A stretch of DNA of 64,000 bases. Source: Candidatus Kapaibacterium sp. (GTDB lineage Bacteria > Bacteroidota > Ignavibacteria > Kapaibacteriales > UBA2268). The stretch is taken from positions 1 through 64,000 of the forward strand of contig JAOABA010000020.1 in assembly GCA_026418625.1 (NCBI GenBank), read 5' to 3'. Under the pieces are notes generated by a model that was not told the origin of the DNA, ran no database searches, and worked only from the letters and a program-made list of their open reading frames with translations. The position numbers and the translations under genes were made by a program. Below, piece after piece: positions 1-64,000 of this stretch (position 1 is the first letter of the stretch; each line of letters starts with the position of its first letter).

Positions 1-110
1 ATTATGGACATACCAAGATTATTATAATCAAGCACGGCTTGAGCAGTTTCTTGTAGGACTTCAACCGGTAATACTGCCGGACCGGCACTAAAATTAAATG
101 CTCTATTCAT
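1..110 (-). CDS. serC: Phosphoserine aminotransferase, N-terminal fragment (cut by window edge)
   Basis: Only the first 36 codons lie in the window; the gene runs off the left edge. The minus-strand reading begins [19 protein letters not shown], the conserved opening of SerC, the PLP enzyme that aminates 3-phosphohydroxypyruvate in serine synthesis and also serves vitamin B6 synthesis. The ATG at 108-110 is preceded by a purine-rich Shine-Dalgarno site (AAGGAAAG) at about 113-120, which fixes the start. It is divergent from the M14 peptidase gene, and the 156 bp between them should hold both promoters; I could not place them with confidence. Confidence 0.9.
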
Positions 111-266
111 AACTTTCCTTTTAAAAATATAAATAATAAAAAAACAAAATTAATTGAAATTAAGGATTTTTCGAATAAAAATCGGTCATAAAAGAAAAAT
201 GAGTATTTTTTAATTTAATTTAAATAATTAATTTTAAATTCATTTGTATTTATTTTTTATGAACTA

Positions 267-1802
267 ATGAAAAGAATAGGATACTTTTTAATTTTTTTAT
301 TACTTACATTTAGCCTGAGTTTTGCTCAAACTGGCAAAACGGACAAGAAAAAGGACTCAATAAAAGAAAAGAACAAAAAGGAAAAAGTTAAGACCAAAAC
401 CAAATCCGAAAAAGAGGTTAAAAAAAATAAAATATTTGAAGATGACTTTGAATCACTGACAGATTCTGCAAAGACGGGATTGATTTTGGATTATCATCGT
501 GAATTATTTTCAGTTGATTCAAATGACCAAGAATCACTATCGGGAGGCCTTGAATGGAATATTCAAGTTCGAGATGATAATAATAATTCGAGCTTACCTC
601 CAAAATTTAGAAACTGGTGGTATGTTAAGCTCGAAGGACTATCAACAACCCTTCCCAATAAAATAAATATAATCGGAGACGGTTGGCAGGGTAAGCATTA
701 TGTTGTTCCGGTCTATTCTTATGATAGAATCAATTGGTTCAGATTTAAACCGGAAGAAATTTATACCTCCGAATCATCAGGAGCTTATTTTAATTATTAT
801 TTACTTAAAAAATTTGAAAAACCAACTGTTTGGGTTGCAAGATATTATCCTTACACTTTTAACCGATTGAAAAATTTATTGAAATCATTAGAGGGTAATC
901 CCTTTGTCAAGATTGAAACGATTGGCAAAACACCTCAGAACAGACCAATTGTTATGCTAACAATTACTGATTTCAAAGCTGATGACAAACAAAAGAGGAG
1001 AATTTGGATTCATTCAAGGACACACCCTTCCGAGACAGGCAGTTCTTTCGTTGTTGAGGGATTAATAAGATTTTTGATAAATGAGTGCAATACCTGCTGC
1101 CCGAGAGTGGATCTAAAGAAAATGATTTTTAACATTGTTCCGATGGTAAATGTTGATGGAGTTGTAGCTGGAAATTCCCGAACAGTGCCTGTAACAAGCA
1201 AAGATTTAGAAAGGCAATGGATAAGAGTTGGAGAAAATGAATCAACCCTTGTTGATACGGTTTCTACCGAAGTTAAAATTCTTGAAAAGACAATGAGAGA
1301 ATTAATAAACCTCGGTCCCAAATTTTTTATTGCTTTAAATTTACATCAGACTCATTCCCCGCCTAATCAGAGACCTTTTATATTTTCTAATTTTAGTAAA
1401 AAAGCTGAAGTAAATGGCGAAGCAGGAGAAAAATTGTTCGTAAGACAATTAATTTTTTCAAAACTGATAAGCAAAGAGTATTGTGGTGATACTGTCTATG
1501 TTCGTCCAAGCTATGAGCCGGGTGTTCAACTGGAAAAGAAGGTATTTCCTGAAAGCTGGTGGTGGGTTAATTTCAAAGATGAGGTTTTAGCAGCAACAAT
1601 TGAAAATACTATTGGTATCAATGGTTGCTTTGAGGAATGGGTAAATTATCAGGACCAAATCAAACTTGGGGAAGCCATAGCATTAGCAATTGGTAAATAC
1701 CATCAATATTTTATCGAAAAAAAATGGTATCGTTACGAAGCTCCCAATTGGGATTTGAACGAACTAATGAAATTCTTTATTGATAGTTCAGGGGACCAAT
1801 AA
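267..1802 (+). CDS. Secreted M14-family zinc carboxypeptidase
   Basis: The protein has 511 aa. Residues 1-20 form a Sec signal peptide ending FAQ, followed by a Lys/Glu-rich low-complexity linker to about residue 55. A beta-rich domain precedes the peptidase domain, a layout like the cytosolic-carboxypeptidase (AGBL/CCP) branch of M14. Zinc ligands are visible as H253-P-S-E256 and H360 (in LNLHQTH). The NVDGV motif at 295-299, followed by GNSR, is the substrate-binding signature, and E446 in ATIENT fits the catalytic glutamate. It probably trims C-terminal residues of peptides or proteins in the periplasm or outside the cell; the substrate is unknown. It converges on the EVE-domain gene with no gap between the stop codons. 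Confidence 0.8.
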   Translation: MKRIGYFLIFLLLTFSLSFAQTGKTDKKKDSIKEKNKKEKVKTKTKSEKEVKKNKIFEDDFESLTDSAKTGLILDYHRELFSVDSNDQESLSGGLEWNIQVRDDNNNSSLPPKFRNWWYVKLEGLSTTLPNKINIIGDGWQGKHYVVPVYSYDRINWFRFKPEEIYTSESSGAYFNYYLLKKFEKPTVWVARYYPYTFNRLKNLLKSLEGNPFVKIETIGKTPQNRPIVMLTITDFKADDKQKRRIWIHSRTHPSETGSSFVVEGLIRFLINECNTCCPRVDLKKMIFNIVPMVNVDGVVAGNSRTVPVTSKDLERQWIRVGENESTLVDTVSTEVKILEKTMRELINLGPKFFIALNLHQTHSPPNQRPFIFSNFSKKAEVNGEAGEKLFVRQLIFSKLISKEYCGDTVYVRPSYEPGVQLEKKVFPESWWWVNFKDEVLAATIENTIGINGCFEEWVNYQDQIKLGEAIALAIGKYHQYFIEKKWYRYEAPNWDLNELMKFFIDSSGDQ

Positions 1803-2213
1803 CTATTTTGTTAATGATAAGATTGTCTTGGCTTCCTTGTCAGTGATTGGCATAACAGACAATCTTGATTGTTTAAGTAACTGAATATTTTCAAGCCCTA
1901 CTGTATTTTTTATAACAGCGAGGCTAAGTGGATTTTTGAATTTTTTCTGGAATTTCACTTTCACTGCCACCCAGCGATTATCATCGGTAGTAGGATCTTG
2001 AAAAAATTCTTCAACAACTTCAGCAAGACCGACAATAGATTTGTCATCTCCGCTATGATAAAAAAATAATGTATCGCCAAATTTCATCTGTTTCAGATAA
2101 TTTCTTGCTTGAGCATTTCGAACCCCATCCCAGATTGTTATTTTATCTTTTTCAAGATTATCCAGAGAATATGTTTCCGGGTCTGATTTGATTAGCCAAT
2201 AACTCATAGTCAT
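1803..2213 (-). CDS. EVE-domain (THYN1-like) protein
   Basis: This 136-aa protein is almost entirely one EVE domain of the PUA-like superfamily. YWLIKSDP at 5-12, the IWDGVRN segment around W28 and LFFYHSG at 49-55 are the family's hallmarks. EVE domains bind modified or unusual bases in nucleic acid (the human relative THYN1 binds 5-hydroxymethylcytosine). Stand-alone bacterial versions are common, and some are linked to modification-dependent restriction, but no restriction gene is visible nearby. The start overlaps the stop of the lipoprotein gene by one base (TAATG), suggesting translational coupling. An alternative start is Met3. Confidence 0.85.
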   Translation of the reverse strand: MTMSYWLIKSDPETYSLDNLEKDKITIWDGVRNAQARNYLKQMKFGDTLFFYHSGDDKSIVGLAEVVEEFFQDPTTDDNRWVAVKVKFQKKFKNPLSLAVIKNTVGLENIQLLKQSRLSVMPITDKEAKTILSLTK

Positions 2214-2737
2214 TATTTTGATATTAATTCAAGAAATAAATCTTCTATTAATGGGTCATAATTTGGATTTGTTGCTTTTCTAATTGCTAATGTATCAAGA
2301 ACTGAACTAATTGGTATTGAGTCTTTGACAATAAAAAATGAGGGTAATTCATTAACTTTTAGCTTGTTTTTATGTGGATGGTTATTAGTAGTTTTAAGCA
2401 TAGAATAAATTTCTAATTTATTTTCTGTCACGCCCGCTTCGATAAGAACTTTCATAATTGAAGGGAATTGCTTTTGAGTCCCTGTACACGCACAAGAAGG
2501 GTTAACAAATATGTAATAATTAAAATCCTTATTTGATAGGATTGTTTTGATTTGTGAAATTGTAGCTTTATTGGGTGTATATTTCTGAAATTCTACGTCA
2601 TACCATTCATAACCGGGCGTAAATCTTAATTTTTCAATTGTTAAAAGAGAGGCATCCCGTTCTGTATTAGTAGAATCACAGGATGATAAAAAAACACCAA
2701 TTAAGATATATAAAAACAGTTTGTAATTTATTTTCAT
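2213..2737 (-). CDS. Thioredoxin-like lipoprotein with a CxC motif
   Basis: The protein has 174 aa. It begins with a lipoprotein signal peptide ending in the lipobox FLSSC (C20 lipidated). A segment resembling a thioredoxin strand (YIFVNPSCAC) carries C82 and C84 in a CxC rather than CxxC arrangement, and LPSFFIV at 131-137 fits the cis-proline loop of that fold. This suggests a membrane-tethered periplasmic thiol protein, possibly a disulfide isomerase or redox partner. The fold call is by eye and the family was not recognised by name. It is translationally coupled to the EVE gene downstream and divergent from the peroxidase operon. Confidence 0.5.
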   Translation of the reverse strand: MKINYKLFLYILIGVFLSSCDSTNTERDASLLTIEKLRFTPGYEWYDVEFQKYTPNKATISQIKTILSNKDFNYYIFVNPSCACTGTQKQFPSIMKVLIEAGVTENKLEIYSMLKTTNNHPHKNKLKVNELPSFFIVKDSIPISSVLDTLAIRKATNPNYDPLIEDLFLELISK

Positions 2738-2808
2738 AATTTCCCACTAATAAGAAAAAATAATCAAAGTAATAACATTCAACGTAGATAATTGTTACAA
2801 ATTTTATG

Positions 2809-2816
2809 TAACTTTG
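2809..2816 (+). promoter_or_regulatory. Possible Bacteroidota-type -7 element
   Basis: TAACTTTG matches the Bacteroidota -7 consensus TAnnTTTG and lies 55 bp before the first peroxidase start codon. A TTG at 2792-2794 is only 14 bp upstream, which is short for the usual -33/-7 spacing, so the call is weak. Confidence 0.25.
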
Positions 2817-2870
2817 CAAGATATATTTTGTTAATCATATTGTAATTTTAAAAGATTTAAGTTTATTACA

Positions 2871-3938
2871 ATGAGATACACTAATAAATTCATCAATTTT
2901 AACATTGGTGTAGTAATTTTTATTGTTTTATATGCTTTCTTAAGCATTATATTAGGTTGTTCGGAAAATGTAATAGAAAACAAAAAAAATGAAGCTTTAT
3001 TGGTAATACCTGAGGGTTTTCCACCTGTTCCTTTCCCAGAGGATAATCCGTATAACGAGGCAAAAGCTGAGTTGGGAAGAATGCTATTCTATGAAAAACG
3101 GCTATCAAGGAATGATTTAATACCATCTTGCTCACATTGTATGAAACAGGCGAATGGATTTTCTGATTGCACACCAATCAGCCTTGGCTATGGAAATGAG
3201 CCAGAATTTAGAAATACAATGGCTTTATCAAATGTAGCCTATAGAAAAGCACTTTTTTGGGATGGGCGTGGTAAAAGAATAGAACAGCCTGCTTATAGGA
3301 GTCTCTTTTTGCCATATATTTTAAATGGTGATACAAATGAAATTGAACAAAAATTGAAAGCTGACCCCATTTATCCTGCTTTATTCAAAAAAGCTTTTGG
3401 AGATAGTGCTGAGCCAAAAGCATATTTGATTGGACGTGCTATAGCTACTTTCGTTAGAACTCTAATATCTGGAAATTCAGCTTATGATAGATATTTAAGA
3501 GGTGATAAAAAGGCAATGAATGAGAGTCAAATACGAGGTATGAATTTATTTTTCAGCGACAGGGTTAATTGTTCAAAATGTCATAGCGGTTTTATGTTTA
3601 CTGACGAAAGTTTTCATAATACAGGAATTGTAACTCACTATTTCGATAGAGGAAGATATTATATAACAAATGAACTATCAGATATTGGGAAATTTATTAC
3701 ACCCACTTTACGTAATGTAGAAGTTAACGCTCCTTATATGCATAACGGTGAAATAAGCACCTTGGAGGAGGTAATCGAGCATTATAACAGTGGTGGCAAG
3801 GAATTTATTAATAAAGATACACTGATGAAACCATTAAATTTAAGCCAACAAGAAAAACAAGATTTGTTAAATTTCCTTAAAGCATTAACAGATTGGGAAT
3901 TCATTAATAATCCTAAATTTTCTAATCCATTTCATTAG
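2871..3938 (+). CDS. Di-haem cytochrome c peroxidase (MauG family) with altered first haem motif
   Basis: The protein has 355 aa with an N-terminal lipoprotein-type signal (lipobox IILGC at about residue 30). It has the two-domain CCP/MauG layout, including the conserved ITPTLRN and NAPYMHNG segments before a C-terminal helix. The second haem site is canonical (C234-S-K-C237-H238). The first is C87-S-H-C90-M91: the proximal histidine of a normal CxxCH is replaced by Met. In classical CCPs the N-terminal haem is the peroxidatic one, so this copy may be inactive as a peroxidase or have a different haem ligand. It is the first gene of a redox operon; the next gene is a paralogue with both haem motifs intact. 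Confidence 0.85.
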   Translation: MRYTNKFINFNIGVVIFIVLYAFLSIILGCSENVIENKKNEALLVIPEGFPPVPFPEDNPYNEAKAELGRMLFYEKRLSRNDLIPSCSHCMKQANGFSDCTPISLGYGNEPEFRNTMALSNVAYRKALFWDGRGKRIEQPAYRSLFLPYILNGDTNEIEQKLKADPIYPALFKKAFGDSAEPKAYLIGRAIATFVRTLISGNSAYDRYLRGDKKAMNESQIRGMNLFFSDRVNCSKCHSGFMFTDESFHNTGIVTHYFDRGRYYITNELSDIGKFITPTLRNVEVNAPYMHNGEISTLEEVIEHYNSGGKEFINKDTLMKPLNLSQQEKQDLLNFLKALTDWEFINNPKFSNPFH

Positions 3939-3945
3939 TTTTTTT

Positions 3946-4944
3946 ATGATAAAGATATTTTTTTCAAATATCGTATTTATTGTTTTTTTGATTAGTTGCA
4001 ATGAGAATATAACCAATTCAGTAAATATAGATAATAAATTAATTAAACCGGAGGATTTTCCAGAGGTCATATTTCCCGTTTATAATCAATATTCCAAAGC
4101 AAAAGCATTTTTAGGGCAGAAGCTTTTTACTGAAAAGTTGCTCTCGAAAGACAATTCAATCTCGTGTGCGTCTTGTCATAAACCCGAACACGCTTTTGCA
4201 GATAATACTCCTATCTCGAAGATGATTGGTAACAACGTAACAGTAAGAAATGTCCCAACATTGGTTAATATAGCATATGCTAAAGTTTTTAATTGGGATG
4301 GCAGCGGTAAAAACCTTGAAGAAATGATATATAAAGATTTAATGCTACCATCGGTTTTTGATAATGATACAAACATTATTGTTGAGCGGTTGAATCAAAT
4401 ACCATATTATCAAGAATTGTTTAAGGAAGCGTTCGGAAATACGCAAATAGAGGCTTACAAAGTTGCTTATGCTTTATCAATTTATGTAAGAACTTTGATA
4501 TCAGGCAATTCCAGATACGATAGATTTAGACGCGGAGATTATAAAGCCCTAAATGAAAGTGAAATTCGTGGTATGAATTTGTTTTTCAGTGATAGGACTA
4601 ATTGCAGCAAGTGCCATTCGGGTTTATTATTCACTGACTATCAATTTCATAACACTGGCACAAGCACACATTATTTTGATTTCGGAAGATTTTATGTTAC
4701 GAATAGTAACTATGACCGTGGCAAGTTTAAAACTCCAACTCTTCGAAATATTGAACTGACTTCTCCGTATAAACATAATGGTGAACAGATTACTTTGGAA
4801 GAAGTAATTGATAATTACAATATGGGCGGAAGACCATTTATAAATAAAGATACTTTAATAAAAGAATTGAATTTAAATAACAGTGAAAAACAAGACTTGA
4901 TTAATTTTTTGAAATCTTTAACTGATGAAAACTTCAAAAAATAG
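3946..4944 (+). CDS. Di-haem cytochrome c peroxidase (MauG family)
   Basis: The protein has 332 aa with a lipoprotein signal peptide (lipobox FLISC, Cys at about 18). Both haem-binding motifs are canonical: C74-A-S-C77-H78 in the N-terminal domain and C220-S-K-C223-H224 in the C-terminal domain. It aligns along its whole length with the preceding gene and is clearly a tandem duplicate. It should reduce H2O2 or oxidise a protein or small-molecule partner in the periplasm using electrons from a small carrier. It starts 7 bp after its paralogue and overlaps the following Rieske gene by 20 bp, so the four genes 2871-6269 form one transcription unit. Confidence 0.88.
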   Translation: MIKIFFSNIVFIVFLISCNENITNSVNIDNKLIKPEDFPEVIFPVYNQYSKAKAFLGQKLFTEKLLSKDNSISCASCHKPEHAFADNTPISKMIGNNVTVRNVPTLVNIAYAKVFNWDGSGKNLEEMIYKDLMLPSVFDNDTNIIVERLNQIPYYQELFKEAFGNTQIEAYKVAYALSIYVRTLISGNSRYDRFRRGDYKALNESEIRGMNLFFSDRTNCSKCHSGLLFTDYQFHNTGTSTHYFDFGRFYVTNSNYDRGKFKTPTLRNIELTSPYKHNGEQITLEEVIDNYNMGGRPFINKDTLIKELNLNNSEKQDLINFLKSLTDENFKK

Positions 4945-5734
4945 TAAAATTTCAAAGTCTTCAAGGCGAGATTTTTTGAAATTAATGTTAACAGCAAGTG
5001 TATTCAGTGCCTCTTATCCTCATATATTACTTGGAAAAGAAGAAGGAGATATACTCGAGAAGAAAGATAAAATCTTAGGTTACTTCCATATCGAGCTTGA
5101 TAAATACCCTCAGTTATACGAAGTTTGGGGCAGTGTTAGATTAGCCGTCGAAGGAATAGACCCAAGAGAGCATTATCCAAAAATATTTATTACAAAAGTT
5201 CCCTATGATGAATTCGGCAAAGAGTATGTTTCAGTATCAGAAGCTTGCTCTCACGAGGGAAATCCATTAGAAGACCTTAACTTAGAAACACATCTTTTTG
5301 AGTGTGTCAAAGGGCACGGTTCACTGTTTTTAGCTGACGGTAAACCTTTTTGGGGCGAGGCTTTAAGAATTAGAAGACCACTTGTAAGTTATAAAGTAAA
5401 TTACTTTGGTGGTAACGTTCTCAACGTGGAAATAGATGCTCTTATTACTGATTATTATAAGGAAGCTGAAACTCTTAGTTATTTAAGGCAAAATCTTCCT
5501 AATCCCTGTTCTGACTCAGCTATAATAGAATTTGGGGTTGAAAAACCCGCAAATGTTAAAATTCTCATTTATTCAATTAAGGGCAAGCTATTATTTGAGT
5601 TGTATAATAATTTTACTTCAGAAGGCAACCACAGTATTTCAGTTGATATGACAAGCCTTCCTTCAGGAGTTTATTTATATAAAATGTTCATTAACAACGA
5701 GCCTATTCATACAAAGAAATTGACGAAGATTTAA
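4925..5734 (+). CDS. Rieske-like protein with Tat signal and T9SS sorting domain
   Basis: The protein has 269 aa. A Tat-type signal (SRRDFLK at 13-19 plus a hydrophobic stretch) opens it. A Rieske-like [2Fe-2S] domain spans about 55-170 with C108-S-H110 and C127-V-K-G-H131. The second half-motif is C-x3-H instead of the normal C-x2-H, and the disulfide cysteines of high-potential Rieske proteins are absent. Residues ~190-269 match a type A T9SS C-terminal domain (NLPNP near the start, LPSGVYLYK, ending in KKLTKI). The predicted route is folding with cofactor, Tat export, then T9SS transport to the cell surface. The start overlaps the peroxidase stop. Cluster binding needs testing because of the altered motif. 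Confidence 0.75.
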   Translation: MKTSKNSKISKSSRRDFLKLMLTASVFSASYPHILLGKEEGDILEKKDKILGYFHIELDKYPQLYEVWGSVRLAVEGIDPREHYPKIFITKVPYDEFGKEYVSVSEACSHEGNPLEDLNLETHLFECVKGHGSLFLADGKPFWGEALRIRRPLVSYKVNYFGGNVLNVEIDALITDYYKEAETLSYLRQNLPNPCSDSAIIEFGVEKPANVKILIYSIKGKLLFELYNNFTSEGNHSISVDMTSLPSGVYLYKMFINNEPIHTKKLTKI

Positions 5735-5738
5735 TAAA

Positions 5739-6269
5739 ATGACCAATAAAACACGTAGAAATTTTTTAGAAAAGACTTTTAAAATTATTGGAACTGTCAG
5801 TCTCGTTTCTCCCATAGCAATATTAACAAATTCTTGTGAAAACTACTGGGAATCTGAAGATAGCTCAGAAATCATTGAAATTAATCTTGATTTAAATGAT
5901 AAAAAATATTCCCGCCTCAATAGTATTGGTCAAGGTATAATAATTTCATTTGGGAAAGCTAATTATGGTGTCCCGGTTATAATTGTAAAAATTGATGATA
6001 AGAATTATAAATGCTATTCCTCGATGTGCACCCATAACAACTGTTTTGGAGTTCAAGCATTAACGTTTTTTGATATACCCAATAGCAACGTAAGACCACC
6101 AATAGGTATGACTGGGGATAATCGTCATATTGTTTGCACCTGTCACGGCTCAAGATTCGACGCTTTTGACAATGCTAAAGTCGTTCAAGGACCTGCCGAA
6201 AGACCTTTAAGGCAATTCAAAACTGAATATAACTCAGAAACAAAGATACTTAAGCTATTTCTTAAATAA
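5739..6269 (+). CDS. Rieske [2Fe-2S] iron-sulfur protein
   Basis: The protein has 176 aa. The N-terminus combines a Tat-like TRRNFLEKT with a possible lipobox (LTNSC, C33), so it may be a Tat-exported lipoprotein. The cluster motifs are complete: C97-T-H99 with C102, and C133-T-C135-H136-G. C102 and C135 are placed like the disulfide pair of bc1/b6f-type high-potential Rieske proteins. The interval between the half-motifs (33 residues) is about twice the usual length. It is the last gene of the peroxidase/Rieske operon (5 bp after the previous stop) and may pass electrons to the peroxidases or to the surface Rieske-like protein. No cytochrome b gene accompanies it. Confidence 0.88.
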   Translation: MTNKTRRNFLEKTFKIIGTVSLVSPIAILTNSCENYWESEDSSEIIEINLDLNDKKYSRLNSIGQGIIISFGKANYGVPVIIVKIDDKNYKCYSSMCTHNNCFGVQALTFFDIPNSNVRPPIGMTGDNRHIVCTCHGSRFDAFDNAKVVQGPAERPLRQFKTEYNSETKILKLFLK

Positions 6270-7166
6270 TTAAGCTCTTGGATGTGATTTTTTGTAAGCT
6301 TTTTTAAGCCGTTCTACTGATACGTGGGTATAAATTTGAGTAGTTGACAAAGACGAATGCCCAAGCATCTCGCTAACTGATTGAATATCTGCTCCATTGT
6401 CCAGTAAATGTGTAGCAAAAGTATGCCTCAAAGTGTGAGGGCTTTTTTGTGGGCTTTCAGAAACAGCTTTCAAAAGTTTATTTATAATTCTATAAGCATC
6501 GACAGGATTTAATTTTGTCCCATTTTTAGATAAAAACAGAGAATTTTCTTTCTTGTTATCTAATAATAAATTCCTAAGTTTAATATAATTTATTAATGAT
6601 TCAATTGCTTTTGAACCGATAGGAACCACTCTTTCCTTCTTACCTTTGCCCATAACCCTGACAGATTTCCTTGATAAATCAATATCAAAAATGGAAATGT
6701 TCAATGCTTCGCTGATTCTGAGTCCTGAACTGTAGAGTAATTCAATTAAAGCGTGATTCCTTGCCTGAATTGGGTCAGTAATATCAAGGGTATCTAAAAC
6801 TTTTTTTATTTCATCTTTAAGTAAAAATGAGGGTAGTTTTTTATCTAATTTAGGTATAGGAACAAGCGAAGCAGCGTTTTTCTTAATAAAACCTCTTCGG
6901 TGAGCAAATTTGAAGAAGGATTTTATCGCCGAAATCTTCAATTTTATGCTTGTTTTGCTATAACCTTTGTCATTTAACCAACCAAGAAAGGGCCTGATAT
7001 CGTTAAATTCAATGTCTTCCATTTTTTGAGCATTGATATCCATTTCATTTAAATATTCAAGAAACTGATTTAGTGCATAATCATAAGCTTCTAATGTCTT
7101 ATCAGAGAAATTTTTTTCAATTTTAAGATATTTCTTGAATGACTCTATTGCAGTAAAAATTTGCAT
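6270..7166 (-). CDS. xerD: Tyrosine recombinase XerC/XerD
   Basis: The protein has 298 aa, the usual length of chromosomal Xer recombinases. It has an N-terminal SAM-like core-binding domain (1-~95) and a C-terminal catalytic domain. All catalytic residues are present: R150 (SGLRISEAL), K174, H244 and R247 (HTLRHTF), H270 (LGH) and the nucleophile Y279. The expected role is resolving chromosome dimers at dif during division. XerC and XerD cannot be told apart here; the symbol is a best guess. It converges on the Rieske gene with abutting stops. Nothing around it suggests a mobile element. Confidence 0.87.
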   Translation of the reverse strand: MQIFTAIESFKKYLKIEKNFSDKTLEAYDYALNQFLEYLNEMDINAQKMEDIEFNDIRPFLGWLNDKGYSKTSIKLKISAIKSFFKFAHRRGFIKKNAASLVPIPKLDKKLPSFLLKDEIKKVLDTLDITDPIQARNHALIELLYSSGLRISEALNISIFDIDLSRKSVRVMGKGKKERVVPIGSKAIESLINYIKLRNLLLDNKKENSLFLSKNGTKLNPVDAYRIINKLLKAVSESPQKSPHTLRHTFATHLLDNGADIQSVSEMLGHSSLSTTQIYTHVSVERLKKAYKKSHPRA

Positions 7167-7312
7167 AAATGAAACATTTTCCCCCTAAATGTGTTATCAA
7201 ATATTGAAAACGCAATTAATATGCCATTGTTGTTTTTCAGTTGATTAAAAAATATTGATAAATTCTAAAATTTATTTTATTTTACTTACTCTAAAAATTT
7301 GAGTTTTGAATT

Positions 7313-10300
7313 ATGAAAACAACCACTAAATTTATAATATTCATCAGCATTTTATTATGCTCAACCAAAATTATTCTTTCTCAAGATCCTGTGATATCAT
7401 ATATCATTCCTGATATTATTGCTCCCGGAATGAACTCTTATGTAGAGATCGTTGGACCTTATAATAACAACAATGGATTTGGAAATGATGGTTTTTATAT
7501 GAATAATTCCGGCGACAGCGTTAGGGTTGTTCCCCTTAACCTATCAGATACGAACAAAATAATTTTTGGACCTGCAATTGTAACTTGGAATGGCAGATTA
7601 ATTTCAACTCAGGTTTTTGCTAAACCAAATCTTAATCCAAACTCAAGTTATTGGGCAGAACTAAATCAAGAATGGAGAATTCCAGTCCGAGTTATTGTGC
7701 AAAGGCAATCAAGACTTTTCTCAAATGTGGATACTATATATATTGTAAAACCTGCAACTATAGGTGATTTGAATGGAAATACCAATAAAGTATTTGGAGA
7801 TGGAAATTTACCAAGACGATCGAGGAGAGGAGCAATAATAGCTGATTCAATCATATTGAGTGATGCTCCTTATACTGTCTCTACAATTGATTGCGACCCC
7901 TACGTAGCTGGCAATCAGGGTTATTTGCCATTTATACTTATCTCGAAAGGAAAAATAACTGGAAATCAACGAAATTCTGGAATAAATGTCAATGGTGGCG
8001 TTGGTCAAACTCAAAATGCCGGTCCCGGTGGAGGAGGTGGTGGGGGGAATTTCTGCGATGGCAGTCTAATAAATCCTTTAATTGGCAGTAACGGAGGAGA
8101 TGGTTTCACTGGTGGAGGACCCGGTGGAAGGAATGCTGCTGCTGGAGGAACTAATGCTTATCAAAGTTATGGCTCAGGAACTGGAAGCAGTGGAGCAAGT
8201 CTGAACGGTGTGCCACCACCTACTTTAGGATGGTATGAATCTTCCGGTGGCGGGACTGGTCATCCCTTTGGTTTATCAGGCTTTGGGTGTGTTAATGGAG
8301 AAAGCTGTAGTCCAGATGGAGGTTATGGAGGTGGCAGTGGTTACAGGCAAAATTCAAACGGAGGGAGCGGTGGTTATATAACTGCCGGACTTCCATCATT
8401 CGGCTCTTTAATCAATGGAGGACAAATACATGGTAATCCACAGGGAGTTCCTATTGCTGGTGGTTCTGGTGGAGCAAGCGGCAACCCACAAGCTATACAT
8501 TCTTGTTCTGGCTCTGGTGGTGGCGGCGGAGGAGCAATTAGAGTGTTCTCGAGGCTTCAAGTTGATAATTTAAAACTAAACGCCAATGGTGCCAATGGTG
8601 CTTCAAGCTCAAACGGTTCCGGAGGTGCTGGTTCCGGAGGATATGTTTCTGTTCAATCTAAGCTTGGAATTATTAGAGATACTGTTTCAGCGATAGGTGG
8701 TTCTGGTGGGGGAGTTGGTTTGGTTCTATTCGATTCACCTTCATTCAATAATCTCTCTTTTCAACCACCTATATCAAATTTCACGAGGGGCATTACAACC
8801 GATACAACAACTTTTATCCGAAAGAAATTTACTATAACTGGTAGTAAAAATCAATATGCCAGTTCAGTTCAAATTTATATAAAACCAGAAAGAGGCAATT
8901 GGTATTTGGACACAAATTTTACCGGACTTCAAAATATTACAAATTGGTCAAAAGAAATAACTATTGATGGAAATGACTCTCTTTATTTTCTTGTTGCTGT
9001 GCAGGATTTTGATTCTTCATTTACAAGCCAGTATTTTACATTCCATAGATATACAACCTCACAGGCTTCAGCAAATATTTTGAATTTGATGAAATACCCT
9101 GATATTACTGGTGATACTTTAAGAAAACTAAGAATATTTAGCTGCCCTGACAGTGAGGTTCTGGATAATGCAACGATTAAAAATGTCGGAACAGCACCTT
9201 TGGTTCTTGAAATGGGTAATGCGACATTTAAAAAAGGTAATGTTGGTTTTTCTCTTGTTTCGCCAAGAAGTCAGATATCTGTCTATCCAAAGGATTCGAT
9301 TAAAATTGCTGTGAAATTTGTTTATAAGCAAGGACAATTTGGCATTATCAGGGACACATTAGAATTTATGCATAATGACGGTGTTTCCCCGAGTCGTCCT
9401 TGGAGAATCGCTTACGAAGTTCAGATTGATTCCTTATATTTTGAAACTTATAATTCCGATTTAACTAGAAAAGTTGATACAGTTGATTTCGGTTCTCTTT
9501 GTTTAAGTTCAAATCAGGAAGTATTATTAAATATCAAAAATTTATCAATCATACCACTTGACTATGAACAGCCTCAATTTGAGAATAATGTTAGTTTTAG
9601 TGGCTCTTTAACTAATTCTGATAACGTTCCCCCACAGCAGTCCGCTGAATTAAGAGTAAGATTCTCACCTAAACAGGAAGGTTTAATAATTTCGAAATTG
9701 TTCATTAAAAGTAAGCAATGTCCCACATTAATTGATACAATCTTACTGCGAGGGTTTGCTGTAAAAATTGACATCCCAACAGAAAAACCAATAACAAATA
9801 ATATTGATACCCTTGATTTTGGGAATGTATGCCTCAATCAATCTAAGTCACTTGATTTTATTTTCAGAAATAGATCAAATATTGATGTAACTTTACAGAA
9901 TTTACTAATTACTCAAAGCCCTGAGCATTTTTCAACTGAAAATATTTCAAAAAGAAGTTTACGGATAAATGACACTTCGCTTTCGAGCATCATATTTAGT
10001 CCTAAAAGAACCGGTTTCATCCAAGGGAGATTAGTTTATAATACTACAAATTGCCCTGATACTTATGATACTTTAATATTAATTGGTAGAGGTGTGGTAA
10101 GTAAGCTCACTTTCACCAATAGCGGAACATTTGGAAGCGTAAAAGTCGGCAATAAAGAGATAATTGAACTATACTTAACCAATGAAGATGAAGGGGATGT
10201 GTATATTGAGTCATTGCCAACATTACCTCCCCCATTCAGGTTTATCAGTGCAACACCTCCTCCACCTACAATTTTGCAAAAAAATCAAGTAATGACAATT

Positions 10301-12418
10301 CGTATTGAATTTGAGCCACAATCCGAAGGACTCTTTACTTTCAATTATAAAGTGTTTTCAGTTGATAAAAACTATGCGTGTTACGATACAGCAGAAGTCT
10401 TGTTGAATGGAGTCGGGACGACATCACAAGTTCAGGTGAGTGCTGATTCCGTCTATTTCGGCAGGGTTCTATGGTGTCAAAACATTCAGGATTCAATTTT
10501 TATCAAAAATGGTGGCTCTGCTCCTTTCAAATTGAAAAAACCTGCTCGAATCGAAGGAAAAGACAAAGATAATTTTACAATTGCCTCCGAACCTCTTTCA
10601 ATTGATGTAATGCCCGGCGAGTCGAAGTATTATTACATTCGTTTCTGGGGACAACCCGGACCAGATGGAATGAAAGAAGCTTTACTGATTATTGAAACTG
10701 AAGATCCCCAAAAACCAGAGATAAGGATAAAGCTTACCGGATTTATTGAAAAGCTCAATATTACATTCACTCCAACTCAGTTGGAATTTACTACATTAGC
10801 CTTAACCGATTCAGAGAAACAGACAGTTAGAGTTACTAATCGAGGCACTTTCCGCAGACATATTTATGCTGTAACAAGTAGTGATAATCAATTTACAGTT
10901 CAACCACAAGTGGCTGATCTTGATGCAGGTGGATTTGCAGATTTTGAAGTAACATTTTCGCCCACTATGGTAGGCAATTTTAATAGTTTCTTATTATTTA
11001 GATTTGATACACCTTGCTCTGATACTATTTCTATGATAGCCAGAGGTGGGGGGACTGATGGAGAATACAACTATACGAAAAATCTAAATTATGGGATTAT
11101 TGCTAATTGCGAAGAAATAATTGATAGTATCAGAATTATCTCCTTTTTGCCTGACGCTCAACTTGATACTATGTTCATAACCGGAAATGATGCCTCCTTG
11201 TTCAGGTTTGTAAATGATATTACCTTCCCTTATGTGTTTAGAGGAAGAGAGCCTTTAATTAGATATATAGCATTTAATCCAAATCGAGCTACTGAGGGGA
11301 TTAAAATTGCTCAGGTAATTTCCAAAGCTTCTTTCAAAACAATCAAAAAAGATTTGGTAACTGATCTTACTGGTGAAGTTAATTTTCCCGCTTCTGTAAA
11401 CCCAAATCCTGTTAATTTTGGTTCTGTAATTATAAATTCAAGCGGTCAGAATCGAGTTTCTATTACAAATATTAGTAATAGAGCTTTCAGGATAAAGGAA
11501 ATACTTCCATTGACTTTGCCGCTTATTTTTACATACTCTCCTGATTTAAAGAATTATCAGTTAAATCCGGGAAATTCAGTTGATATAAATATCACATTCA
11601 CTCCAATTTCCGAAATTCAATACACAGATTTTCTTAAAGTTGTTCTTGAATTTACAAATTGCGAGGATACACTATCTGTAAATATTCAAGGGAAAGGGGC
11701 ACCTCCGGTTTCAGCCGCTATAATTCTTCCAGAATTAGTTGTTGAACCAACTTTAAGAGGTTTCAAATTACCCGTTAAAGCTATTATAACACAAGCAGTT
11801 AATCAATCGGTCAAAGCAAATTTAAAGGCAACTTTCTCTTACCGAAAAAATCTGCTTTTTGTCAATTCAATTACAAAAGGCAGAATTGAAAAGAAGGATG
11901 TTGTTGGTGATTTTGTTAATCTAAGTTTCAGCATTGACTCAGTTGAATTTCGAACTGACACAGCGCTTGTTACGGAATTTATTTGCGATGCTTTGCTCGG
12001 AGATGTAGAATTCACTGATTTGTTGTGGATTGAAATCAAATTCGAACCTATTAATGTAATAGGTAAACTGGATACCGTTAATGGTAGATTAACGAACATT
12101 ATCTGTAAAGAGGGTGGCAACCGTTTGGTTAAAAATGTTAATCCTGTTGATATTAAAATAACTCCTAATCCATCTGACGGTGTTTTCGAAATTGAGATAA
12201 GTTATATTGAAAAAGGGACATATAATGTATATATCTCTGACGAAAAGGGCAAACAAACGCCTATCAACACATTCCATTCAAGTAATGAAAAGGAGCTTGG
12301 GCTTTTCCCAAATCATAAATTTACGGTTGATTTGTCGAATTTTTCATCAGGTATTTATTTCATAATTTTGAAAACACCTGAAATGGTGAAAGTAAAAAAA
12401 TTGTTTTTAATTAAGTAG
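7313..12418 (+). CDS. Giant T9SS-secreted protein with Gly-rich region and HYDIN-like repeats
   Basis: The protein has 1701 aa. It has a signal peptide (about 1-24, ending LSQ). A strongly Gly/Ser/Asn-rich region at about 225-470 contains many GGxGG and SGGxG runs. From about 600 to 1500 it has repeated ~100-residue beta-sandwich units of the ASPM-SPD2-HYDIN/choice-of-anchor type (VDFGSLCL, LDFGNVCL, VYFGRVLW, VNFGSVII, each followed by a conserved FSP or FNP turn). The last ~95 residues are a type A T9SS sorting domain (ITPNPSDG, then SGIYFIIL, ending KKLFLIK). It is probably an extracellular, surface-attached structural or adhesion protein. The 146 bp upstream should hold its promoter. It is followed after 10 bp by a second T9SS cargo gene. 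Confidence 0.82.
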   Translation: MKTTTKFIIFISILLCSTKIILSQDPVISYIIPDIIAPGMNSYVEIVGPYNNNNGFGNDGFYMNNSGDSVRVVPLNLSDTNKIIFGPAIVTWNGRLISTQVFAKPNLNPNSSYWAELNQEWRIPVRVIVQRQSRLFSNVDTIYIVKPATIGDLNGNTNKVFGDGNLPRRSRRGAIIADSIILSDAPYTVSTIDCDPYVAGNQGYLPFILISKGKITGNQRNSGINVNGGVGQTQNAGPGGGGGGGNFCDGSLINPLIGSNGGDGFTGGGPGGRNAAAGGTNAYQSYGSGTGSSGASLNGVPPPTLGWYESSGGGTGHPFGLSGFGCVNGESCSPDGGYGGGSGYRQNSNGGSGGYITAGLPSFGSLINGGQIHGNPQGVPIAGGSGGASGNPQAIHSCSGSGGGGGGAIRVFSRLQVDNLKLNANGANGASSSNGSGGAGSGGYVSVQSKLGIIRDTVSAIGGSGGGVGLVLFDSPSFNNLSFQPPISNFTRGITTDTTTFIRKKFTITGSKNQYASSVQIYIKPERGNWYLDTNFTGLQNITNWSKEITIDGNDSLYFLVAVQDFDSSFTSQYFTFHRYTTSQASANILNLMKYPDITGDTLRKLRIFSCPDSEVLDNATIKNVGTAPLVLEMGNATFKKGNVGFSLVSPRSQISVYPKDSIKIAVKFVYKQGQFGIIRDTLEFMHNDGVSPSRPWRIAYEVQIDSLYFETYNSDLTRKVDTVDFGSLCLSSNQEVLLNIKNLSIIPLDYEQPQFENNVSFSGSLTNSDNVPPQQSAELRVRFSPKQEGLIISKLFIKSKQCPTLIDTILLRGFAVKIDIPTEKPITNNIDTLDFGNVCLNQSKSLDFIFRNRSNIDVTLQNLLITQSPEHFSTENISKRSLRINDTSLSSIIFSPKRTGFIQGRLVYNTTNCPDTYDTLILIGRGVVSKLTFTNSGTFGSVKVGNKEIIELYLTNEDEGDVYIESLPTLPPPFRFISATPPPPTILQKNQVMTIRIEFEPQSEGLFTFNYKVFSVDKNYACYDTAEVLLNGVGTTSQVQVSADSVYFGRVLWCQNIQDSIFIKNGGSAPFKLKKPARIEGKDKDNFTIASEPLSIDVMPGESKYYYIRFWGQPGPDGMKEALLIIETEDPQKPEIRIKLTGFIEKLNITFTPTQLEFTTLALTDSEKQTVRVTNRGTFRRHIYAVTSSDNQFTVQPQVADLDAGGFADFEVTFSPTMVGNFNSFLLFRFDTPCSDTISMIARGGGTDGEYNYTKNLNYGIIANCEEIIDSIRIISFLPDAQLDTMFITGNDASLFRFVNDITFPYVFRGREPLIRYIAFNPNRATEGIKIAQVISKASFKTIKKDLVTDLTGEVNFPASVNPNPVNFGSVIINSSGQNRVSITNISNRAFRIKEILPLTLPLIFTYSPDLKNYQLNPGNSVDINITFTPISEIQYTDFLKVVLEFTNCEDTLSVNIQGKGAPPVSAAIILPELVVEPTLRGFKLPVKAIITQAVNQSVKANLKATFSYRKNLLFVNSITKGRIEKKDVVGDFVNLSFSIDSVEFRTDTALVTEFICDALLGDVEFTDLLWIEIKFEPINVIGKLDTVNGRLTNIICKEGGNRLVKNVNPVDIKITPNPSDGVFEIEISYIEKGTYNVYISDEKGKQTPINTFHSSNEKELGLFPNHKFTVDLSNFSSGIYFIILKTPEMVKVKKLFLIK

Positions 12419-12428
12419 AAGAAAATTA

Positions 12429-15400
12429 TTGAAAAGATATAGAAATTTTAAAAATATAAGGAAATTACCCAACTCAAATAAAATATTGAAATTTATAGTT
12501 CTGATTTTTATAGTCCTTTGCATTAATGAAACAGCTCTTGCCTATAAAAATCTGGCTAAGGGGACTGAATTCTGGTTTGTGTTTGTCAATCGTGGGTTCA
12601 ATGGTAAATTGATGATTTGTTCCGAAAAAGCAAATTCAGGAACTGTATCAATGCCCCATCAAAATTGGTCTGAATCATTTACCGTTGATTCTAATTCTTG
12701 CACAAGTGTTGTTATTCCTAATCTTTACTATCATTTGCATTATAATCGCTTTACAATAGAAAAAAATGGTATTTATTTAAAAACTAAAGAACCAGTTACA
12801 GTTTTTTCCTCAGAGGAATCACACCTTGGAGACCACACTCTAATTTTACCGGTTTATGCAACCGGAACTGACTACGTTATTTCAACTTATGATATTGGAA
12901 CACTAAAAAATGATAGTAATATTGACAATGCTTTTATTATAGTTTCAGGTTATGATAATAATCAGATAGAAATATCCCCGAAGGTTCGATATCTAAATGC
13001 AAGAGATACCATATTAGCTTCATTTAGAATCACGCTTAATAAAGGTGAAACATATATTTATAGCGATCAGGGAGACCTGACAGGCTCTCGTGTAAGATGT
13101 CTCGATCCCTCAAAACCTATTTCTATCTTTGCAGGGAATTATAACACAGTGATTGATTCCAGTTGTTACGACCCTAAAGAAGGAAATGATCCAATATGGG
13201 ATCAGGTTTATCCAACGGAATCAATGGATAATGAGTTTGCTTTTGTCCCGTTTAAATATCTTAATAATGGAAATATTGCTCGAATTATCTCACTCGAAAA
13301 CAATAACAATATCAGCATTAACAATAGGATTATTAAAACATTAAATGAAAGAGAATATTTCGATACTCTCTTATTCAACCCATCAACAATAAAAGCTAAT
13401 AAGAAAATTTCTGTTGTTCAATTTTCACGCAATAAGGACTGTAATTATCCAAAAGTCAACAGGGATATAGTTGGGGATCCTTCAATGCTGAACCTTCTTC
13501 CTGCTAAGGCTATGTTCACAGGAAATGTTACATTCAAGACCGTTGCACTTGGTTTTGATAATATTAAAAGGCACTGCCTAAATATCATAACTCATTCAAG
13601 AAACATTAACCAAATCTTTTTGGATAGTTTGAACATTAGGAATTTTTTCAAACCTTTGCCGGGCAATTCAAATTATTATTATGCTCAGGTTGATATTGAG
13701 GAAGGTGTTCATAATATCTACTCATCAGCAATGTATCTTGCATATCTATATGGTTTTTCTGGATATGGCTTAAATTATGAGTGGGATGGAGGTTATTCCT
13801 TATCCGTTGGTTATGGAGCAAATCTAACATATTTCAAAACAGAGCCGGAAAATCCAATTTGCGCTCAAACACCAATTGAATTCACTGCTATCACACCTGA
13901 GGAGGTAAAATATTGGGAGTGGGTAATCGATGACAGCATCCGTTTATTTGGGAAAAAAGTCTACTATGAATTTCCAAAATCAGGAACATACACTGTTTCT
14001 TTGTATTCTAAATTGGATTCGAGCGACTCTGAGCCTTGGGATATGTTTCAGGAGGAAATAACAGTGATACCCTTCACCAAACCAGAAATTAAAACTAATC
14101 CTCCCGACAAAAAAATTATTTGCAGGGGAGAAAGCCTTGTGTTATATCTAGATAATAAATATTATACTTACCGGTGGTCAACCGGAGAAACTTCCCCTTC
14201 GATAGTAGTCAGAAGGGGAGGAATATATACTGTTATTGTTACTTCTAATAACGGCTGTGTCGGAAAAGCAAATATCGAAATCGAAGAATATAAAACCGAA
14301 AAACCTTTTGTTGAGTTAATCGGAGATAACCCTTTTTGCGAGGGTGATAGTGTGATTTTGAAAGTTCGTCAGAACTTTATTAGCTATAAATGGAGCAATG
14401 GCGAAACGACACCTTCGATTGTTATCAAAAAGCCGATTAGTATTTATGTTACAGCAATTGATAGCAATGGATGTAGCGTTAGTTCTGATATTATTGAAAT
14501 CAAAGGTTACAGCAGGCCTAAACCTCAAATTGACGGACCGGATGCAGTTTATAGCAATTTCACAGCAAGATACAAAATAGATAGTTTAAAAAATACAAAA
14601 ATCAAATGGTCTGCAACCAATGGGACAATAATAGGAAGAGATGACTCTAATGTAGTTGATATTACTTGGATAAATTTTGGAACGGGCATTGTCGAAGTTT
14701 GGCAAACCGACACAATAACTAAATGCGAGGGGTATGATAAGCTTTTAATAACAATAGATTCGAGCTTAAAACCCAAAATTACACCAAGTAATTTTGTGCT
14801 TTGCGAAGGCTCATATATTACCTTATCGGCTACGGCAGGTTTTGAAAGTTATAAATGGAATACAGGTGAATCAACACGGGAAATTATCGTGGATAAGCCC
14901 GGTAAATACTTTGTTACTGTTACTAATAAGCAAGGTTCGAAAGGTAATTCTGATACTTTAAATATAATTTTGGTTAAAAATCCCAAACCAATTATATCAG
15001 GGCAGGATAAAATTTGTAATGGTGAAACCGCAGATTTGATTTGCCTTCAGAAATTTTCAAGCTATCTTTGGAATACAGGCGATACAACCCAAACCATTAC
15101 TGTTGTTAAGCCCGGAGATTATGAATTAACAGTCATTGACTCTAATAATTGTATTGGCAAAGCTATTTTTAAAGTTGAGCTGATTTCTTCCGGATTAGCA
15201 GGTTATTCTGATTATGATTTTGGAAATGTTATCTTGAAGCATAATAAGACCTTTAAGATGGATTTAATTAATTCATCAACTGAAAACATTAAAATAGAGA
15301 AAATTGAACTTAAAAATATATCAAATGATGCTTTCAAGATAATAAACAATATCAATTATCCTTTGGTATTATCTTCAAAAGAGCAACTAACTCTTGAAAT

Positions 15401-16211
15401 TGAATTTTTACCATTGATTGAAAAATTTTATCAAGACAGTCTTATAATCACACTTAGTCAGCCTTGCAAAGAAATAATTAATTTATATTTATCTGGCTAT
15501 GGGATTGATAAAATACCTGTAATGTTTGTGCTTCCCGATACAACAGCTAAAATTGGTGATGAAAATTTTTCAATACCTGTTTTAGCTCATTTGGAGACAG
15601 ATACCGTTATTAACAAGAACATTAAAATTACTTATGAGGTGATTTTCAATTCGCATTATTTCCTACCCGAAAGTGTTTCTTCAGGAAAGATAATTTCTAA
15701 TAATTTAAACCAAAATTTAAGAATTGTAAAAATTGAAAGTGACGTTTCAAGACTTGAGAAAAAGCCTTTGATAATCAATTATATCAAAGGGAAGGTTCTC
15801 GTTGGTGGTCCCCAAAAAGGTTTATTGAAATTTGGGGAAATCTCTTTTTCTGATAGCACTCTTTATCCTGAAATAACTGAAGGGGGACTTAAAATTGAGG
15901 GCGTATGCCAGCATTCTCTGAATGACTTTGAACTGACAACCGGAACAAGTATTAATTTTAATTCAACCGTTATTGATAACGATTTAGAATTTTTCATTAG
16001 AAGTAATGAAAATGGTGTATTTCAATTCAGAATTTTTGATATTAATGGACAGGAAATAATAAATTCTGTATGGCAGAGGAATTCTCAATCAATTAATATA
16101 GAAGAAAAGAGGTTTAATTTTGATTGGAGCAAACATCCATCCGGATATTATCTTCTTATAGTCGTTACACCCGAAAGAAGCATAGGAAAATCTTTCTTGA
16201 AGGTTAAATAA
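12429..16211 (+). CDS. Giant T9SS-secreted protein with IgGFc-binding-like and PKD/Ig-like domains
   Basis: The protein has 1260 aa and starts at a TTG 10 bp after the previous stop; no in-frame ATG precedes the hydrophobic signal segment (about 15-38). The N-terminal ~440 residues (opening KGTEFWFVFV) resemble the IgGFc-binding N-terminal domain found in T9SS cargo. A PKD-like domain spans about 470-549. At least four Ig-like modules follow, each with the core W-S/N-T/N-G-E/D-T/S (W583, W655, W810, W881) and an ending like GxYxVTV. A HYDIN-like segment (YDFGNVIL) spans about 915-1010. The tail matches a T9SS sorting domain (FDINGQEI, HPSGYYLL). It is probably co-transcribed with the 1701-aa protein and displayed with it on the surface. 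Confidence 0.78.
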   Translation: MKRYRNFKNIRKLPNSNKILKFIVLIFIVLCINETALAYKNLAKGTEFWFVFVNRGFNGKLMICSEKANSGTVSMPHQNWSESFTVDSNSCTSVVIPNLYYHLHYNRFTIEKNGIYLKTKEPVTVFSSEESHLGDHTLILPVYATGTDYVISTYDIGTLKNDSNIDNAFIIVSGYDNNQIEISPKVRYLNARDTILASFRITLNKGETYIYSDQGDLTGSRVRCLDPSKPISIFAGNYNTVIDSSCYDPKEGNDPIWDQVYPTESMDNEFAFVPFKYLNNGNIARIISLENNNNISINNRIIKTLNEREYFDTLLFNPSTIKANKKISVVQFSRNKDCNYPKVNRDIVGDPSMLNLLPAKAMFTGNVTFKTVALGFDNIKRHCLNIITHSRNINQIFLDSLNIRNFFKPLPGNSNYYYAQVDIEEGVHNIYSSAMYLAYLYGFSGYGLNYEWDGGYSLSVGYGANLTYFKTEPENPICAQTPIEFTAITPEEVKYWEWVIDDSIRLFGKKVYYEFPKSGTYTVSLYSKLDSSDSEPWDMFQEEITVIPFTKPEIKTNPPDKKIICRGESLVLYLDNKYYTYRWSTGETSPSIVVRRGGIYTVIVTSNNGCVGKANIEIEEYKTEKPFVELIGDNPFCEGDSVILKVRQNFISYKWSNGETTPSIVIKKPISIYVTAIDSNGCSVSSDIIEIKGYSRPKPQIDGPDAVYSNFTARYKIDSLKNTKIKWSATNGTIIGRDDSNVVDITWINFGTGIVEVWQTDTITKCEGYDKLLITIDSSLKPKITPSNFVLCEGSYITLSATAGFESYKWNTGESTREIIVDKPGKYFVTVTNKQGSKGNSDTLNIILVKNPKPIISGQDKICNGETADLICLQKFSSYLWNTGDTTQTITVVKPGDYELTVIDSNNCIGKAIFKVELISSGLAGYSDYDFGNVILKHNKTFKMDLINSSTENIKIEKIELKNISNDAFKIINNINYPLVLSSKEQLTLEIEFLPLIEKFYQDSLIITLSQPCKEIINLYLSGYGIDKIPVMFVLPDTTAKIGDENFSIPVLAHLETDTVINKNIKITYEVIFNSHYFLPESVSSGKIISNNLNQNLRIVKIESDVSRLEKKPLIINYIKGKVLVGGPQKGLLKFGEISFSDSTLYPEITEGGLKIEGVCQHSLNDFELTTGTSINFNSTVIDNDLEFFIRSNENGVFQFRIFDINGQEIINSVWQRNSQSINIEEKRFNFDWSKHPSGYYLLIVVTPERSIGKSFLKVK

Positions 16212-16261
16212 TTCTGAACGATTTGAATAAAATTTAATTTACTTTAATGTCTTAGGGTAAC

Positions 16262-16349
16262 TCAAGTTTATCAGTTTCGCGCAGAGCTCGCAGAGAATAT
16301 TTTCTTGAAAATAATGCAAATGATGAACCGCAGAGAACGCAAAGTTATT
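16262..16349 (+). repeat. Direct repeat copy 1 (CGCAGAG-type intergenic repeat)
   Basis: This ~88-bp unit begins TCAAGTTTATCAGTTTC and contains AGCTCGCAGAG (16285-16295), a perfect 7-bp inverted repeat around TT (16298-16313) and a second purine-rich block ending CGCAAAGTTATT. It is nearly identical to copy 2 about 236 bp away, with one substitution in the first ~55 bases and a small indel/substitution patch in the middle. Repeats built on CGCAGAG...CGCAAAG are scattered between genes in several AT-rich bacteria; their function is unknown. Confidence 0.85.
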
Positions 16350-16408
16350 AAACTTGACAAATATAAAATGTTCATTTTAGTCAAAATAAGTTCAAATTTC
16401 TAAAAAAA

Positions 16409-16448
16409 CTCTGCGAGCTTGGCGTGTTATTCTGCGCCCTCTGCGAGA
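16409..16448 (-). repeat. Inverted partial copy of the CGCAGAG-type repeat
   Basis: CTCTGCGAGCT at 16409-16419 is the exact reverse complement of AGCTCGCAGAG in both flanking direct repeats, and a further CTCTGCGAGA follows at 16439-16448. The block could pair with either direct copy in single-stranded nucleic acid. Confidence 0.7.
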
Positions 16449-16497
16449 AATAAATTTTTAAGAGAATTATGTTTATAAAACAGTTGACTTGCTTAAA

Positions 16498-16586
16498 TCA
16501 AGTTTATCAGTTTCACGCAGAGCTCGCAGAGAATATTTTCTTGAAAATAAGAACAAATGATTAACCGCAGAGAACGCAAAGTTATT
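16498..16586 (+). repeat. Direct repeat copy 2 (CGCAGAG-type intergenic repeat)
   Basis: This 89-bp second copy of the unit at 16262-16349 shares the opening TCAAGTTTATCAGTTTC, the AGCTCGCAGAG core (16521-16531), the short TT-centred inverted repeat and the AACCGCAGAGAACGCAAAG end block. It differs by one G/A change in the first half and by the sequence between the hairpin and the end block. Confidence 0.85.
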
Positions 16587-16648
16587 TGCAGTGGTTCCTG
16601 AGTTTAAGTTTATTTTGAAAGAATTTCTAATGATAACAAAAAAATTTA

Positions 16649-17530
16649 TTAATCCTTGGAGTTAATATGTAGCCAAACATTTGCCAAGGACTGAGCTATA
16701 GGAATTATAACGTCTGAATCACTCCAATAACCTAAATGAGCAGCGGGATTCCAACTGCTGAATATGTCTCCTACATTGATTTCCCTGTCAGCTGTTACAG
16801 CTTTATTGTATTCTTCATTAATTGTTTTGAGTGGAAAACCTATTATATCGTCCCTATCATAATAATTAACCCACTCTCCTTTCAAATCAGGATAGTAATT
16901 CTTTAATTTCGGGGAGGGGATGGTTACTGGAAGACCGAATTTTGGATTTTTATATCTCAAAGCCCAAATGGGAAGAGGACATCCAAGAGTGTAAAACAGG
17001 CACAGAGTTTCGAGGCGTTCCAAAGGAGTGTCCGTGCTTTGTTTCTTAACCATTTCAGAAATAAGATGTGGCTTTTGTTCGGAAGCTTGATAATCATAAA
17101 TAAAATTACTTGCTATTACGGTTCCAAGACTATGTGCAATTATGCAAAGTGGAGCAGTTTCTCCGGCAAGACGAGCCAATTTGTGCAATGATTTTGCAAA
17201 CATTGAATGAACGGCATCGTAAGCAAAAGTATCATTTGGAATTTTTACATAAGCAATTGCATCCGCAGCGAAGTCAATCATTAGACGTCTTAAGTTACGG
17301 TAATCGAGAGAGCCTCCCTGCTTTAATCGCTCCCATAGTTCATCTTCGGCATTTTGGAAAACATTTGACCAAAGAACCGGTTCAACTATTAACTCCTTTT
17401 CAGGATTTTTTGATTTTTCTTTAATGCTATAAGTAAACTGTTTTTTTAATTCGAATGTAATTGATTCAGCATAATTTTCTTTTTGCTTTCCAATTCCGTG
17501 AATAATAATACAAGCAACTTTTTTCGACAT
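16649..17530 (-). CDS. Alpha/beta hydrolase (lipase/esterase-like)
   Basis: The protein has 293 aa and no signal peptide, so it is probably cytoplasmic. It opens with the alpha/beta-hydrolase strand and oxyanion segment IIIHGIGKQKE (8-18). The nucleophile elbow is IAHSLG (S134), with Ala replacing the first Gly of GxSxG. D226 or D228 in YDRDD and H265 in PAAHLGYWSD complete a plausible triad. The arrangement is like bacterial lipase-type hydrolases of unknown substrate. It lies 3 bp after the membrane-anchored protein gene and is probably co-transcribed with it. Confidence 0.7.
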   Translation of the reverse strand: MSKKVACIIIHGIGKQKENYAESITFELKKQFTYSIKEKSKNPEKELIVEPVLWSNVFQNAEDELWERLKQGGSLDYRNLRRLMIDFAADAIAYVKIPNDTFAYDAVHSMFAKSLHKLARLAGETAPLCIIAHSLGTVIASNFIYDYQASEQKPHLISEMVKKQSTDTPLERLETLCLFYTLGCPLPIWALRYKNPKFGLPVTIPSPKLKNYYPDLKGEWVNYYDRDDIIGFPLKTINEEYNKAVTADREINVGDIFSSWNPAAHLGYWSDSDVIIPIAQSLANVWLHINSKD

Positions 17531-17533
17531 AAT

Positions 17534-18322
17534 TTATACTGTTTTTATGTTAATTGAAATTAATTTCCATTTAGGATGCTCATAGATAAACTTCATAGTA
17601 AAAATTAAGCTGATATCTTTAAGAGGAAAAGACCCGCTTAAAACTAAAAGACCGTTCTCATCTATAGCAGGGACTTTATCAAAAACTGGTTCGGTTTGAT
17701 GAGCAAAATCATTTAGATTAATATTTTTTTCTTCGAAGCTAACAAAAGCTTTTCGTAATTCTTCGGGTTTGGTTTGCTTTGACCAAGTGTAAGAAATAAT
17801 ACCATAAAATTCGGCAAAATCCTTGTTAATGATTGAATTGCCAAGAGCCATAATAATTTCTTTTGTCATTTGCTTTAGTTCTACATCATCGGGAATTTTT
17901 GGCTCTTTACTATCTGTGCTTTGAACGAAACCGCTTTCGAGTTTGTCAATTGAGTTGATTTTCCACTCATCGTTTTCTTTGACTAAAACAAGATTTATTG
18001 GGATTGTGCCTCCAGTGGAGGTTTTTACTTCACCTTCCAATTTACCGACATTATTTTCGAAAGAGCGATTGTGCCAACTGGCTGAAGAGTAATTCTTGAT
18101 TTCTGAATTCATAAACCTATTTTGAAGGTCTTCGGGTGAGGTCTTTGTTTGAAATTCCTTTGATAAATAAGTATAAGCTTTTTGGTAATCTTTTGAGGAA
18201 AGAGCTGTAAAGAAATTATCTGCTGTTTCTGTTAAACCTGAAGTAGCATTAAACAATAGGAAAAATACACCACCAATAACAACAACCGCAACAGCAATAG
18301 CAATCAATATATATTTAAGCAT
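17534..18322 (-). CDS. Membrane-anchored protein with two NTF2-like domains
   Basis: The protein has 262 aa. One N-terminal transmembrane helix (about 3-26) is followed by an extracytoplasmic part made of two similar halves. Each starts with a helical TADNFF/SKDYQKAY- or IINKDFAEFYG-like segment and ends in beta strands with EWKINSI or KWKLISI. This is the pattern of DUF4878/DUF3887-type cone-shaped NTF2-like domains, which often bind small ligands or act as accessory parts of envelope proteins. No catalytic residues can be named. A strong Shine-Dalgarno site (AAGGTGA) lies 3 bases before the ATG. It is followed by the alpha/beta hydrolase gene 3 bp on. Confidence 0.6.
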   Translation of the reverse strand: MLKYILIAIAVAVVVIGGVFFLLFNATSGLTETADNFFTALSSKDYQKAYTYLSKEFQTKTSPEDLQNRFMNSEIKNYSSASWHNRSFENNVGKLEGEVKTSTGGTIPINLVLVKENDEWKINSIDKLESGFVQSTDSKEPKIPDDVELKQMTKEIIMALGNSIINKDFAEFYGIISYTWSKQTKPEELRKAFVSFEEKNINLNDFAHQTEPVFDKVPAIDENGLLVLSGSFPLKDISLIFTMKFIYEHPKWKLISINIKTV

Positions 18323-18410
18323 AATTCACCTTAATGAAATTAATATTATCTAATATAAAAATAATTATTCAAAGAAAAAAATTAGAGAAAGTTAAATTTT
18401 ACAAAAGATA

Positions 18411-18447
18411 AAAAAAGCCTTGTAACAGATAAAATTACAAGGCTTTT
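18411..18447 (-). terminator. Rho-independent terminator after the tRNA gene
   Basis: A perfect 13-bp stem (18413-18425 pairing with 18435-18447, core GCCTTG/CAAGGC) has a 9-base loop. On the minus strand the stem ends in a run of six Ts. It lies 17 bp past the end of the initiator tRNA gene and fits as its terminator. Confidence 0.85.
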
Positions 18448-18463
18448 AATGATTTCAATTTTG

Positions 18464-18536
18464 TAGCGGGGACAGGACTTGAACCTGTAGCCTTCGGGTT
18501 ATGAGCCCGACGAGCTTCCATTTGCTCCACCCCGCG
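18464..18536 (-). tRNA. Initiator tRNA-Met (CAT)
   Basis: The 73-nt cloverleaf has a 7-bp acceptor stem (CGCGGGG with CCCCGC, plus an unpaired C1/U72), D-stem GAGC/GCTC, anticodon stem TCGGG/CCCGA with loop CTCATAA (anticodon CAT), a 5-base variable loop, and T-stem ACAGG/CCTGT with loop TTCAAGT. The mismatched first pair and the three consecutive G:C pairs in the anticodon stem identify it as the initiator rather than the elongator tRNA. CCA is not encoded (ACA follows). A terminator lies just downstream. Confidence 0.95.
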
Positions 18537-18629
18537 ATGTTAGGATTTGCAATTTAATAATTTTTTATGAATTTTAAAAATTTTTTATGTAAATTTCTAA
18601 CTTCTTGCTTTGTCTTTATTAATATTTTT

Positions 18630-21600
18630 ATGGCAAAATTAACAAGAGAACAGTCAATAGCCTTATCGCTCGACCGCAATATGTGTGTTACTGCAAATGC
18701 AGGTTCGGGCAAAACCACCGTTTTAGTTCAAAAATTTCTTAAAATCATTCTTGATGAAAGTCTTAATATTGATCCGAGAAGAGTTGTAGCTATTACTTTC
18801 ACTAAAAAAGCAGCTTCCGAGATGCTTACTAAGGTTGTTAAGAAGCTGGAAGAAGCAATTTATCAGGAGACTGACTTTTCGAAGCTGAAAAGGCTTAGAA
18901 AAATTCGGGAATCAATGACTTATGCAAGAATATCCACTATTCATAGTTTCTGTGGCTCTATATTACGAGATTTTCCCATCGAGGCGGATGTTTCGCCGTT
19001 CTATTACGAGCTTTCAAATTCCGAACTTCTAACCATTAAGCGAAATGCAATTCTAAGCACATTTGAACAATGGCTCGAGTCAGATGACGATAACAAAAAA
19101 TTAAGAGCAAAAAATTTATTCAGAGAGCTTGGTAGATTTAAAGTTCAATCTATTGTTGAAACTCTTTTGAACAAAAGAGATATATTAGAAAATCTTGAGA
19201 ATTTATATAAAAATTCGAATGATTTTATCTTAAACAATATTTATTCTTTTATTTGTTCGAAAATCAATGAATCGGGCAGATTAATGCATAGTCTTGTTTC
19301 GGATTTTTATCGCCTTGATATTAAGTTATCATCCGATAAAGATTCAAATGTTGGATTTTTACTTGATAATATCTTGATAGATTTAGAGATTGAGGAGTTA
19401 ATTAATACCGATAAACATCAAAGGCATATTGAAGATTTAAAAGCTAACTTTAAACTTCTATTTACTGATGAAGGCAGGGTAAATAAAAATTTTAAAAAGA
19501 AAAGCAAGATGATGGATGAAGAAGAAGTCATTTTAAACATTTACGGTGAAAAAATTGTTGAGTTATTAAATTTTCTTCAAATTTTAAGTGATTGCCCGCT
19601 CGATGAGAAGGTTATTGATTATGCAAAAACGATTTTGGCAATGGTCAAAGATATAAATGAAATAATTGAAGCAGAAAAGCAGGAAATTAACGGTTTGGAT
19701 TTTGATGACCTTCTGATTAAAACCAGAGAATTACTGAAAAACAAATATATCTTAGGAAAAGTAAGGAGAAACATAGATTATCTGCTTGTTGATGAATTTC
19801 AGGATACCAATTTCATTCAATATGATATAATTAAAGACATTATTACTGAAATTGTTGAAGAAAAAATTGCTCCAAACACTACTCAATTATTCATTGTCGG
19901 TGATGCAAAACAAAGTATTTACGGATTCAGAAATTCAGATGTTCGGGTTTTCAATCAGGCTCTGACCGATATAAAAAAAATTAATCAAATGAAATTAGAA
20001 AGAGGGTTAATCAATGATGTATACCTTGTAAATAACCAAAAAATTAATTCAAAAAATGATGAGGAAGCACAAGGCGATATAAAACTTACAGCTACTTTCA
20101 GGCTTCAACCTGTAATAGCCTCATTTGTTGATATAGTTTGCGGTAAATTGATGAAGGAATCTGCAAATTTGTATGATATCAAATATGAGCCTTTTATTTG
20201 TGCAAGAAACGTAGAATCAGTTCTTGACCTAAATAATCAAGAACAAAGATGGTCAGGAGCAGTTGATTTTCTTTTATCATTTAGAAAAAGTAATGATGAA
20301 AATGACTCTTCGGAAGAAATAATTGGAGAAGCTGAAAATATCACAAAATTTATACTTAACGCTGTTTATGGAGAAAATCCACTTCAAGTTATGGACGAAA
20401 ACGGGAATATGAGAAATGTTCAATTTAAGGATATTGCGGTATTATCTCGTAAAAGAGCAGGTTTTTCTTCACTTGCAGAATCCTTTTTGAATAGCAATAT
20501 TCCATTTGTTGTGCATAGCGGAAGCGGTTTCTATCAAACTCAAGAAATTACCGATTTAATATCCTTACTCTATTTTATTCATAACAAGAATGATGATTTA
20601 TCTTTAGTAGCATTGTTAAGGTCTCCTTTTTTCGATGTAGATGACTTAACGCTACTAAAAATATCAAAAACCGAAGGAGAAACATATTGGGAAAAATTAA
20701 TAAATTATACTAACATAAAAAATACTGATACATACACAAATTCATTGAGAGCATACTTAATATTAAGAGAATTTATAAAATTAGCTGATAGAATTCCTAT
20801 TTATAAATTATTAGCAAAATTTCTGCAAGACGCCGCTTGGTTTGGAACTGTCTCTAATAAATCAGGAGAGAAACAAATTATAGCAAATATTGAAAAATTC
20901 CTGAATTTTGCTCGAGAATTCGACTCAAGAGGTTTCAGGAACTTTTATGATTTCATAAACGAGGTTAAGTTTATTACTGAAAACGAAATTGATGAAAGCG
21001 AATCTGTTTTCATAACCGATGACGATGTTGTTAATGTTATGACAGTTCACGCCTCGAAGGGATTGGAGTTTCCAGTTGTCATACTTCAGGGAACCAACTC
21101 TGAGGCTAAGAAAAACGAGGGTTTTGTTATTTCACCTGAACTGGGTCTTTGGTTTCCTGTGCAAAAGCTAAATGAGAAAAATTATCCAGAACAATGTGAT
21201 TCACCTTCATATCTTATCACAAAAGAAGAGAGGAAACAAATAGAATATGCCGAAGAAAAGAGGTTGCTCTATGTGGCTCTGACAAGAGCAAAAGATTATT
21301 TAGTCATTTCTGCAGAATTAAAGCTAAATAAAGATAATAAAGTTAATAAACCTTCTGGTTTTTTTAAAATGCTAATGAAAGCTTTGAATTACGATATAAA
21401 TAAAATTTATGATGATGAATCAATAGACCTGAAAAATAATTTATTAATTCTTGTTGATAATGAACCGAAAGAAATTAATCACGAATTCAAAGTTAATATC
21501 AAAAGCGAAATAAAAGATACAAAGGGAATTGCTTCATTAAGCGAGAAAAAAGAAGATGAAAAAATTCTGAATATTCGTGAAATATTTTCTAACATTGAAT

Positions 21601-22328
21601 ATCTAAATTATTCTCCAACTAAGATTCAAAATTTTCTTGATGATGAAAAATATTTCCGTCTTAAATATCTCTTGGGTTTGCCAATTGATGCCGAAAGTAA
21701 CCAAATATTTTTTCAGGATTCTGAATTAGACGAGGAAAGTGGAATGATTTTCGGAACTTTGCTTCACAAAGTTCTGGAAAGGATTAATATCTGGCTAAAG
21801 AGTGATTTAAGTATTGATATTGAATTATTAAAAAATACAATCAATTCAGTGATACCTTTTAATTTAATTAATTCAAAAAATTTAGCAGAGAATCTGCTTT
21901 CGGAGGCTCAAAAAGTTGCAAATTCAAAATTCATTAAAGATAATTATGAAAACATTATTAACGGTAAATCCGAATATTCTCTAACTATTCCTATTCATAA
22001 TGACTTTCTTAATGCAAAAATTGATTTACTCTTGAAAAACTTTGATGGAAATTATGAAATTTGGGATTGGAAGACTAATACAATTCAAGATAATGAACAT
22101 AAGGAGAGGCTTATTGCTCATTATGAATTTCAGATGAAAGTTTATGCTTTTTTAATATCAAAAATCTTCAATCAAAAAGAATATCTTTCAAGATTATTAT
22201 TTACTAAACTTGCTGATAATAATGTTAGAGATGAAGAATGGACTCATAAATATATTTGGACAAAAGAGGATTTAGATAGCTTTGAAGATGAGTTGATTGA
22301 GCAAATTAAAATAATTCCAAGAATATGA
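18630..22328 (+). CDS. addA: AddA-type helicase-nuclease (UvrD family)
   Basis: The protein has 1232 aa from the ATG at 18630; an in-frame ATG at 18567 would add a hydrophobic, non-homologous 21-residue leader and was rejected. It is an SF1A helicase with Walker A AGSGKTT (K28), Walker B VDEFQDTN (D388, E389) and late motif TVHASKGLEF (from T805). A C-terminal RecB-type PD-(D/E)xK nuclease has H1046 (GTLLHKVLERI) and D1146-W-K1148. This is the layout of AddA, the helicase-nuclease subunit that processes double-strand DNA ends for RecA-dependent repair. No AddB-like gene lies next to it, unlike in many genomes. Confidence 0.87.
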   Translation: MAKLTREQSIALSLDRNMCVTANAGSGKTTVLVQKFLKIILDESLNIDPRRVVAITFTKKAASEMLTKVVKKLEEAIYQETDFSKLKRLRKIRESMTYARISTIHSFCGSILRDFPIEADVSPFYYELSNSELLTIKRNAILSTFEQWLESDDDNKKLRAKNLFRELGRFKVQSIVETLLNKRDILENLENLYKNSNDFILNNIYSFICSKINESGRLMHSLVSDFYRLDIKLSSDKDSNVGFLLDNILIDLEIEELINTDKHQRHIEDLKANFKLLFTDEGRVNKNFKKKSKMMDEEEVILNIYGEKIVELLNFLQILSDCPLDEKVIDYAKTILAMVKDINEIIEAEKQEINGLDFDDLLIKTRELLKNKYILGKVRRNIDYLLVDEFQDTNFIQYDIIKDIITEIVEEKIAPNTTQLFIVGDAKQSIYGFRNSDVRVFNQALTDIKKINQMKLERGLINDVYLVNNQKINSKNDEEAQGDIKLTATFRLQPVIASFVDIVCGKLMKESANLYDIKYEPFICARNVESVLDLNNQEQRWSGAVDFLLSFRKSNDENDSSEEIIGEAENITKFILNAVYGENPLQVMDENGNMRNVQFKDIAVLSRKRAGFSSLAESFLNSNIPFVVHSGSGFYQTQEITDLISLLYFIHNKNDDLSLVALLRSPFFDVDDLTLLKISKTEGETYWEKLINYTNIKNTDTYTNSLRAYLILREFIKLADRIPIYKLLAKFLQDAAWFGTVSNKSGEKQIIANIEKFLNFAREFDSRGFRNFYDFINEVKFITENEIDESESVFITDDDVVNVMTVHASKGLEFPVVILQGTNSEAKKNEGFVISPELGLWFPVQKLNEKNYPEQCDSPSYLITKEERKQIEYAEEKRLLYVALTRAKDYLVISAELKLNKDNKVNKPSGFFKMLMKALNYDINKIYDDESIDLKNNLLILVDNEPKEINHEFKVNIKSEIKDTKGIASLSEKKEDEKILNIREIFSNIEYLNYSPTKIQNFLDDEKYFRLKYLLGLPIDAESNQIFFQDSELDEESGMIFGTLLHKVLERINIWLKSDLSIDIELLKNTINSVIPFNLINSKNLAENLLSEAQKVANSKFIKDNYENIINGKSEYSLTIPIHNDFLNAKIDLLLKNFDGNYEIWDWKTNTIQDNEHKERLIAHYEFQMKVYAFLISKIFNQKEYLSRLLFTKLADNNVRDEEWTHKYIWTKEDLDSFEDELIEQIKIIPRI

Positions 22329-22399
22329 TTGGTATTGTTTTTGTTCAATCACAAATAATATAGAAAAAATTGAAAAATAAATAATCAAATGAAAAAATA

Positions 22400-23524
22400 A
22401 TGAAAATTGCATTAATAACAGGAATAACAGGGCAAGACGGTTCTTATCTTGCTGAATATTTATTGAGCTTGGGCTACGAAGTTCACGGTTTGATTCGCAG
22501 AGCAAGCACTTTTAACACTCACAGAATTGAGCATTTATATAAAGACCCCAAAAATTTCCCTGAAACTAAACTAAAGCTCCACTATGGCGACCTTTCTGAT
22601 TCTGGACAATTGACAGACTTAATCTATAATATCAAACCGGACGAAATTTATAATCTTGGAGCACAAACCCACATTAGAGTATCATTCGATATGCCTGAAT
22701 ACACTGGGAACGTTTCTGGGCTTGGAACTGTCAGACTTCTCGAAGCTATACGGCGTAGTGGTATAAAAACACGGTTCTATCAGGCATCATCATCAGAAAT
22801 GTTTGGGGATAGTCCTGCTCCTCAAAATGAGCAGACAACTTTCAGACCGAATAGCCCTTATGCCATTTCAAAATTATACTCATATTGGTCAACTGTGAAC
22901 TATCGCAAAGCTTATAATTTATTTGCATCGAATGGAATATTTTTCAATCACGAAAGCCCAAGACGTGGTGAGATTTTTGTTACAAGAAAGATAACAAGGG
23001 CTTTAGCTCATATTATCAAAGGATTGCAAAAGAAACTGTTCCTTGGAAATATTGATGCTAAACGAGACTGGGGTTATGCTCCTGAATATATTGGACTTAT
23101 GCACAAAATTCTTCAATTGGACGAGCCTGATGATTTTGTTGTTGGCACAGGCGAAAGCCATAAAGTTTCCGAATTTTTAGAAAAAGCTTTTGAATATTGT
23201 GGGATAGAACTTGAATGGAAAAAGAACGATGAAGGTTATTCAGGTGTAATTAAAAGTCTTGAAAATTCTCTATCGGATAATTTGAAAACGGGGATGGAAG
23301 TTGTTTCCTATGATAAAAAATATATGCGTCCAGCTGATGTTCAGCACTTAGTTGCTGATTATTCCAAAGCTAAAAAAACATTAAATTGGGAACCAAAAAT
23401 CAAATTTGATGACTTAGTTAAAATTATGTGCGACTTTGACCTTTTGGCATTGGGCTTGAAACCTAAAATGGATGGGATTAAGAAGTTGCAGGAAATAGGT
23501 TTAAATTGGACAACGCATAAATGA
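22400..23524 (+). CDS. gmd: GDP-mannose 4,6-dehydratase
   Basis: This 374-aa protein is the usual length for Gmd. It is an extended SDR enzyme with the NADP-binding [10 protein letters not shown] at 8-17, the RR(A)STFNTHRI loop typical of GMD, and the catalytic Y154/K158 pair in YAISK. The [10 protein letters not shown] segment and the C-terminal [12 protein letters not shown] block are also diagnostic. It makes GDP-4-keto-6-deoxy-D-mannose, precursor of GDP-fucose, rhamnose, perosamine and related sugars. It is the last plus-strand gene and converges on the minus-strand glycan locus, to which it functionally belongs. No GDP-fucose synthase or perosamine synthase was recognised nearby. Confidence 0.93.
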
Positions 23525-23553
23525 AACTCTGAGGTTTCTGCGGGTAAAAAAAA

Positions 23554-24045
23554 TTATTTCAACTGCTTCAAAATTTTTGCAGGAACTCCCCCAACAAGAG
23601 TGTAAGGTGGAACATCTTTCGAAACAACAGCCCCTGCTGCAACTACAGCCCCTTCTCCAATTTCAACTCCGGGTAAAATTATAGCACCAGCACCGACGTA
23701 GGAACCTTTTCTGAGGGTTACCGCTGAAACAGTGCAGTCATCTTTGCTTCCACTTGTCCCGGATAGTCCCTTTGCATCGTCGTGGCAGATAATCATTACA
23801 CGGAATGAGATTACAACGTCGTCCTCGAATGTTATGAGTTCAGGGAATGATGAATCAAGCATACAATCAAGCCCAATGAAACATCCCTCGCCGATTTTAA
23901 CACCCATTAACCTGTATAATTTCAGTCGCAATCCGCTCGGGATAGTAAATCTGGTTATTATATCAAGTAACTTAATAAAAAAGCGGGATATTATGTTCCT
24001 GCTTCTTTTTTTGATATATTCAGACTTAGAATATCTTTCGTGCAT
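23554..24045 (-). CDS. Hexapeptide-repeat acyltransferase (WbbJ/LacA-like)
   Basis: The protein has 163 aa. After a basic, partly hydrophobic N-terminus (1-~40) it consists of left-handed beta-helix hexapeptide turns ([35 protein letters not shown] in pieces) and ends [15 protein letters not shown], the closing signature of the family. The HDDAKG segment contains a likely catalytic histidine. It probably O-acetylates a sugar of the surface glycan. It is the most downstream gene of the minus-strand locus and its start overlaps the ketoisomerase stop by one base. Confidence 0.85.
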
Positions 24046-24464
24046 TAATGAATACCTTTTGCCAACTTCAGGAACTCATTATAATCTCTGATATAGTCTT
24101 TTTCGTTATAGATTTGCGAGGCAAGAACAAGACAAAGTGAATTAGAAGAAAAATTTTCTAAATGCCTCCAAATCATCTTGGGAACATAAAGACCAAAATA
24201 GGAACGGTTCATTTGAAAAGTTTTCTTTTCAAAGCCATTGTCCAAAACAACATCAAAGCTACCGGAAAGGGCAATTATCAATTCTTCATTTTCGAAATAA
24301 GCGTGCCCCCCACGAAATTCACCTCCCGGAACATCGTAAACCCAATAAGTCCTTTCGATTTTAAAAGGAATTTGATTATTCGACTCGATAAAAGTTAGAT
24401 TCCCTCTCGGATCGAGAATCTTCGGCAAAGTGATAATTTCCCCTAATGGTCTTTGATTTGACAT
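24045..24464 (-). CDS. FdtA/WxcM-like sugar 3,4-ketoisomerase
   Basis: This 139-aa single-domain cupin has the hallmarks of the FdtA/QdtA/WxcM family: an opening [15 protein letters not shown], the [18 protein letters not shown] core with a catalytic-type histidine, and the [11 protein letters not shown]-terminal strand. These enzymes convert dTDP-4-keto-6-deoxyglucose to a 3-keto isomer, ahead of a 3-aminotransferase that makes dTDP-Fuc3N or Qui3N. The matching aminotransferase (FdtB/QdtB) was not recognised in the window. The two sugar aminotransferases present look like 4-amino enzymes, so the route may be completed elsewhere or be different. Confidence 0.8.
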
Positions 24465-24465
24465 A

Positions 24466-24693
24466 TTAGTGATTGTAATTAATTATGTAATTTTTAATTT
24501 TTTCAAAGGTGTTCATATCAGAAATTTCTGTTGGCTTAAATTTTAAACCAAAATTAGCTTCCAACTCGAGTATTAATTGAACGTGGCGAAGAGAATCCCA
24601 ATTAGTTACATCATTTCTCGACGTTGAATCCGTAATTTTTTCTAATGGGTATAAAAACACCTCCGACATTATTTTTTTTATTTGTTCTTCCAT
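24466..24693 (-). CDS. Acyl carrier protein
   Basis: The protein has 75 aa from the ATG at 24693; a TTG two codons upstream is possible. It is an acidic four-helix ACP with the phosphopantetheine site WDSLRHVQL (Ser 34 in this numbering). It is unlike housekeeping AcpP in sequence and has no fatty-acid synthesis neighbours. It sits between a NeuD-type acyltransferase and a sugar ketoisomerase and shares the locus with an acyl ligase and a second ACP. It therefore probably carries an acyl group destined for a sugar. Confidence 0.85.
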   Translation of the reverse strand: MEEQIKKIMSEVFLYPLEKITDSTSRNDVTNWDSLRHVQLILELEANFGLKFKPTEISDMNTFEKIKNYIINYNH

Positions 24694-24709
24694 AATCAAT
24701 CAAAAAAAT

Positions 24710-25351
24710 CTAAAGTATTTTTTGAGCAGGAACTCCCAAATAAGTTCCCGGTTGTTTAATATTAGTTAAAATTAAAGAACTTGCACCAATTACACAGTCA
24801 CTACAAATATTAAGAAATTGATAAACTTGAGAGCCGATACCAAAATATATCCTATCTTGAATTTTATTACCACCGGCAATATTGACTGACGGATTAATAA
24901 TGTTAAAATTACCAATTTCACACTCATGCCCAATAGTGCAAGATAAATTGAAAATGTTGAAATTTCCTAACTTAATGTCAGTCGTAAATTTACATCCAGA
25001 GGAAATTATATTTCCTATGCCGATATCTATCCTTTCCCAATCTCCAACAACATCTGGATGAATTAGATTTGGATAGCTAATATTATTATTTTCTTTTAAT
25101 TTTTTAATAATTCTTTCATTAATCTTTATATTTCCGATACCTAAAGCTACTGCAACAGGTTGCTCGATATTCATAAGCTCATCATCGGTAATAACAATTT
25201 GATATTTGCCATTAAAAGATCCAATTTTATTATTGTCATTAGTAGAAAATCCAACAAGATTCCATTTATTAATTTTATTATTTATTTGCTCAATTAAAAA
25301 TGCTATTTCTCGAGCAAAGCCTGAATCTCCAAGTATATAAATATCTTGCAT
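24710..25351 (-). CDS. NeuD/PglD-family sugar acyltransferase
   Basis: The protein has 213 aa from the ATG at 25351, which overlaps the ligase stop by one base (TGATG). An N-terminal Rossmann-like domain (IYILGDSGFAREIAF) is followed by hexapeptide beta-helix turns. The catalytic-type histidine lies in CTIGHECEIG, and the protein ends GTYLGVPAQKIL. Family members transfer acetyl or other acyl groups to amino or hydroxyl groups of nucleotide sugars. Between an ACP and an acyl ligase, it is the best candidate for the step that moves the activated acyl group onto the sugar. Confidence 0.82.
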   Translation of the reverse strand: MQDIYILGDSGFAREIAFLIEQINNKINKWNLVGFSTNDNNKIGSFNGKYQIVITDDELMNIEQPVAVALGIGNIKINERIIKKLKENNNISYPNLIHPDVVGDWERIDIGIGNIISSGCKFTTDIKLGNFNIFNLSCTIGHECEIGNFNIINPSVNIAGGNKIQDRIYFGIGSQVYQFLNICSDCVIGASSLILTNIKQPGTYLGVPAQKIL

Positions 25352-26967
25352 CACTTATCTTTTAAAATATTTTCTATATAATATTTTTTAACCTCTTTAC
25401 GTAGAATTTTATTTGTTGGTCCTTTTGGTATATGTTTCAAACCTTCCAATTCATAAGTTATATAAATTTTTGATGGTATTTTATATTTCGCAATATGTTC
25501 TGAGCAGAAATCAATTAAGGATTGCTTATCAATTGGTTTGTTATCAACTGTTTCAACAAATAATATTAGTTCCTCGCCCATAATTTTATGAGGACCACCG
25601 ATAACTACACAATCTTTGACATTTGGATACATATATACAACATTTTCAATTTCACGTGGATAAATATTTTCACCTCCTCTGATTATCAAATCATCTTTAC
25701 GACCACGAAAATAGAAAAAACCATCACTATCTTTATAACCAAAGTCACCTGAATGAAACCAATCATTTCTGAACGCTTGATTAGTATTTTCAGGTAAATT
25801 GTTATATTCGCTGAAGACATTATAACCTTTAATACAAATTTCACCAACTTCACCGACAGGTAATTCATTGAAATTTTCATCAAAAATACCTACCATATTT
25901 ACAGGTAAAGTCTTTCCTATTGAACCTATTTTTCTTTCTTCAATTTTTAAGGGATTAAATGTAGCAAAAGATGTTGTCTCTGTTAGACCATAACCTTCAT
26001 AAATAGGAATTCCAAACCTTGATTCAAATTCTTCTTGAACAGTTCTCGGTAATAATGCTCCACCACAAATAATTCCCTTCATTGTATTATCCTTTCTTTC
26101 ATATTGCAAACTTAACAATACAGAAAGTATAGTGGGAATAACGCTTGTCCAGGTAGCAGAATATTCATTTACTAAATCCCAGAAAGAAAAGAAACTAATT
26201 TCATCCCTGCTAAATATAGTAGAACCACCAGCCCATAAAGGAGCTAAAAATGTTGGTATCTGTCCATTATTATGAAACAAAGGCAACAAACACAAAGTTC
26301 TAGTATCATTATTAAATTCAAACCATTCAGCAATAGCTTGACCATCTGCCAACATATTTCTGTGGGTTAAAATACAACCTTTTGGTTTTCCACTCGTTCC
26401 CGATGTATATATAATCAATGCTTCATCATCAAGATTTGAATTTATTTCAATATCATAGGTATTTAATGTATTTATGTCTTTGTAAACGTTGAAAATATTA
26501 CTATCATCGTTATTATTATAACGAGTAATAAATTTTTTTTGATGATCATTTTCTGGATTTAATTTTAATAAATCAATTTTATTTTTAAATTCTAAATCAT
26601 AGATAATTATTTTTGGATGACTGTCATTAATTATATAATTTATTTCTTCCGAACTTAAATTATAATTTATGGGAACAACTGTCAATCCTTTGCAAAAAGC
26701 TGCATACTCTAAAATTAATAAATCAGCTGAGTTTGGCATAATTAAACAAATTCTTGAGCCTTTTTTTAGTTGTAAATTGTTAAAATAATTTGCAACCACA
26801 ATAACTTTAGAAAGAAATTTACCATAAGTCAATCTCTCAGTTTCGTTTTTGTGGATGCTTATAATAAATTCTTTATCTTTATTATCCAATGCTCTTTTGA
26901 GTAATAATTCAAAAGTTGAATTATATTTAAATTCAAAATCAAAATCAGGTTTTTGATGTTTTTTCAT
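25351..26967 (-). CDS. AMP-forming acyl ligase (ANL superfamily)
   Basis: The protein has 538 aa. It is a full-length adenylate-forming enzyme with the P-loop YTSGTSGKPKG (187-197), GYGLTETT, WFHSGDFGY, the hinge segment RGRKDDLIIRGGENIYP and a conserved C-terminal lysine region (PTNKILRKE). Such enzymes activate a carboxylic acid as acyl-AMP and load it on CoA or a carrier protein. It lies directly between two ACP genes, so ACP loading is the natural hypothesis. The neighbouring 2-hydroxyacid dehydrogenase hints that the substrate may be a 2-hydroxy acid. The substrate cannot be read from the sequence by eye. Confidence 0.88.
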   Translation of the reverse strand: MKKHQKPDFDFEFKYNSTFELLLKRALDNKDKEFIISIHKNETERLTYGKFLSKVIVVANYFNNLQLKKGSRICLIMPNSADLLILEYAAFCKGLTVVPINYNLSSEEINYIINDSHPKIIIYDLEFKNKIDLLKLNPENDHQKKFITRYNNNDDSNIFNVYKDINTLNTYDIEINSNLDDEALIIYTSGTSGKPKGCILTHRNMLADGQAIAEWFEFNNDTRTLCLLPLFHNNGQIPTFLAPLWAGGSTIFSRDEISFFSFWDLVNEYSATWTSVIPTILSVLLSLQYERKDNTMKGIICGGALLPRTVQEEFESRFGIPIYEGYGLTETTSFATFNPLKIEERKIGSIGKTLPVNMVGIFDENFNELPVGEVGEICIKGYNVFSEYNNLPENTNQAFRNDWFHSGDFGYKDSDGFFYFRGRKDDLIIRGGENIYPREIENVVYMYPNVKDCVVIGGPHKIMGEELILFVETVDNKPIDKQSLIDFCSEHIAKYKIPSKIYITYELEGLKHIPKGPTNKILRKEVKKYYIENILKDK

Positions 26968-26977
26968 TTTACCTCAA

Positions 26978-27217
26978 TTAATCAATCTTAAAATGATTAT
27001 CAAGAATCTCTAAAATGTTTATAATGCTTGTCATATTTGGAATTTGATTTCTTTTCAATTTGATGTTTAATTGACTTTCCAATTCAATAATTAATTCAAC
27101 GGTTTTCAAAGAGTTCCATTGGGGTAATGTTTTGAGAGAATAAGACAAATCAATATCCTTTACGTCCATTACATTTTTAAAAATCTCAAAAAATTTTTCC
27201 TTGTAGTCCAAAATCAA
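26978..27217 (-). CDS. Acyl carrier protein (second copy)
   Basis: The protein has 79 aa. The phosphopantetheine site is WNSLKTVEL (S36), with Asn in place of the usual Asp before the serine. The start is a TTG that overlaps the upstream stop in a TTGA junction and has an AAAGGA Shine-Dalgarno a few bases upstream; no in-frame ATG precedes helix 1. It is clearly diverged from the ACP at 24466-24693, so the two may carry different intermediates or meet different partners. Confidence 0.78.
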   Translation of the reverse strand: MILDYKEKFFEIFKNVMDVKDIDLSYSLKTLPQWNSLKTVELIIELESQLNIKLKRNQIPNMTSIINILEILDNHFKID

Positions 27218-28152
27218 AGTCCTTTAAAAAAGTTAATTAGATTTTGTGCTGCTAACATTGCCATTTCTTTTCGACAGTCAATCGTAGCAGTTCCAATATG
27301 TGGAGTAATTAATACATTTTTGTATTTTAATATAGAATGATCAGAAGAAATTGGTTCAGGATCAAAGACATCCAAAGCTGCACCGGAAATAAGATTCTCA
27401 TTTAAAGCTTTTATTAGATCATCAGTATTTACAATACTACCGCGTGCCATATTAATTATCAAGGGTTTTCTTTGCATTTTTTTGAAATTGTTATAATTAA
27501 TTAAACCTTTTGTATTTTGATTCAATGGAATATGAATCGAAATTACATCAGAAATGTTTAAAAGCTCATCGAATTCAAGATTTGTAGCAAAATCAAAATC
27601 AATAGTATTTATTGGATTTACATCAGTATAATATATTTTCACTCCAAAACCTTTCAACCTTTCAGCTACTGCTTTCCCAACTCTACCAAAACCAATAATC
27701 CCCCAATTTATATTTCTTAATGTTCTACCGTTGAAAATCTCTGGATCCCATTTTTTCCATTCATTTTTTTTAATAAATTCGAATGAGTCAACAATTTGTC
27801 TTAAAAAAGCAAGTCCAATTGCTAAAGTGAAATCCGCAGTGCTATCAGTTACAACATCTGGGGTATTAAAAATACTAATACCAAGTTTTTCAGCTGTTTT
27901 AATATCAATATTATCCAAACCAACCGCCATATTAGAAATTGCTTTTAATCTTGAGCTAGCTCTTTTTAATAATTCTTCGTCAAATTTTTCTGTTATTGTG
28001 CTTAAAATTCCATCATATTTAGGTGCATTTTCTGATAAATAATCATTACTCAATGGTTCATTAATATTTCGGTAATCAACTTCGAAATGTTCCCTTAGCA
28101 GTTTAACTGCAGATTCATTTATTCTTCGTGTTATTAATATTTTAGTTTCCAT
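27214..28152 (-). CDS. D-2-hydroxyacid dehydrogenase
   Basis: This 312-aa protein has the D-isomer-specific 2-hydroxyacid dehydrogenase fold. The NAD-binding G154-F-G-R-V-G159 motif and the catalytic trio R237 (MARGS), E266 (DVFDPEP) and H285 (TPHIG) are all in place. It reduces a 2-keto acid to a D-2-hydroxy acid, or the reverse; glyoxylate/hydroxypyruvate reductases are the closest familiar group. It overlaps the upstream aminotransferase by 11 bp. The pair could convert an amino acid to a keto acid and then to a hydroxy acid for the downstream ligase, which is inference. Confidence 0.87.
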   Translation of the reverse strand: METKILITRRINESAVKLLREHFEVDYRNINEPLSNDYLSENAPKYDGILSTITEKFDEELLKRASSRLKAISNMAVGLDNIDIKTAEKLGISIFNTPDVVTDSTADFTLAIGLAFLRQIVDSFEFIKKNEWKKWDPEIFNGRTLRNINWGIIGFGRVGKAVAERLKGFGVKIYYTDVNPINTIDFDFATNLEFDELLNISDVISIHIPLNQNTKGLINYNNFKKMQRKPLIINMARGSIVNTDDLIKALNENLISGAALDVFDPEPISSDHSILKYKNVLITPHIGTATIDCRKEMAMLAAQNLINFFKGL

Positions 28153-29386
28153 TCTTTAAAAAATCGCCTACTCTTTTCATTCCTTCAATAATTAATTTGT
28201 GATTATCTATTAGAGGACCGTAAGAAATTCTTACTGATTGAGTTAATGTTGAACCAAAACCCCATCCGGGTATAAATAAAACACCTGTATTTTTTAAAAC
28301 TTTTTGAACAAATTTTGCACTGTTCTCAAAAACTTTAACAACAATATAAATACCACCCATTGGTTTAATTAGTGGTAGATTAATGAACTCCTGAATGGCA
28401 TTAATAGTAACTTCGGATGTTTCCTTGTAGATTTTTTTTGTTTCTTCAATATATTTTTTTAATTCTCCATTTTTTATTGAATTGTTAACATAATCAGTAA
28501 AAGCCATTTGATGCATCCTATCTGGGCATAACATGGTTGCAGATTGAAAAGTTTCAAATGCTTTTATTATATATTCTGGTGCTTCAAGCCAACCAAGTCT
28601 TCTGCCTAAATTTCTGCCCCATTTTGAATTTGAATGAATGGTAATAAAATTTCCATCGGGTTTCTTGCTAAAGTATTTAGGAGTATCACAGAAATTTAAA
28701 CTTTTATAAGCAAAATCCATCACAACAACACCACCGTATTTGGATACTTCTTCATAAACTGAGTTAACAAATTCATCTGAAAGAACACCTCCAGTGGGGT
28801 TATCAGGTGAAACAAGCAAAACCACTTTAGGTTTTTCTTTATCAATAAATTCAACAACGTTCTTAATAGTTTCAGGTTCATTAGCTATATAATTGAAATC
28901 TGAATCTATGACGGGAAATTCAATTAATTCAGCGGGTTTGAAAATATTATTTTGAAGGGGATAATTACAATATGAAGGGTCTAACATCATAATTTTGTCA
29001 TTCTTATTTAATAGTATCTTAAACAAGAAGAAAGTCAATTGAGTTGAACTTTGCCCAATCAATATTTCTTCAGGTTGTAAATCCTTCATACCGTAGATTT
29101 CGCTTTCAAAAGCTATAATGGCTTCTTTGCAATATCTTTCACCGGGTGTTGGTGAATAACCACCAGCATAATGGAATTTTTGATCGTTGTTGATAATTTC
29201 TAAATATGCGTTTTGGTATCCTTTAGGTGCCTTGTGATTTACCCATCCTCCACCAAAAGAAATAAAATCTTTTGGTTCAACCCCAATTGCTTCTAAAGTA
29301 TTTGGGTCTGCATAATTCATTATTTCTCTGACTGGAGAAATCTGATTATGAAATTTTATCGCAATGTCTGATAATTGGACATCCAT
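28142..29386 (-). CDS. Class I/II PLP aminotransferase
   Basis: The protein has 414 aa with the fold-type I aspartate aminotransferase signature: SPDNPTGG (193-200), D224 in VMDFAY, and the PLP lysine K255 in SNSKWGRNLGRRLG with the downstream Arg pair. It lacks the DegT/DnrJ features of sugar aminotransferases, so it probably acts on an amino or keto acid. An AGGAAA Shine-Dalgarno precedes the ATG. It opens the run of acyl-module genes (29.4 to 24.5 kb) and overlaps the hydroxyacid dehydrogenase gene. Confidence 0.85.
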   Translation of the reverse strand: MDVQLSDIAIKFHNQISPVREIMNYADPNTLEAIGVEPKDFISFGGGWVNHKAPKGYQNAYLEIINNDQKFHYAGGYSPTPGERYCKEAIIAFESEIYGMKDLQPEEILIGQSSTQLTFFLFKILLNKNDKIMMLDPSYCNYPLQNNIFKPAELIEFPVIDSDFNYIANEPETIKNVVEFIDKEKPKVVLLVSPDNPTGGVLSDEFVNSVYEEVSKYGGVVVMDFAYKSLNFCDTPKYFSKKPDGNFITIHSNSKWGRNLGRRLGWLEAPEYIIKAFETFQSATMLCPDRMHQMAFTDYVNNSIKNGELKKYIEETKKIYKETSEVTINAIQEFINLPLIKPMGGIYIVVKVFENSAKFVQKVLKNTGVLFIPGWGFGSTLTQSVRISYGPLIDNHKLIIEGMKRVGDFLKNGN

Positions 29387-29394
29387 ATTATTTC

Positions 29395-29835
29395 CTATTT
29401 AATTTCCAACTTCTTTATTTTTTCTTCTAATCTTATTAATTCTTTAGCATAATCAAACATAATTAAATCGTAAGCTTTTTTAATTTCTGCAAGTAAATAA
29501 TCGTGAACGATTCTGTTTCTTAAATCTCTCATTTCAATCCATTGTTCAGCTGATGTAATTAAATCCAATTTTTCCATTCTGTTTAACAAATCCCTAATGG
29601 TGTCAGATGATTCAGCGAACTGATATTTCTCGTATATTCTAAAGAATTTTATCGAAATTTCATAAGCTCTTTCAAATCTGCTTGTTAAAGCGTCATAAGA
29701 TTCTAACTCTTTATCTGTATATTCTTTTGTAGGGTCATACGGAGCTAAATTTTCTAAAGATGATTTAACAAGCCTAACTGACTTAATCACTTTTTTGATT
29801 GCTTCATTGATTAATATTTTATATTCTTCTTTCAC
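29395..29835 (-). CDS. HEPN-domain protein (HepT-like toxin / HI0074 family)
   Basis: This 146-aa all-helical protein contains R106-x4-H111-x-Y113 (RNRIVHDY). That is the RX4HXY signature of HepT, the RNase toxin of type VII toxin-antitoxin systems; the tyrosine is the residue AMPylated by the antitoxin in the studied pair. It starts at a GTG overlapping the antitoxin stop (GTGA). Such pairs are common in bacterial genomes and often sit in variable regions. It interrupts the polysaccharide locus between the LegC-like aminotransferase and the acyl module. Confidence 0.82.
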   Translation of the reverse strand: MKEEYKILINEAIKKVIKSVRLVKSSLENLAPYDPTKEYTDKELESYDALTSRFERAYEISIKFFRIYEKYQFAESSDTIRDLLNRMEKLDLITSAEQWIEMRDLRNRIVHDYLLAEIKKAYDLIMFDYAKELIRLEEKIKKLEIK

Positions 29836-30116
29836 TTAATCCTGATTTTTTCGATTACTTTTAGAAATGCTTCCTCTTCCTGATTATGTATATTAGGGTT
29901 CATCACAATAACATCAATTTTTTCTTCGCACTCAATAAAAAACTTTGTTGAAACGTTTCGAGATATTTCAAAAGGATCACTCTCTGACAATATAAGTATA
30001 TCAATATCTCCCCCTTTTTTTGTATCATCAATTCTTGAGCCAAATAAATATACCTCTCCCTCAACGTTTTCTAAAGCTTTTTCAAGAGCTTTTCTTTGTT
30101 TGGCATTTAATCTCAT
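29832..30116 (-). CDS. MNT-domain nucleotidyltransferase (MntA-like antitoxin)
   Basis: This 94-aa minimal nucleotidyltransferase has the polymerase-beta-type active site: G26-S27 then D37-x-D39 (GS, nine residues, DxD), with a third acidic residue at D68 in KIDVIV. In type VII toxin-antitoxin systems MntA neutralises HepT by AMPylating it. It is immediately upstream of, and overlaps by 4 bp, the HEPN gene, which is the expected operon form. It begins 2 bp after the LegC-like gene stop, so the pair is probably carried on the glycan transcript. Confidence 0.85.
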   Translation of the reverse strand: MRLNAKQRKALEKALENVEGEVYLFGSRIDDTKKGGDIDILILSESDPFEISRNVSTKFFIECEEKIDVIVMNPNIHNQEEEAFLKVIEKIRIK

Positions 30117-30118
30117 TT

Positions 30119-31261
30119 TTAAATCCTGTAACTGCTTGGTAGATTAACAACCCTTTCCTCGAGCCAAAGCGAATTATCTAAATTACCTGACTGACATTGT
30201 TCGAACATAGGCAATTTGTTCATAAGTCTCCAAATTGGGCGTGTCATAACCCCATTCTCATTTGTAAATTTAAGAAATTCGTTTCTCTCGTCCAGATTTC
30301 GCAAGACGATTGTATTTAGCCAGTAGTTTGAGAAAGCTCCCTTCGGCTCAGTTAGGAATTTAATTCCATTTTCCTCACAAAATTCTTTATAAAGCATTGC
30401 AGTTTGGCGTTTGTTCTCTAAAATTCTATCTATGTATTCCATCTGAGCAACACCAACAGCAGCATTAATATTTGGCATTCTGAAATTATAACCAATTTCA
30501 TCGTGGACAAACTCATAGGGATGTGGTTTCTTAGCAGTTGTTGTGATGTGCTTAGCTCTCGCTGCAAGAGTTTCGTCGTCAGTAATAATCATTCCACCGC
30601 CACCGGTCGTGATAGTTTTGTTTCCGTTATAGCTTAGTATTCCAAGCTTGCCGAATGTGCCGGTATGTTTATCTTTATAAAAACTACCAAGTGATTCTGC
30701 TGCATCCTCAACTACAGGAATGTTATATTTATTGCATATTTCAACAATTTGATCTATCCTTGCCGGAAAACCGAAAATATGAACCGGAACACAAGCCGAA
30801 ATTCTTTTACCCGATGCTTTATTATAGCACTGACCGTCATCTTTGATTATTGCAAACTCATTCAAAAAGTCGCTAAGTTTTTCTGGCGACATTCCCAGAG
30901 TGTCAAGCTCGACATCAACAAAAACTGGGGTTCCCCCAGAATGAACAATTGCATTGCAGGTAGCCACAAAAGTTAGAGGTTGGGTAATTACTTCGTCGCC
31001 CTGTCTCACACCGGCAATTTGAAGTGCAATTTGCAGGGCTGTTGTCCCACTCGAGGTAGCAACAGCATAAGCAGAACCAGTGAAATCCCTTGTCATTTCC
31101 TCAAATTTCGTAACAAAAGCACCGACATAAGAAACAAAGGTAGTATCAATACATTCATTCAAATATTTCTTTTCGTTGCCCAGAAATTTCGGTGCATGAA
31201 GAGGGATAAATTCCTTAGAATTATATATTTTTCTGATGAATTGGGTTAAAATATTATTCAT
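30119..31261 (-). CDS. LegC-like DegT/DnrJ sugar aminotransferase
   Basis: This 380-aa fold-type I PLP sugar aminotransferase has TSSGTTALQIAL, the DAAES block from D186, and the PLP lysine K215 in SYNGNKTITTGGGG. The start (EFIPLHAPKFLGNEKKYL) and the end NLPSSYRI match the LegC-type subgroup. Those enzymes make UDP-4-amino-4,6-dideoxy-GlcNAc in legionaminic-acid and related pathways. No NeuB/LegI, LegG or LegF homologues were seen in the window, so the sugar here may be a 2,4-diamino-2,4,6-trideoxyhexose rather than a nonulosonate. Confidence 0.85.
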   Translation of the reverse strand: MNNILTQFIRKIYNSKEFIPLHAPKFLGNEKKYLNECIDTTFVSYVGAFVTKFEEMTRDFTGSAYAVATSSGTTALQIALQIAGVRQGDEVITQPLTFVATCNAIVHSGGTPVFVDVELDTLGMSPEKLSDFLNEFAIIKDDGQCYNKASGKRISACVPVHIFGFPARIDQIVEICNKYNIPVVEDAAESLGSFYKDKHTGTFGKLGILSYNGNKTITTGGGGMIITDDETLAARAKHITTTAKKPHPYEFVHDEIGYNFRMPNINAAVGVAQMEYIDRILENKRQTAMLYKEFCEENGIKFLTEPKGAFSNYWLNTIVLRNLDERNEFLKFTNENGVMTRPIWRLMNKLPMFEQCQSGNLDNSLWLEERVVNLPSSYRI

Positions 31262-33037
31262 TTATCTTTTTATATAAGGCTTTACAAGTTTCAAATTATT
31301 AACGAAAGAAAATCTTAAATCAGCTAATACATAATAATCTATGTCAAGATTATAATGCTCTTTCATATAAGTTTTATAAACATCATTTTCTAATTTATTT
31401 TTTGGAATATGTGAACTAATTAAGAATAGATCTTTCCTATTTATCAAATCAAGATACAGATCATTTATTTTTAATTTTTCAATTCTTTTTAAATTTACAG
31501 GATGTGCGGTTCCCCAACCTAAACCAATCGAATTAAAATTATCAAGTTCAGAAATGTCCATTAGCGGAGGATAGAATTGAAAAGGATAAGCACCGCCTTT
31601 CAAAACGTACATTATTGGTAACTTTAATTTTTCAGTAAAATATTTAAATTCCATTTGATTGATTTTATTGTATATGTTGCTAAAAAAAATGACAATAGAA
31701 GCAAATAATATCAAAGGAATTGTAAATATTATAATTAAATTTTTATTAATTCTTATATCGTTATTTCTGTTATCTTTATTAATGATCATAATAAAGAAGG
31801 GGATTAGAATTAAATAAGTTAGTATGGTATAGAAAACTCTCAATGGAAGTGGTTTTGTTAAAGTTGATATCAATATAATTACAAAAATTATCCAAATTAT
31901 AAAGAAAGTTAAAATTCTTGTCTGCTTAGGAATTTTAAATATATTTATTGATATTAATAAAAGTAGTATTGCGATAATTGTTACAGGATTTATAATTAGT
32001 TTATCCCAACTCTTTAAAGAAAAAATAAATTTATTAAGATAATATTCAATATGATTTGATTTTATCTTTTCATTATTAACAATTTTTTCTAATTTTTCTA
32101 AAGAATAAATATCATTAGGAAAAGAAAATACATATGGAATCATTTTATAATCATTGTTTGACCAACCTACAGAAGTTAATATTTTATTTTTTGTAATATT
32201 ATCTTGAAGTTCTAAAAGCTGTTGCCCCATCAGAATTGGTCTATAACTTTGATATTCAATAAATTTATTAAATTCTTGATTTACGATATAGAAACTATCA
32301 TTATATTTTTTTAGTATATAACTTGAACAAATAGTAATAATGAAAATAAATACAAATCGAATAATTCTTTTTCTTTCTTTAGCTTCTTTAAAAAATTTTA
32401 AGGAAATGATAATTATTATTGACATAAATAAAAAGTTAATCAAGAAAAAATTTTCAAACCTTATCAAACTACCAAATATAAATATCAACGATCCAAAAAA
32501 GTAAATTAAATATTTACTAAACTTTGTGGTTTTATTCATAAAATTTGAACTAAATAACAAACTCATTCCACTAAGCATTAAGAGACCAGCGACGATAGTA
32601 TATTGAATATTAATGTAATTAATAATTATAAAAAACAGAGAAAGTAAAATAGAAAAAAATAATGTTAGAAGATTTGGTTGAAATTTAAATAGTAAATATG
32701 TTAATACAATATTCGAAATAAAAATTCCAAATATTAAATATAGTGAATACCAAGGTATATGAATGTTAAATTTATAAAGGGATACTAATATCTTTCCTAT
32801 AATTACATTAGTAAACACCATCATTTCTGAGGGCTCTCCATATCTACCCGCTACAATACTCAACAATTCATAATCATCATTAGTATTAAAATTAGGGGTT
32901 AGTGATATAAAAAAAAATGCAAATAAAATAGTGTTTAATACTAAAGAGAATAGAAATGGCTTTTCTTGAAGAAATTTCTGCAAAAAACCTTTTAAGCTTG
33001 ATAATATTGTATCTTTATTCTTCCTCTCTTCTTTCAT
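31262..33037 (-). CDS. Polytopic membrane protein, possible GT-C glycosyltransferase
   Basis: The protein has 591 aa from the ATG at 33037, which has a GAGGAAA Shine-Dalgarno 4-5 bases upstream; the in-frame TTG at 33049 lacks one. It has about a dozen hydrophobic segments. After the first there is an extracytoplasmic loop with an acidic pair (FNTNDDYEL), the place where GT-C enzymes keep their catalytic acid. A soluble C-terminal tail (~150 aa) follows. It could transfer sugars from polyprenyl-phosphate donors or be another envelope glycan enzyme. No family was recognised by name. It is among the most AT-rich genes here and overlaps the wecE-like gene by 23 bp. Confidence 0.55.
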   Translation of the reverse strand: MKEERKNKDTILSSLKGFLQKFLQEKPFLFSLVLNTILFAFFFISLTPNFNTNDDYELLSIVAGRYGEPSEMMVFTNVIIGKILVSLYKFNIHIPWYSLYLIFGIFISNIVLTYLLFKFQPNLLTLFFSILLSLFFIIINYINIQYTIVAGLLMLSGMSLLFSSNFMNKTTKFSKYLIYFFGSLIFIFGSLIRFENFFLINFLFMSIIIIISLKFFKEAKERKRIIRFVFIFIITICSSYILKKYNDSFYIVNQEFNKFIEYQSYRPILMGQQLLELQDNITKNKILTSVGWSNNDYKMIPYVFSFPNDIYSLEKLEKIVNNEKIKSNHIEYYLNKFIFSLKSWDKLIINPVTIIAILLLLISINIFKIPKQTRILTFFIIWIIFVIILISTLTKPLPLRVFYTILTYLILIPFFIMIINKDNRNNDIRINKNLIIIFTIPLILFASIVIFFSNIYNKINQMEFKYFTEKLKLPIMYVLKGGAYPFQFYPPLMDISELDNFNSIGLGWGTAHPVNLKRIEKLKINDLYLDLINRKDLFLISSHIPKNKLENDVYKTYMKEHYNLDIDYYVLADLRFSFVNNLKLVKPYIKR

Positions 33038-34187
33038 AAATTTCCTCAATCTTCTGTCTGATTTCGTAAAAGTCTCGGATGCAAAGAATTATTTTCTCCT
33101 GCTCATCTTCCTTTAGTTCATAATAAAAGGGCAGTCGCAAAAGGCAATCTGAATACATATCAGAATTTTTAAGCTCCCTGCCATAGTGTTTATCGGCATA
33201 AAATGGAGACTTATGTAGCGAAAGATAATGAAATACAGGATTTATTCCGCTTTCCTTCATCACCCTTATCAGGTCATCACGTTCGTTCAAATCCTTGCAG
33301 ACAATATAGAACATATGAGCGTTATTTGTTGCATACTCAGGGATATGTGGCAATCGAATATGCCCACGCTCTTCAAGTGGTTTCAGCCCGTTATAGTATG
33401 TATTCCAGATTTTTCTCCTTCTTGATTGAATATCCTCAAGATTTTCAAGTTGGGCAAATAGAAAAGCCGCTATTATATCAGAGGGCAGAAAGGAAGAACC
33501 AATATCCACCCAGCCATATTTATCAACTTCCCCACGGAAGAACTCTGCACGGTTGGTTCCTTTTTCCCATATTATTTCCGATCGGCGAACAAACCGCTCA
33601 TCATTAACTATCAGCATACCGCCCTCCCCAGAAATCACATTTTTTGTTTCGTGGAAGGACATCGCAGCTAAATGACCAATAGAACCAAGCGGTTTACCTT
33701 TATAAAATGAATCTATAGCCTGAGCGGCATCCTCGACCACAAAAAGATTATACTTTTCAGCCAAGAACATAATTTTATCCATATCACAAGCCATACCGGC
33801 ATAGTGCACAGGAACAATAGCTTTGGTTTTCGGGGTAATAAGCTCTTCAATTTGATTGGCATCGAGATTCGGTGTTTCATTTTCGCTATCTGCAAAGACA
33901 ATTTTAGCTCCCCGCAAGACGAAAGCATTGGCTGTGCTGACGAAGGTGTAGGAAGGCATAATCACTTCATCTCCGGGTTTTATGTCAATCAAAATGGCCG
34001 CCATTTCGAGGGCATCGGTGCAGCTTGTTGTAAGCAAAGTCTTTCTGAACCCGTATTTTTCTTCGAAGAAACGCTGACACTTCTTGGTAAAAGCACCGTT
34101 CCCGGAAATTTTCCCAAGGAAGACCGCCTCATACATATAATGAGCTTCCTTCCCAGTAAGATATGGCTTATTAAAAGGTATATGCAT
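33015..34187 (-). CDS. wecE: WecE/RffA-like dTDP-4-amino-4,6-dideoxygalactose transaminase
   Basis: This 390-aa PLP aminotransferase of the DegT/DnrJ group begins MHIPFNKPYLTGKE and has TTSCTDALEMAA, VEDAAQAIDS (D153) and the PLP lysine K182 in SFHETKNVISGEGG, all characteristic of WecE/RffA. It aminates dTDP-4-keto-6-deoxyglucose to dTDP-Fuc4N (4-amino-4,6-dideoxygalactose). A WecD-like acetyltransferase (42479-43195) in the same locus would give Fuc4NAc, as in enterobacterial common antigen. The base composition looks less AT-rich than that of the flanking genes, which may reflect transfer. A WbqC gene follows upstream by 2 bp. Confidence 0.9.
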   Translation of the reverse strand: MHIPFNKPYLTGKEAHYMYEAVFLGKISGNGAFTKKCQRFFEEKYGFRKTLLTTSCTDALEMAAILIDIKPGDEVIMPSYTFVSTANAFVLRGAKIVFADSENETPNLDANQIEELITPKTKAIVPVHYAGMACDMDKIMFLAEKYNLFVVEDAAQAIDSFYKGKPLGSIGHLAAMSFHETKNVISGEGGMLIVNDERFVRRSEIIWEKGTNRAEFFRGEVDKYGWVDIGSSFLPSDIIAAFLFAQLENLEDIQSRRRKIWNTYYNGLKPLEERGHIRLPHIPEYATNNAHMFYIVCKDLNERDDLIRVMKESGINPVFHYLSLHKSPFYADKHYGRELKNSDMYSDCLLRLPFYYELKEDEQEKIILCIRDFYEIRQKIEEIYERREEE

Positions 34188-34189
34188 AA

Positions 34190-34885
34190 CTATTTCCCAA
34201 AACTTTTCATAAACTTTGTTGCGTTTGGTCCTTCATTAAATATTAAATCAATGATACTAACTTCATGAACAAATGGGGGGTATAATTGATTATATTCAGG
34301 ATAGCCGGAATAATCCATCCAGATTACTTGAATACCTTCTTTAGCAAACAATGCCTCATCTAAATAATCTTTAGCTGCGGGACCTGAAATATAAATATTT
34401 GCATTTGCTTGTTGACATAGAGAAATTAATTTCTCATTCTTTCCATCAATAATTTTGTAATTGTCGGAAGTGGAGATAATAGTTTTTATATCAAGAATAT
34501 CACAACATATCTTTAGTAAATGTTGATTAATTTTGCTTAAAAGGATCTCATTAGTAGATAAATAAAATCTTTCGAAATATTCCTTATAATCATTGAAAAA
34601 TTTTGCTTTAGAATAAGCAAATTTAATGGTATTCCAATGAATTTTTGCCCAATTTGGGTCAGAAATTTTTGTTTCATTTATTTTTTGAAAAAATTTCCCT
34701 TTTACCGAAACTGGTATGGTAAGCCAATGCAGCCCATTAGGTGTTTTAATAATGTTCCTGTTCCGCCAATCCCTTCTTGTGTATTGAACATCGTCATACA
34801 AAATAAATTCATCCACCATATTAATCATATCAAAATATCCCTTCCAAGGGATATAATTTGACTGAACTATCGCTACTTTTTTCAT
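34190..34885 (-). CDS. WbqC-family protein
   Basis: This 231-aa protein opens with IVQSNYIPWKGYFDMI and continues DDVQYTRRDWRNRNIIKT and LTIPVSVKG, which mark the WbqC-like family found in O-antigen clusters. The biochemical activity is not known to me; the family is often next to sugar aminotransferases and is suspected of acylating or aminoacylating amino sugars. Here it directly follows wecE in the operon order. A second, diverged WbqC lies at 50171-50893. Confidence 0.85.
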   Translation of the reverse strand: MKKVAIVQSNYIPWKGYFDMINMVDEFILYDDVQYTRRDWRNRNIIKTPNGLHWLTIPVSVKGKFFQKINETKISDPNWAKIHWNTIKFAYSKAKFFNDYKEYFERFYLSTNEILLSKINQHLLKICCDILDIKTIISTSDNYKIIDGKNEKLISLCQQANANIYISGPAAKDYLDEALFAKEGIQVIWMDYSGYPEYNQLYPPFVHEVSIIDLIFNEGPNATKFMKSFGK

Positions 34886-34887
34886 TT

Positions 34888-35547
34888 TTATTCTGCTTTT
34901 CTTAAAAATTTCGCTGGGTTTCCTACCCAGATTTCTCCTTCTCCGACATTTTTTGTTAATACAGAACCCATTCCAATAGTTGAATTCTTTCCAATTGTCA
35001 GAAATTCTCTTAACGTTGCATTTAATCCAATATGAACCCCATCACCTATTTTTAAAAGAGAACTGACGCAGCATTGCGCTGCAAAATGACAATGGTTCCC
35101 GATTATAGTATTATGCCCAATAATAGCATTTATCATTACAAGGTTGCATTTACCGAATTCAACGCCCGGTGAAATTGATACATTTGGCATTATGACAGTC
35201 CCCGGGCCAAGTTTGACATTAGGTGCAACATAAGCCGTTGGATGAACAAATATAGCTAATCTATCATCAGGAATATTTAAACTCTCGAATAGTTTCACTC
35301 TATCTTCCTGTCCGTCAATCCTGTATATAACATTGATGAAAAAATAGCCTTCATCTAAAAATTTTGGAACATCTTTTAACGATCCTAAAATTGGATAACC
35401 CTCAAGCATTTCACCTTTTTCCATTTTATCGTTAAGATATCCGCTGAAAACCCATTCATCAAAACCTCTGCGATTTGCATCTTCCATCGCTGCAGCTATT
35501 ACTGTCCCATTGCCTAATCCACCCAATATTATTACTTTTTTACTCAT
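34888..35547 (-). CDS. NeuD/PglD-like hexapeptide acyltransferase
   Basis: The protein has 219 aa from the ATG at 35547, two bases after the glycosyltransferase stop, with a purine-rich AAGGA site upstream; longer readings run back into that gene. A Rossmann-like N-terminus (KVIILGGLGNGTVIAAA) precedes hexapeptide turns with the catalytic-type histidine in INAIIGHNTIIG, and it ends EIWVGNPAKFLRKAE. It probably acetylates or acylates a nucleotide amino sugar. Next to wecE and WbqC, the 4-amino group of Fuc4N is a reasonable target, although the WecD-like protein competes for that role. Confidence 0.85.
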   Translation of the reverse strand: MSKKVIILGGLGNGTVIAAAMEDANRRGFDEWVFSGYLNDKMEKGEMLEGYPILGSLKDVPKFLDEGYFFINVIYRIDGQEDRVKLFESLNIPDDRLAIFVHPTAYVAPNVKLGPGTVIMPNVSISPGVEFGKCNLVMINAIIGHNTIIGNHCHFAAQCCVSSLLKIGDGVHIGLNATLREFLTIGKNSTIGMGSVLTKNVGEGEIWVGNPAKFLRKAE

Positions 35548-35548
35548 T

Positions 35549-36490
35549 TCAATCCTTATTTTTTGATATATAATTTTCAATAATATATTTTGGTCTTCCC
35601 TTTGCTTCAAGATATATTCTGCCAAGATATTCTCCGATGACACCCATCAAAATAAATTGAATACCTGATAAAAACAACACAAGAACTATAATTGAAGTCC
35701 AACCGGGAGAAAATTTTGTTCCAGTCAATCTCTCAATCAAAAGGTATGCACCATAGAAAAATCCAATAATACTTAGAGAAAGCCCAATAAAATTTGCCAC
35801 CCTTATTGGAAATAGTGAATATGAAAAAATTCTATCGAAAGCCAGTTTGAACATTTTCTTTATATTATATCCACTCTTCCCGGCAAATCTTGCATCACGC
35901 TCAACATCAACAGTTACATATTTAAAACCAGCCCAGTAAATCAGGCTGATTGTTGTTCCAGTCTTTTCGTTAATTTTCTTTATCTCATCAATAACATTTT
36001 TGCCAATTACCCTAAAACCACCAACATTCGGTGGGTGCTGAATACTTGTAATCTTTTTGGATACATTATAGAATAATTTAGAAACCAAAACCTTGAAGAA
36101 ACTGTCATCTCTTGTTTTCCATTTAGCTATTGCCATTGATACATTATTTTCCTTCATTGCATTGATTAATTTTGGTATATCCTCAGGACGATCCTGCAAA
36201 TCAGAATCCATAAGGACTACCAAATCCCCTTTTGAATGTTCAAGACCTGCTGCTATAGAATTTTGCTGCCCGAAATTTTTGGAAAATTTTATAATCCTAA
36301 TATTATCATCCTTTTGATAAAGATCTATTAATTTATCAAAAGATTTATCCTTGCTACCGTCATCAACAAATATTATCTCATATTTTTCTGTTATACTATC
36401 AATAACAGGTTTCAACCTCCTATAAAGCTCTTCAAGGACTTCCTCATCATTATAAACAGGGATAACAACTGACAGAAATAAATTATTCAT
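35549..36490 (-). CDS. GtrB-like family 2 glycosyltransferase
   Basis: The protein has 313 aa. A GT2 domain has FVDDGS (41-46) and the metal-binding DSDLQD (95-100), then FGQQNSIAAG-type acceptor loops. Two C-terminal transmembrane helices lie at about 230-255 and 265-295, and it ends GRPKYIIE. This is the GtrB/ArnC/DPM1 architecture: transfer of a sugar to polyprenyl phosphate at the cytoplasmic face for use by GT-C enzymes outside. It lies next to the YbhN-like membrane protein and near a GT-C-like protein, which could complete a Gtr-like set. Confidence 0.88.
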   Translation of the reverse strand: MNNLFLSVVIPVYNDEEVLEELYRRLKPVIDSITEKYEIIFVDDGSKDKSFDKLIDLYQKDDNIRIIKFSKNFGQQNSIAAGLEHSKGDLVVLMDSDLQDRPEDIPKLINAMKENNVSMAIAKWKTRDDSFFKVLVSKLFYNVSKKITSIQHPPNVGGFRVIGKNVIDEIKKINEKTGTTISLIYWAGFKYVTVDVERDARFAGKSGYNIKKMFKLAFDRIFSYSLFPIRVANFIGLSLSIIGFFYGAYLLIERLTGTKFSPGWTSIIVLVLFLSGIQFILMGVIGEYLGRIYLEAKGRPKYIIENYISKNKD

Positions 36491-37472
36491 TGGCTGACCG
36501 CATTTGTGCTACTTCTTTTTTTATTACAGGCGAAAAAATGCTTAAAATACCTCCTATTATTGCAGGAGTTACTGACAAAATTAAATAATTACTCAAAGAC
36601 ACAACTAAAGCAACTGATGGCTCAACTCCAACTAATCCAAAAAAGTAAACAAATAGTCCTTCCCTTACCCCCAAGCCACTTATAGAAACCGGAATCAAAG
36701 TTACAATATAGATTATCGGCAATATTGCAAGGTTATATAAAAATGGAACGTTAACCCCGAAAACATTAAACAGGATGTAGACATTTAATATTGTGCAAAG
36801 TTGGAAGATCACAATCAATGGAAAAGAATTTACAAAAGCCTTAAGGAAAGGGAATTCTGAGATTGCTTTGTATAATTTGTTAAAATATGAAGCAAGTTTT
36901 TGTAAATACTTATTTTTAAATTTATTGCTCAGGTTTTCAAATATTGTTGGTTTAAATTTGATAATTAATATGATTGAAAACAAAATGATACTTATACTAA
37001 TGATTATAGCTCTTATTGTCCATATTTTAGGTATGTCAACAAGAAAACTTCCTATGATACCCATTATACACATTATAATCAAACCGGATATCTTACTAAA
37101 TATTATAGTGCTACCTCCCTTACCAATTTTTTCTGGATTTAATTTTTCAATAAAATATATTTTAAAAGCAAGAAAACCCGAATTTGACGGTAGAAATAGA
37201 CCATAAAAATCTGATATAACTGATATTTTATATAAAAGTAAAAAGTTTTCATTTATACCAATCAGTTTTAAAAAATATTTCCAACGATTTACACCAATAT
37301 ATGGCAGAATAAATATAACAATTATAGCGGAAAGAAAAAGATAACTTGGATTGAGTATTTTAAACAATGTTAAAGAAAAATCATCTTTAAATATTATTAT
37401 TAAATATGTTAATAATAATGATGATATAATAACTTGAAAAATTCTTATAGAATTTTTTTTCATATTGAACAA
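36483..37472 (-). CDS. YbhN/AglD-like (UPF0104) integral membrane protein
   Basis: This 329-aa protein has about eight hydrophobic helices. FLPSNSGFLAFKIYFIEK, the KISGLIIMCIMGIIG helix and VSISGLGVREGLFV are the conserved blocks of the UPF0104/lysylphosphatidylglycerol-synthase-transmembrane family. Members are implicated in lipid or lipid-linked sugar movement or in aminoacyl-lipid synthesis. I keep the TTG start because an AAGGAA site lies about 5 bases before it; ATG at Met4 is the alternative. It overlaps the GtrB-like gene by 8 bp. Confidence 0.78.
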   Translation of the reverse strand: MFNMKKNSIRIFQVIISSLLLTYLIIIFKDDFSLTLFKILNPSYLFLSAIIVIFILPYIGVNRWKYFLKLIGINENFLLLYKISVISDFYGLFLPSNSGFLAFKIYFIEKLNPEKIGKGGSTIIFSKISGLIIMCIMGIIGSFLVDIPKIWTIRAIIISISIILFSIILIIKFKPTIFENLSNKFKNKYLQKLASYFNKLYKAISEFPFLKAFVNSFPLIVIFQLCTILNVYILFNVFGVNVPFLYNLAILPIIYIVTLIPVSISGLGVREGLFVYFFGLVGVEPSVALVVSLSNYLILSVTPAIIGGILSIFSPVIKKEVAQMRSANE

Positions 37473-38552
37473 TTATTTCCTTAATAATAAACCAATTATA
37501 CGATTAGAAAGATCTTGCAAATTAGCGTCACTAAATGCTTTCAATATAAAAATAAAAGTTTTTTTATTTTTTTGGAAAGTATAATTTTTTCTTACTTTAA
37601 TGTTTTGCTCGCTTATTTCTTTTGAAAACTTGGAAAAAACTTTTAAATATTCTATATATTTAGCATTGAAGATTTCTGATATGTTATTAAATTCATTAAT
37701 CATGATATTTAAATTTGATTCATCATATAATTCAATTTTATCATTATTAAAATAAAATGGAATTATTTTATAATTAACCTGATAATTTTTATTAATATTT
37801 AAATTTAATATAAATGACTCGAAAATTCGCTTGTCATTTTCATAGTAAGATAAACCTTCAAATATACTTCTATCAAAAACAAAATTTCCTAAGCTATAAA
37901 ATATATATTTATTTTTGTATTTTTCACAACCTTGAATTATATGTGGATGAGAGCCAATAATTAAATCAGCGCCATAGTCAATACATTTATGAGCTATTTT
38001 TCTTTCACGAGGAGAAGGATAAGGAACATACTCATATCCCCAATGAAAAAAAATAATAACAAAATAGTTGTCTTTTTTCAGCTCTTTGATTTTAGTTTTT
38101 AATAATCTCATTGAATCTTTGGCTGTGCCGGGTTTATTTTTTTTTGCATTAGCAAATCTTGTTGCGCCAAGAATAGCTATTCTATAACCATTTTTATTAT
38201 AAAGAAAAGGTTTGAATGCATCCTCTTGATTAATTCCAGCTCCAAAATAACCAAATCCATTTTTTTCTAATGCTTTTAAGGTATCTGTTAATCCCTCTTC
38301 ATTATAATCCATAATATGATTATTTGCCAAGCTAAAAGCATGGAAATTTTTTACAATTTTAAGGCTGTCCTCTGAGCATTTAAGGTGAACCGGATGAACT
38401 TCAAGTTTATTTTCACTTTCAGTTATAGGTGTTTCAAAATTACCAATGTTTAAATCGGCTTTTTCTAAAACCGAAATAATTTCACTTGATATTTCAAATT
38501 TATTATGATCAATGTTAAAAAGAGCTATATCTCCAACAAAATTAATTATCAT
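37473..38552 (-). CDS. CapA-family (PGA_cap) metallophosphatase-like protein
   Basis: The protein has 359 aa and the conserved CapA blocks: INFVGDIAL at the start, NIGNFETPI, SLANNHIMDY, FFHWGYEY and GSHPHIIQG, together the metal-binding set of this calcineurin-like fold. CapA is part of poly-gamma-glutamate capsule synthesis in Bacillus, but similar proteins occur widely in capsule and glycan loci without CapB/CapC, as here. No signal peptide is visible. The role in this locus is unknown. Confidence 0.85.
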   Translation of the reverse strand: MIINFVGDIALFNIDHNKFEISSEIISVLEKADLNIGNFETPITESENKLEVHPVHLKCSEDSLKIVKNFHAFSLANNHIMDYNEEGLTDTLKALEKNGFGYFGAGINQEDAFKPFLYNKNGYRIAILGATRFANAKKNKPGTAKDSMRLLKTKIKELKKDNYFVIIFFHWGYEYVPYPSPRERKIAHKCIDYGADLIIGSHPHIIQGCEKYKNKYIFYSLGNFVFDRSIFEGLSYYENDKRIFESFILNLNINKNYQVNYKIIPFYFNNDKIELYDESNLNIMINEFNNISEIFNAKYIEYLKVFSKFSKEISEQNIKVRKNYTFQKNKKTFIFILKAFSDANLQDLSNRIIGLLLRK

Positions 38553-38567
38553 TGTTTGGCCTTATAA

Positions 38568-39821
38568 TTAAATTTCTTTTTTAACTAATTTTCTTTTCCC
38601 TGAAGGTTCAAGAGGAATAAAATCTAAAACCTCGAATGAATAATTTACTTGTTCTTTAAACACCAAATTTTCTAAAATATATTTTTCAATTTTTCCTTTT
38701 AATGATTTATCAAATGGAACATATTTTATTATTATATCTCCATTCTTTTTCTGATAAAATTGTATCATTCTGACATTAGTTAAATTCATAACTAAGGGGT
38801 AAAAATTTTGAAAAGTTAATTTCTTTCCATTGTTCAATATTATAACATCGCTATGTTTTCCAATAATATGTTCAAATTGAGTGAATTGATATTTACATTT
38901 TGCAACATTTTCTAATGTTTTAATATAATCACCAAGATTATACCTTATTAATGGAGTAACGAACCTGTCTAAAGTTGTAATTACTATTTTTCCATTTTCA
39001 CCTTTACTAACAGGATTATCATTTTCATCAAGTAATTCAATTATTAAATTATCATCCTCAAAGTGTCTATAACCACATTTTGGACATGTCCAGCCAATTG
39101 CACCAATTTCATTTGCACCATAATAGTCAATGGGATAAACATTAAAAACTTTTTTAATATTATTAGATAATTCAATATTTAATGATTCACCCATTGAAAC
39201 AACGATTTTTACTGTATTAATTGCAATATCATTCTGAATCATAAAATTAGTTAATATTTCTAAAGTAGGTTTAAGAGCGTAAATCAACTTTGGTTTACTT
39301 CTTTTGATTATTTCAACTTGTTGCTCAACCGGGAGATTGATCGAAATAATTTTTCTCTTTTTACTAACTAACTTACCAAATAAACCCTTAGGATTAGATA
39401 TATTATCTCTCCAAATCAATGCCACATTCCACCATGGTCTCCAACCGTTTAAAAACAATATCTTTAAAAAGGTAATTTGCCATTTAAGTGCATCTTCATT
39501 ACTTTGATAAAAGATCAGAGGAGAAGCTGATGACCCACTTGTACCATTTTTTTCTAAAAATTCTCTGTTATAAACTTCTGAAGTATAATAATTTATATCA
39601 TAGTTTCTTAGCTGATTTGAGTCAATAATTGGCAAATTTTTTAAATCATCGATTTTATTAATTTTTAAATCAATATTTTTATATAGATCTCTATATAAAG
39701 GAACATTATTATATGCATAATTTACAATATGATTTAATTTTTTAATTTTTTCTTTTTCAAGTTTTTCTGGATTTTTAAATAAATTCAAATATGATTTCAG
39801 TGCATATTTAATTAAATTCAT
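38568..39821 (-). CDS. CapK/PaaK-like adenylate-forming enzyme 1
   Basis: This 417-aa protein resembles the phenylacetate-CoA ligase/CapK (coenzyme F390 synthetase) group: an N-terminal YNNVPLYRDLY segment, the P-loop-like NGTSGSSASPLIF, GANEIG, a Cys pair (CPKCGYRH) and RYNLGDY. These enzymes form acyl- or other adenylates; CapK-type proteins are typical of capsule loci, but their substrates are rarely known. It is one of three such genes in this locus, in tandem with a second copy (6 bp apart) that is only distantly similar. It could activate an acid used to decorate the glycan. Confidence 0.82.
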   Translation of the reverse strand: MNLIKYALKSYLNLFKNPEKLEKEKIKKLNHIVNYAYNNVPLYRDLYKNIDLKINKIDDLKNLPIIDSNQLRNYDINYYTSEVYNREFLEKNGTSGSSASPLIFYQSNEDALKWQITFLKILFLNGWRPWWNVALIWRDNISNPKGLFGKLVSKKRKIISINLPVEQQVEIIKRSKPKLIYALKPTLEILTNFMIQNDIAINTVKIVVSMGESLNIELSNNIKKVFNVYPIDYYGANEIGAIGWTCPKCGYRHFEDDNLIIELLDENDNPVSKGENGKIVITTLDRFVTPLIRYNLGDYIKTLENVAKCKYQFTQFEHIIGKHSDVIILNNGKKLTFQNFYPLVMNLTNVRMIQFYQKKNGDIIIKYVPFDKSLKGKIEKYILENLVFKEQVNYSFEVLDFIPLEPSGKRKLVKKEI

Positions 39822-39827
39822 AACGCC

Positions 39828-41120
39828 TCATTTAATATTTTCAATATTTTTAAATTTACCTGAAATTTTATCCACTTCAAAGAAATCTACAAATTCAATC
39901 AATAAATCTTGGTCAGGGTATCTTTTTTTCCAAATATATAATGCTTTATCTCTGATTTCTTCTTTATTAACTTCATTTTCTTTAGAAATCTTTAATTGTA
40001 ATTTAATATTCTCATCTCTTTTTTTAATAAATTTCCATTGTTCACATTCGATAAAATTAATAAACATTTCATGTGCATGATGATGAGCTAAAAATTTACC
40101 ATTTGACAGTTCAATTGTGTCATCAATTCTTCCTAGTATCCTGCCTATTTCTGTTATAGGCATTTTATCCTGTATTATAGGTTCTTCTAAATAATCACCA
40201 ACATCATATCGTATAACAGGCATAGCGTAATGAATAAGATTTGTGATTATGGGTTTATATAAAATCTTTTGATCTTTCTGTTGTTCAGTTATTTCCATTA
40301 AAGATGAATTTAAAAAAATTTTTTTCTTTCCATTATAATCAAATTCGTAAGCAATTGAAGGGCACTCCATACAACCATACACATCAATAAATTTTCTACC
40401 GACAGTGTTTTTAAACAACTTAACTTGATTATCACTAACTGTCTCTGAAGTTAATAATACCAGTGGAATATTTAAATTAAGATTTAATTCATTCAGTTTG
40501 TTGGCTAACATTGTTAAGATGCCCGGTGTAGAAACGAGTAAAAATGGTTTTATATCTTGGACTTGCTCAATAATTTTATCAAGGGGGTCATATATTGAAA
40601 GATTATATCTTCTAAAAAGACCAAAAGTTTTTTGGAGTTTAGTTAATATTGACAAGTCTTTTTCAATCTCAAATTTATGACTTGGTTCATATCTTGATAA
40701 AAGAGCAATTTTTTTAAATGGATTATATCCTCTTTTAAAGTATGTATAAGTCAATCTAATATGACCAGTATATTCCTCAATTTTTTTCATATATATCTTA
40801 AAGGGTTCACCAGTCGAACCGCTTGTAAATCTAATGTTTAAGCTGGGGTCATCTTGTTTTAATGTAAGTATTTTTTCACTTGTAGCTTTTCTCAAATCAG
40901 CTTTATTAATAATAGGAATTTTTTTAATGTCCTCATAGTCATTTATTTCGAGGTCATAAACCCCTGCTTCTTTGTATAAATTATGATAAAATTTTGAATG
41001 AACTTTAGCATAATTAAATAAGTTGCGAAACTTTTGCAGTTGTTTCTTCTTTATAGTCTCCACACTATAAAAATCAAACAAAAACAACTCAATAAAGTAA
41101 TTTAGAAGCTTGAAATACAT
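39828..41120 (-). CDS. CapK/PaaK-like adenylate-forming enzyme 2
   Basis: The protein has 430 aa. It has FNYAKVHSKFYHNLYKEAG at the N-terminus, the nucleotide-binding RFTSGSTGEPFKIY, DVYGCMECPSIAYE and IRYDVGDYL, the same order of motifs as its neighbour and as PaaK. It lies 2 bp from the CitE-like lyase gene. With that lyase and the MaoC-like hydratase it may form a short acyl pathway (activation, then C-C bond or hydration chemistry). The substrate is unknown. Confidence 0.82.
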   Translation of the reverse strand: MYFKLLNYFIELFLFDFYSVETIKKKQLQKFRNLFNYAKVHSKFYHNLYKEAGVYDLEINDYEDIKKIPIINKADLRKATSEKILTLKQDDPSLNIRFTSGSTGEPFKIYMKKIEEYTGHIRLTYTYFKRGYNPFKKIALLSRYEPSHKFEIEKDLSILTKLQKTFGLFRRYNLSIYDPLDKIIEQVQDIKPFLLVSTPGILTMLANKLNELNLNLNIPLVLLTSETVSDNQVKLFKNTVGRKFIDVYGCMECPSIAYEFDYNGKKKIFLNSSLMEITEQQKDQKILYKPIITNLIHYAMPVIRYDVGDYLEEPIIQDKMPITEIGRILGRIDDTIELSNGKFLAHHHAHEMFINFIECEQWKFIKKRDENIKLQLKISKENEVNKEEIRDKALYIWKKRYPDQDLLIEFVDFFEVDKISGKFKNIENIK

Positions 41121-41122
41121 AC

Positions 41123-42019
41123 CTAGAATCTAACTTTATTCATAATCATATTATGTTTTCTCAGAACTTTTTTAGCTGCTAAAACCATAGGGGGTCCAAT
41201 AAATTTACCATTTTTTACTGCAACACCTTTCCCTTCTTTTTTTGATTCCTCGAAGAGTTTGAGCATTTCTTCAGCATCAGCCACTTCCTCAGGTGTTGGT
41301 GAAAAATATTTATGAGCAAGCTCCAATTCCTTTGGATTTAGTATTAGCATCCCTTCGAACCCAAGGTTTTTTGCTACTTTTAAATTCACTTCCAAATCTT
41401 CGAGGTCGTGAACATTTATATGAACAGTATCAATTGGAATAACATTGTTAGCTCTTGCTGCCATAGCAATCATTGCTCTTGCAGTAAATAAGCTTGTATG
41501 TTCCTTATCGTGAATACCTTCAAGATCGGTAATGAAATCTTCACAACCAAAAGCGATTCCAATTACTCTATCTGAGGCTTGACAAATTTCTTGAGCATTG
41601 AGAACAGCTGCAGCCGTTTCAATCAAAGGAATTAACTTGAATTTACCAACGGGTAATCCTTTTTCGTATTCAATAGTGTCCAAAAGCTTAGAAATGAAAT
41701 AAACATCCTGCCCAGTTTGAGATTTTGGATACATAAAACCGTCAATACCGTCAATAGTAAGTTCTGTTACATCTCTAAGCAAATATCCACTTTCCCTATC
41801 GTTTATCCTTGGAAATACTTTATGGTTTTTGAATCTGTTGTTTTTTACGTACTCCTTTATTTTTTCTCTTGCCACTTGCTTATTCTCAGCTGGTTGCACT
41901 GAGTCCTCCAGATCAAGAAGCAGAACATCAGCATCGGATCTAATAGCACTTTCAAGCAGTCTATCGTTATGTCCGGGGACAAACATAAGGCTTCTCATCA
42001 AATAATGCTCATCTATCAT
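41123..42019 (-). CDS. CitE/HpcH-like acyl-CoA lyase
   Basis: This 298-aa TIM-barrel protein of the HpcH/HpaI aldolase-citrate lyase beta family has LMFVPGHNDRLL, DLEDSVQP, FPRIND (substrate Arg), LIPLIETAAAV (metal Glu) and AFGCEDFITDL (metal Asp), all conserved. Family members cleave or form beta-hydroxyacyl-CoA compounds such as malyl-CoA, citramalyl-CoA or methylmalyl-CoA. It overlaps by 11 bp with a MaoC-like hydratase gene, a pairing known from methylmalyl-CoA/mesaconyl-CoA chemistry. Its presence in a glycan locus is unusual. Confidence 0.88.
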   Translation of the reverse strand: MIDEHYLMRSLMFVPGHNDRLLESAIRSDADVLLLDLEDSVQPAENKQVAREKIKEYVKNNRFKNHKVFPRINDRESGYLLRDVTELTIDGIDGFMYPKSQTGQDVYFISKLLDTIEYEKGLPVGKFKLIPLIETAAAVLNAQEICQASDRVIGIAFGCEDFITDLEGIHDKEHTSLFTARAMIAMAARANNVIPIDTVHINVHDLEDLEVNLKVAKNLGFEGMLILNPKELELAHKYFSPTPEEVADAEEMLKLFEESKKEGKGVAVKNGKFIGPPMVLAAKKVLRKHNMIMNKVRF

Positions 42020-42485
42020 AAAATTCTCCTTTTTTCAGTAATACTTTTCTTCTAAATTTTAATATTTCAATATCATTTTGGTTGTAGGCTGTTGTTTCGA
42101 CATAAATAATTCCTCGATCATTTTTTGATTTTGATTCATACTTATCAAGGATTTCTGTCTTCGCGTAAATTGTATCATTAATGAATACTGGTGCTAAATG
42201 TTTAACAAATTCATATTCGAGGTTAGCAATAGCTTGTCCACTTATATCTTGAACCGTTATACCAACAACAATACTGAAAACCAAAGGACCAACAACTAGG
42301 ATTTTTCCGTGTTGGCTTTTTTGAGCATAATCTAAATTAATATGAACAGGATGGTGATTCATTGTTAAAAGACAAAACAAGTTATTATCACTTTCAAAAA
42401 TGGTTTTTGAAGCAGCGTGATAAATTATATCACCAATATTAAATTCTTCGTAATATTTCCCAAATTTTGTTTTCACAATTACCAC
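42009..42485 (-). CDS. MaoC-like hotdog hydratase
   Basis: The protein has 158 aa with a single hotdog domain. The MaoC hydratase motif appears as TMNHHPVHINLDYAQKS; the usual catalytic Asp position is occupied by Asn, while the His-Pro-x-His-x-x-x-Asp part is kept, closer to mesaconyl-CoA hydratase-type sequences. It probably adds or removes water from an enoyl- or hydroxyacyl-CoA. The start is a GTG overlapping the GNAT stop by 7 bp. It is paired with the CitE-like lyase. Confidence 0.8.
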   Translation of the reverse strand: MVIVKTKFGKYYEEFNIGDIIYHAASKTIFESDNNLFCLLTMNHHPVHINLDYAQKSQHGKILVVGPLVFSIVVGITVQDISGQAIANLEYEFVKHLAPVFINDTIYAKTEILDKYESKSKNDRGIIYVETTAYNQNDIEILKFRRKVLLKKGEFYDR

Positions 42486-43195
42486 TCAAAAATTTTATAA
42501 AACCAATTATGCAGACTTTTTATTTTAAATCCTGATTTAATATAGAGATTTAAAGCACCAAGGTTTTTGCCTTGTGTTGCAATATATAATTTTTCATACT
42601 CTTTTTCTTTCAGAAAGCTAACGGCTGAGTTTATTAACTTTGTTCCGATGCCTTTTCCTAAATGATTTTTTGAAACTCCTATCAAACCAATTCTTGCCTC
42701 AGTGTTGTTAATATATTTAATTGTAACAAATCCATTAACCTCACCAGTTAAATCATCAGATGATTTCAAGCAAATATTGTCAAACTCACCCTTCACTGCT
42801 TTTTCAGCCCACAATTTGAAAAGCTTATTTGCTCTCTCCTCACTAAAAAAAGAATTATAAAACCTACTTAGAACATATAATTTGTCGGCAATTTTTACAA
42901 CATCTGTAATATCTTTTATAGTTGCTATTTCAAAATCAATTGTAGAATTAGTTTTATTCAAATCCATAAGGAAATCAACTCTTGTATCAACGTAGTGAAA
43001 TCCTGAGTTTTCAAGCAATTCAATAAATTTAATGTTTTTAATATCAACTAGCGATTGAACCAATTTTATGTTATTGCTTTTAACAAAATCATCTAAATTT
43101 TCCAAAGATGTAAGCTTTTCTTCCTGCTCATCAAGTTGAGCAATACCAAAACCAAAGAAATCCGAGTCCCAATTAAGTTTTTTAATTTTAAGCAT
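42479..43195 (-). CDS. WecD/RffC-like GNAT acetyltransferase
   Basis: This 238-aa protein has an N-terminal part, LNWDSDFFGFGIAQL, and an internal SGFHYVDTRVDFLMDL that match WecD/RffC, the dTDP-Fuc4N acetyltransferase. A GNAT domain follows with the acetyl-CoA loop HLGKGIGTKLI and NLGALNLYIKSGFK. With the WecE-like transaminase nearby, the pair can supply dTDP-Fuc4NAc. It could instead acylate another 4-amino sugar. It overlaps both neighbours by 7-8 bp. Confidence 0.82.
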   Translation of the reverse strand: MLKIKKLNWDSDFFGFGIAQLDEQEEKLTSLENLDDFVKSNNIKLVQSLVDIKNIKFIELLENSGFHYVDTRVDFLMDLNKTNSTIDFEIATIKDITDVVKIADKLYVLSRFYNSFFSEERANKLFKLWAEKAVKGEFDNICLKSSDDLTGEVNGFVTIKYINNTEARIGLIGVSKNHLGKGIGTKLINSAVSFLKEKEYEKLYIATQGKNLGALNLYIKSGFKIKSLHNWFYKIFEW

Positions 43196-44108
43196 TTATA
43201 ATTTCCTTAATAATATAAATAGGTCTTGCTTTTGTTTCGTCGAAAACCTTTCCTAAATATAATCCGATAATACCAAGGAAAGCAAAAGTAACTCCTCCTA
43301 AAAACCAAATTGACAGCATAATAGATGCCCATCCTGCTACGGGAATTCCCCAGAATAGATACTTTATTAACACATATAATGATATCAAGAAAGAAACCAT
43401 AGCAATGAAAACACCTGTAAAAATAGCAACTCTTAAGGGTTTGTTAGAATGAGAAACAATTATGTTAAGTGCGAGCATAAGCAATTTCTTGAAGCTATAG
43501 GAAGATTTTCCTTCATCTCTCCTTGAATGTTCAATATTTTCAAAACCGAGCTTAAATCCGAGAGATGTGGCTAATACAGGAAAGAATTTTGTTTGTTCTT
43601 TGTATTGCTTTAAGTTTTCAATTACTAATCTTTTTGAAATGCTAAAATTAGCAATTGTATTATCAAAATGAGAATTAGTAAAGTAATTGAATATTTTATA
43701 AAAAATATTTGAGCCAAGTTTTTTAATGAAACTGTCTTTCCTGTGATATCTTCTACCGAAAACCAAATCATAGCCTTCTTGAGCTTTGTTGTAAAGCTTG
43801 ATAATTTCTTCTGGCTGGTCCTGCAGATCGCAATCCATTACAACAATCCAGTCTCCAGATATGTGATCCAAACCGGCTGAAATTGCTCTGTGCTGACCGA
43901 AATTTTTGGAAAGATTTATACCCTTAACCCTGCTATCTTTCTCACAAATTTGTTTAATAATTTCCCAATCATTTTGCGGACTGTGATCATTAACTAAAAT
44001 AATTTCAAAATCATCAGCGATTTTTGATAAAGAAGCAACGAGTCTGTCATATAATTCCCAAAGGAAATATTCTCCACGATAAACCGGTATGACAACTGAT
44101 ATTTTCAT
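43188..44108 (-). CDS. GtrB-like family 2 glycosyltransferase (second copy)
   Basis: The protein has 306 aa. It has a GT2 domain with ILVNDHS and MDCDLQDQPEE (the DxD metal site), NLSKNFGQHRAISAG, and two C-terminal transmembrane helices, ending ARPIYIIKEI. It shares the architecture of the copy at 35549-36490 but is clearly diverged. It probably builds a polyprenyl-phosphate sugar donor and precedes by 3 bp a polytopic GT-C-like gene, a likely partner. Confidence 0.88.
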   Translation of the reverse strand: MKISVVIPVYRGEYFLWELYDRLVASLSKIADDFEIILVNDHSPQNDWEIIKQICEKDSRVKGINLSKNFGQHRAISAGLDHISGDWIVVMDCDLQDQPEEIIKLYNKAQEGYDLVFGRRYHRKDSFIKKLGSNIFYKIFNYFTNSHFDNTIANFSISKRLVIENLKQYKEQTKFFPVLATSLGFKLGFENIEHSRRDEGKSSYSFKKLLMLALNIIVSHSNKPLRVAIFTGVFIAMVSFLISLYVLIKYLFWGIPVAGWASIMLSIWFLGGVTFAFLGIIGLYLGKVFDETKARPIYIIKEIINA

Positions 44109-44111
44109 AAA

Positions 44112-45527
44112 TTAAAAATCTTTATCAAAAACTATTCCATAGCGTTCTTTGCTTAAAATTAAAGCTTCATAAGCTTGATAGGACCAAACAGTTATAAACG
44201 TTAATAATATTAATATTTTAATGAATAATGATTTTTTATTACCAAAAATGCTTTTGAAAGACAAGTTATCAGAAAAAATAGCTATGAAGGGTAAAATAAA
44301 TAATGTTAAGACTGGGATTCTATATCTTTCCTGATAAGGTCCATAAAATATTGTAGCAGCAAGGTAATAGAAAAGCATCAAAAACATTAACAGCAATTTT
44401 TTATCATTTAAAATTAGCTTATAAGATTCTTTTTTGAAAACTAATACAAATAGTATAACAAATATAACAACTGGAAAAACTATTATGGCAGAAGTAATTA
44501 TAAAATTTCGATTAAAAAGACCTTTGTAAAGAATTGTAAATGAATTTCCCTCGGGAACAATTCCAAAAGTAAAAAAGAATTTTCTCACTTGAAGCAAGAG
44601 CCACATATGAGGCTCTTTTTTGATGAAATTGAACATTTCGTGCTTTTGAAAATTGCCGGTGTCTTGTGGAGTTGGTGATTTTATATTATTTTCATCGAAA
44701 TATTTTTTCATTCTTGTTTCATATTTTTCCTGATTTTCTTTAAAAATAAAAGAGCCCTCTCCTCCAAAACCACCATAGTAAGTATGCCCGAAGAAAATAT
44801 GCGTTATTTTTCCAGTATTAACATAAAATTGTTTTTGATAATTTTCAAAAGTTATTATTGAAAACAAAAAAAGTAATCCAATAAGAAGAAATTTAATAAA
44901 AAGGGGTTTGGACTTAAAATTTATAAGTGCAAATATTAACAATAGATAAGCAAAATATTTTAATTCTATTTTGAAAAAATAAGATAGGTAAGCAATCAAT
45001 ACAGATAATAAACCATAAAAAATCAGTTTAAATATTTTTTCTTCCTTAATAATTTTGATCAATAAATATATAATCAAATTGACCAATAACAACATTATAA
45101 TTACTGTATAAAAAATGGAGCTAAAAGCTAAAAATTCGACATAAATAGTTTGTAAAAGAACAACAAGAATTGCTTTTCTATTATTGGAAGTAATTTCTTT
45201 TACAATTAAAAAAGATACTGATGAAACTAGAACTCCAAGAATAGAATTAAAAATGAAAAAGTAGTCAAGATTTCCAAGGATATATTTAAAAAAATATCCA
45301 AGATAAGACAGAAGATAAGTAAAAGCTCTATAAAATAATGGTAGATTTTCTCCGCCTTTTATTTGTTCAATAGCAGCTAAGTACCCTCTCCAATCAGTAA
45401 AAGCAAATGTATTGGTTGTGAAAAAAATTATTAGCCTAAAAGACAGTTGAAATGATAATAAAATCAATAATGTAAATATTGGCTTATTATCAATTAAATT
45501 TAATATGTTAAGCCAGAGTTTTTTCAT
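44112..45527 (-). CDS. Polytopic membrane protein, GT-C/PMT-like glycosyltransferase
   Basis: This 471-aa protein has about ten hydrophobic segments. After the first helix a loop carries FTDWRGYL with an acidic residue in the GT-C catalytic position, and near the C-terminus YGPYQERYRIPVL resembles the Arg-containing motif of PMT_2/family 39-like enzymes. It probably transfers a sugar from a polyprenyl-phosphate donor to a glycan or protein outside the inner membrane. It is paired with the GtrB-like gene upstream in transcript order. The family call is moderately sure; the acceptor is unknown. Confidence 0.65.
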   Translation of the reverse strand: MKKLWLNILNLIDNKPIFTLLILLSFQLSFRLIIFFTTNTFAFTDWRGYLAAIEQIKGGENLPLFYRAFTYLLSYLGYFFKYILGNLDYFFIFNSILGVLVSSVSFLIVKEITSNNRKAILVVLLQTIYVEFLAFSSIFYTVIIMLLLVNLIIYLLIKIIKEEKIFKLIFYGLLSVLIAYLSYFFKIELKYFAYLLLIFALINFKSKPLFIKFLLIGLLFLFSIITFENYQKQFYVNTGKITHIFFGHTYYGGFGGEGSFIFKENQEKYETRMKKYFDENNIKSPTPQDTGNFQKHEMFNFIKKEPHMWLLLQVRKFFFTFGIVPEGNSFTILYKGLFNRNFIITSAIIVFPVVIFVILFVLVFKKESYKLILNDKKLLLMFLMLFYYLAATIFYGPYQERYRIPVLTLFILPFIAIFSDNLSFKSIFGNKKSLFIKILILLTFITVWSYQAYEALILSKERYGIVFDKDF

Positions 45528-45533
45528 TTTTCA

Positions 45534-45965
45534 TCATACATTCTTATATTTATCTGAAAATGGGTCTGTTAATATCCCATATCTTAAAATTTCATAAATT
45601 TCTCTCAATCCTTGCGGGACAGTCTTTGTGATTTTGAAATCTAACTCATTTGTAATTTTAGTAAAATCAACTCGATAGTCACGGGGATCTTCCTGCTTTT
45701 GAACATATTTAATTTTTGCATCAGGAACGATTTTAAGTATCTCGTCAGCTATCATTTTTTTCTGATAATTTTCTTTTGTATCACCCACATTAAAAACATT
45801 TCGAACGACTTTTTCTGGAGGACTTTCGAGAACTTTAATACAGGAAAGAGCAAGATCTTCCACGTGGCAGTATGGTCGCCAGAATTGCTCACCGAAAATA
45901 ACAAGCTCACGACCAAAAGTAACTTCACGAATGAATTCATTATAATAAAATTGTATCTGGTTCAT
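45534..45965 (-). pseudogene. Truncated NAD-dependent sugar epimerase (C-terminal half only)
   Basis: These 143 codons match only the C-terminal half of an extended SDR sugar epimerase/dehydratase (EFIREVTFGRELVIFGEQF, RPYCHVEDLA, VFNVGDTKENYQ, PRDYRVDFTKI). The Rossmann NAD-binding half and the YxxxK catalytic pair are missing, and a stop codon two codons upstream rules out an extension. It lies 6 bp downstream of a complete SDR gene of a different subtype, as if a recombination replaced its first half. It is probably non-functional, unless it works as a separate domain. Confidence 0.75.
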
Positions 45966-45971
45966 TTTTCA

Positions 45972-46958
45972 TTATTCATAAACTTCATTTAATTTATTTT
46001 TATACCAATCATAAGTAATTTTCAACCCATCTTTGAGATTATATATAGGATAGTAATTTGTGAAATTTATCAATTTAGTTGTATCTGGGCATCTTCTTTG
46101 AGGCGAACCTAACGTATCATCTAATTCATTAATAATAATCTCTTTACCAATTATTTTTGCGATCAATGCAACTAAATCTTTTATCTTAATTTCTTCGTTT
46201 GAATTACCAATGTTAAAAATTTCTTTGTTCGAATTTGGATCTTTACATAAACGTATTGAATATTCAACAGCATCGTCAACGAAACAAAAAGCTCTGCTGT
46301 GATTCGGTGAAGGTACTTTGATTGTAGAGCTATTTTTAATTTTAACGAAAGTCTCAGGTATAACATGAGCAAATCCCATTCTTGGGCCGTAAACATTATG
46401 GTATCTAACAATAGTAAATGGAATATTGTATTTATTACCGTAATTAAAACAAACAGATTCTCCAAACATTTTGGTCAGAGCATAAGTTGATCTACTTGAC
46501 TTAATATCATCCAAAGATAAAGGAACATTTTCTTTAGTTGGAATTTCAATCCCAAAGTGTTTTAAAGTTCCGGCATAAATTTCACTTGTTGATGAAAAAA
46601 AGAACTTTTTTAAACCACTCATTTCTTTCATCTTTTCAAACAAATTAAGGATTGTTATAGAGTTAACATAAAGAACTTTATCAGGATAGTTTTCAACATT
46701 TTTTACACCAATAACTGCAGCTAAATGATAAATATAATCAAAATCATTATCAAAATTTTTTACGAAATTATAGTCAGCTAAATCTCCTTGAATAAATTTG
46801 ACGTTTTTTTGTAATGTCAACTTTTTAAATTCATCGTCAAATCTACCTCGATTAAGATTATCAACAAGTATTATTAGATCATTTTTATTTCTGCTTAATT
46901 TTTCTGAAATAAAATAACCTATAAATCCAGCTGCCCCTGTAACTAAAATTTTTGCCAT
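45972..46958 (-). CDS. NAD-dependent nucleotide-sugar epimerase/dehydratase
   Basis: This 328-aa complete extended SDR has the NAD-binding GAAGFIG (8-14), the SSTSEIY active-site serine/threonine segment at about 122-128, and the catalytic Y159/K163. The C-terminal part carries HSRAFCFVDDAVE and the QRRCPDTTKL substrate-binding block. It is most like UDP-glucose/UDP-glucuronate 4-epimerases and UDP-xylose-synthase-type enzymes; the exact reaction cannot be settled by eye. It lies 1 bp after the nucleotide-sugar dehydrogenase gene, so a UDP-uronic acid substrate is plausible. Confidence 0.85.
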   Translation of the reverse strand: MAKILVTGAAGFIGYFISEKLSRNKNDLIILVDNLNRGRFDDEFKKLTLQKNVKFIQGDLADYNFVKNFDNDFDYIYHLAAVIGVKNVENYPDKVLYVNSITILNLFEKMKEMSGLKKFFFSSTSEIYAGTLKHFGIEIPTKENVPLSLDDIKSSRSTYALTKMFGESVCFNYGNKYNIPFTIVRYHNVYGPRMGFAHVIPETFVKIKNSSTIKVPSPNHSRAFCFVDDAVEYSIRLCKDPNSNKEIFNIGNSNEEIKIKDLVALIAKIIGKEIIINELDDTLGSPQRRCPDTTKLINFTNYYPIYNLKDGLKITYDWYKNKLNEVYE

Positions 46959-46959
46959 A

Positions 46960-48420
46960 TTATTTTCCTTTCTGTTTTAAATGACCTTTACCAACACCAA
47001 TAACGTTAATATTATGTTTTTGAAGAGAAGAAATTATTTCATTGCTTAGAATATTGTTTGAATCTACTATTAACTGAACTCCGGGAAATAAGTCATAAAT
47101 ATCATCCGCTTTTAAGTTCAAATATTGTGAATGCCTTACTGTAAAAACTACAATTTCGTGTTTTATTTTTTTCATTACATCTAAATTATTTTCAACATTT
47201 AATTTTTTTTCATACCAAAATTTTACAATCGGATCATGAAGAACTATTTCAGCGCCTTCCTTGATGCAATGATCATAGAAAATTTCAGTTGGAGTATTTC
47301 TTGTGTCAGCAACATCATTAAGATAACTTACACCGAGAATTGTAATTTTTTTATTTTTTAAGTCAGGATAATAATTTTTAATTAATTTTAAAGTATGCAA
47401 AGGCATTAAATCATTAATTTCAATAGCTTTTAAGGACATATACAACCTTTTATCACCTTCAAAAAGGTTATTATAAGCCCAATCAGCAAGTAAAGCATCT
47501 TTTGTTAAACAATAACCACCAACTCCAAACCCTGGGCTCATAATGTTTCTATGAGTAGGGCGCATTCTTATTGCATCAATTACCTCAAAAAGATTAACAC
47601 CTGCCTTTTCAGCAAACTCAGTCCAATCTTGAATAAATGCAATATTCATTGCACGATAAGAATTTTCAAGAACTTTTGCCATTTCTGAAGCTGTTGTTGA
47701 TTCTAATTCAACTAAAGGAAAATCTTTTGTGTTTATAAATGATTCCAGAAAATTTTTTGTTTTTATTTTTGAAAGTTTATTTATTCCTGAATATACTCTA
47801 TAAAAATCTGTTATTGAATTTATATAATTCCTACCGGGCATGACCCTTTCGTAGGAATGGCTGAGATAAAATTTATTAATATCTAATCCCCTTTTTTGAA
47901 ATTCTTGTTCAAATATAGGAAATACAACTTTTTCAGTTGTTCCTGGTGGTACAGTTGTCTCAATGATTACAAGTGTTTCTTCTTTAATTTTTGAAGCTAT
48001 ATTTTTTATTGCCTCTAAATATGAGTCAAAGGTAAATATATTTTCAAAAGCATTACCAAGTTTTAACTTATTTATATCAAGATTTATATCAACTATAACA
48101 ATATCTGCTAAGGAAAAGGCAGAAACATCAGATGTTGCCATTAAATTTCTCTGCATATTCCCGTTTTTTATAAATTCCGATAATTTAGGATCTGTAGAAT
48201 AAATTGGTGAAATACCTTTATTAATGGCATCAATTTTCCAATAATTTTTTTCATCGTCTAGATCAATGCCAATAACATTGTAAATTAATTGTCCATTTTT
48301 GTCTTTTGCATTTGCTAAAACTGCTAGCATAGCAGTACCAACAAATCCGATACCTTGAATTATTACTGTTTTTCTATGGTTCTTAATAAACTTTTTTAGT
48401 TTTTCAATTTTATCCGACAT
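46960..48420 (-). CDS. UDP-sugar 6-dehydrogenase-like enzyme
   Basis: This 486-aa nucleotide-sugar dehydrogenase has the Rossmann motif QGIGFVGTAM, TTVPPGTTEKVV, the central dimerisation helix with SEMAKVLENSYRAMN, and the catalytic C304 in GFGVGGYCLTKD. A C-terminal domain carries LGVSYLNDVADTRNTP. It oxidises a UDP-hexose at C6 to a uronic acid. It belongs to a subgroup diverged from both classical Ugd and WecC/WbpA, so UDP-Glc, UDP-GlcNAc and UDP-ManNAc are all possible substrates. It precedes the SDR epimerase in transcript order. Confidence 0.87.
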   Translation of the reverse strand: MSDKIEKLKKFIKNHRKTVIIQGIGFVGTAMLAVLANAKDKNGQLIYNVIGIDLDDEKNYWKIDAINKGISPIYSTDPKLSEFIKNGNMQRNLMATSDVSAFSLADIVIVDINLDINKLKLGNAFENIFTFDSYLEAIKNIASKIKEETLVIIETTVPPGTTEKVVFPIFEQEFQKRGLDINKFYLSHSYERVMPGRNYINSITDFYRVYSGINKLSKIKTKNFLESFINTKDFPLVELESTTASEMAKVLENSYRAMNIAFIQDWTEFAEKAGVNLFEVIDAIRMRPTHRNIMSPGFGVGGYCLTKDALLADWAYNNLFEGDKRLYMSLKAIEINDLMPLHTLKLIKNYYPDLKNKKITILGVSYLNDVADTRNTPTEIFYDHCIKEGAEIVLHDPIVKFWYEKKLNVENNLDVMKKIKHEIVVFTVRHSQYLNLKADDIYDLFPGVQLIVDSNNILSNEIISSLQKHNINVIGVGKGHLKQKGK

Positions 48421-48445
48421 TGTTTTACCTTATTACTAATAAAAA

Positions 48446-48829
48446 TTATTTTGTACTTTTAAATAAATTATCCTCAATAATTTTCCTACTCATTTTAAAA
48501 TCTAAATATTCACTGATTTTTCTTGCATAATAAAGATTAAATTGATGCAAATCCTTACAATAAATTAGTTTACCGTTTGCAAGAATCTGCATTGTTATTA
48601 TTGGATCAGCATCATTCAAAACCACTAAATCAAGCTCCCTATCTGTCAATTCATTAAATTTATCTCTTATTTCAGTAATAGTTTCCTCAGAGTATAATTT
48701 ATCATCTACATAAATTCCAATATCTATGTCGCTTTCATTATTAAAATTGCCTGTTGCAAAAGAGCCGAATAGAATTGCAAAATCAATGATATCATCAAAG
48801 TTTAATAATATCTCATTATAATTAATCAT
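48446..48829 (-). CDS. Lone MntA-like nucleotidyltransferase
   Basis: The protein has 127 aa from the ATG at 48829 (a longer reading would overlap the acetyltransferase gene further). It has the minimal nucleotidyltransferase motif GS, ten residues, DxD (GSFATGN...SDID), exactly the GSX10DXD pattern described for MntA antitoxins, and a third acid in ELDLVVL. No HEPN gene is adjacent, so it is either an orphan antitoxin whose toxin was lost or a different nucleotidyltransferase. It overlaps the upstream gene by 8 bp and is embedded in the glycan operon. Confidence 0.8.
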   Translation of the reverse strand: MINYNEILLNFDDIIDFAILFGSFATGNFNNESDIDIGIYVDDKLYSEETITEIRDKFNELTDRELDLVVLNDADPIITMQILANGKLIYCKDLHQFNLYYARKISEYLDFKMSRKIIEDNLFKSTK

Positions 48830-49457
48830 TATTAAACAATTTTTCTTTATTAAACTTGATACCAAAAAAATTAATTTTAATCACTTTCTTGTACCAATGA
48901 CCACCAAATTTATCAAAAAATTTTTTACTCCTCCAGTTTCCTTTTTGAATAAATGCTGATGAAGTTTTAAACCCATTTTTGTGATAAAGGTTTAGTAACT
49001 GTGCCTTTGCAAATGTTTGAGCCCCACTTGCTCTGAATTTGATAAAAGTGTATAGAGCAAAAAAATAGATGTTTTTTTCTTTTTCAACATATTGATTATT
49101 GATCGAATCAAAATCATATCCGAGTGCAATGTTCATATAACCCGCAATTTCATTATCACAAAATATAACAAAGCATTTTGAAATTGAGTTCTCATTTAAA
49201 GTTTTTAATAAATTGTTATAAGTCTTTTCTGAAATTTCCAATGGATAAAGTTCCTTCATTTTTTTTAAAGAATAAATATCAAGTTCTTTAATAGCATAAT
49301 TAGGATATTTATCAATAAATTTTTTATATGTCTCATTGTCTAAGTATAACCTATAATGAAGTTCTATGTTAATAAAATATCTTACTAATTTACGGATGAT
49401 GTCCTTAAAAGTATTATTTCGAATAGTTGATTTAACTTTATTTATGAGTTTCATCAT
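48822..49457 (-). CDS. GNAT-like acyltransferase
   Basis: This 211-aa protein looks like a diverged GNAT: a helical basic N-terminus, a central FVIFCDNEIAGYMNIALG strand pair, then LYHKNGFKTSSAFIQKGN and SKKFFDKFGGHWYKKV. The last part resembles the asparagine and C-terminal segments of N-acetyltransferases. The acetyl-CoA loop is not typical. It may acylate a sugar in this locus; the assignment is tentative. Confidence 0.55.
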   Translation of the reverse strand: MMKLINKVKSTIRNNTFKDIIRKLVRYFINIELHYRLYLDNETYKKFIDKYPNYAIKELDIYSLKKMKELYPLEISEKTYNNLLKTLNENSISKCFVIFCDNEIAGYMNIALGYDFDSINNQYVEKEKNIYFFALYTFIKFRASGAQTFAKAQLLNLYHKNGFKTSSAFIQKGNWRSKKFFDKFGGHWYKKVIKINFFGIKFNKEKLFNND

Positions 49458-49460
49458 TAA

Positions 49461-50159
49461 TTATTTCCTGAAATAAGTTTCATAGACATCCTGAGCTAAT
49501 TGATAGTCATCTATCTGACCGATATCGAGCCAATATTCAGAAATTTCGTATTTTGCAATTGGTTTTTTCAATTCTAACATTTTAAGAATCAATTTATCCA
49601 TATCGAAATGCTCATTATAGGGAATTATTTCAAACAGACCCGGTTTGAAGACATAAATTCCCGCTAATATCTTAGTCTTGAAATCTTTCTTTTCCTCGAT
49701 ATTAGTAACATAATCTCCATCATAAAAAATATTACCAAAACGGAATGGAGCAACAAATTCTTTAATTCCAACAACTAAATCGGTATCTTTTTTTTCCAGA
49801 GCAAATTCATACATTTTTGAAAAATTACAGTTTGAAAGAATATCACCATTCATTACAATATATGGTTCTGTTAATTCATCACGAAGAAGAGTAACAGGAC
49901 CGGCAGTGCCAAGTTGTTTATCTTCTTTGCTAATTTTTAGCTTAACTCCAAATTTCGAACCATCGCCAAAATAGCCTTCAATAAATTCGGATTTATAATT
50001 TGTTGCAAGGTAAATTTCATTAAAGCCATGCTCCTTTAAGTGCTCTATCTGAATTTCAAGCACGGCTTTTTCTCCAATAGGTAGCATTGGCTTTGGAATG
50101 ACACCTGTTAGAGGTCTTAACCTTACACCTAATCCACCTGCTAATATTACTGCTTTCAT
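49461..50159 (-). CDS. Sugar-1-phosphate nucleotidyltransferase
   Basis: The protein has 232 aa. It has the NTP-transferase signature AVILAGGLGVRLRPLT with IPKPMLPIGEKAVLE, the metal-site MNGDILS and a C-terminal YWLDIGQIDDY. At this length it has only the catalytic domain, as in short mannose-1-phosphate guanylyltransferase, MurU-like or glucose-1-phosphate nucleotidyltransferases. It charges a hexose-1-phosphate with an NTP. Because both gmd and a GDP-mannose dehydrogenase-like enzyme occur here, GDP-mannose is one candidate product. Confidence 0.87.
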   Translation of the reverse strand: MKAVILAGGLGVRLRPLTGVIPKPMLPIGEKAVLEIQIEHLKEHGFNEIYLATNYKSEFIEGYFGDGSKFGVKLKISKEDKQLGTAGPVTLLRDELTEPYIVMNGDILSNCNFSKMYEFALEKKDTDLVVGIKEFVAPFRFGNIFYDGDYVTNIEEKKDFKTKILAGIYVFKPGLFEIIPYNEHFDMDKLILKMLELKKPIAKYEISEYWLDIGQIDDYQLAQDVYETYFRK

Positions 50160-50170
50160 CTATAATACTC

Positions 50171-50893
50171 CTATTCACTAAAACTTTCGAATTTTGGCTT
50201 ATTGTTAATGTTGTCCCAGAATATTTTTCTGGAATTTTCAATTCCTTCATTAAAAAATAAATCTATTATAGCCATACCCTCAAGGAACTTTTGTCCTGTT
50301 TGTTTATAAACTGGATGAACAAAGTTGTTGAATAAAATATTTAAATTATTTTTTTTAAATTCCTGAATATCAATATAATTTTTACCACCTTGGCCTGCTA
50401 AGTATGTGTCAGAATTAGTTTTAATGCATTTTTGTATTAGGGCAGTAGTTTTCGAGCCATCTATTTGAAGATTACTACAATAATCAATATTAACATTAAT
50501 TTTCAGCAGATTAATCATTTCGATTAAGAGAGGGATAGTAATATCAATAAGAAATTTTATTTCGTTAATATAGTATTTTTCTAAAATTGGGAAAATTTCA
50601 TCAAAATATTGAGTTTTAGAATAATTCTGCTTAATTGTTTGTATGTGTTTTTTCTGCCATTTTAAATCTGCTACCTCTACATCTTTAATTAATTGGGTTG
50701 ACCTATTTTTTGTTTTAACATTTATAGATAAATAAAGTATCTCATCCTTTGGTGATTTAATAATTGTTCTACTTTGCCAGGATTCTTTTAAAAACTGAAC
50801 ATTATCAGTAAACAAAAAAATGTCTGATTTTGCAATTTTATTAAATAAACCAATATAAGGCAAATATTGAGGTTGATGGCCAGTAACGATCAT
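50171..50893 (-). CDS. WbqC-family protein (second copy)
   Basis: The protein has 240 aa. The opening VTGHQPQYLPYIGLFNKI, TDNVQFLKESWQSRTIIKS and LSINVKTKN match the WbqC-like family. It is well diverged from the copy at 34190-34885. Here the neighbours are a PIG-L-type deacetylase and a nucleotidyltransferase rather than an aminotransferase. A deacetylase beside a suspected amino-sugar acylating protein suggests that an N-acetyl group is removed and another group put in its place, which is inference. Confidence 0.82.
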   Translation of the reverse strand: MIVTGHQPQYLPYIGLFNKIAKSDIFLFTDNVQFLKESWQSRTIIKSPKDEILYLSINVKTKNRSTQLIKDVEVADLKWQKKHIQTIKQNYSKTQYFDEIFPILEKYYINEIKFLIDITIPLLIEMINLLKINVNIDYCSNLQIDGSKTTALIQKCIKTNSDTYLAGQGGKNYIDIQEFKKNNLNILFNNFVHPVYKQTGQKFLEGMAIIDLFFNEGIENSRKIFWDNINNKPKFESFSE

Positions 50894-51561
50894 AAAACTT
50901 CCAAAATTAACATAAAAGCTTCTGCATATTCTACACCTATTCTTGCACCTCTAAACCGAGCTAATGCTTTCACAGTGTCTTTGTTTCTGGGTAAAGGATA
51001 AGGCATCATTTCAGATTCAGAGTAGATGTCAATAGATTTTAATTTGTAATTAATAAATTCTGTTATATCTATGAAAACATTTGGTAAAAATGAATTTTCT
51101 GGTAATGGTGGTGCAAATTCTGTTTCACTTAATGTTTCATACATTAAAATCCTTTTAACAAAGGGGTATCTAAAATATTTAGTGCTGCTAATTAAAACTT
51201 GAAAAGCAATTTTATGATCAGAGTGAATATCACTTCTATTAGGCAGATAAACAATTTCAGGTTTTATTTCATCTATAATTTTTGATACTTGTTTTATTAT
51301 TTCACCATTCGCTAATGTATCTAACATCGTGGTTGGCAAATCCAATTCAAAAGTTTTCTTAAAATTAAAATGTTCAATTGCTTTTTTAATTTCAATTTTC
51401 CGACGTTCTTTGAAATCTTCGCTAACCCAAGAAATTTCTTTTGGGCTAGTTAGAATTAACCAATAAAGTTCATCACCTAATTTATTATGAACACCTATTG
51501 TACCGCCACAACCAAGAGCTTCATCATCAGGATGCACAGAAACAATTAATATTTTTTTCAT
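50890..51561 (-). CDS. PIG-L/LmbE-family deacetylase
   Basis: This 223-aa protein has the zinc-binding motif H10-P-D-D13-E14, LGCGG, and IHSDHKIAF (second His pair) of the PIG-L/LmbE family. Members remove N-acetyl groups from GlcNAc-containing substrates or related amides. It overlaps the WbqC gene by 4 bp (ATGA type) and follows a glycosyltransferase, so it may deacetylate a lipid- or nucleotide-linked amino sugar. Confidence 0.87.
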   Translation of the reverse strand: MKKILIVSVHPDDEALGCGGTIGVHNKLGDELYWLILTSPKEISWVSEDFKERRKIEIKKAIEHFNFKKTFELDLPTTMLDTLANGEIIKQVSKIIDEIKPEIVYLPNRSDIHSDHKIAFQVLISSTKYFRYPFVKRILMYETLSETEFAPPLPENSFLPNVFIDITEFINYKLKSIDIYSESEMMPYPLPRNKDTVKALARFRGARIGVEYAEAFMLILEVL

Positions 51562-51573
51562 AGTCTTTCTTAA

Positions 51574-52692
51574 CTAATTATATAATTTTACCCAATTGCT
51601 AATTATGGAATTTATATTGTATTCTTTATATAGTATTGAATAATGACTTTTATATTGTTCTTTCAAAGAATTAAAATTTTTGATTACATAGTTTAAAGTT
51701 TCAGGTAATTCTGAGATATGATTGATTTCGAAAAAACTAATATTTAAATCTTTTAGAATTTTGTATGGCATCCAGCTCCCTGTAATTAAAATACCACCAG
51801 TATAAAGTGTTTCTAACATTCCTGAAGATAACTGGTCATATGGTTGGATATAAGTCAATATATCAGAACTTATTCTTAGCCTCGCTAAATCTTCATAAGA
51901 AAGGAATTTATCGAATATTTTATAGCTAAAATTATTAAAATTTTCTTTAATGTAACTTATTACTTTTTGTTTATAATCTTCGGACTGACCATAAGTTAAT
52001 TGGAATAAGAAAAAAACTTTATCCGGATTTAAATTGGCTCCTAAAATTGCTTTGAAATTTTCAATGTGTGGTTCAGTAATAGAAGCAACTATAGTTGGAA
52101 CTATTGTGATTTTATCTTTATCAATTCCTAATTTTTCTCTTGATTCTTCAGGTGTTTCTTTTTCCATTATCCTATCAATAACATCAAGAAAAGCTACAGG
52201 CATTGGTAATGTTAAAGACCTTTCTCTATATTTTTTTCCATATACTCCCAGAAATTCTTCCATCATATAAGGGTTAGCAAATGCAAAAAAATCAATATAA
52301 TTGAATACTCTTTTAAATAAGAATCTTTTAGTTTTTAATTTATAAGTTGAGCCACCATAGACAGAAATAATTAATTTTTTGGTCAATTTTCTAAATTTTG
52401 GAACCATCCAGAAATTTTGCCTTTTTATATTAAAAATATGAATAACATCATAATAATTTTCTAATTTATTAAGTAATAATAAAGCTGCTAACAAACGTTT
52501 CAATAAAAGAAAAACTGGAAATTTATCTAAAAAATTTTTTCTAAAAATTGTAAAATTTTCGTTAGTAGTTTGTTTATTAAGCGAATAAGTCCACATATCA
52601 AGCAAATCAACCTGATACCCTTCCTTATTAAAAAATTCTTTCAATCTTTGATACCAAACGTCTGATTCTTTTCTGACCATTAATATTTTCAT
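51574..52692 (-). CDS. GT-B-fold glycosyltransferase
   Basis: The protein has 372 aa. The N-terminus (ILMVRKESDVWYQRLKEFF), a middle IISVYGGSTY and a C-terminal donor-binding region (SSDILTYIQPYDQLSSGMLETLYTG) fit the GT-B fold of family 4-like transferases, with the acidic residue of the EX7E-type region in GMLETL. The sugar and acceptor are unknown. It lies between a GT2 gene and the deacetylase gene. Confidence 0.7.
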   Translation of the reverse strand: MKILMVRKESDVWYQRLKEFFNKEGYQVDLLDMWTYSLNKQTTNENFTIFRKNFLDKFPVFLLLKRLLAALLLLNKLENYYDVIHIFNIKRQNFWMVPKFRKLTKKLIISVYGGSTYKLKTKRFLFKRVFNYIDFFAFANPYMMEEFLGVYGKKYRERSLTLPMPVAFLDVIDRIMEKETPEESREKLGIDKDKITIVPTIVASITEPHIENFKAILGANLNPDKVFFLFQLTYGQSEDYKQKVISYIKENFNNFSYKIFDKFLSYEDLARLRISSDILTYIQPYDQLSSGMLETLYTGGILITGSWMPYKILKDLNISFFEINHISELPETLNYVIKNFNSLKEQYKSHYSILYKEYNINSIISNWVKLYN

Positions 52693-52716
52693 TTAACCAT
52701 CTTTTAATTAGTTATC

Positions 52717-53787
52717 TTAGAACTTAGAATACCTTACAAATTTCTTTCTTTGCGACAATAACGCTAGACGATATTCTCTATAGAAAAAGGGAAACAGCGC
52801 AGAAATTGAAAATAAAAATTTATGATTTATTTTAAATTGACTATTTCTTATGAAATCCTTGATATATTGAAAATTATTAAAATAATTACCTTTTGAATAG
52901 GCATTTTTCTCAAAATGTTTGATTGTAATATATCCTTTGAGAACATTTATTATTTTTTCTTTGTCTTTACTTAATTTATAATTACCGGTTTCTGCAACTT
53001 TTAGTTCTTCATTCAAAATTCCAAGGTGATACTCATTTTGAAAAAGGAATGTCTCAATTGATTTTTCTCTTGTCTGGTGATTTCTTTGAGACAAATTAAA
53101 CTTACCTAATCGTCTATAAAGTAATGGTTTAGCATAAAATAAAGAACCATTATTAATATGAGACAGAAATATCAGGAAATAATCCTCATTATAGAGATTT
53201 TCGGGTAAAATACCATCTGTAACATCCAGCAAATTTCTTTTGAAAACTAAAGAATAACCACCGTAAGAATTATTAAACATTGTATGATAATCTAAATCTT
53301 TGAATAAGTAAACATTATCATCTGAGAAGTATTTACCTTTGCCATAAGTTTTTTGAACATCTGACACTAATGAAGTATTTCGTATAATATTTCCTTGGTG
53401 GTTAATCGATATTGCATCTGAGCCAATTAAATCAACATTATATTTTTTTATTAATTCAATGGCTTTTTTGGTCCTTTCAGGGAATGAAATATCATCACCG
53501 CCATTTAGAACTATTATTTCGCCTGTTGATGATTTTAGAAGGCGATTCGTGCTTTTAGTTAACCCCAGATTTTTATCACCAATATCTACAAAAGTAAATA
53601 AATGTTTTTTTTCAGAGTTTTCGACATAATCGAGTATTTTTTCTGCAGTTCCGTCATTAGAAAAATCGTCTCGAACAACAATTTCGAAATTGTCATAATC
53701 CTGATTAACACAACCATCCAAAGTAGCCTGAACATATTCAGCCTGTTTGTAAAATGGGACTAATATAGTAACTTTAGGATTGATCAT
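52717..53787 (-). CDS. Family 2 glycosyltransferase
   Basis: This 356-aa protein has an N-terminal GT-A domain with VTILVPFYKQAEYVQATLDG, VRDDFSNDGT, LNGGDDISFPERT (the DxD-type site) and a WbbL-like middle part (NEDYFLIFLSH). It has no transmembrane anchor, so it is a cytoplasmic transferase adding a sugar to the growing unit. It overlaps the CapK-like gene upstream by 14 bp. Confidence 0.87.
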   Translation of the reverse strand: MINPKVTILVPFYKQAEYVQATLDGCVNQDYDNFEIVVRDDFSNDGTAEKILDYVENSEKKHLFTFVDIGDKNLGLTKSTNRLLKSSTGEIIVLNGGDDISFPERTKKAIELIKKYNVDLIGSDAISINHQGNIIRNTSLVSDVQKTYGKGKYFSDDNVYLFKDLDYHTMFNNSYGGYSLVFKRNLLDVTDGILPENLYNEDYFLIFLSHINNGSLFYAKPLLYRRLGKFNLSQRNHQTREKSIETFLFQNEYHLGILNEELKVAETGNYKLSKDKEKIINVLKGYITIKHFEKNAYSKGNYFNNFQYIKDFIRNSQFKINHKFLFSISALFPFFYREYRLALLSQRKKFVRYSKF

Positions 53788-55123
53788 TCCGCTTGTTTAG
53801 ATTATTAATAATAAATTTAAATTTACCAGCCCCAGTTCTTTCAATTTTGTCAACAAATTCAAATTCAACTTTCCAGTTTTCACTTCTAAGTCTCACTGCA
53901 TCAAGGATTTTACTAATTTGAGAATTTTCAAAACTATGGTCTTTTACTATCTTGATATTTACAGTATCAATTGTATTTTGAATTACCTGATAATGTTTTA
54001 TGCCCTGGCAATATTGCCAAAAAATATATAAAAAAAACCATCCATGTATGTGTTTTCCTTCAGGTGTAATTAAATAATCTACGCTTCTGCCAACAATATC
54101 CTTCAGTAGTTTAAAATTTCTTCCGCAATCACATTTTTCATCAGATATAGTAGCTATATCACCAGTATCATACCTAATAAATGGCAATGCATAATTATAT
54201 AAACTTGTTGCTAAGACATTGCCCTCACCATTAATTATTTGTTTTGCATTTTCTTCAACGATTTCCATAACGGCACCCTCTGTGTCAATATGTAACCCAG
54301 AATGATGGTTGCATTCGTTTGCAGAAATACCACCATCAAATAAACCGTACCCATCAAAAACATCACAGTTGAAAGCTTTGGAAATGATTGGTCTCATAAA
54401 ATTATGTAATTTCTCGGAGGTTGTAAAAATAGAAACTGGTTTATGAATATGGATATTATTATTAATTATCCACTCTGAAAAAAAGTAAATTGAAGATGCA
54501 TAGCCCCTAATAAATTTCGGTTTGAAATGATTAATTATTTCTACATATTCCATCATTTCCTTTTCCGACATATCAAAAGAAGATAATTTTTTTAGATTCC
54601 TTGCTGTTTCATGAATTAGCTTACCAAGTTTTGTTTTAGCGTTTGCACCCAATGATGAGCCGGCAAGAAAAACCATACTATCACCCGGTTCATATCCTCC
54701 ATAGCTCCAACCACGATAAAGAAGACAACCAGCCATAACTCTTTGCTCTTTTGAAACACGATATTTTAAAGGGGTTCCTGTTGAACCCCCAGTAGCTCTA
54801 TTATCATATTTCATTTTGTCGAGGTTTTTTGGGATGAATTCATTCCAATTTTCTTTTATGATTTCCTTTGTAAGAATTGGCAAAATCTGTAAATCTTCCG
54901 ATCTCTGAATATCCGAAGGAATTATGCCTAACTTATTGAATAGCTTATTATAATAAGGGACATTTTCATAAGCAAAAAGGATCATTTTTCTTAACTGCTC
55001 ATCTTGTTCAGCTTTTAATTCCTCGTAAGGTCGCCACTGATTTTCCATAACACGACGATAGACTTTCCAAAAGTCTGGAGCCGCAGCAAAATGAGCCAAT
55101 TTAAATATTGCTTTTCTGAACAT
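53774..55123 (-). CDS. CapK/PaaK-like adenylate-forming enzyme 3
   Basis: The protein has 449 aa from the ATG at 55123, chosen because longer readings (ATG 55156, TTG 55165) overlap the dehydrogenase gene; no start has a clear Shine-Dalgarno. It has AYENVPYYNKLF, the nucleotide-binding ATGGSTGTPLKY, GLFDGG, IRYDTGDIA and a Cys cluster (CDCGRNFKLL) like that of PaaK/CapK proteins. It is the third adenylate-forming CapK-type gene here and is flanked by a GT2 and a nucleotide-sugar dehydrogenase. The substrate is unknown. Confidence 0.82.
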   Translation of the reverse strand: MFRKAIFKLAHFAAAPDFWKVYRRVMENQWRPYEELKAEQDEQLRKMILFAYENVPYYNKLFNKLGIIPSDIQRSEDLQILPILTKEIIKENWNEFIPKNLDKMKYDNRATGGSTGTPLKYRVSKEQRVMAGCLLYRGWSYGGYEPGDSMVFLAGSSLGANAKTKLGKLIHETARNLKKLSSFDMSEKEMMEYVEIINHFKPKFIRGYASSIYFFSEWIINNNIHIHKPVSIFTTSEKLHNFMRPIISKAFNCDVFDGYGLFDGGISANECNHHSGLHIDTEGAVMEIVEENAKQIINGEGNVLATSLYNYALPFIRYDTGDIATISDEKCDCGRNFKLLKDIVGRSVDYLITPEGKHIHGWFFLYIFWQYCQGIKHYQVIQNTIDTVNIKIVKDHSFENSQISKILDAVRLRSENWKVEFEFVDKIERTGAGKFKFIINNLNKRNDQS

Positions 55124-55136
55124 AGGTTTTTTTTGC

Positions 55137-56435
55137 TTACCAGCAAATCCCTTCATAGTAATCAAAATCTGTTGTTTTTTTCATTCTAACAAGGTCAATA
55201 ATAATTTTTGAATTTACATTGACTAAATAATTTTCATAACTTTTTTTAGCTACAACAAGTAATTCTGAATCATCAATAACTTGATCAATGTTATTGTAAA
55301 GTAAATTCGTGAAATGTGGTAATTTTGCTTCTATGTATTCTTTGTTTTTACCAATCAAATTGGATATATTTATCTCATCATCAAAAATTTTTAAATTAAA
55401 TCCCTTCCCAATAAGTATTTCAGCTAAAGTAACCATTGGACTATTTCTTAAATCGTCTGAACCCGATTTAAAACTTAAACCTAATATTCCTATATTTTTT
55501 TTATTGTATTTAGAAATAATCTCAAAAGCAAGTTGAATATGACTATCATTACTATTTTCTATAGAATCAATAATAGGTGTTTTTAAATATAAATCATGAG
55601 ACATTGTTTTTAGTGCTTTTAAATCCTTTGGAAGGCATGAACCACCATAAGCGAAGCCGGGTCTTAAGTAATAAGGAGAAATATTTAATTTAGTATCTGC
55701 CATAAAAATTTCCATCAGAGAATGAGAATCAATGCCCTGTTTTTTACAAATTCTTCCTATTTCGTTAGCAAAAGCTACTTTCAAAGCGTGAAATGAATTA
55801 TTGACGTATTTAATCATTTCGGCAACTTCTATAGAGGTTTCAAATACAGGTGCATTAATATCTTTGTGTATGGATTTAAAAATATCAATAGCTTTCTGAG
55901 ATGATGAACCTATTACTATATACGGAGGATCAAAGAAATCATCGACCGCAGTAGCTTCCCTTAAAAATTCAGGATTAGAGACCACAGCAAAATCAGAATT
56001 ACATTTTCTCCCAGATATTTCTTCAATAATTTTTGAGCATTTTTGATTTGTTCCAGGAAAAACTGTGCTCCTTATAGCTATTGTATGAAAATCATTTTTC
56101 AATTTTAATGCTTCGCCTATCTCTTTACAGACATTAAAAATATAATCTAAATTTAAATGACCGTTTGGAGTTGAAGGAGTTCCAACACAAATAATTGACA
56201 CATCCGAATTACGAACTGCATAAGAAGAATCTAAAGTTGCTTCAATTTTTTGCTGATTTCTTCCGATTTTAATAAGATCGTCAATTTTATCCTCATGAAT
56301 AGTAGCAACACCATCATTTATCATTTTTACTTTCGTTTCTGATATATCAACGCCAATTGTTTTAAAACCAAGATGAGCATAACAACCCAAGCTCACACAT
56401 CCAACATAACCGAGTCCGAAAATACTAATTCTCAT
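55137..56435 (-). CDS. GDP-mannose 6-dehydrogenase-like enzyme (AlgD-like)
   Basis: This 432-aa protein starts MRISIFGLGYVGCVSLGC and has IICVGTPSTPNGHLNL, VSNPEFLREATAVDDFF, the KYVNNSFHALKVAFANEIGR helix and the catalytic C267 in GGSCLPKDLKAL. These fit the AlgD branch of the UDP-Glc/GDP-Man dehydrogenase family. The product would be GDP-mannuronic acid. Gmd, also GDP-mannose dependent, is at the other end of the locus. It overlaps the DUF354 gene by 11 bp. Confidence 0.85.
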   Translation of the reverse strand: MRISIFGLGYVGCVSLGCYAHLGFKTIGVDISETKVKMINDGVATIHEDKIDDLIKIGRNQQKIEATLDSSYAVRNSDVSIICVGTPSTPNGHLNLDYIFNVCKEIGEALKLKNDFHTIAIRSTVFPGTNQKCSKIIEEISGRKCNSDFAVVSNPEFLREATAVDDFFDPPYIVIGSSSQKAIDIFKSIHKDINAPVFETSIEVAEMIKYVNNSFHALKVAFANEIGRICKKQGIDSHSLMEIFMADTKLNISPYYLRPGFAYGGSCLPKDLKALKTMSHDLYLKTPIIDSIENSNDSHIQLAFEIISKYNKKNIGILGLSFKSGSDDLRNSPMVTLAEILIGKGFNLKIFDDEINISNLIGKNKEYIEAKLPHFTNLLYNNIDQVIDDSELLVVAKKSYENYLVNVNSKIIIDLVRMKKTTDFDYYEGICW

Positions 56436-57468
56436 TTTTTTCCTTTATTTTTTTTTCAATCATTTTTAAAAACTCAATATTTAAATCATCAAATTCTTTT
56501 AGTAAATTATTTCTTTTCTCTATTTGTATGTTTTGTGAGTTAATTTTAACATCACTTTCAATTTCTTTTATTATTTTTTCAATTTCAAATAAATTATTGT
56601 TTATAAATAATAGTTCCTTTTCTTCTAAAAATCTGTTTACTGCCATATCTCGATGACCACAATAAAGAGACTCGACTCCGAGCAATGCTCCTTCTCTTGG
56701 AATGCTATCCCCATTCGAAATTACCATTATACTAAAATAAATTAGTGAATGTATATCCTTTACTGGTTCGTTGAGTATAATACAATTTTGAAATTTTGAA
56801 ATTTTAGATTTATCCTCAAGTGAAAGAACAACCTTTTTATCCTTGAGAATATCTTGAACTATTTTTTCGATTAAATCATTATCAGAAAAACCATAATTCA
56901 TTGTATTATTATCAACATACCTAATAAAGTAGTATTCTTTTTCTTTTAAATTGTAATCCTTCAATATCTCTGAATTTGGCTCAAAATATTTAGGGGATAA
57001 ATATGACCATTCTTTTAAACCGTTAAATTGAACAATGTTTTTGCCAGTGATATTAGTAGATTTTGGAATAAACAATACATCTAAAAATCCTTTTAATATC
57101 TTCATAACACTGCTAAATTCTGGATCATCGTTTAAGCCTATAGTAGGTATTTTTAATATTTTTCCTATTATAGCTAATTGAACAATTGCAGTTCCTGCAA
57201 GTAAATCATATTTATTTTTTTTAACTAATCGAAATAGTTGGATAAGTCTATCAAGCGCATTGAAAACTAGAGTATCGAATGCGTTTTTTCCCTTTCTTCC
57301 AAAAATGAATAATGGAAAATCAGGTAATTCTCTTTTGATAATATCTGGTATTTTGCCCCTGTTTAGAGTAGCTATATGAATTTCAAATCCTTTTTTTTTT
57401 AAACTTTCTATTATTATTTTAAAAAAGTTTAATTGTGCAGGATGATTTATGTCAAAAAGAATTTTCAC
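56425..57468 (-). CDS. DUF354-family predicted glycosyltransferase
   Basis: This 347-aa protein opens KILFDINHPAQLNFF and contains TAIVQLAIIGKILKIPTI and GLNDDPEF, followed by a C-terminal GDSIPREGALLGV block. These are the conserved elements of the DUF354 family, a predicted GT-B fold related to UDP-GlcNAc 2-epimerase/MurG-type proteins. The start is a GTG without a clear Shine-Dalgarno. It is the first gene downstream of a 152-bp gap, so it may be the first gene of the main glycan transcript. Confidence 0.8.
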   Translation of the reverse strand: MKILFDINHPAQLNFFKIIIESLKKKGFEIHIATLNRGKIPDIIKRELPDFPLFIFGRKGKNAFDTLVFNALDRLIQLFRLVKKNKYDLLAGTAIVQLAIIGKILKIPTIGLNDDPEFSSVMKILKGFLDVLFIPKSTNITGKNIVQFNGLKEWSYLSPKYFEPNSEILKDYNLKEKEYYFIRYVDNNTMNYGFSDNDLIEKIVQDILKDKKVVLSLEDKSKISKFQNCIILNEPVKDIHSLIYFSIMVISNGDSIPREGALLGVESLYCGHRDMAVNRFLEEKELLFINNNLFEIEKIIKEIESDVKINSQNIQIEKRNNLLKEFDDLNIEFLKMIEKKIKEKNEN

Positions 57469-57511
57469 GAATAAATTAAAGAATTAAATTCACTAATCAA
57501 AATATTACAGA

Positions 57512-57628
57512 TTACAAATTTACAGCAATTATCGCTCTCTTAAAACTTCTAAATTCTTCCACAAAAATATTTTTGCCCGTCAGGTTAATAGTTTCGTCAT
57601 TATCCAGCAAAACTTTGATGTCAGTCAT
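57512..57628 (-). CDS. Possible small protein (38 aa)
   Basis: An ATG at 57626-57628 overlaps the lipocalin stop by 8 bp and opens a 38-codon frame (MTDIKVLLDNDETINL...). It has a plausible residue composition and ends 43 bp before the DUF354 gene. It may be translated by coupling or be a decayed remnant; there is no homology I recognise. Confidence 0.25.
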   Translation of the reverse strand: MTDIKVLLDNDETINLTGKNIFVEEFRSFKRAIIAVNL

Positions 57629-58163
57629 CGCAGGATTGGACGGTTCGCCTTAAATTTGAAGTTTCGAAACCCTTTGCCTGTAGTTTATAGATAATATTAT
57701 TATAAACTGTGTCTTCCATTTTCTTTGTTCGGGACAAAATCCAAAGATACTTACGATTAGGATGACCAACGGCTGCCCACGAATAATCATCGGCAAGCTC
57801 AATTATCCAATAATCACCTCGAAAGGGCCAGAAAAATTGAACATCGAGCTTGGCATTATTTGAGTTTGGCACGACATAAGCCCTGCCTTTCACTTCCTTC
57901 AATTCGCCATCAACGCTCCATTTTCTGCACCTGTTAATCACTCGAATGAACCTGTCCTTGCCCAAGATATATTCTGCGGTAGAGCAATAACAACCCTCCT
58001 GAAACCTTTGCGGAAAGGAAGAAATTTCATACCACTTTCCTGCATATTTGTTCAAATCAACGTAATCAACAACCTTCAAATCGGGATAACTTCTGCAACC
58101 AAACAATGACATAAGAAAAATTAAACCAAAGTAAATAATATTTTTATGTTGTAGCTTTATCAT
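57621..58163 (-). CDS. blc: Bacterial lipocalin, outer-membrane lipoprotein (Blc-like)
   Basis: This 180-aa protein has a lipoprotein signal peptide with lipobox SLFGC (C23). The lipocalin signature KYAGKWYEISSFPQRF follows, then YWIIELADDYSWAAVGHPNRKYLWILSR, the second and third conserved regions of Blc. It binds fatty acids or lysophospholipids at the outer membrane. It overlaps the DCC-family gene by 20 bp and is part of the purD-containing run rather than the glycan pathway. Confidence 0.92.
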   Translation of the reverse strand: MIKLQHKNIIYFGLIFLMSLFGCRSYPDLKVVDYVDLNKYAGKWYEISSFPQRFQEGCYCSTAEYILGKDRFIRVINRCRKWSVDGELKEVKGRAYVVPNSNNAKLDVQFFWPFRGDYWIIELADDYSWAAVGHPNRKYLWILSRTKKMEDTVYNNIIYKLQAKGFETSNLRRTVQSCDD

Positions 58164-58548
58164 AATTTACCGAACAGGCATTCAAACCGAGACAAATTGA
58201 AATTTGCCGCCTTTGCCTTGCTATTAAATAATAAATTGGGTTTAAAATTGATGAAATGAAGCTATTTGCTCCAATTATTCCAATCAATTTATAAATACCA
58301 CCAAGATTTTTGGCGATTTCGAATACTGCTCTCGAAGCTATGAAATAATTATTTGACTCATTATCAATCAAGATGACTGACTTTTCCGCTAAATCTCTGC
58401 TTAGACCATTAGAGAAATTTTGAAAATTTACATTTTGATAGGGTATAATCTCAAATAAGGACTTTTTGTCCTTAGATTCAATCAATTTGGCAGATGCTGA
58501 ACAAATTCCGCACTCGCCATCATATAATATTGTGAACTTCCTATTCAA
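58144..58548 (-). CDS. DCC-family (DUF393) thiol-disulfide oxidoreductase-like protein
   Basis: This 134-aa protein carries the family signature ILYDGECGICS, with C13 and C16 in a CxxC, and continues with SRAVFEIAKNLGG and IYYLIARQRRQ. The DCC family is named after this motif and is thought to have a thioredoxin-like fold; the function is not established. The start is a TTG overlapping the purD stop by 8 bp, since no ATG precedes the motif. Confidence 0.85.
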   Translation of the reverse strand: MNRKFTILYDGECGICSASAKLIESKDKKSLFEIIPYQNVNFQNFSNGLSRDLAEKSVILIDNESNNYFIASRAVFEIAKNLGGIYKLIGIIGANSFISSILNPIYYLIARQRRQISICLGLNACSVNYDKATT

Positions 58549-59824
58549 AATTTTTCTTAAGTCCTTTTAAACCAATATCTTTTCTGTAATATTTATTCTT
58601 AAAGCTGATTAATTCGACATATTCATAAGCTTTTTCGATTGCCTGTTTAAGGCTTTCGCCTAAAGCTGTAACACCAAGCACCCTACCACCAGAATTAACC
58701 AATTTATTGTCTTTCAGAGCAGTTCCAGCGTGAAAAACCAAAGCACCACTCTTTTCAGCAGAGTCAATTCCTGAAATTTCAAAACCCTTTTCAAAATTAT
58801 CGGGATAACCGTCAGATGCAAGGACAACGCAGCAACAATGCTTGTTTTCAAGGATACTGATTTTACTTTTATCAAGCTTTCCTATAGCGGCACTATAAAG
58901 CAGAGCAGCAAAATCTCCTTCAATCAGAGGTAAAACAGCCTGTGTTTCAGGGTCTCCTAATCGAACGTTGAATTCTACTACCTTTACTTTATTGTCTTTA
59001 ATCATAAGCCCAGCATAGAGACAGCCCTGAAATGGTGTGCTTTCGGCTGACATTCCATTAATTGCAGGAATAATTATCTCATTTTCAATTTGTTTTAATA
59101 TAGAATCGTTTACAATTGGAGCAGGGGCATAAGCTCCCATTCCGCCTGTATTTTTTCCTTTGTCTCCATCGAAAATTCTTTTATGGTCTTGTGATGGAGG
59201 CAAAAGTAAATAATCCTTTCCATCAGTTACTGCAAGTATTGAAGCTTCCTCACCTTCCATAAATTCTTCAATCACTACGGTATTTCCAGCTTCACCAAAA
59301 ATGCCAGAAAAAATTTGATAAAGTGTGGATTGAGCCTCATCAAAACTATGTGTTATAATTACTCCTTTTCCTGCGGCTAATCCGTCAGCCTTGATTACAA
59401 TCGGATAATCAATAGTTCTAAGATATTCAATAGCCTGATTTTGTTCTGTTTTATTGAATTTTTTGTAAGAAGCAGTAGGAATTTTATACTTTAGCATAAA
59501 ATCCTTAGCGAAACCTTTTGATGATTCCAAACGAGCAGCCAGTTTTGAAGGTCCAAAAACTGCTATGCCATTTTGTCGTAATGAATCAGACAGACCGTCG
59601 GCTAATGGTTGTTCAGGACCTATAACAACCAAATCAATTGAATTTTCTTTGCAAAAATTAATATAATCTGAGTGAGATTTAAGCTCTTTCCCAACTTTTT
59701 CAGAGATTTTCCATATTCCAGGATTTCCGGGATAAGAATAAAGTTTGCCGCAACTCTCTGATTTAGATAGAGATAAAGCAAGTGCGTGCTCTCGTCCACC
59801 ACTTCCAACAAGCAAAATATTCAT
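58541..59824 (-). CDS. purD: Phosphoribosylamine-glycine ligase
   Basis: The protein has 427 aa, normal for PurD. It has the start NILLVGSGGREHALA, FGPSKLAARLESSKGFAK, PIVIKADGLAAGKGVII (ATP-grasp), SQDHKRIFDGDKGKNTGGMGAY and EFNVRLGDPETQAVLP, all diagnostic. It catalyses the second step of purine synthesis. It is a housekeeping gene among envelope genes and starts 8 bp after the deacetylase-like gene. Confidence 0.97.
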   Translation of the reverse strand: MNILLVGSGGREHALALSLSKSESCGKLYSYPGNPGIWKISEKVGKELKSHSDYINFCKENSIDLVVIGPEQPLADGLSDSLRQNGIAVFGPSKLAARLESSKGFAKDFMLKYKIPTASYKKFNKTEQNQAIEYLRTIDYPIVIKADGLAAGKGVIITHSFDEAQSTLYQIFSGIFGEAGNTVVIEEFMEGEEASILAVTDGKDYLLLPPSQDHKRIFDGDKGKNTGGMGAYAPAPIVNDSILKQIENEIIIPAINGMSAESTPFQGCLYAGLMIKDNKVKVVEFNVRLGDPETQAVLPLIEGDFAALLYSAAIGKLDKSKISILENKHCCCVVLASDGYPDNFEKGFEISGIDSAEKSGALVFHAGTALKDNKLVNSGGRVLGVTALGESLKQAIEKAYEYVELISFKNKYYRKDIGLKGLKKNFE

Positions 59825-59831
59825 AATTTAA

Positions 59832-60968
59832 CTAATCGTTTTTCTTTAATTTTGGATACCAAAAATTAATTGCATCTGACAAAGTCCAATAAACGACTTT
59901 TTCGTTTAAATCTTTTTTAATCTTTTCAAAAATCCATTTTAGGTTATTATTTGTATGGGCATCCTTAATATGTCCGGAAGCAACCACAGGAATAATCATA
60001 TCCTCAGGGAATTTATCTTTAAAATTTTGATATATTTCATTTAGTATTTTTACGAAGACAGTCGCAGGTAGATAGTCATAATCAAGCTGAATTACTGTTT
60101 TATCTGCTATTGCTTTAAGATAAAATGAAATGTTTTTTCTCTGTTTGCTTTTGTAAAATCTTTGCTCACGAGGGTATCTTTTACTTTTGACACTTTCCCG
60201 CTCTTTTTGCCAATCTAATTCATATTTCGGAACTTGAACTCCAAAAAAAATACTATAAAAAAGTGAAGGAGTAAACTTTTCAATAACCTTTGAATAGAGC
60301 ATTTCTTTAGAGTAAATTGGAATTTCCATCAAATCTGATTTCCCTTTTTTTGATACGGAATTTTCGTTACAGAGCCAAGGAAATAAATTTGAATTCGCAT
60401 CCCTAAAATCATAAAAGCCCTCATTAACTAAGCCTTTTGTAACTGAGGTATCGCAGAGAAATCCGGCTTTAATCAATTTTAGAATAATAACATCGGATGG
60501 TTGGATACAATATGCCCCTGCACGAAAAGCTTGGCATTTATATTCTGGTTTGACGGATTGTAAAAAAGATTCAAGATAGTTTTTCCCTTTGAATATCAGA
60601 TTTTCTATTGTTTCGGCGTCAAGTGATGATAAAGCCCATTTATTCATATTTAAAGACCATTTTCCATTTTCAAATTTTGCATCAAGCCACTGGGGGTGTA
60701 AATGCAATTGAACATCTGAGCCGGAGAGAAGAATCTTTTTGAGTATATTCTCCCAAGATTCTGTGATTTTTTTTGCCCAATCGTATTTATCAAATATTGA
60801 AAGAAAACCAAACTGCTGACAGACCTCTGCCATAATTGTTATTTTCGCTTCATAATCCTTCATTATATCCATTAAATTCAGCAAGGGGTTATGCTGAATT
60901 TCGAAATAATCGCCAGTGCCGTCTCCAAAAAGCTCCCAATCATTTGTTAGAATCAAGCCGAGTTTCAT
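59832..60968 (-). CDS. Polysaccharide-deacetylase-like (NodB-fold) protein
   Basis: This 378-aa protein has the metal-binding pattern of the carbohydrate esterase 4/NodB fold: ILTNDWELFGDG with D10 (motif 1, Asp), VQLHLHPQW (motif 2, His-x-His) and CQAFRAGAYCIQP (motif 3, Arg). A later VVASGHIKDAHTNN supplies a further His. No signal peptide is seen, so it acts in the cytoplasm or is only a fold relative. Beside an AAC(3)-like acyltransferase and the LuxC/LuxE pair, it may remove an acetyl group from an amino sugar before another acyl group is added, which is inference. Confidence 0.7.
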   Translation of the reverse strand: MKLGLILTNDWELFGDGTGDYFEIQHNPLLNLMDIMKDYEAKITIMAEVCQQFGFLSIFDKYDWAKKITESWENILKKILLSGSDVQLHLHPQWLDAKFENGKWSLNMNKWALSSLDAETIENLIFKGKNYLESFLQSVKPEYKCQAFRAGAYCIQPSDVIILKLIKAGFLCDTSVTKGLVNEGFYDFRDANSNLFPWLCNENSVSKKGKSDLMEIPIYSKEMLYSKVIEKFTPSLFYSIFFGVQVPKYELDWQKERESVKSKRYPREQRFYKSKQRKNISFYLKAIADKTVIQLDYDYLPATVFVKILNEIYQNFKDKFPEDMIIPVVASGHIKDAHTNNNLKWIFEKIKKDLNEKVVYWTLSDAINFWYPKLKKND

Positions 60969-60974
60969 AATTTC

Positions 60975-61865
60975 CTATTTGAATATTTTTGAAGGTTTGT
61001 AATAAATCTTTTTGTAAATGGTAATTCGATTTTCAACTAATTCACACATTCTGTCGAATAAAGGTTTTGATTTAACATAAAAAAAATCCATACCGAATAA
61101 TTGAAAATCACGGGCTATTTCACTCGAAACATACTTTTTAAAATAGAGTGGAATGTTGAATTTCATTTTTCTGATGTTGTGGGCATAAGTCCGAACAATT
61201 TTTATTTCCCTGTCATAATCCAGACATTTAGCTTCAAAAATTTGTTTGTGGTAAGGCATCACGGGAAAGTCATCTTTGAAATAGTCATCAACAACGTGAG
61301 TGGATGAAAAATAATTGGAAGTAACGCCCAAACCAATAGAAATTCCACTTTGCTCAATTACTTTAAAATATGGGCTTTGCTTGTCATAAGGATATGGAGA
61401 AAGATGATGCTCGTTGATAAAATATTCTGCATTTTTTCCAATTGCACATACAGATTTTGTCGGGTGAAGACTTCTTTTGCTACCAGCGGTTCTTCGGGCA
61501 ACCTCGCTAAGCAGACCAGAAAAAGAAGGTGTTCTCTTAATATCCCAAACCTCTCCTGATATTAGAAATTCGTAAGATGGTAATGCGGGATAAGTAGGAA
61601 ATAGTAATGTTCCTTCCTCACCAACTGCTTCCATCAGTGCATTTAAAATTTCTTTTGCTGATAAATCAATGTTAAGCCTGTCAATAGAGCTATGAACAAC
61701 AACAATGCTGCCTTTTTCAATTCCAAATTCATCTTTAAGAATTTTTTGGAAGTCATTAGCCGATAACTTTTTGTTTCCCTGCTTCTTTTCGGCAATTTGC
61801 TTTTGTTTAAATCCCGAATAGTAGTTCAGGAACTTTTTCGGCAGTAGTTTTCGTAAAAAAGGCAT
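60975..61865 (-). CDS. AAC(3)-family N-acyltransferase
   Basis: The protein has 296 aa with the aminoglycoside 3-N-acetyltransferase fold: VVVHSSIDRL (56-65), GTLLFPTYPAL, and H134-P-T-K-S-V in the conserved HPTxSV block, followed by AIGKNAEYF. Although the family name comes from antibiotic resistance, relatives in glycan loci acylate amino sugars. Its place next to LuxC/LuxE and a deacetylase-like gene favours a biosynthetic role. No resistance claim is made. Confidence 0.85.
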   Translation of the reverse strand: MPFLRKLLPKKFLNYYSGFKQKQIAEKKQGNKKLSANDFQKILKDEFGIEKGSIVVVHSSIDRLNIDLSAKEILNALMEAVGEEGTLLFPTYPALPSYEFLISGEVWDIKRTPSFSGLLSEVARRTAGSKRSLHPTKSVCAIGKNAEYFINEHHLSPYPYDKQSPYFKVIEQSGISIGLGVTSNYFSSTHVVDDYFKDDFPVMPYHKQIFEAKCLDYDREIKIVRTYAHNIRKMKFNIPLYFKKYVSSEIARDFQLFGMDFFYVKSKPLFDRMCELVENRITIYKKIYYKPSKIFK

Positions 61866-61867
61866 AA

Positions 61868-63112
61868 TTATATAACAACTACTCTTTTAGTGAAATGATT
61901 TAGCAAAGAAAAACCATCCCAAGTTGGCATAAAAGCTAAAGCCTGACCTACGGGAACGATTCTGTCAATACCCTTACCATTCAATGACTTAGCAAGATTT
62001 TTCAGAATTTCTGGAGTAAAGCCTAAATATGACAATGTCTGGTCATTGTGCTTTATTATATGTATTAACTCTGAAATATCAGCGAGAAAACATTGGTGAA
62101 AGTAACCTCCGCCACAGATGCTTACTATTTTTTGGACATCTTCTTTTGCTATTTTAATAATAGTGGGTTTATCAGGATTAACTTCCGATTGAATTCTTAA
62201 ATCCATTCCCGAAGCTGATTCTTCGTAAAGGTATGCAAGTTTGTTCATACTGACAGAAATATGCTCGAAATGTCCCTTTGAAATTAAAATTTCTTCGAGC
62301 TTAGACCAAAAAATACTGGAGGCTAATTGATTATCTTTGTCATCTCCAACAAAATAAACAACCTGCGGTGAAGAACAAGCCATTTGGTCGAAATAATAGG
62401 AATCGTTATAAAAAAGCCTGACTTTTTCTGTTAATAATTGGTCATTTAAAGATAAAAAATATTTTGATTCAATAATAGAATATGAAATTTTATCAGCAAA
62501 AGCAATATCTCTTGTAGTAGGTTTGGACAGGTGCTTTCTGATATTTTGGACAGTGCTGTCACCACCCCAGATAATTCTTAAATCTGCAATTGAGGATAGA
62601 TAAGCATTGATATTATCATCATAAGAATAAGAAAGAATGATATTTCTTGCTCTTATTTCCTCAATATCGGGATTATTGATTACACGATTAATAACCGATA
62701 ATAAGCCTGAAAGCTGTTCCCCAACATTTTGCGTAATTCTTATAATATTCGAATTACCAGCTAAAAGAGAAAAAGCCCAAGAATACATAAATATTGTATC
62801 AACATTCGAAGGAGCTATTTGGAAACAAACACCTAATGGAACTGTAACTTCTGTATCTGGAATAGTTTTTTTAAAATTTTCAGTTATGTTAATAATGTTT
62901 GATTTTCTCAGAAAATAAGCAAGGGCAACGAGTTCAGGTATCTTTGAAGTTACTGAGTCAGATAGGATTTCTCTCGAAAGCTGATTTAAAAAATTGATTG
63001 TTAGGTCAGAAAAAGGCTCTAATCTTGACTGAGAAATAAAATCATTATTAACTATTGCTTTTATATCATCAGTTAATAAATTCTTTGGCACTATTTGAAT
63101 GATTTTCGACAT
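61868..63112 (-). CDS. LuxC-like acyl-CoA/acyl-protein reductase
   Basis: This 414-aa protein belongs to the LuxC family of aldehyde-dehydrogenase-related fatty-acyl reductases: VTVPLGVCFQIAPSNVDTIF, SLLAGNSNIIRI, IWGGDSTV, and the acyl-accepting C246 in FDQMACSSPQVVYF. It reduces an acyl thioester to an aldehyde with NADPH. It lies 3 bp after a LuxE-like gene. There is no luciferase (luxAB) in the window, so the aldehyde would serve another purpose, possibly a glycan substituent. Confidence 0.9.
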   Translation of the reverse strand: MSKIIQIVPKNLLTDDIKAIVNNDFISQSRLEPFSDLTINFLNQLSREILSDSVTSKIPELVALAYFLRKSNIINITENFKKTIPDTEVTVPLGVCFQIAPSNVDTIFMYSWAFSLLAGNSNIIRITQNVGEQLSGLLSVINRVINNPDIEEIRARNIILSYSYDDNINAYLSSIADLRIIWGGDSTVQNIRKHLSKPTTRDIAFADKISYSIIESKYFLSLNDQLLTEKVRLFYNDSYYFDQMACSSPQVVYFVGDDKDNQLASSIFWSKLEEILISKGHFEHISVSMNKLAYLYEESASGMDLRIQSEVNPDKPTIIKIAKEDVQKIVSICGGGYFHQCFLADISELIHIIKHNDQTLSYLGFTPEILKNLAKSLNGKGIDRIVPVGQALAFMPTWDGFSLLNHFTKRVVVI

Positions 63113-63115
63113 AAT

Positions 63116-64000
63116 TTAACCTGCTAAAGCGTAAACATCACTACAGCCACGTAATTCAGCTTTTGGAATTCTGCCTGAAATTGTGAAATAAACCCCCTTC
63201 CTTCCACATTTGCAATCATCAATTCCGTGGATTATTCCTAAATCCTCGGTTAAAATTGAATGACCGGGATAACTTTTCGGCAAAACACTTAAAGTTTGTA
63301 TAATTCCTTCTTTTCCGATAATATTTGATGGTTTTAAATCGAAGCTTCTGAGAATTATTTCCGAAAAGTTAGGTGAATGAAAATATCCCTGCTCACACTC
63401 CATATAAATACTACCAACTTGCTCAACCATACCATAGAAATTATGGATTTTTGAAATACCGGTTTGCTCTTGAATTTTTTCTTTGAAAATTTCATTGCTT
63501 ACTGCAATCTCAGTTAGTTTCTTCCAACCTCCGCTATGGATGAGATAACCATCTAAGTTCAATTTAATGTTATTCTTTTTTAATTCCTCCAAGAAATTTT
63601 GCCATACCATAAAGGTAAAGCCGAAAATGAGGATTTTTTCACCAGAATGTTTTTCTGAAAATTCGAGTAATTCCTTTATCTTCAATTGCATATTCCCATC
63701 AAGGGCATAAAAGTGATTTCTTCCAAAATTTGATAAACCGACTAAACCAGCACCTCTGGCTGACATTCCCGAAGCGGTTCCAAGAGAAGTTTCAGAATCA
63801 ATAATTATCATTGGTAATCTTTTGTTACCAATAAAACTTGTTACGATTGAAGCTAATGCCTTAGTTTGAAGCAATGAAGTTTCCCTGTCAATAAAAATTT
63901 TTGAGACCTGCATAGAAGTTGTTCCGCTCGAGGTTAAGGTTTTAAGGACATCACTATCAGGAATACTTTTTAGTTCAATATTTTTAAAAAGACGGACGGG
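63116..64000 (-). CDS. LuxE-like acyl-protein synthetase, incomplete at right edge
   Basis: The gene continues beyond the window. In the frame of the visible reading, the 29 codons before the internal ATG at 63913 encode the family's nucleotide-binding segment, LKTLTSSGTTS, so that ATG is not the start. Downstream are QVSKIFIDRET, HNFYGMVEQVG and EDLGIIHGIDDCKCGRKGVYF, as in LuxE. LuxE activates an acid with ATP and passes it to LuxC for reduction. It runs into luxC after 3 bp, forming an acid-reductase pair. Confidence 0.9.
   Translation of the reverse strand, partial: PVRLFKNIELKSIPDSDVLKTLTSSGTTSMQVSKIFIDRETSLLQTKALASIVTSFIGNKRLPMIIIDSETSLGTASGMSARGAGLVGLSNFGRNHFYALDGNMQLKIKELLEFSEKHSGEKILIFGFTFMVWQNFLEELKKNNIKLNLDGYLIHSGGWKKLTEIAVSNEIFKEKIQEQTGISKIHNFYGMVEQVGSIYMECEQGYFHSPNFSEIILRSFDLKPSNIIGKEGIIQTLSVLPKSYPGHSILTEDLGIIHGIDDCKCGRKGVYFTISGRIPKAELRGCSDVYALAG

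What the first reader, a model, noticed from the sequence alone, without database searches (positions are those of the whole stretch)
24466..29386. Self-contained acyl-activation module inside a sugar locus
Six contiguous genes encode a class I aminotransferase, a D-2-hydroxyacid dehydrogenase, an ACP, an AMP-forming ligase, a NeuD-type acyltransferase and a second ACP, with overlaps at most junctions. Their order suggests a pathway: amino acid to 2-keto acid, to D-2-hydroxy acid, to acyl-AMP, to acyl-ACP, to acylated amino sugar. Known relatives of the idea are the V. cholerae O1 perosamine tetronate genes (ACP, ligase, reductase, transferase); this combination with an aminotransferase and two different ACPs is not one I know as a described system.
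Basis: partly seen in the sequence, partly recalled or inferred. Interest (0 to 1): 0.7.

Follow-up and report, generated by a model that had tools for sequence, protein, structure and literature searches.

The report
Hydroxy-acid loading cassette for surface sugars
The bacterium carries a compact gene set that probably turns an amino acid into a hydroxy acid, loads it on a small carrier protein and attaches it to a surface sugar; the same core genes travel together in a few very distantly related microbes, which suggests a real but rare and previously undescribed way of decorating cell-surface sugars.

Summary
Six minus-strand genes at 24466-29386 encode a class I aminotransferase (AT), a D-2-hydroxyacid dehydrogenase (DH), ACP1, an AMP-forming ligase, a PglD/NeuD-like acyltransferase and ACP2. 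The exact six-gene order was found nowhere else. Its core AT-DH-ACP-ligase recurs in order in Peregrinibacteria, Kaiser/Nomurabacteria and Magasanikbacteria MAGs, and with fusions (DH-ACP; DH-ACP-ligase) in two further loci; two more have AT, ligase and ACP without DH. The proteins are 44-50% identical to the window's and co-diverge (Mantel r 0.90-0.97). It is rare: only the query genomes matched in samples of about 400 per phylum. The DH profile matches glyoxylate/hydroxypyruvate reductases best. The ligase clade includes an ACP-ligase fusion that, by gene order, is BurJ, which with BurH is published to load an alpha-hydroxy acid. A D-2-hydroxyacyl-ACP pathway ending on an amino sugar is therefore the best-supported reading; the acyl identity (D-glyceroyl favoured) and the acceptor sugar are inferred. 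ACP plus PglD-like acylation of amino sugars was already proposed for Flavobacterium, and ACP/ligase/LuxC/LuxE modules are known, so this is a new variant of a known kind.

The parts
28142..29386 (-). class I (fold type I) PLP aminotransferase, 414 aa; catalytic Lys255, Asn196, Tyr227 and carboxylate-binding Arg386 conserved; proposed to make the 2-oxo acid from an amino acid
   Evidence: Pfam PF00155; orthologues 44-50% identical, all beside the same ligase clade; AlphaFold pLDDT 85, TM about 0.8 to class I aminotransferases
27214..28152 (-). D-2-hydroxyacid dehydrogenase, 312 aa, of the glyoxylate/hydroxypyruvate reductase type; Arg237, Glu266, His285 present
   Evidence: Pfam PF02826/PF00389; profile of four orthologues hits glyoxylate reductases at E 1e-100 and human glyoxylate/hydroxypyruvate reductase at 1e-75
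26978..27217 (-). acyl carrier protein 1 (TTG start), attachment Ser36 in WNSL
   Evidence: no Pfam hit, but aligns with 12 cassette ACPs, Trp34/Ser36 invariant and with the fused ACP domain of L053
25351..26967 (-). AMP-forming acyl ligase, 538 aa, of a clade with the signature FHNNGQ ... GLTETTSF; proposed to adenylate the hydroxy acid and load it on ACP
   Evidence: PF00501; 15 clade members in named genomes; alignment A4; ACP-ligase fusion in L053
24710..25354 (-). PglD/NeuD-like left-handed beta-helix acyltransferase, 214 aa; His143 aligns with the catalytic His of the family
   Evidence: PF17836 above cut-off, TIGR03570 145.7 bits against cut-off 160.8; alignment to perosamine N-acetyltransferase and PglD; His143 invariant
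24466..24699 (-). acyl carrier protein 2 (likely ATG start at 24693), attachment Ser in WDSL
   Evidence: PF00550 above cut-off; ACP in the same position after the ligase in L055, L057, L080
24045..24464 (-). FdtA/WxcM-like dTDP-4-keto-6-deoxyglucose ketoisomerase, next gene in the same run
   Evidence: PF05523 E 3e-52
23554..24045 (-). hexapeptide acyltransferase (WbbJ/FdtC-like), last gene of the run
   Evidence: PF00132, best NCBIfam hits below cut-offs
30119..31261 (-). DegT sugar aminotransferase of the LegC family (makes a 4-amino-4,6-dideoxy sugar nucleotide): likely source of the acceptor for the neighbouring acyltransferase
   Evidence: TIGR04181 542.6 bits, cut-off 420
33015..34187 (-). 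WecE-type dTDP-4-amino-4,6-dideoxygalactose transaminase: alternative source of the acceptor
   Evidence: NF008687 591 bits, cut-off 375; 50% identical to the DegT in L067
34190..34885 (-). WbqC family protein (function unknown), a family fused to the ligase in L067
   Evidence: PF08889 E 8e-79; fusion
34888..35643 (-). second NeuD/PglD-type acyltransferase
   Evidence: TIGR03570 163.1 bits, cut-off 160.8
29395..30116 (-). HepT-like and MntA-like pair lying inside the run; not part of the pathway
   Evidence: PF08780/PF01934 and PF01909 above cut-offs

Best explanation
The block is a self-contained D-2-hydroxyacyl-ACP supply cassette feeding an amino-sugar N-acyltransferase. (1) The aminotransferase converts an alpha-amino acid to a 2-oxo acid. 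(2) The dehydrogenase, of the glyoxylate/hydroxypyruvate reductase type, reduces it to a D-2-hydroxy acid. (3) The ligase adenylates that acid and loads it on the phosphopantetheine arm of ACP1 and/or ACP2, made holo by the chromosomal AcpS. (4) A PglD/NeuD-type acyltransferase (the neighbour at 24710-25354, or the one at 34888-35643) transfers it to the amino group of a nucleotide-activated 4-amino-4,6-dideoxy sugar made by the DegT aminotransferases of the locus. Shown: gene content, order, co-conservation, fusions, co-divergence, conserved catalytic residues. Inferred: all reactions; D-glyceroyl (from serine via hydroxypyruvate) is the favoured acyl group because of the DH family and because a dedicated aminotransferase would not be needed for pyruvate, oxaloacetate or 2-oxoglutarate; the acceptor sugar; the division of labour between the ACPs.
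For: Core order AT-DH-ACP-ligase in L057, L059/L058 and L060; DH-ACP fusion in L079; DH-ACP-ligase fusion in L056; AT-ligase-ACP in L055 and L080. Distances co-vary: AT-ligase r 0.90 (5 of 5040 permutations as high), DH-AT 0.97 (2 of 120), DH-ligase 0.94 (3 of 120). Every orthologous AT found with its 3' side in view sits beside a ligase of this clade. A dedicated AcpS lies near the ligase in L055, L056, L057, L059, L060 and L061; the window's genome has its own AcpS. DH profile: best solved relatives are glyoxylate and hydroxypyruvate reductases. Ligase clade: the L053 ACP-ligase stands in the order KARI, FkbH, decarboxylase, ACP-ligase, small hydrophobic protein, matching BurG, H, I, J, K; BurJ with BurH loads an alpha-hydroxy acid with ATP (PMC12304814). 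The clade's pocket segment FHNNGQ differs from FHVHGL/FHISGL of solved relatives, and the Asp that binds amino groups in NRPS A domains is not seen at the corresponding place (sequence reading). Loci pair the core with sugar-nucleotide genes: RmlB, DegT and PglD_N acyltransferases in L055, L057, L080. Amide-linked 2-hydroxy acids (malic, 2-hydroxyglutaric) are known O-antigen parts, including in Flavobacterium relatives (PMC3210612, PMC4052302).
Against: L055 and L080 lack the DH and carry a FabG-like reductase instead, so the DH step is not universal. The acyltransferase is not orthologous between loci, so the last step is not tied to the core by conservation. Both a LegC-type and a WecE-type aminotransferase and two PglD-type acyltransferases are in the window, so the acceptor is ambiguous. 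The acyltransferase beside the ligase scores below the NeuD subfamily cut-off. BurJ identity of the L053 ligase rests on gene order and the published letters, not on a sequence comparison with BurJ, and similarity to the window ligase is only 38%. L055-L062 and L067 are MAG contigs; the fusions could in part be assembly artefacts. The AT fold gives no substrate.
Confidence: 0.62

Rival explanations
1. The cassette loads an acid that is not a free 2-hydroxy acid: the 2-oxo acid itself is loaded and reduced on the ACP, or an acyl-ACP is further processed by FabG-like and VOC-like partners, giving another acyl group (3-hydroxyacyl, branched or epimerised).
For: FabG-like reductases sit beside the core in L055, L056, L057, L060, L080 and L067, and VOC/methylmalonyl-epimerase-like proteins in L055, L056, L059, L060, L061; L055, L080 and L067 have no DH.
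Against: The window has neither an SDR nor a VOC protein beside the ligase; DH and ACP, and DH, ACP and ligase, are fused in L079 and L056, which ties the DH to the loading step.
Confidence: 0.2
2. The AT and DH run in the other direction or serve another pathway (for example making serine from glycerate or phosphoglycerate), and the ligase/ACP pair loads an unrelated housekeeping or fatty acid.
For: The DH family includes phosphoglycerate dehydrogenases (TIGR01327 232 bits, below its cut-off); aminotransferases are reversible; generic FadD-type ligases are the ligase's best named families.
Against: DH-ACP and DH-ACP-ligase fusions and tight co-divergence of AT, DH and ligase; DH profile is closer to glyoxylate/hydroxypyruvate reductases than to SerA.
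Confidence: 0.12
3. A chance gathering of unrelated genes in a horizontally shuffled sugar island; no joint function.
For: Sugar islands recombine freely, and the exact six-gene order was found nowhere else.
Against: Same core in phylogenetically remote genomes, with fusions, and correlated divergence.
Confidence: 0.04

Closest known systems
Vibrio cholerae O1 tetronate genes (from memory) and the related ACP / FabG / AMP-synthetase / LuxE / LuxC sets of Aeromonas and enterobacterial flagellin glycosylation islands (PMC7874193, PMC4875605)
   Same: dedicated ACP and AMP-forming ligase inside a glycan locus, proposed to supply an acyl group for a sugar
   Different: those use LuxE/LuxC-type enzymes; here an aminotransferase and a D-2-hydroxyacid dehydrogenase precede the ACP-ligase pair. 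A set of the LuxC/LuxE type is also present in this same locus at about 61868-66600 of the contig
Flavobacterium psychrophilum O-polysaccharide genes wfpC-wfpG (PMC6519341)
   Same: locus-specific ACP and a PglD homologue predicted to move the acyl group from ACP to a 4-amino sugar nucleotide
   Different: acyl chain made by ketoacyl synthases and a ketoreductase (3,5-dihydroxyhexanoyl), not from an amino acid through ligase loading
BurJ/BurH loading of an alpha-hydroxy acid in malleicyprol biosynthesis (PMC12304814, PMC12790350)
   Same: ATP-dependent loading of an alpha-hydroxy acid on a carrier domain; the cluster relative in Eleftheria is an ACP fused to a ligase of this clade (38% identity)
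   Different: assembly-line polyketide/peptide product, an FkbH-like partner and a KARI-type enzyme; no AT-DH pair and no sugar
PglD / PerB / VioB sugar N-acetyltransferases
   Same: fold family, PglD_N domain, catalytic His position
   Different: those characterised use acetyl-CoA; here acyl-ACP use is proposed

Membership tests
D-2-hydroxyacid dehydrogenase, glyoxylate/hydroxypyruvate reductase type (27214-28152) | two-domain 2-Hacid_dh fold match with catalytic Arg, Glu, His | tested here: met
   PF00389 and PF02826 above cut-offs; Arg237, Glu266, His285 invariant; profile match E 1e-100
D-2-hydroxyacid dehydrogenase, glyoxylate/hydroxypyruvate reductase type (27214-28152) | score over the curated glyoxylate reductase equivalog cut-off | tested here: not met
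   NF009714 306 bits, cut-off 455; so the subfamily function is not claimed as membership
Class I aminotransferase (28142-29386) | Pfam match, PLP Lys and carboxylate-binding Arg | tested here: met
   PF00155 95.5 bits over 19.7; Lys255, Arg386 invariant; fold
Acyl carrier protein (ACP1, ACP2) | attachment Ser in a PP-binding domain | tested here: met
   Ser36 and Trp34 invariant in 13 sequences; PF00550 over cut-off for ACP2 only
NeuD/PglD sugar acyltransferase (24710-25354) | TIGR03570 score over cut-off | tested here: not met
   145.7 bits against 160.8; PglD_N domain over cut-off and His conserved, so it may work like one but is filed only as PglD-like
Tetronate / LuxC-LuxE type ACP-ligase module | LuxC or LuxE-type acyl reductase/synthetase with the ACP and ligase | tested here: not met
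   none among the six genes; a separate set with LuxC and LuxE lies further along the contig
BurJ-type alpha-hydroxy-acid ligase | same ligase clade | tested here: inconclusive
   clade motif shared with the L053 bur-like ACP-ligase; BurJ itself was not compared
BurJ-type alpha-hydroxy-acid ligase | adenylates and loads a 2-hydroxy acid | not testable with these tools
   needs enzyme assays
Flavobacterium wfp-type ACP/PglD N-acylation | ketoacyl synthases beside the ACP | tested here: not met
   no ketoacyl synthase among the six genes or the flanking genes scanned

The most novel reading that the evidence does not exclude
A portable amino-acid-to-D-2-hydroxyacyl-ACP cassette, carried with its own phosphopantetheinyl transferase even by ultra-small Patescibacteria, supplies hydroxyacyl groups for surface amino sugars, with interchangeable acyltransferases (PglD-like, AAC(3)-like) as the last step and the uncharacterised WbqC family as a probable partner.
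Probability: 0.45. Interest if true: 0.7.

Novelty: new variant of a known kind. Interest (0 to 1): 0.57.

Why it matters
Many bacterial glycans carry amide-linked hydroxy acids whose biosynthesis is unknown; this cassette gives a concrete, testable gene set and a recognisable signature (ligase motif FHNNGQ beside an AT of this family). It would explain why tiny Patescibacteria genomes hold ACPs and AcpS in glycan loci, add a third way of feeding ACP-bound acyl groups to sugars beside fatty-acid-like synthesis and the LuxC/LuxE route, and points to a function for the WbqC family.

Tried and rejected
AT alone as a single-sequence query: nothing in plasmids or genome contigs; only generic aminotransferases in the order. 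Whole-ligase searches returned generic FadD-type ligases; the useful query was the ligase core aligned with the Eleftheria fusion. DH alignment found nothing in viral contigs. Sampling for AT orthologues in the window's phylum (395 genomes), the Peregrinibacteria genome's phylum (380) and class (162) and the Magasanikbacteria order (86) gave only the query genomes. AT structure: fold confirmed, no substrate hint. WbqC structure: no clear PDB match by Foldseek; VIA-align best Z 8.7 to phosphopantetheine adenylyltransferases and about 8 to class I tRNA synthetases, near the level of chance arrangements, so no function is claimed. LegB dehydratase: no match over cut-off in the genome, so the LegC-type sugar route is incomplete as far as seen. 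Paper searches for an AT/DH/ACP/ligase sugar module found none; the library is open-access only. The paper that characterised BurJ/BurH is not held.
Full report
Check of the observation. The six minus-strand ORFs are at the stated places: AT 28142-29386, DH 27214-28152, ACP1 26978-27217, ligase 25351-26967, PglD/NeuD-like acyltransferase 24710-25354, ACP2 24466-24699. ACP1 has no Pfam match, but its Trp34 and Ser36 are invariant among 13 cassette ACPs. The run goes on beyond 24466 with a FdtA-like ketoisomerase and a hexapeptide acyltransferase, and upstream are a HepT/MntA-like pair, a LegC-family aminotransferase and a WecE-type aminotransferase.

Is it conserved? The AT has no close relative in samples of the window's phylum or order, and none in plasmids. 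The ligase's best plasmid hit, in Eleftheria terrae, is an ACP-ligase fusion. Aligning the two ligase cores and scanning 84,980 species genomes gave 15 clade members at 48-63% core identity, plus one distant hit. Annotation of those loci shows AT-DH-ACP-ligase in order in L057 (Peregrinibacteria), L059 (Kaiserbacteria; L058, Nomurabacteria, is 98.4% the same DNA and is counted once) and L060 (Magasanikbacteria). L079 (an IMG/VR contig) has AT, a DH-ACP fusion and the ligase. L056 (a MAG labelled Nanoarchaeota) has AT and a single 916-residue DH-ACP-ligase protein. L055 and L080 have AT, ligase and ACP with a FabG-like reductase and no DH. L057 and L061 are cut by contig ends; the genomes of both hold AT pieces at other contig ends. 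Clade ligases without the AT lie in L053 and L062-L069. The six-gene order with the acyltransferase between ligase and ACP2 was seen only in the window.

Do the genes belong together? Pairwise identities of AT, DH and ligase co-vary across loci: AT-ligase r 0.90 (5 of 5040 permutations reach it), DH-AT r 0.97 (2 of 120), DH-ligase r 0.94 (3 of 120). With the fusions this is strong evidence for one functional unit inherited and transferred as a block. Scattered presence in remote lineages and absence from nearly all sampled genomes point to horizontal transfer.

What the parts do. The AT keeps Lys255, Asn196, Tyr227 and Arg386 in seven sequences and is a standard fold type I enzyme. The DH keeps the Arg-Glu-His set, and a profile of four orthologues matches glyoxylate reductases (E 1e-100), glycerate dehydrogenase/glyoxylate reductase (E 3e-81) and human glyoxylate/hydroxypyruvate reductase (E 1e-75) ahead of phosphoglycerate dehydrogenases. 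The ligase clade shares FHNNG(Q) and EG(Y/F)GLTETTSF in most members, where solved relatives have FHVHGL or FHISGL. In Eleftheria the clade member follows a KARI-like, an FkbH-like and a decarboxylase gene and precedes a small hydrophobic protein; this is the order of BurG, H, I, J, K of the malleicyprol cluster, and BurJ with BurH is reported to load an alpha-hydroxy acid on a T domain (PMC12304814; PMC12790350). That the Eleftheria protein is a BurJ relative is inference from gene order. AcpS genes lie near the ligase in L055, L056, L057, L059, L060 and L061; the window's own genome has one AcpS elsewhere.

The acceptor. In L055, L057 and L080 the core is followed by a PglD_N acyltransferase, RmlB and a DegT aminotransferase, i.e. 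the makings of a dTDP-4-amino sugar and its N-acylation. In L079 the next gene, and in L059 two nearby genes, are AAC(3)-like N-acyltransferases. In the window the neighbour is a PglD-like protein and a LegC-family aminotransferase; a second PglD-type protein sits with a WecE-type aminotransferase. So a 4-amino-4,6-dideoxy sugar nucleotide is the likely acceptor, but which one is open.

The acyl group. Amide-linked malic and 2-hydroxyglutaric acids are known in marine and Flavobacterium-type O-antigens (PMC3210612, PMC4052302). Because oxaloacetate, pyruvate and 2-oxoglutarate are available without a special aminotransferase, and because of the DH family, serine to hydroxypyruvate to D-glycerate is my favoured route; this is inference and may be wrong.

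Comparison and novelty. ACP-ligase-LuxC/LuxE sets in glycan loci are known (PMC7874193, PMC4875605), and one lies in this same contig (ACP, FabG-like, AMP ligase, LuxE, LuxC). An ACP plus PglD homologue for N-acylation was proposed in F. psychrophilum (PMC6519341). No held paper found describes the AT-DH-ACP-ligase combination, but subscription literature was not searched. I rate it a new variant of a known kind.

Limits. No activity was tested; most comparison loci are MAG contigs; BurJ itself was not aligned; metagenome-wide counting was not available.

Noticed in passing
window 60975-64000, continuing to about 66600 of the contig (L002): A second, different acyl module of the known type in the same locus: AAC(3)-like acyltransferase, LuxC, LuxE, AMP ligase, FabG-like reductase, ACP.
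   Followed up: partly
L067:8639-11014: WbqC (function unknown, PF08889) is fused to a ligase of this clade in a Kuenenia MAG; WbqC also lies near AT/ligase in L055, L057, L080 and at window 34190-34885, suggesting a role in acyl transfer to amino sugars.
   Followed up: partly
window 34190-34885: AlphaFold model of WbqC (pLDDT 87) has only weak PDB matches, best Z 8.7 to phosphopantetheine adenylyltransferases and about 8 to class I tRNA synthetases.
   Followed up: partly
window 29395-30116: HepT-like and MntA-like pair inserted in the middle of the sugar operon, with overlapping reading frames.
   Followed up: no
window 38568-42485: Two PaaK-type AMP ligases, an HpcH/citrate-lyase-like protein and a MaoC-like hydratase in a row: perhaps a third acyl-handling set in the locus.
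   Followed up: no
L056, L059, L060, L061, L055: A VOC (methylmalonyl-epimerase-like) protein sits beside the core; possible epimerase for the 2-hydroxyacyl group.
   Followed up: no
L055, L057, L080, L067: A recurring protein of about 307 residues (no Pfam match, weak similarity to beta-1,2-mannobiose phosphorylase) and a methyltransferase accompany WbqC, the PglD-like acyltransferase and DegT.
   Followed up: no
L079, L080: Two IMG/VR contigs (46 and 88 kb) carry the cassette inside sugar-gene runs; whether they are really viral was not settled (a few PHROG matches to auxiliary metabolic genes).
   Followed up: partly
L059:12821-14128 and L079:15527-16795: A DUF4910/DUF2172 protein and AAC(3)-like acyltransferases accompany the core in both loci.
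   Followed up: no
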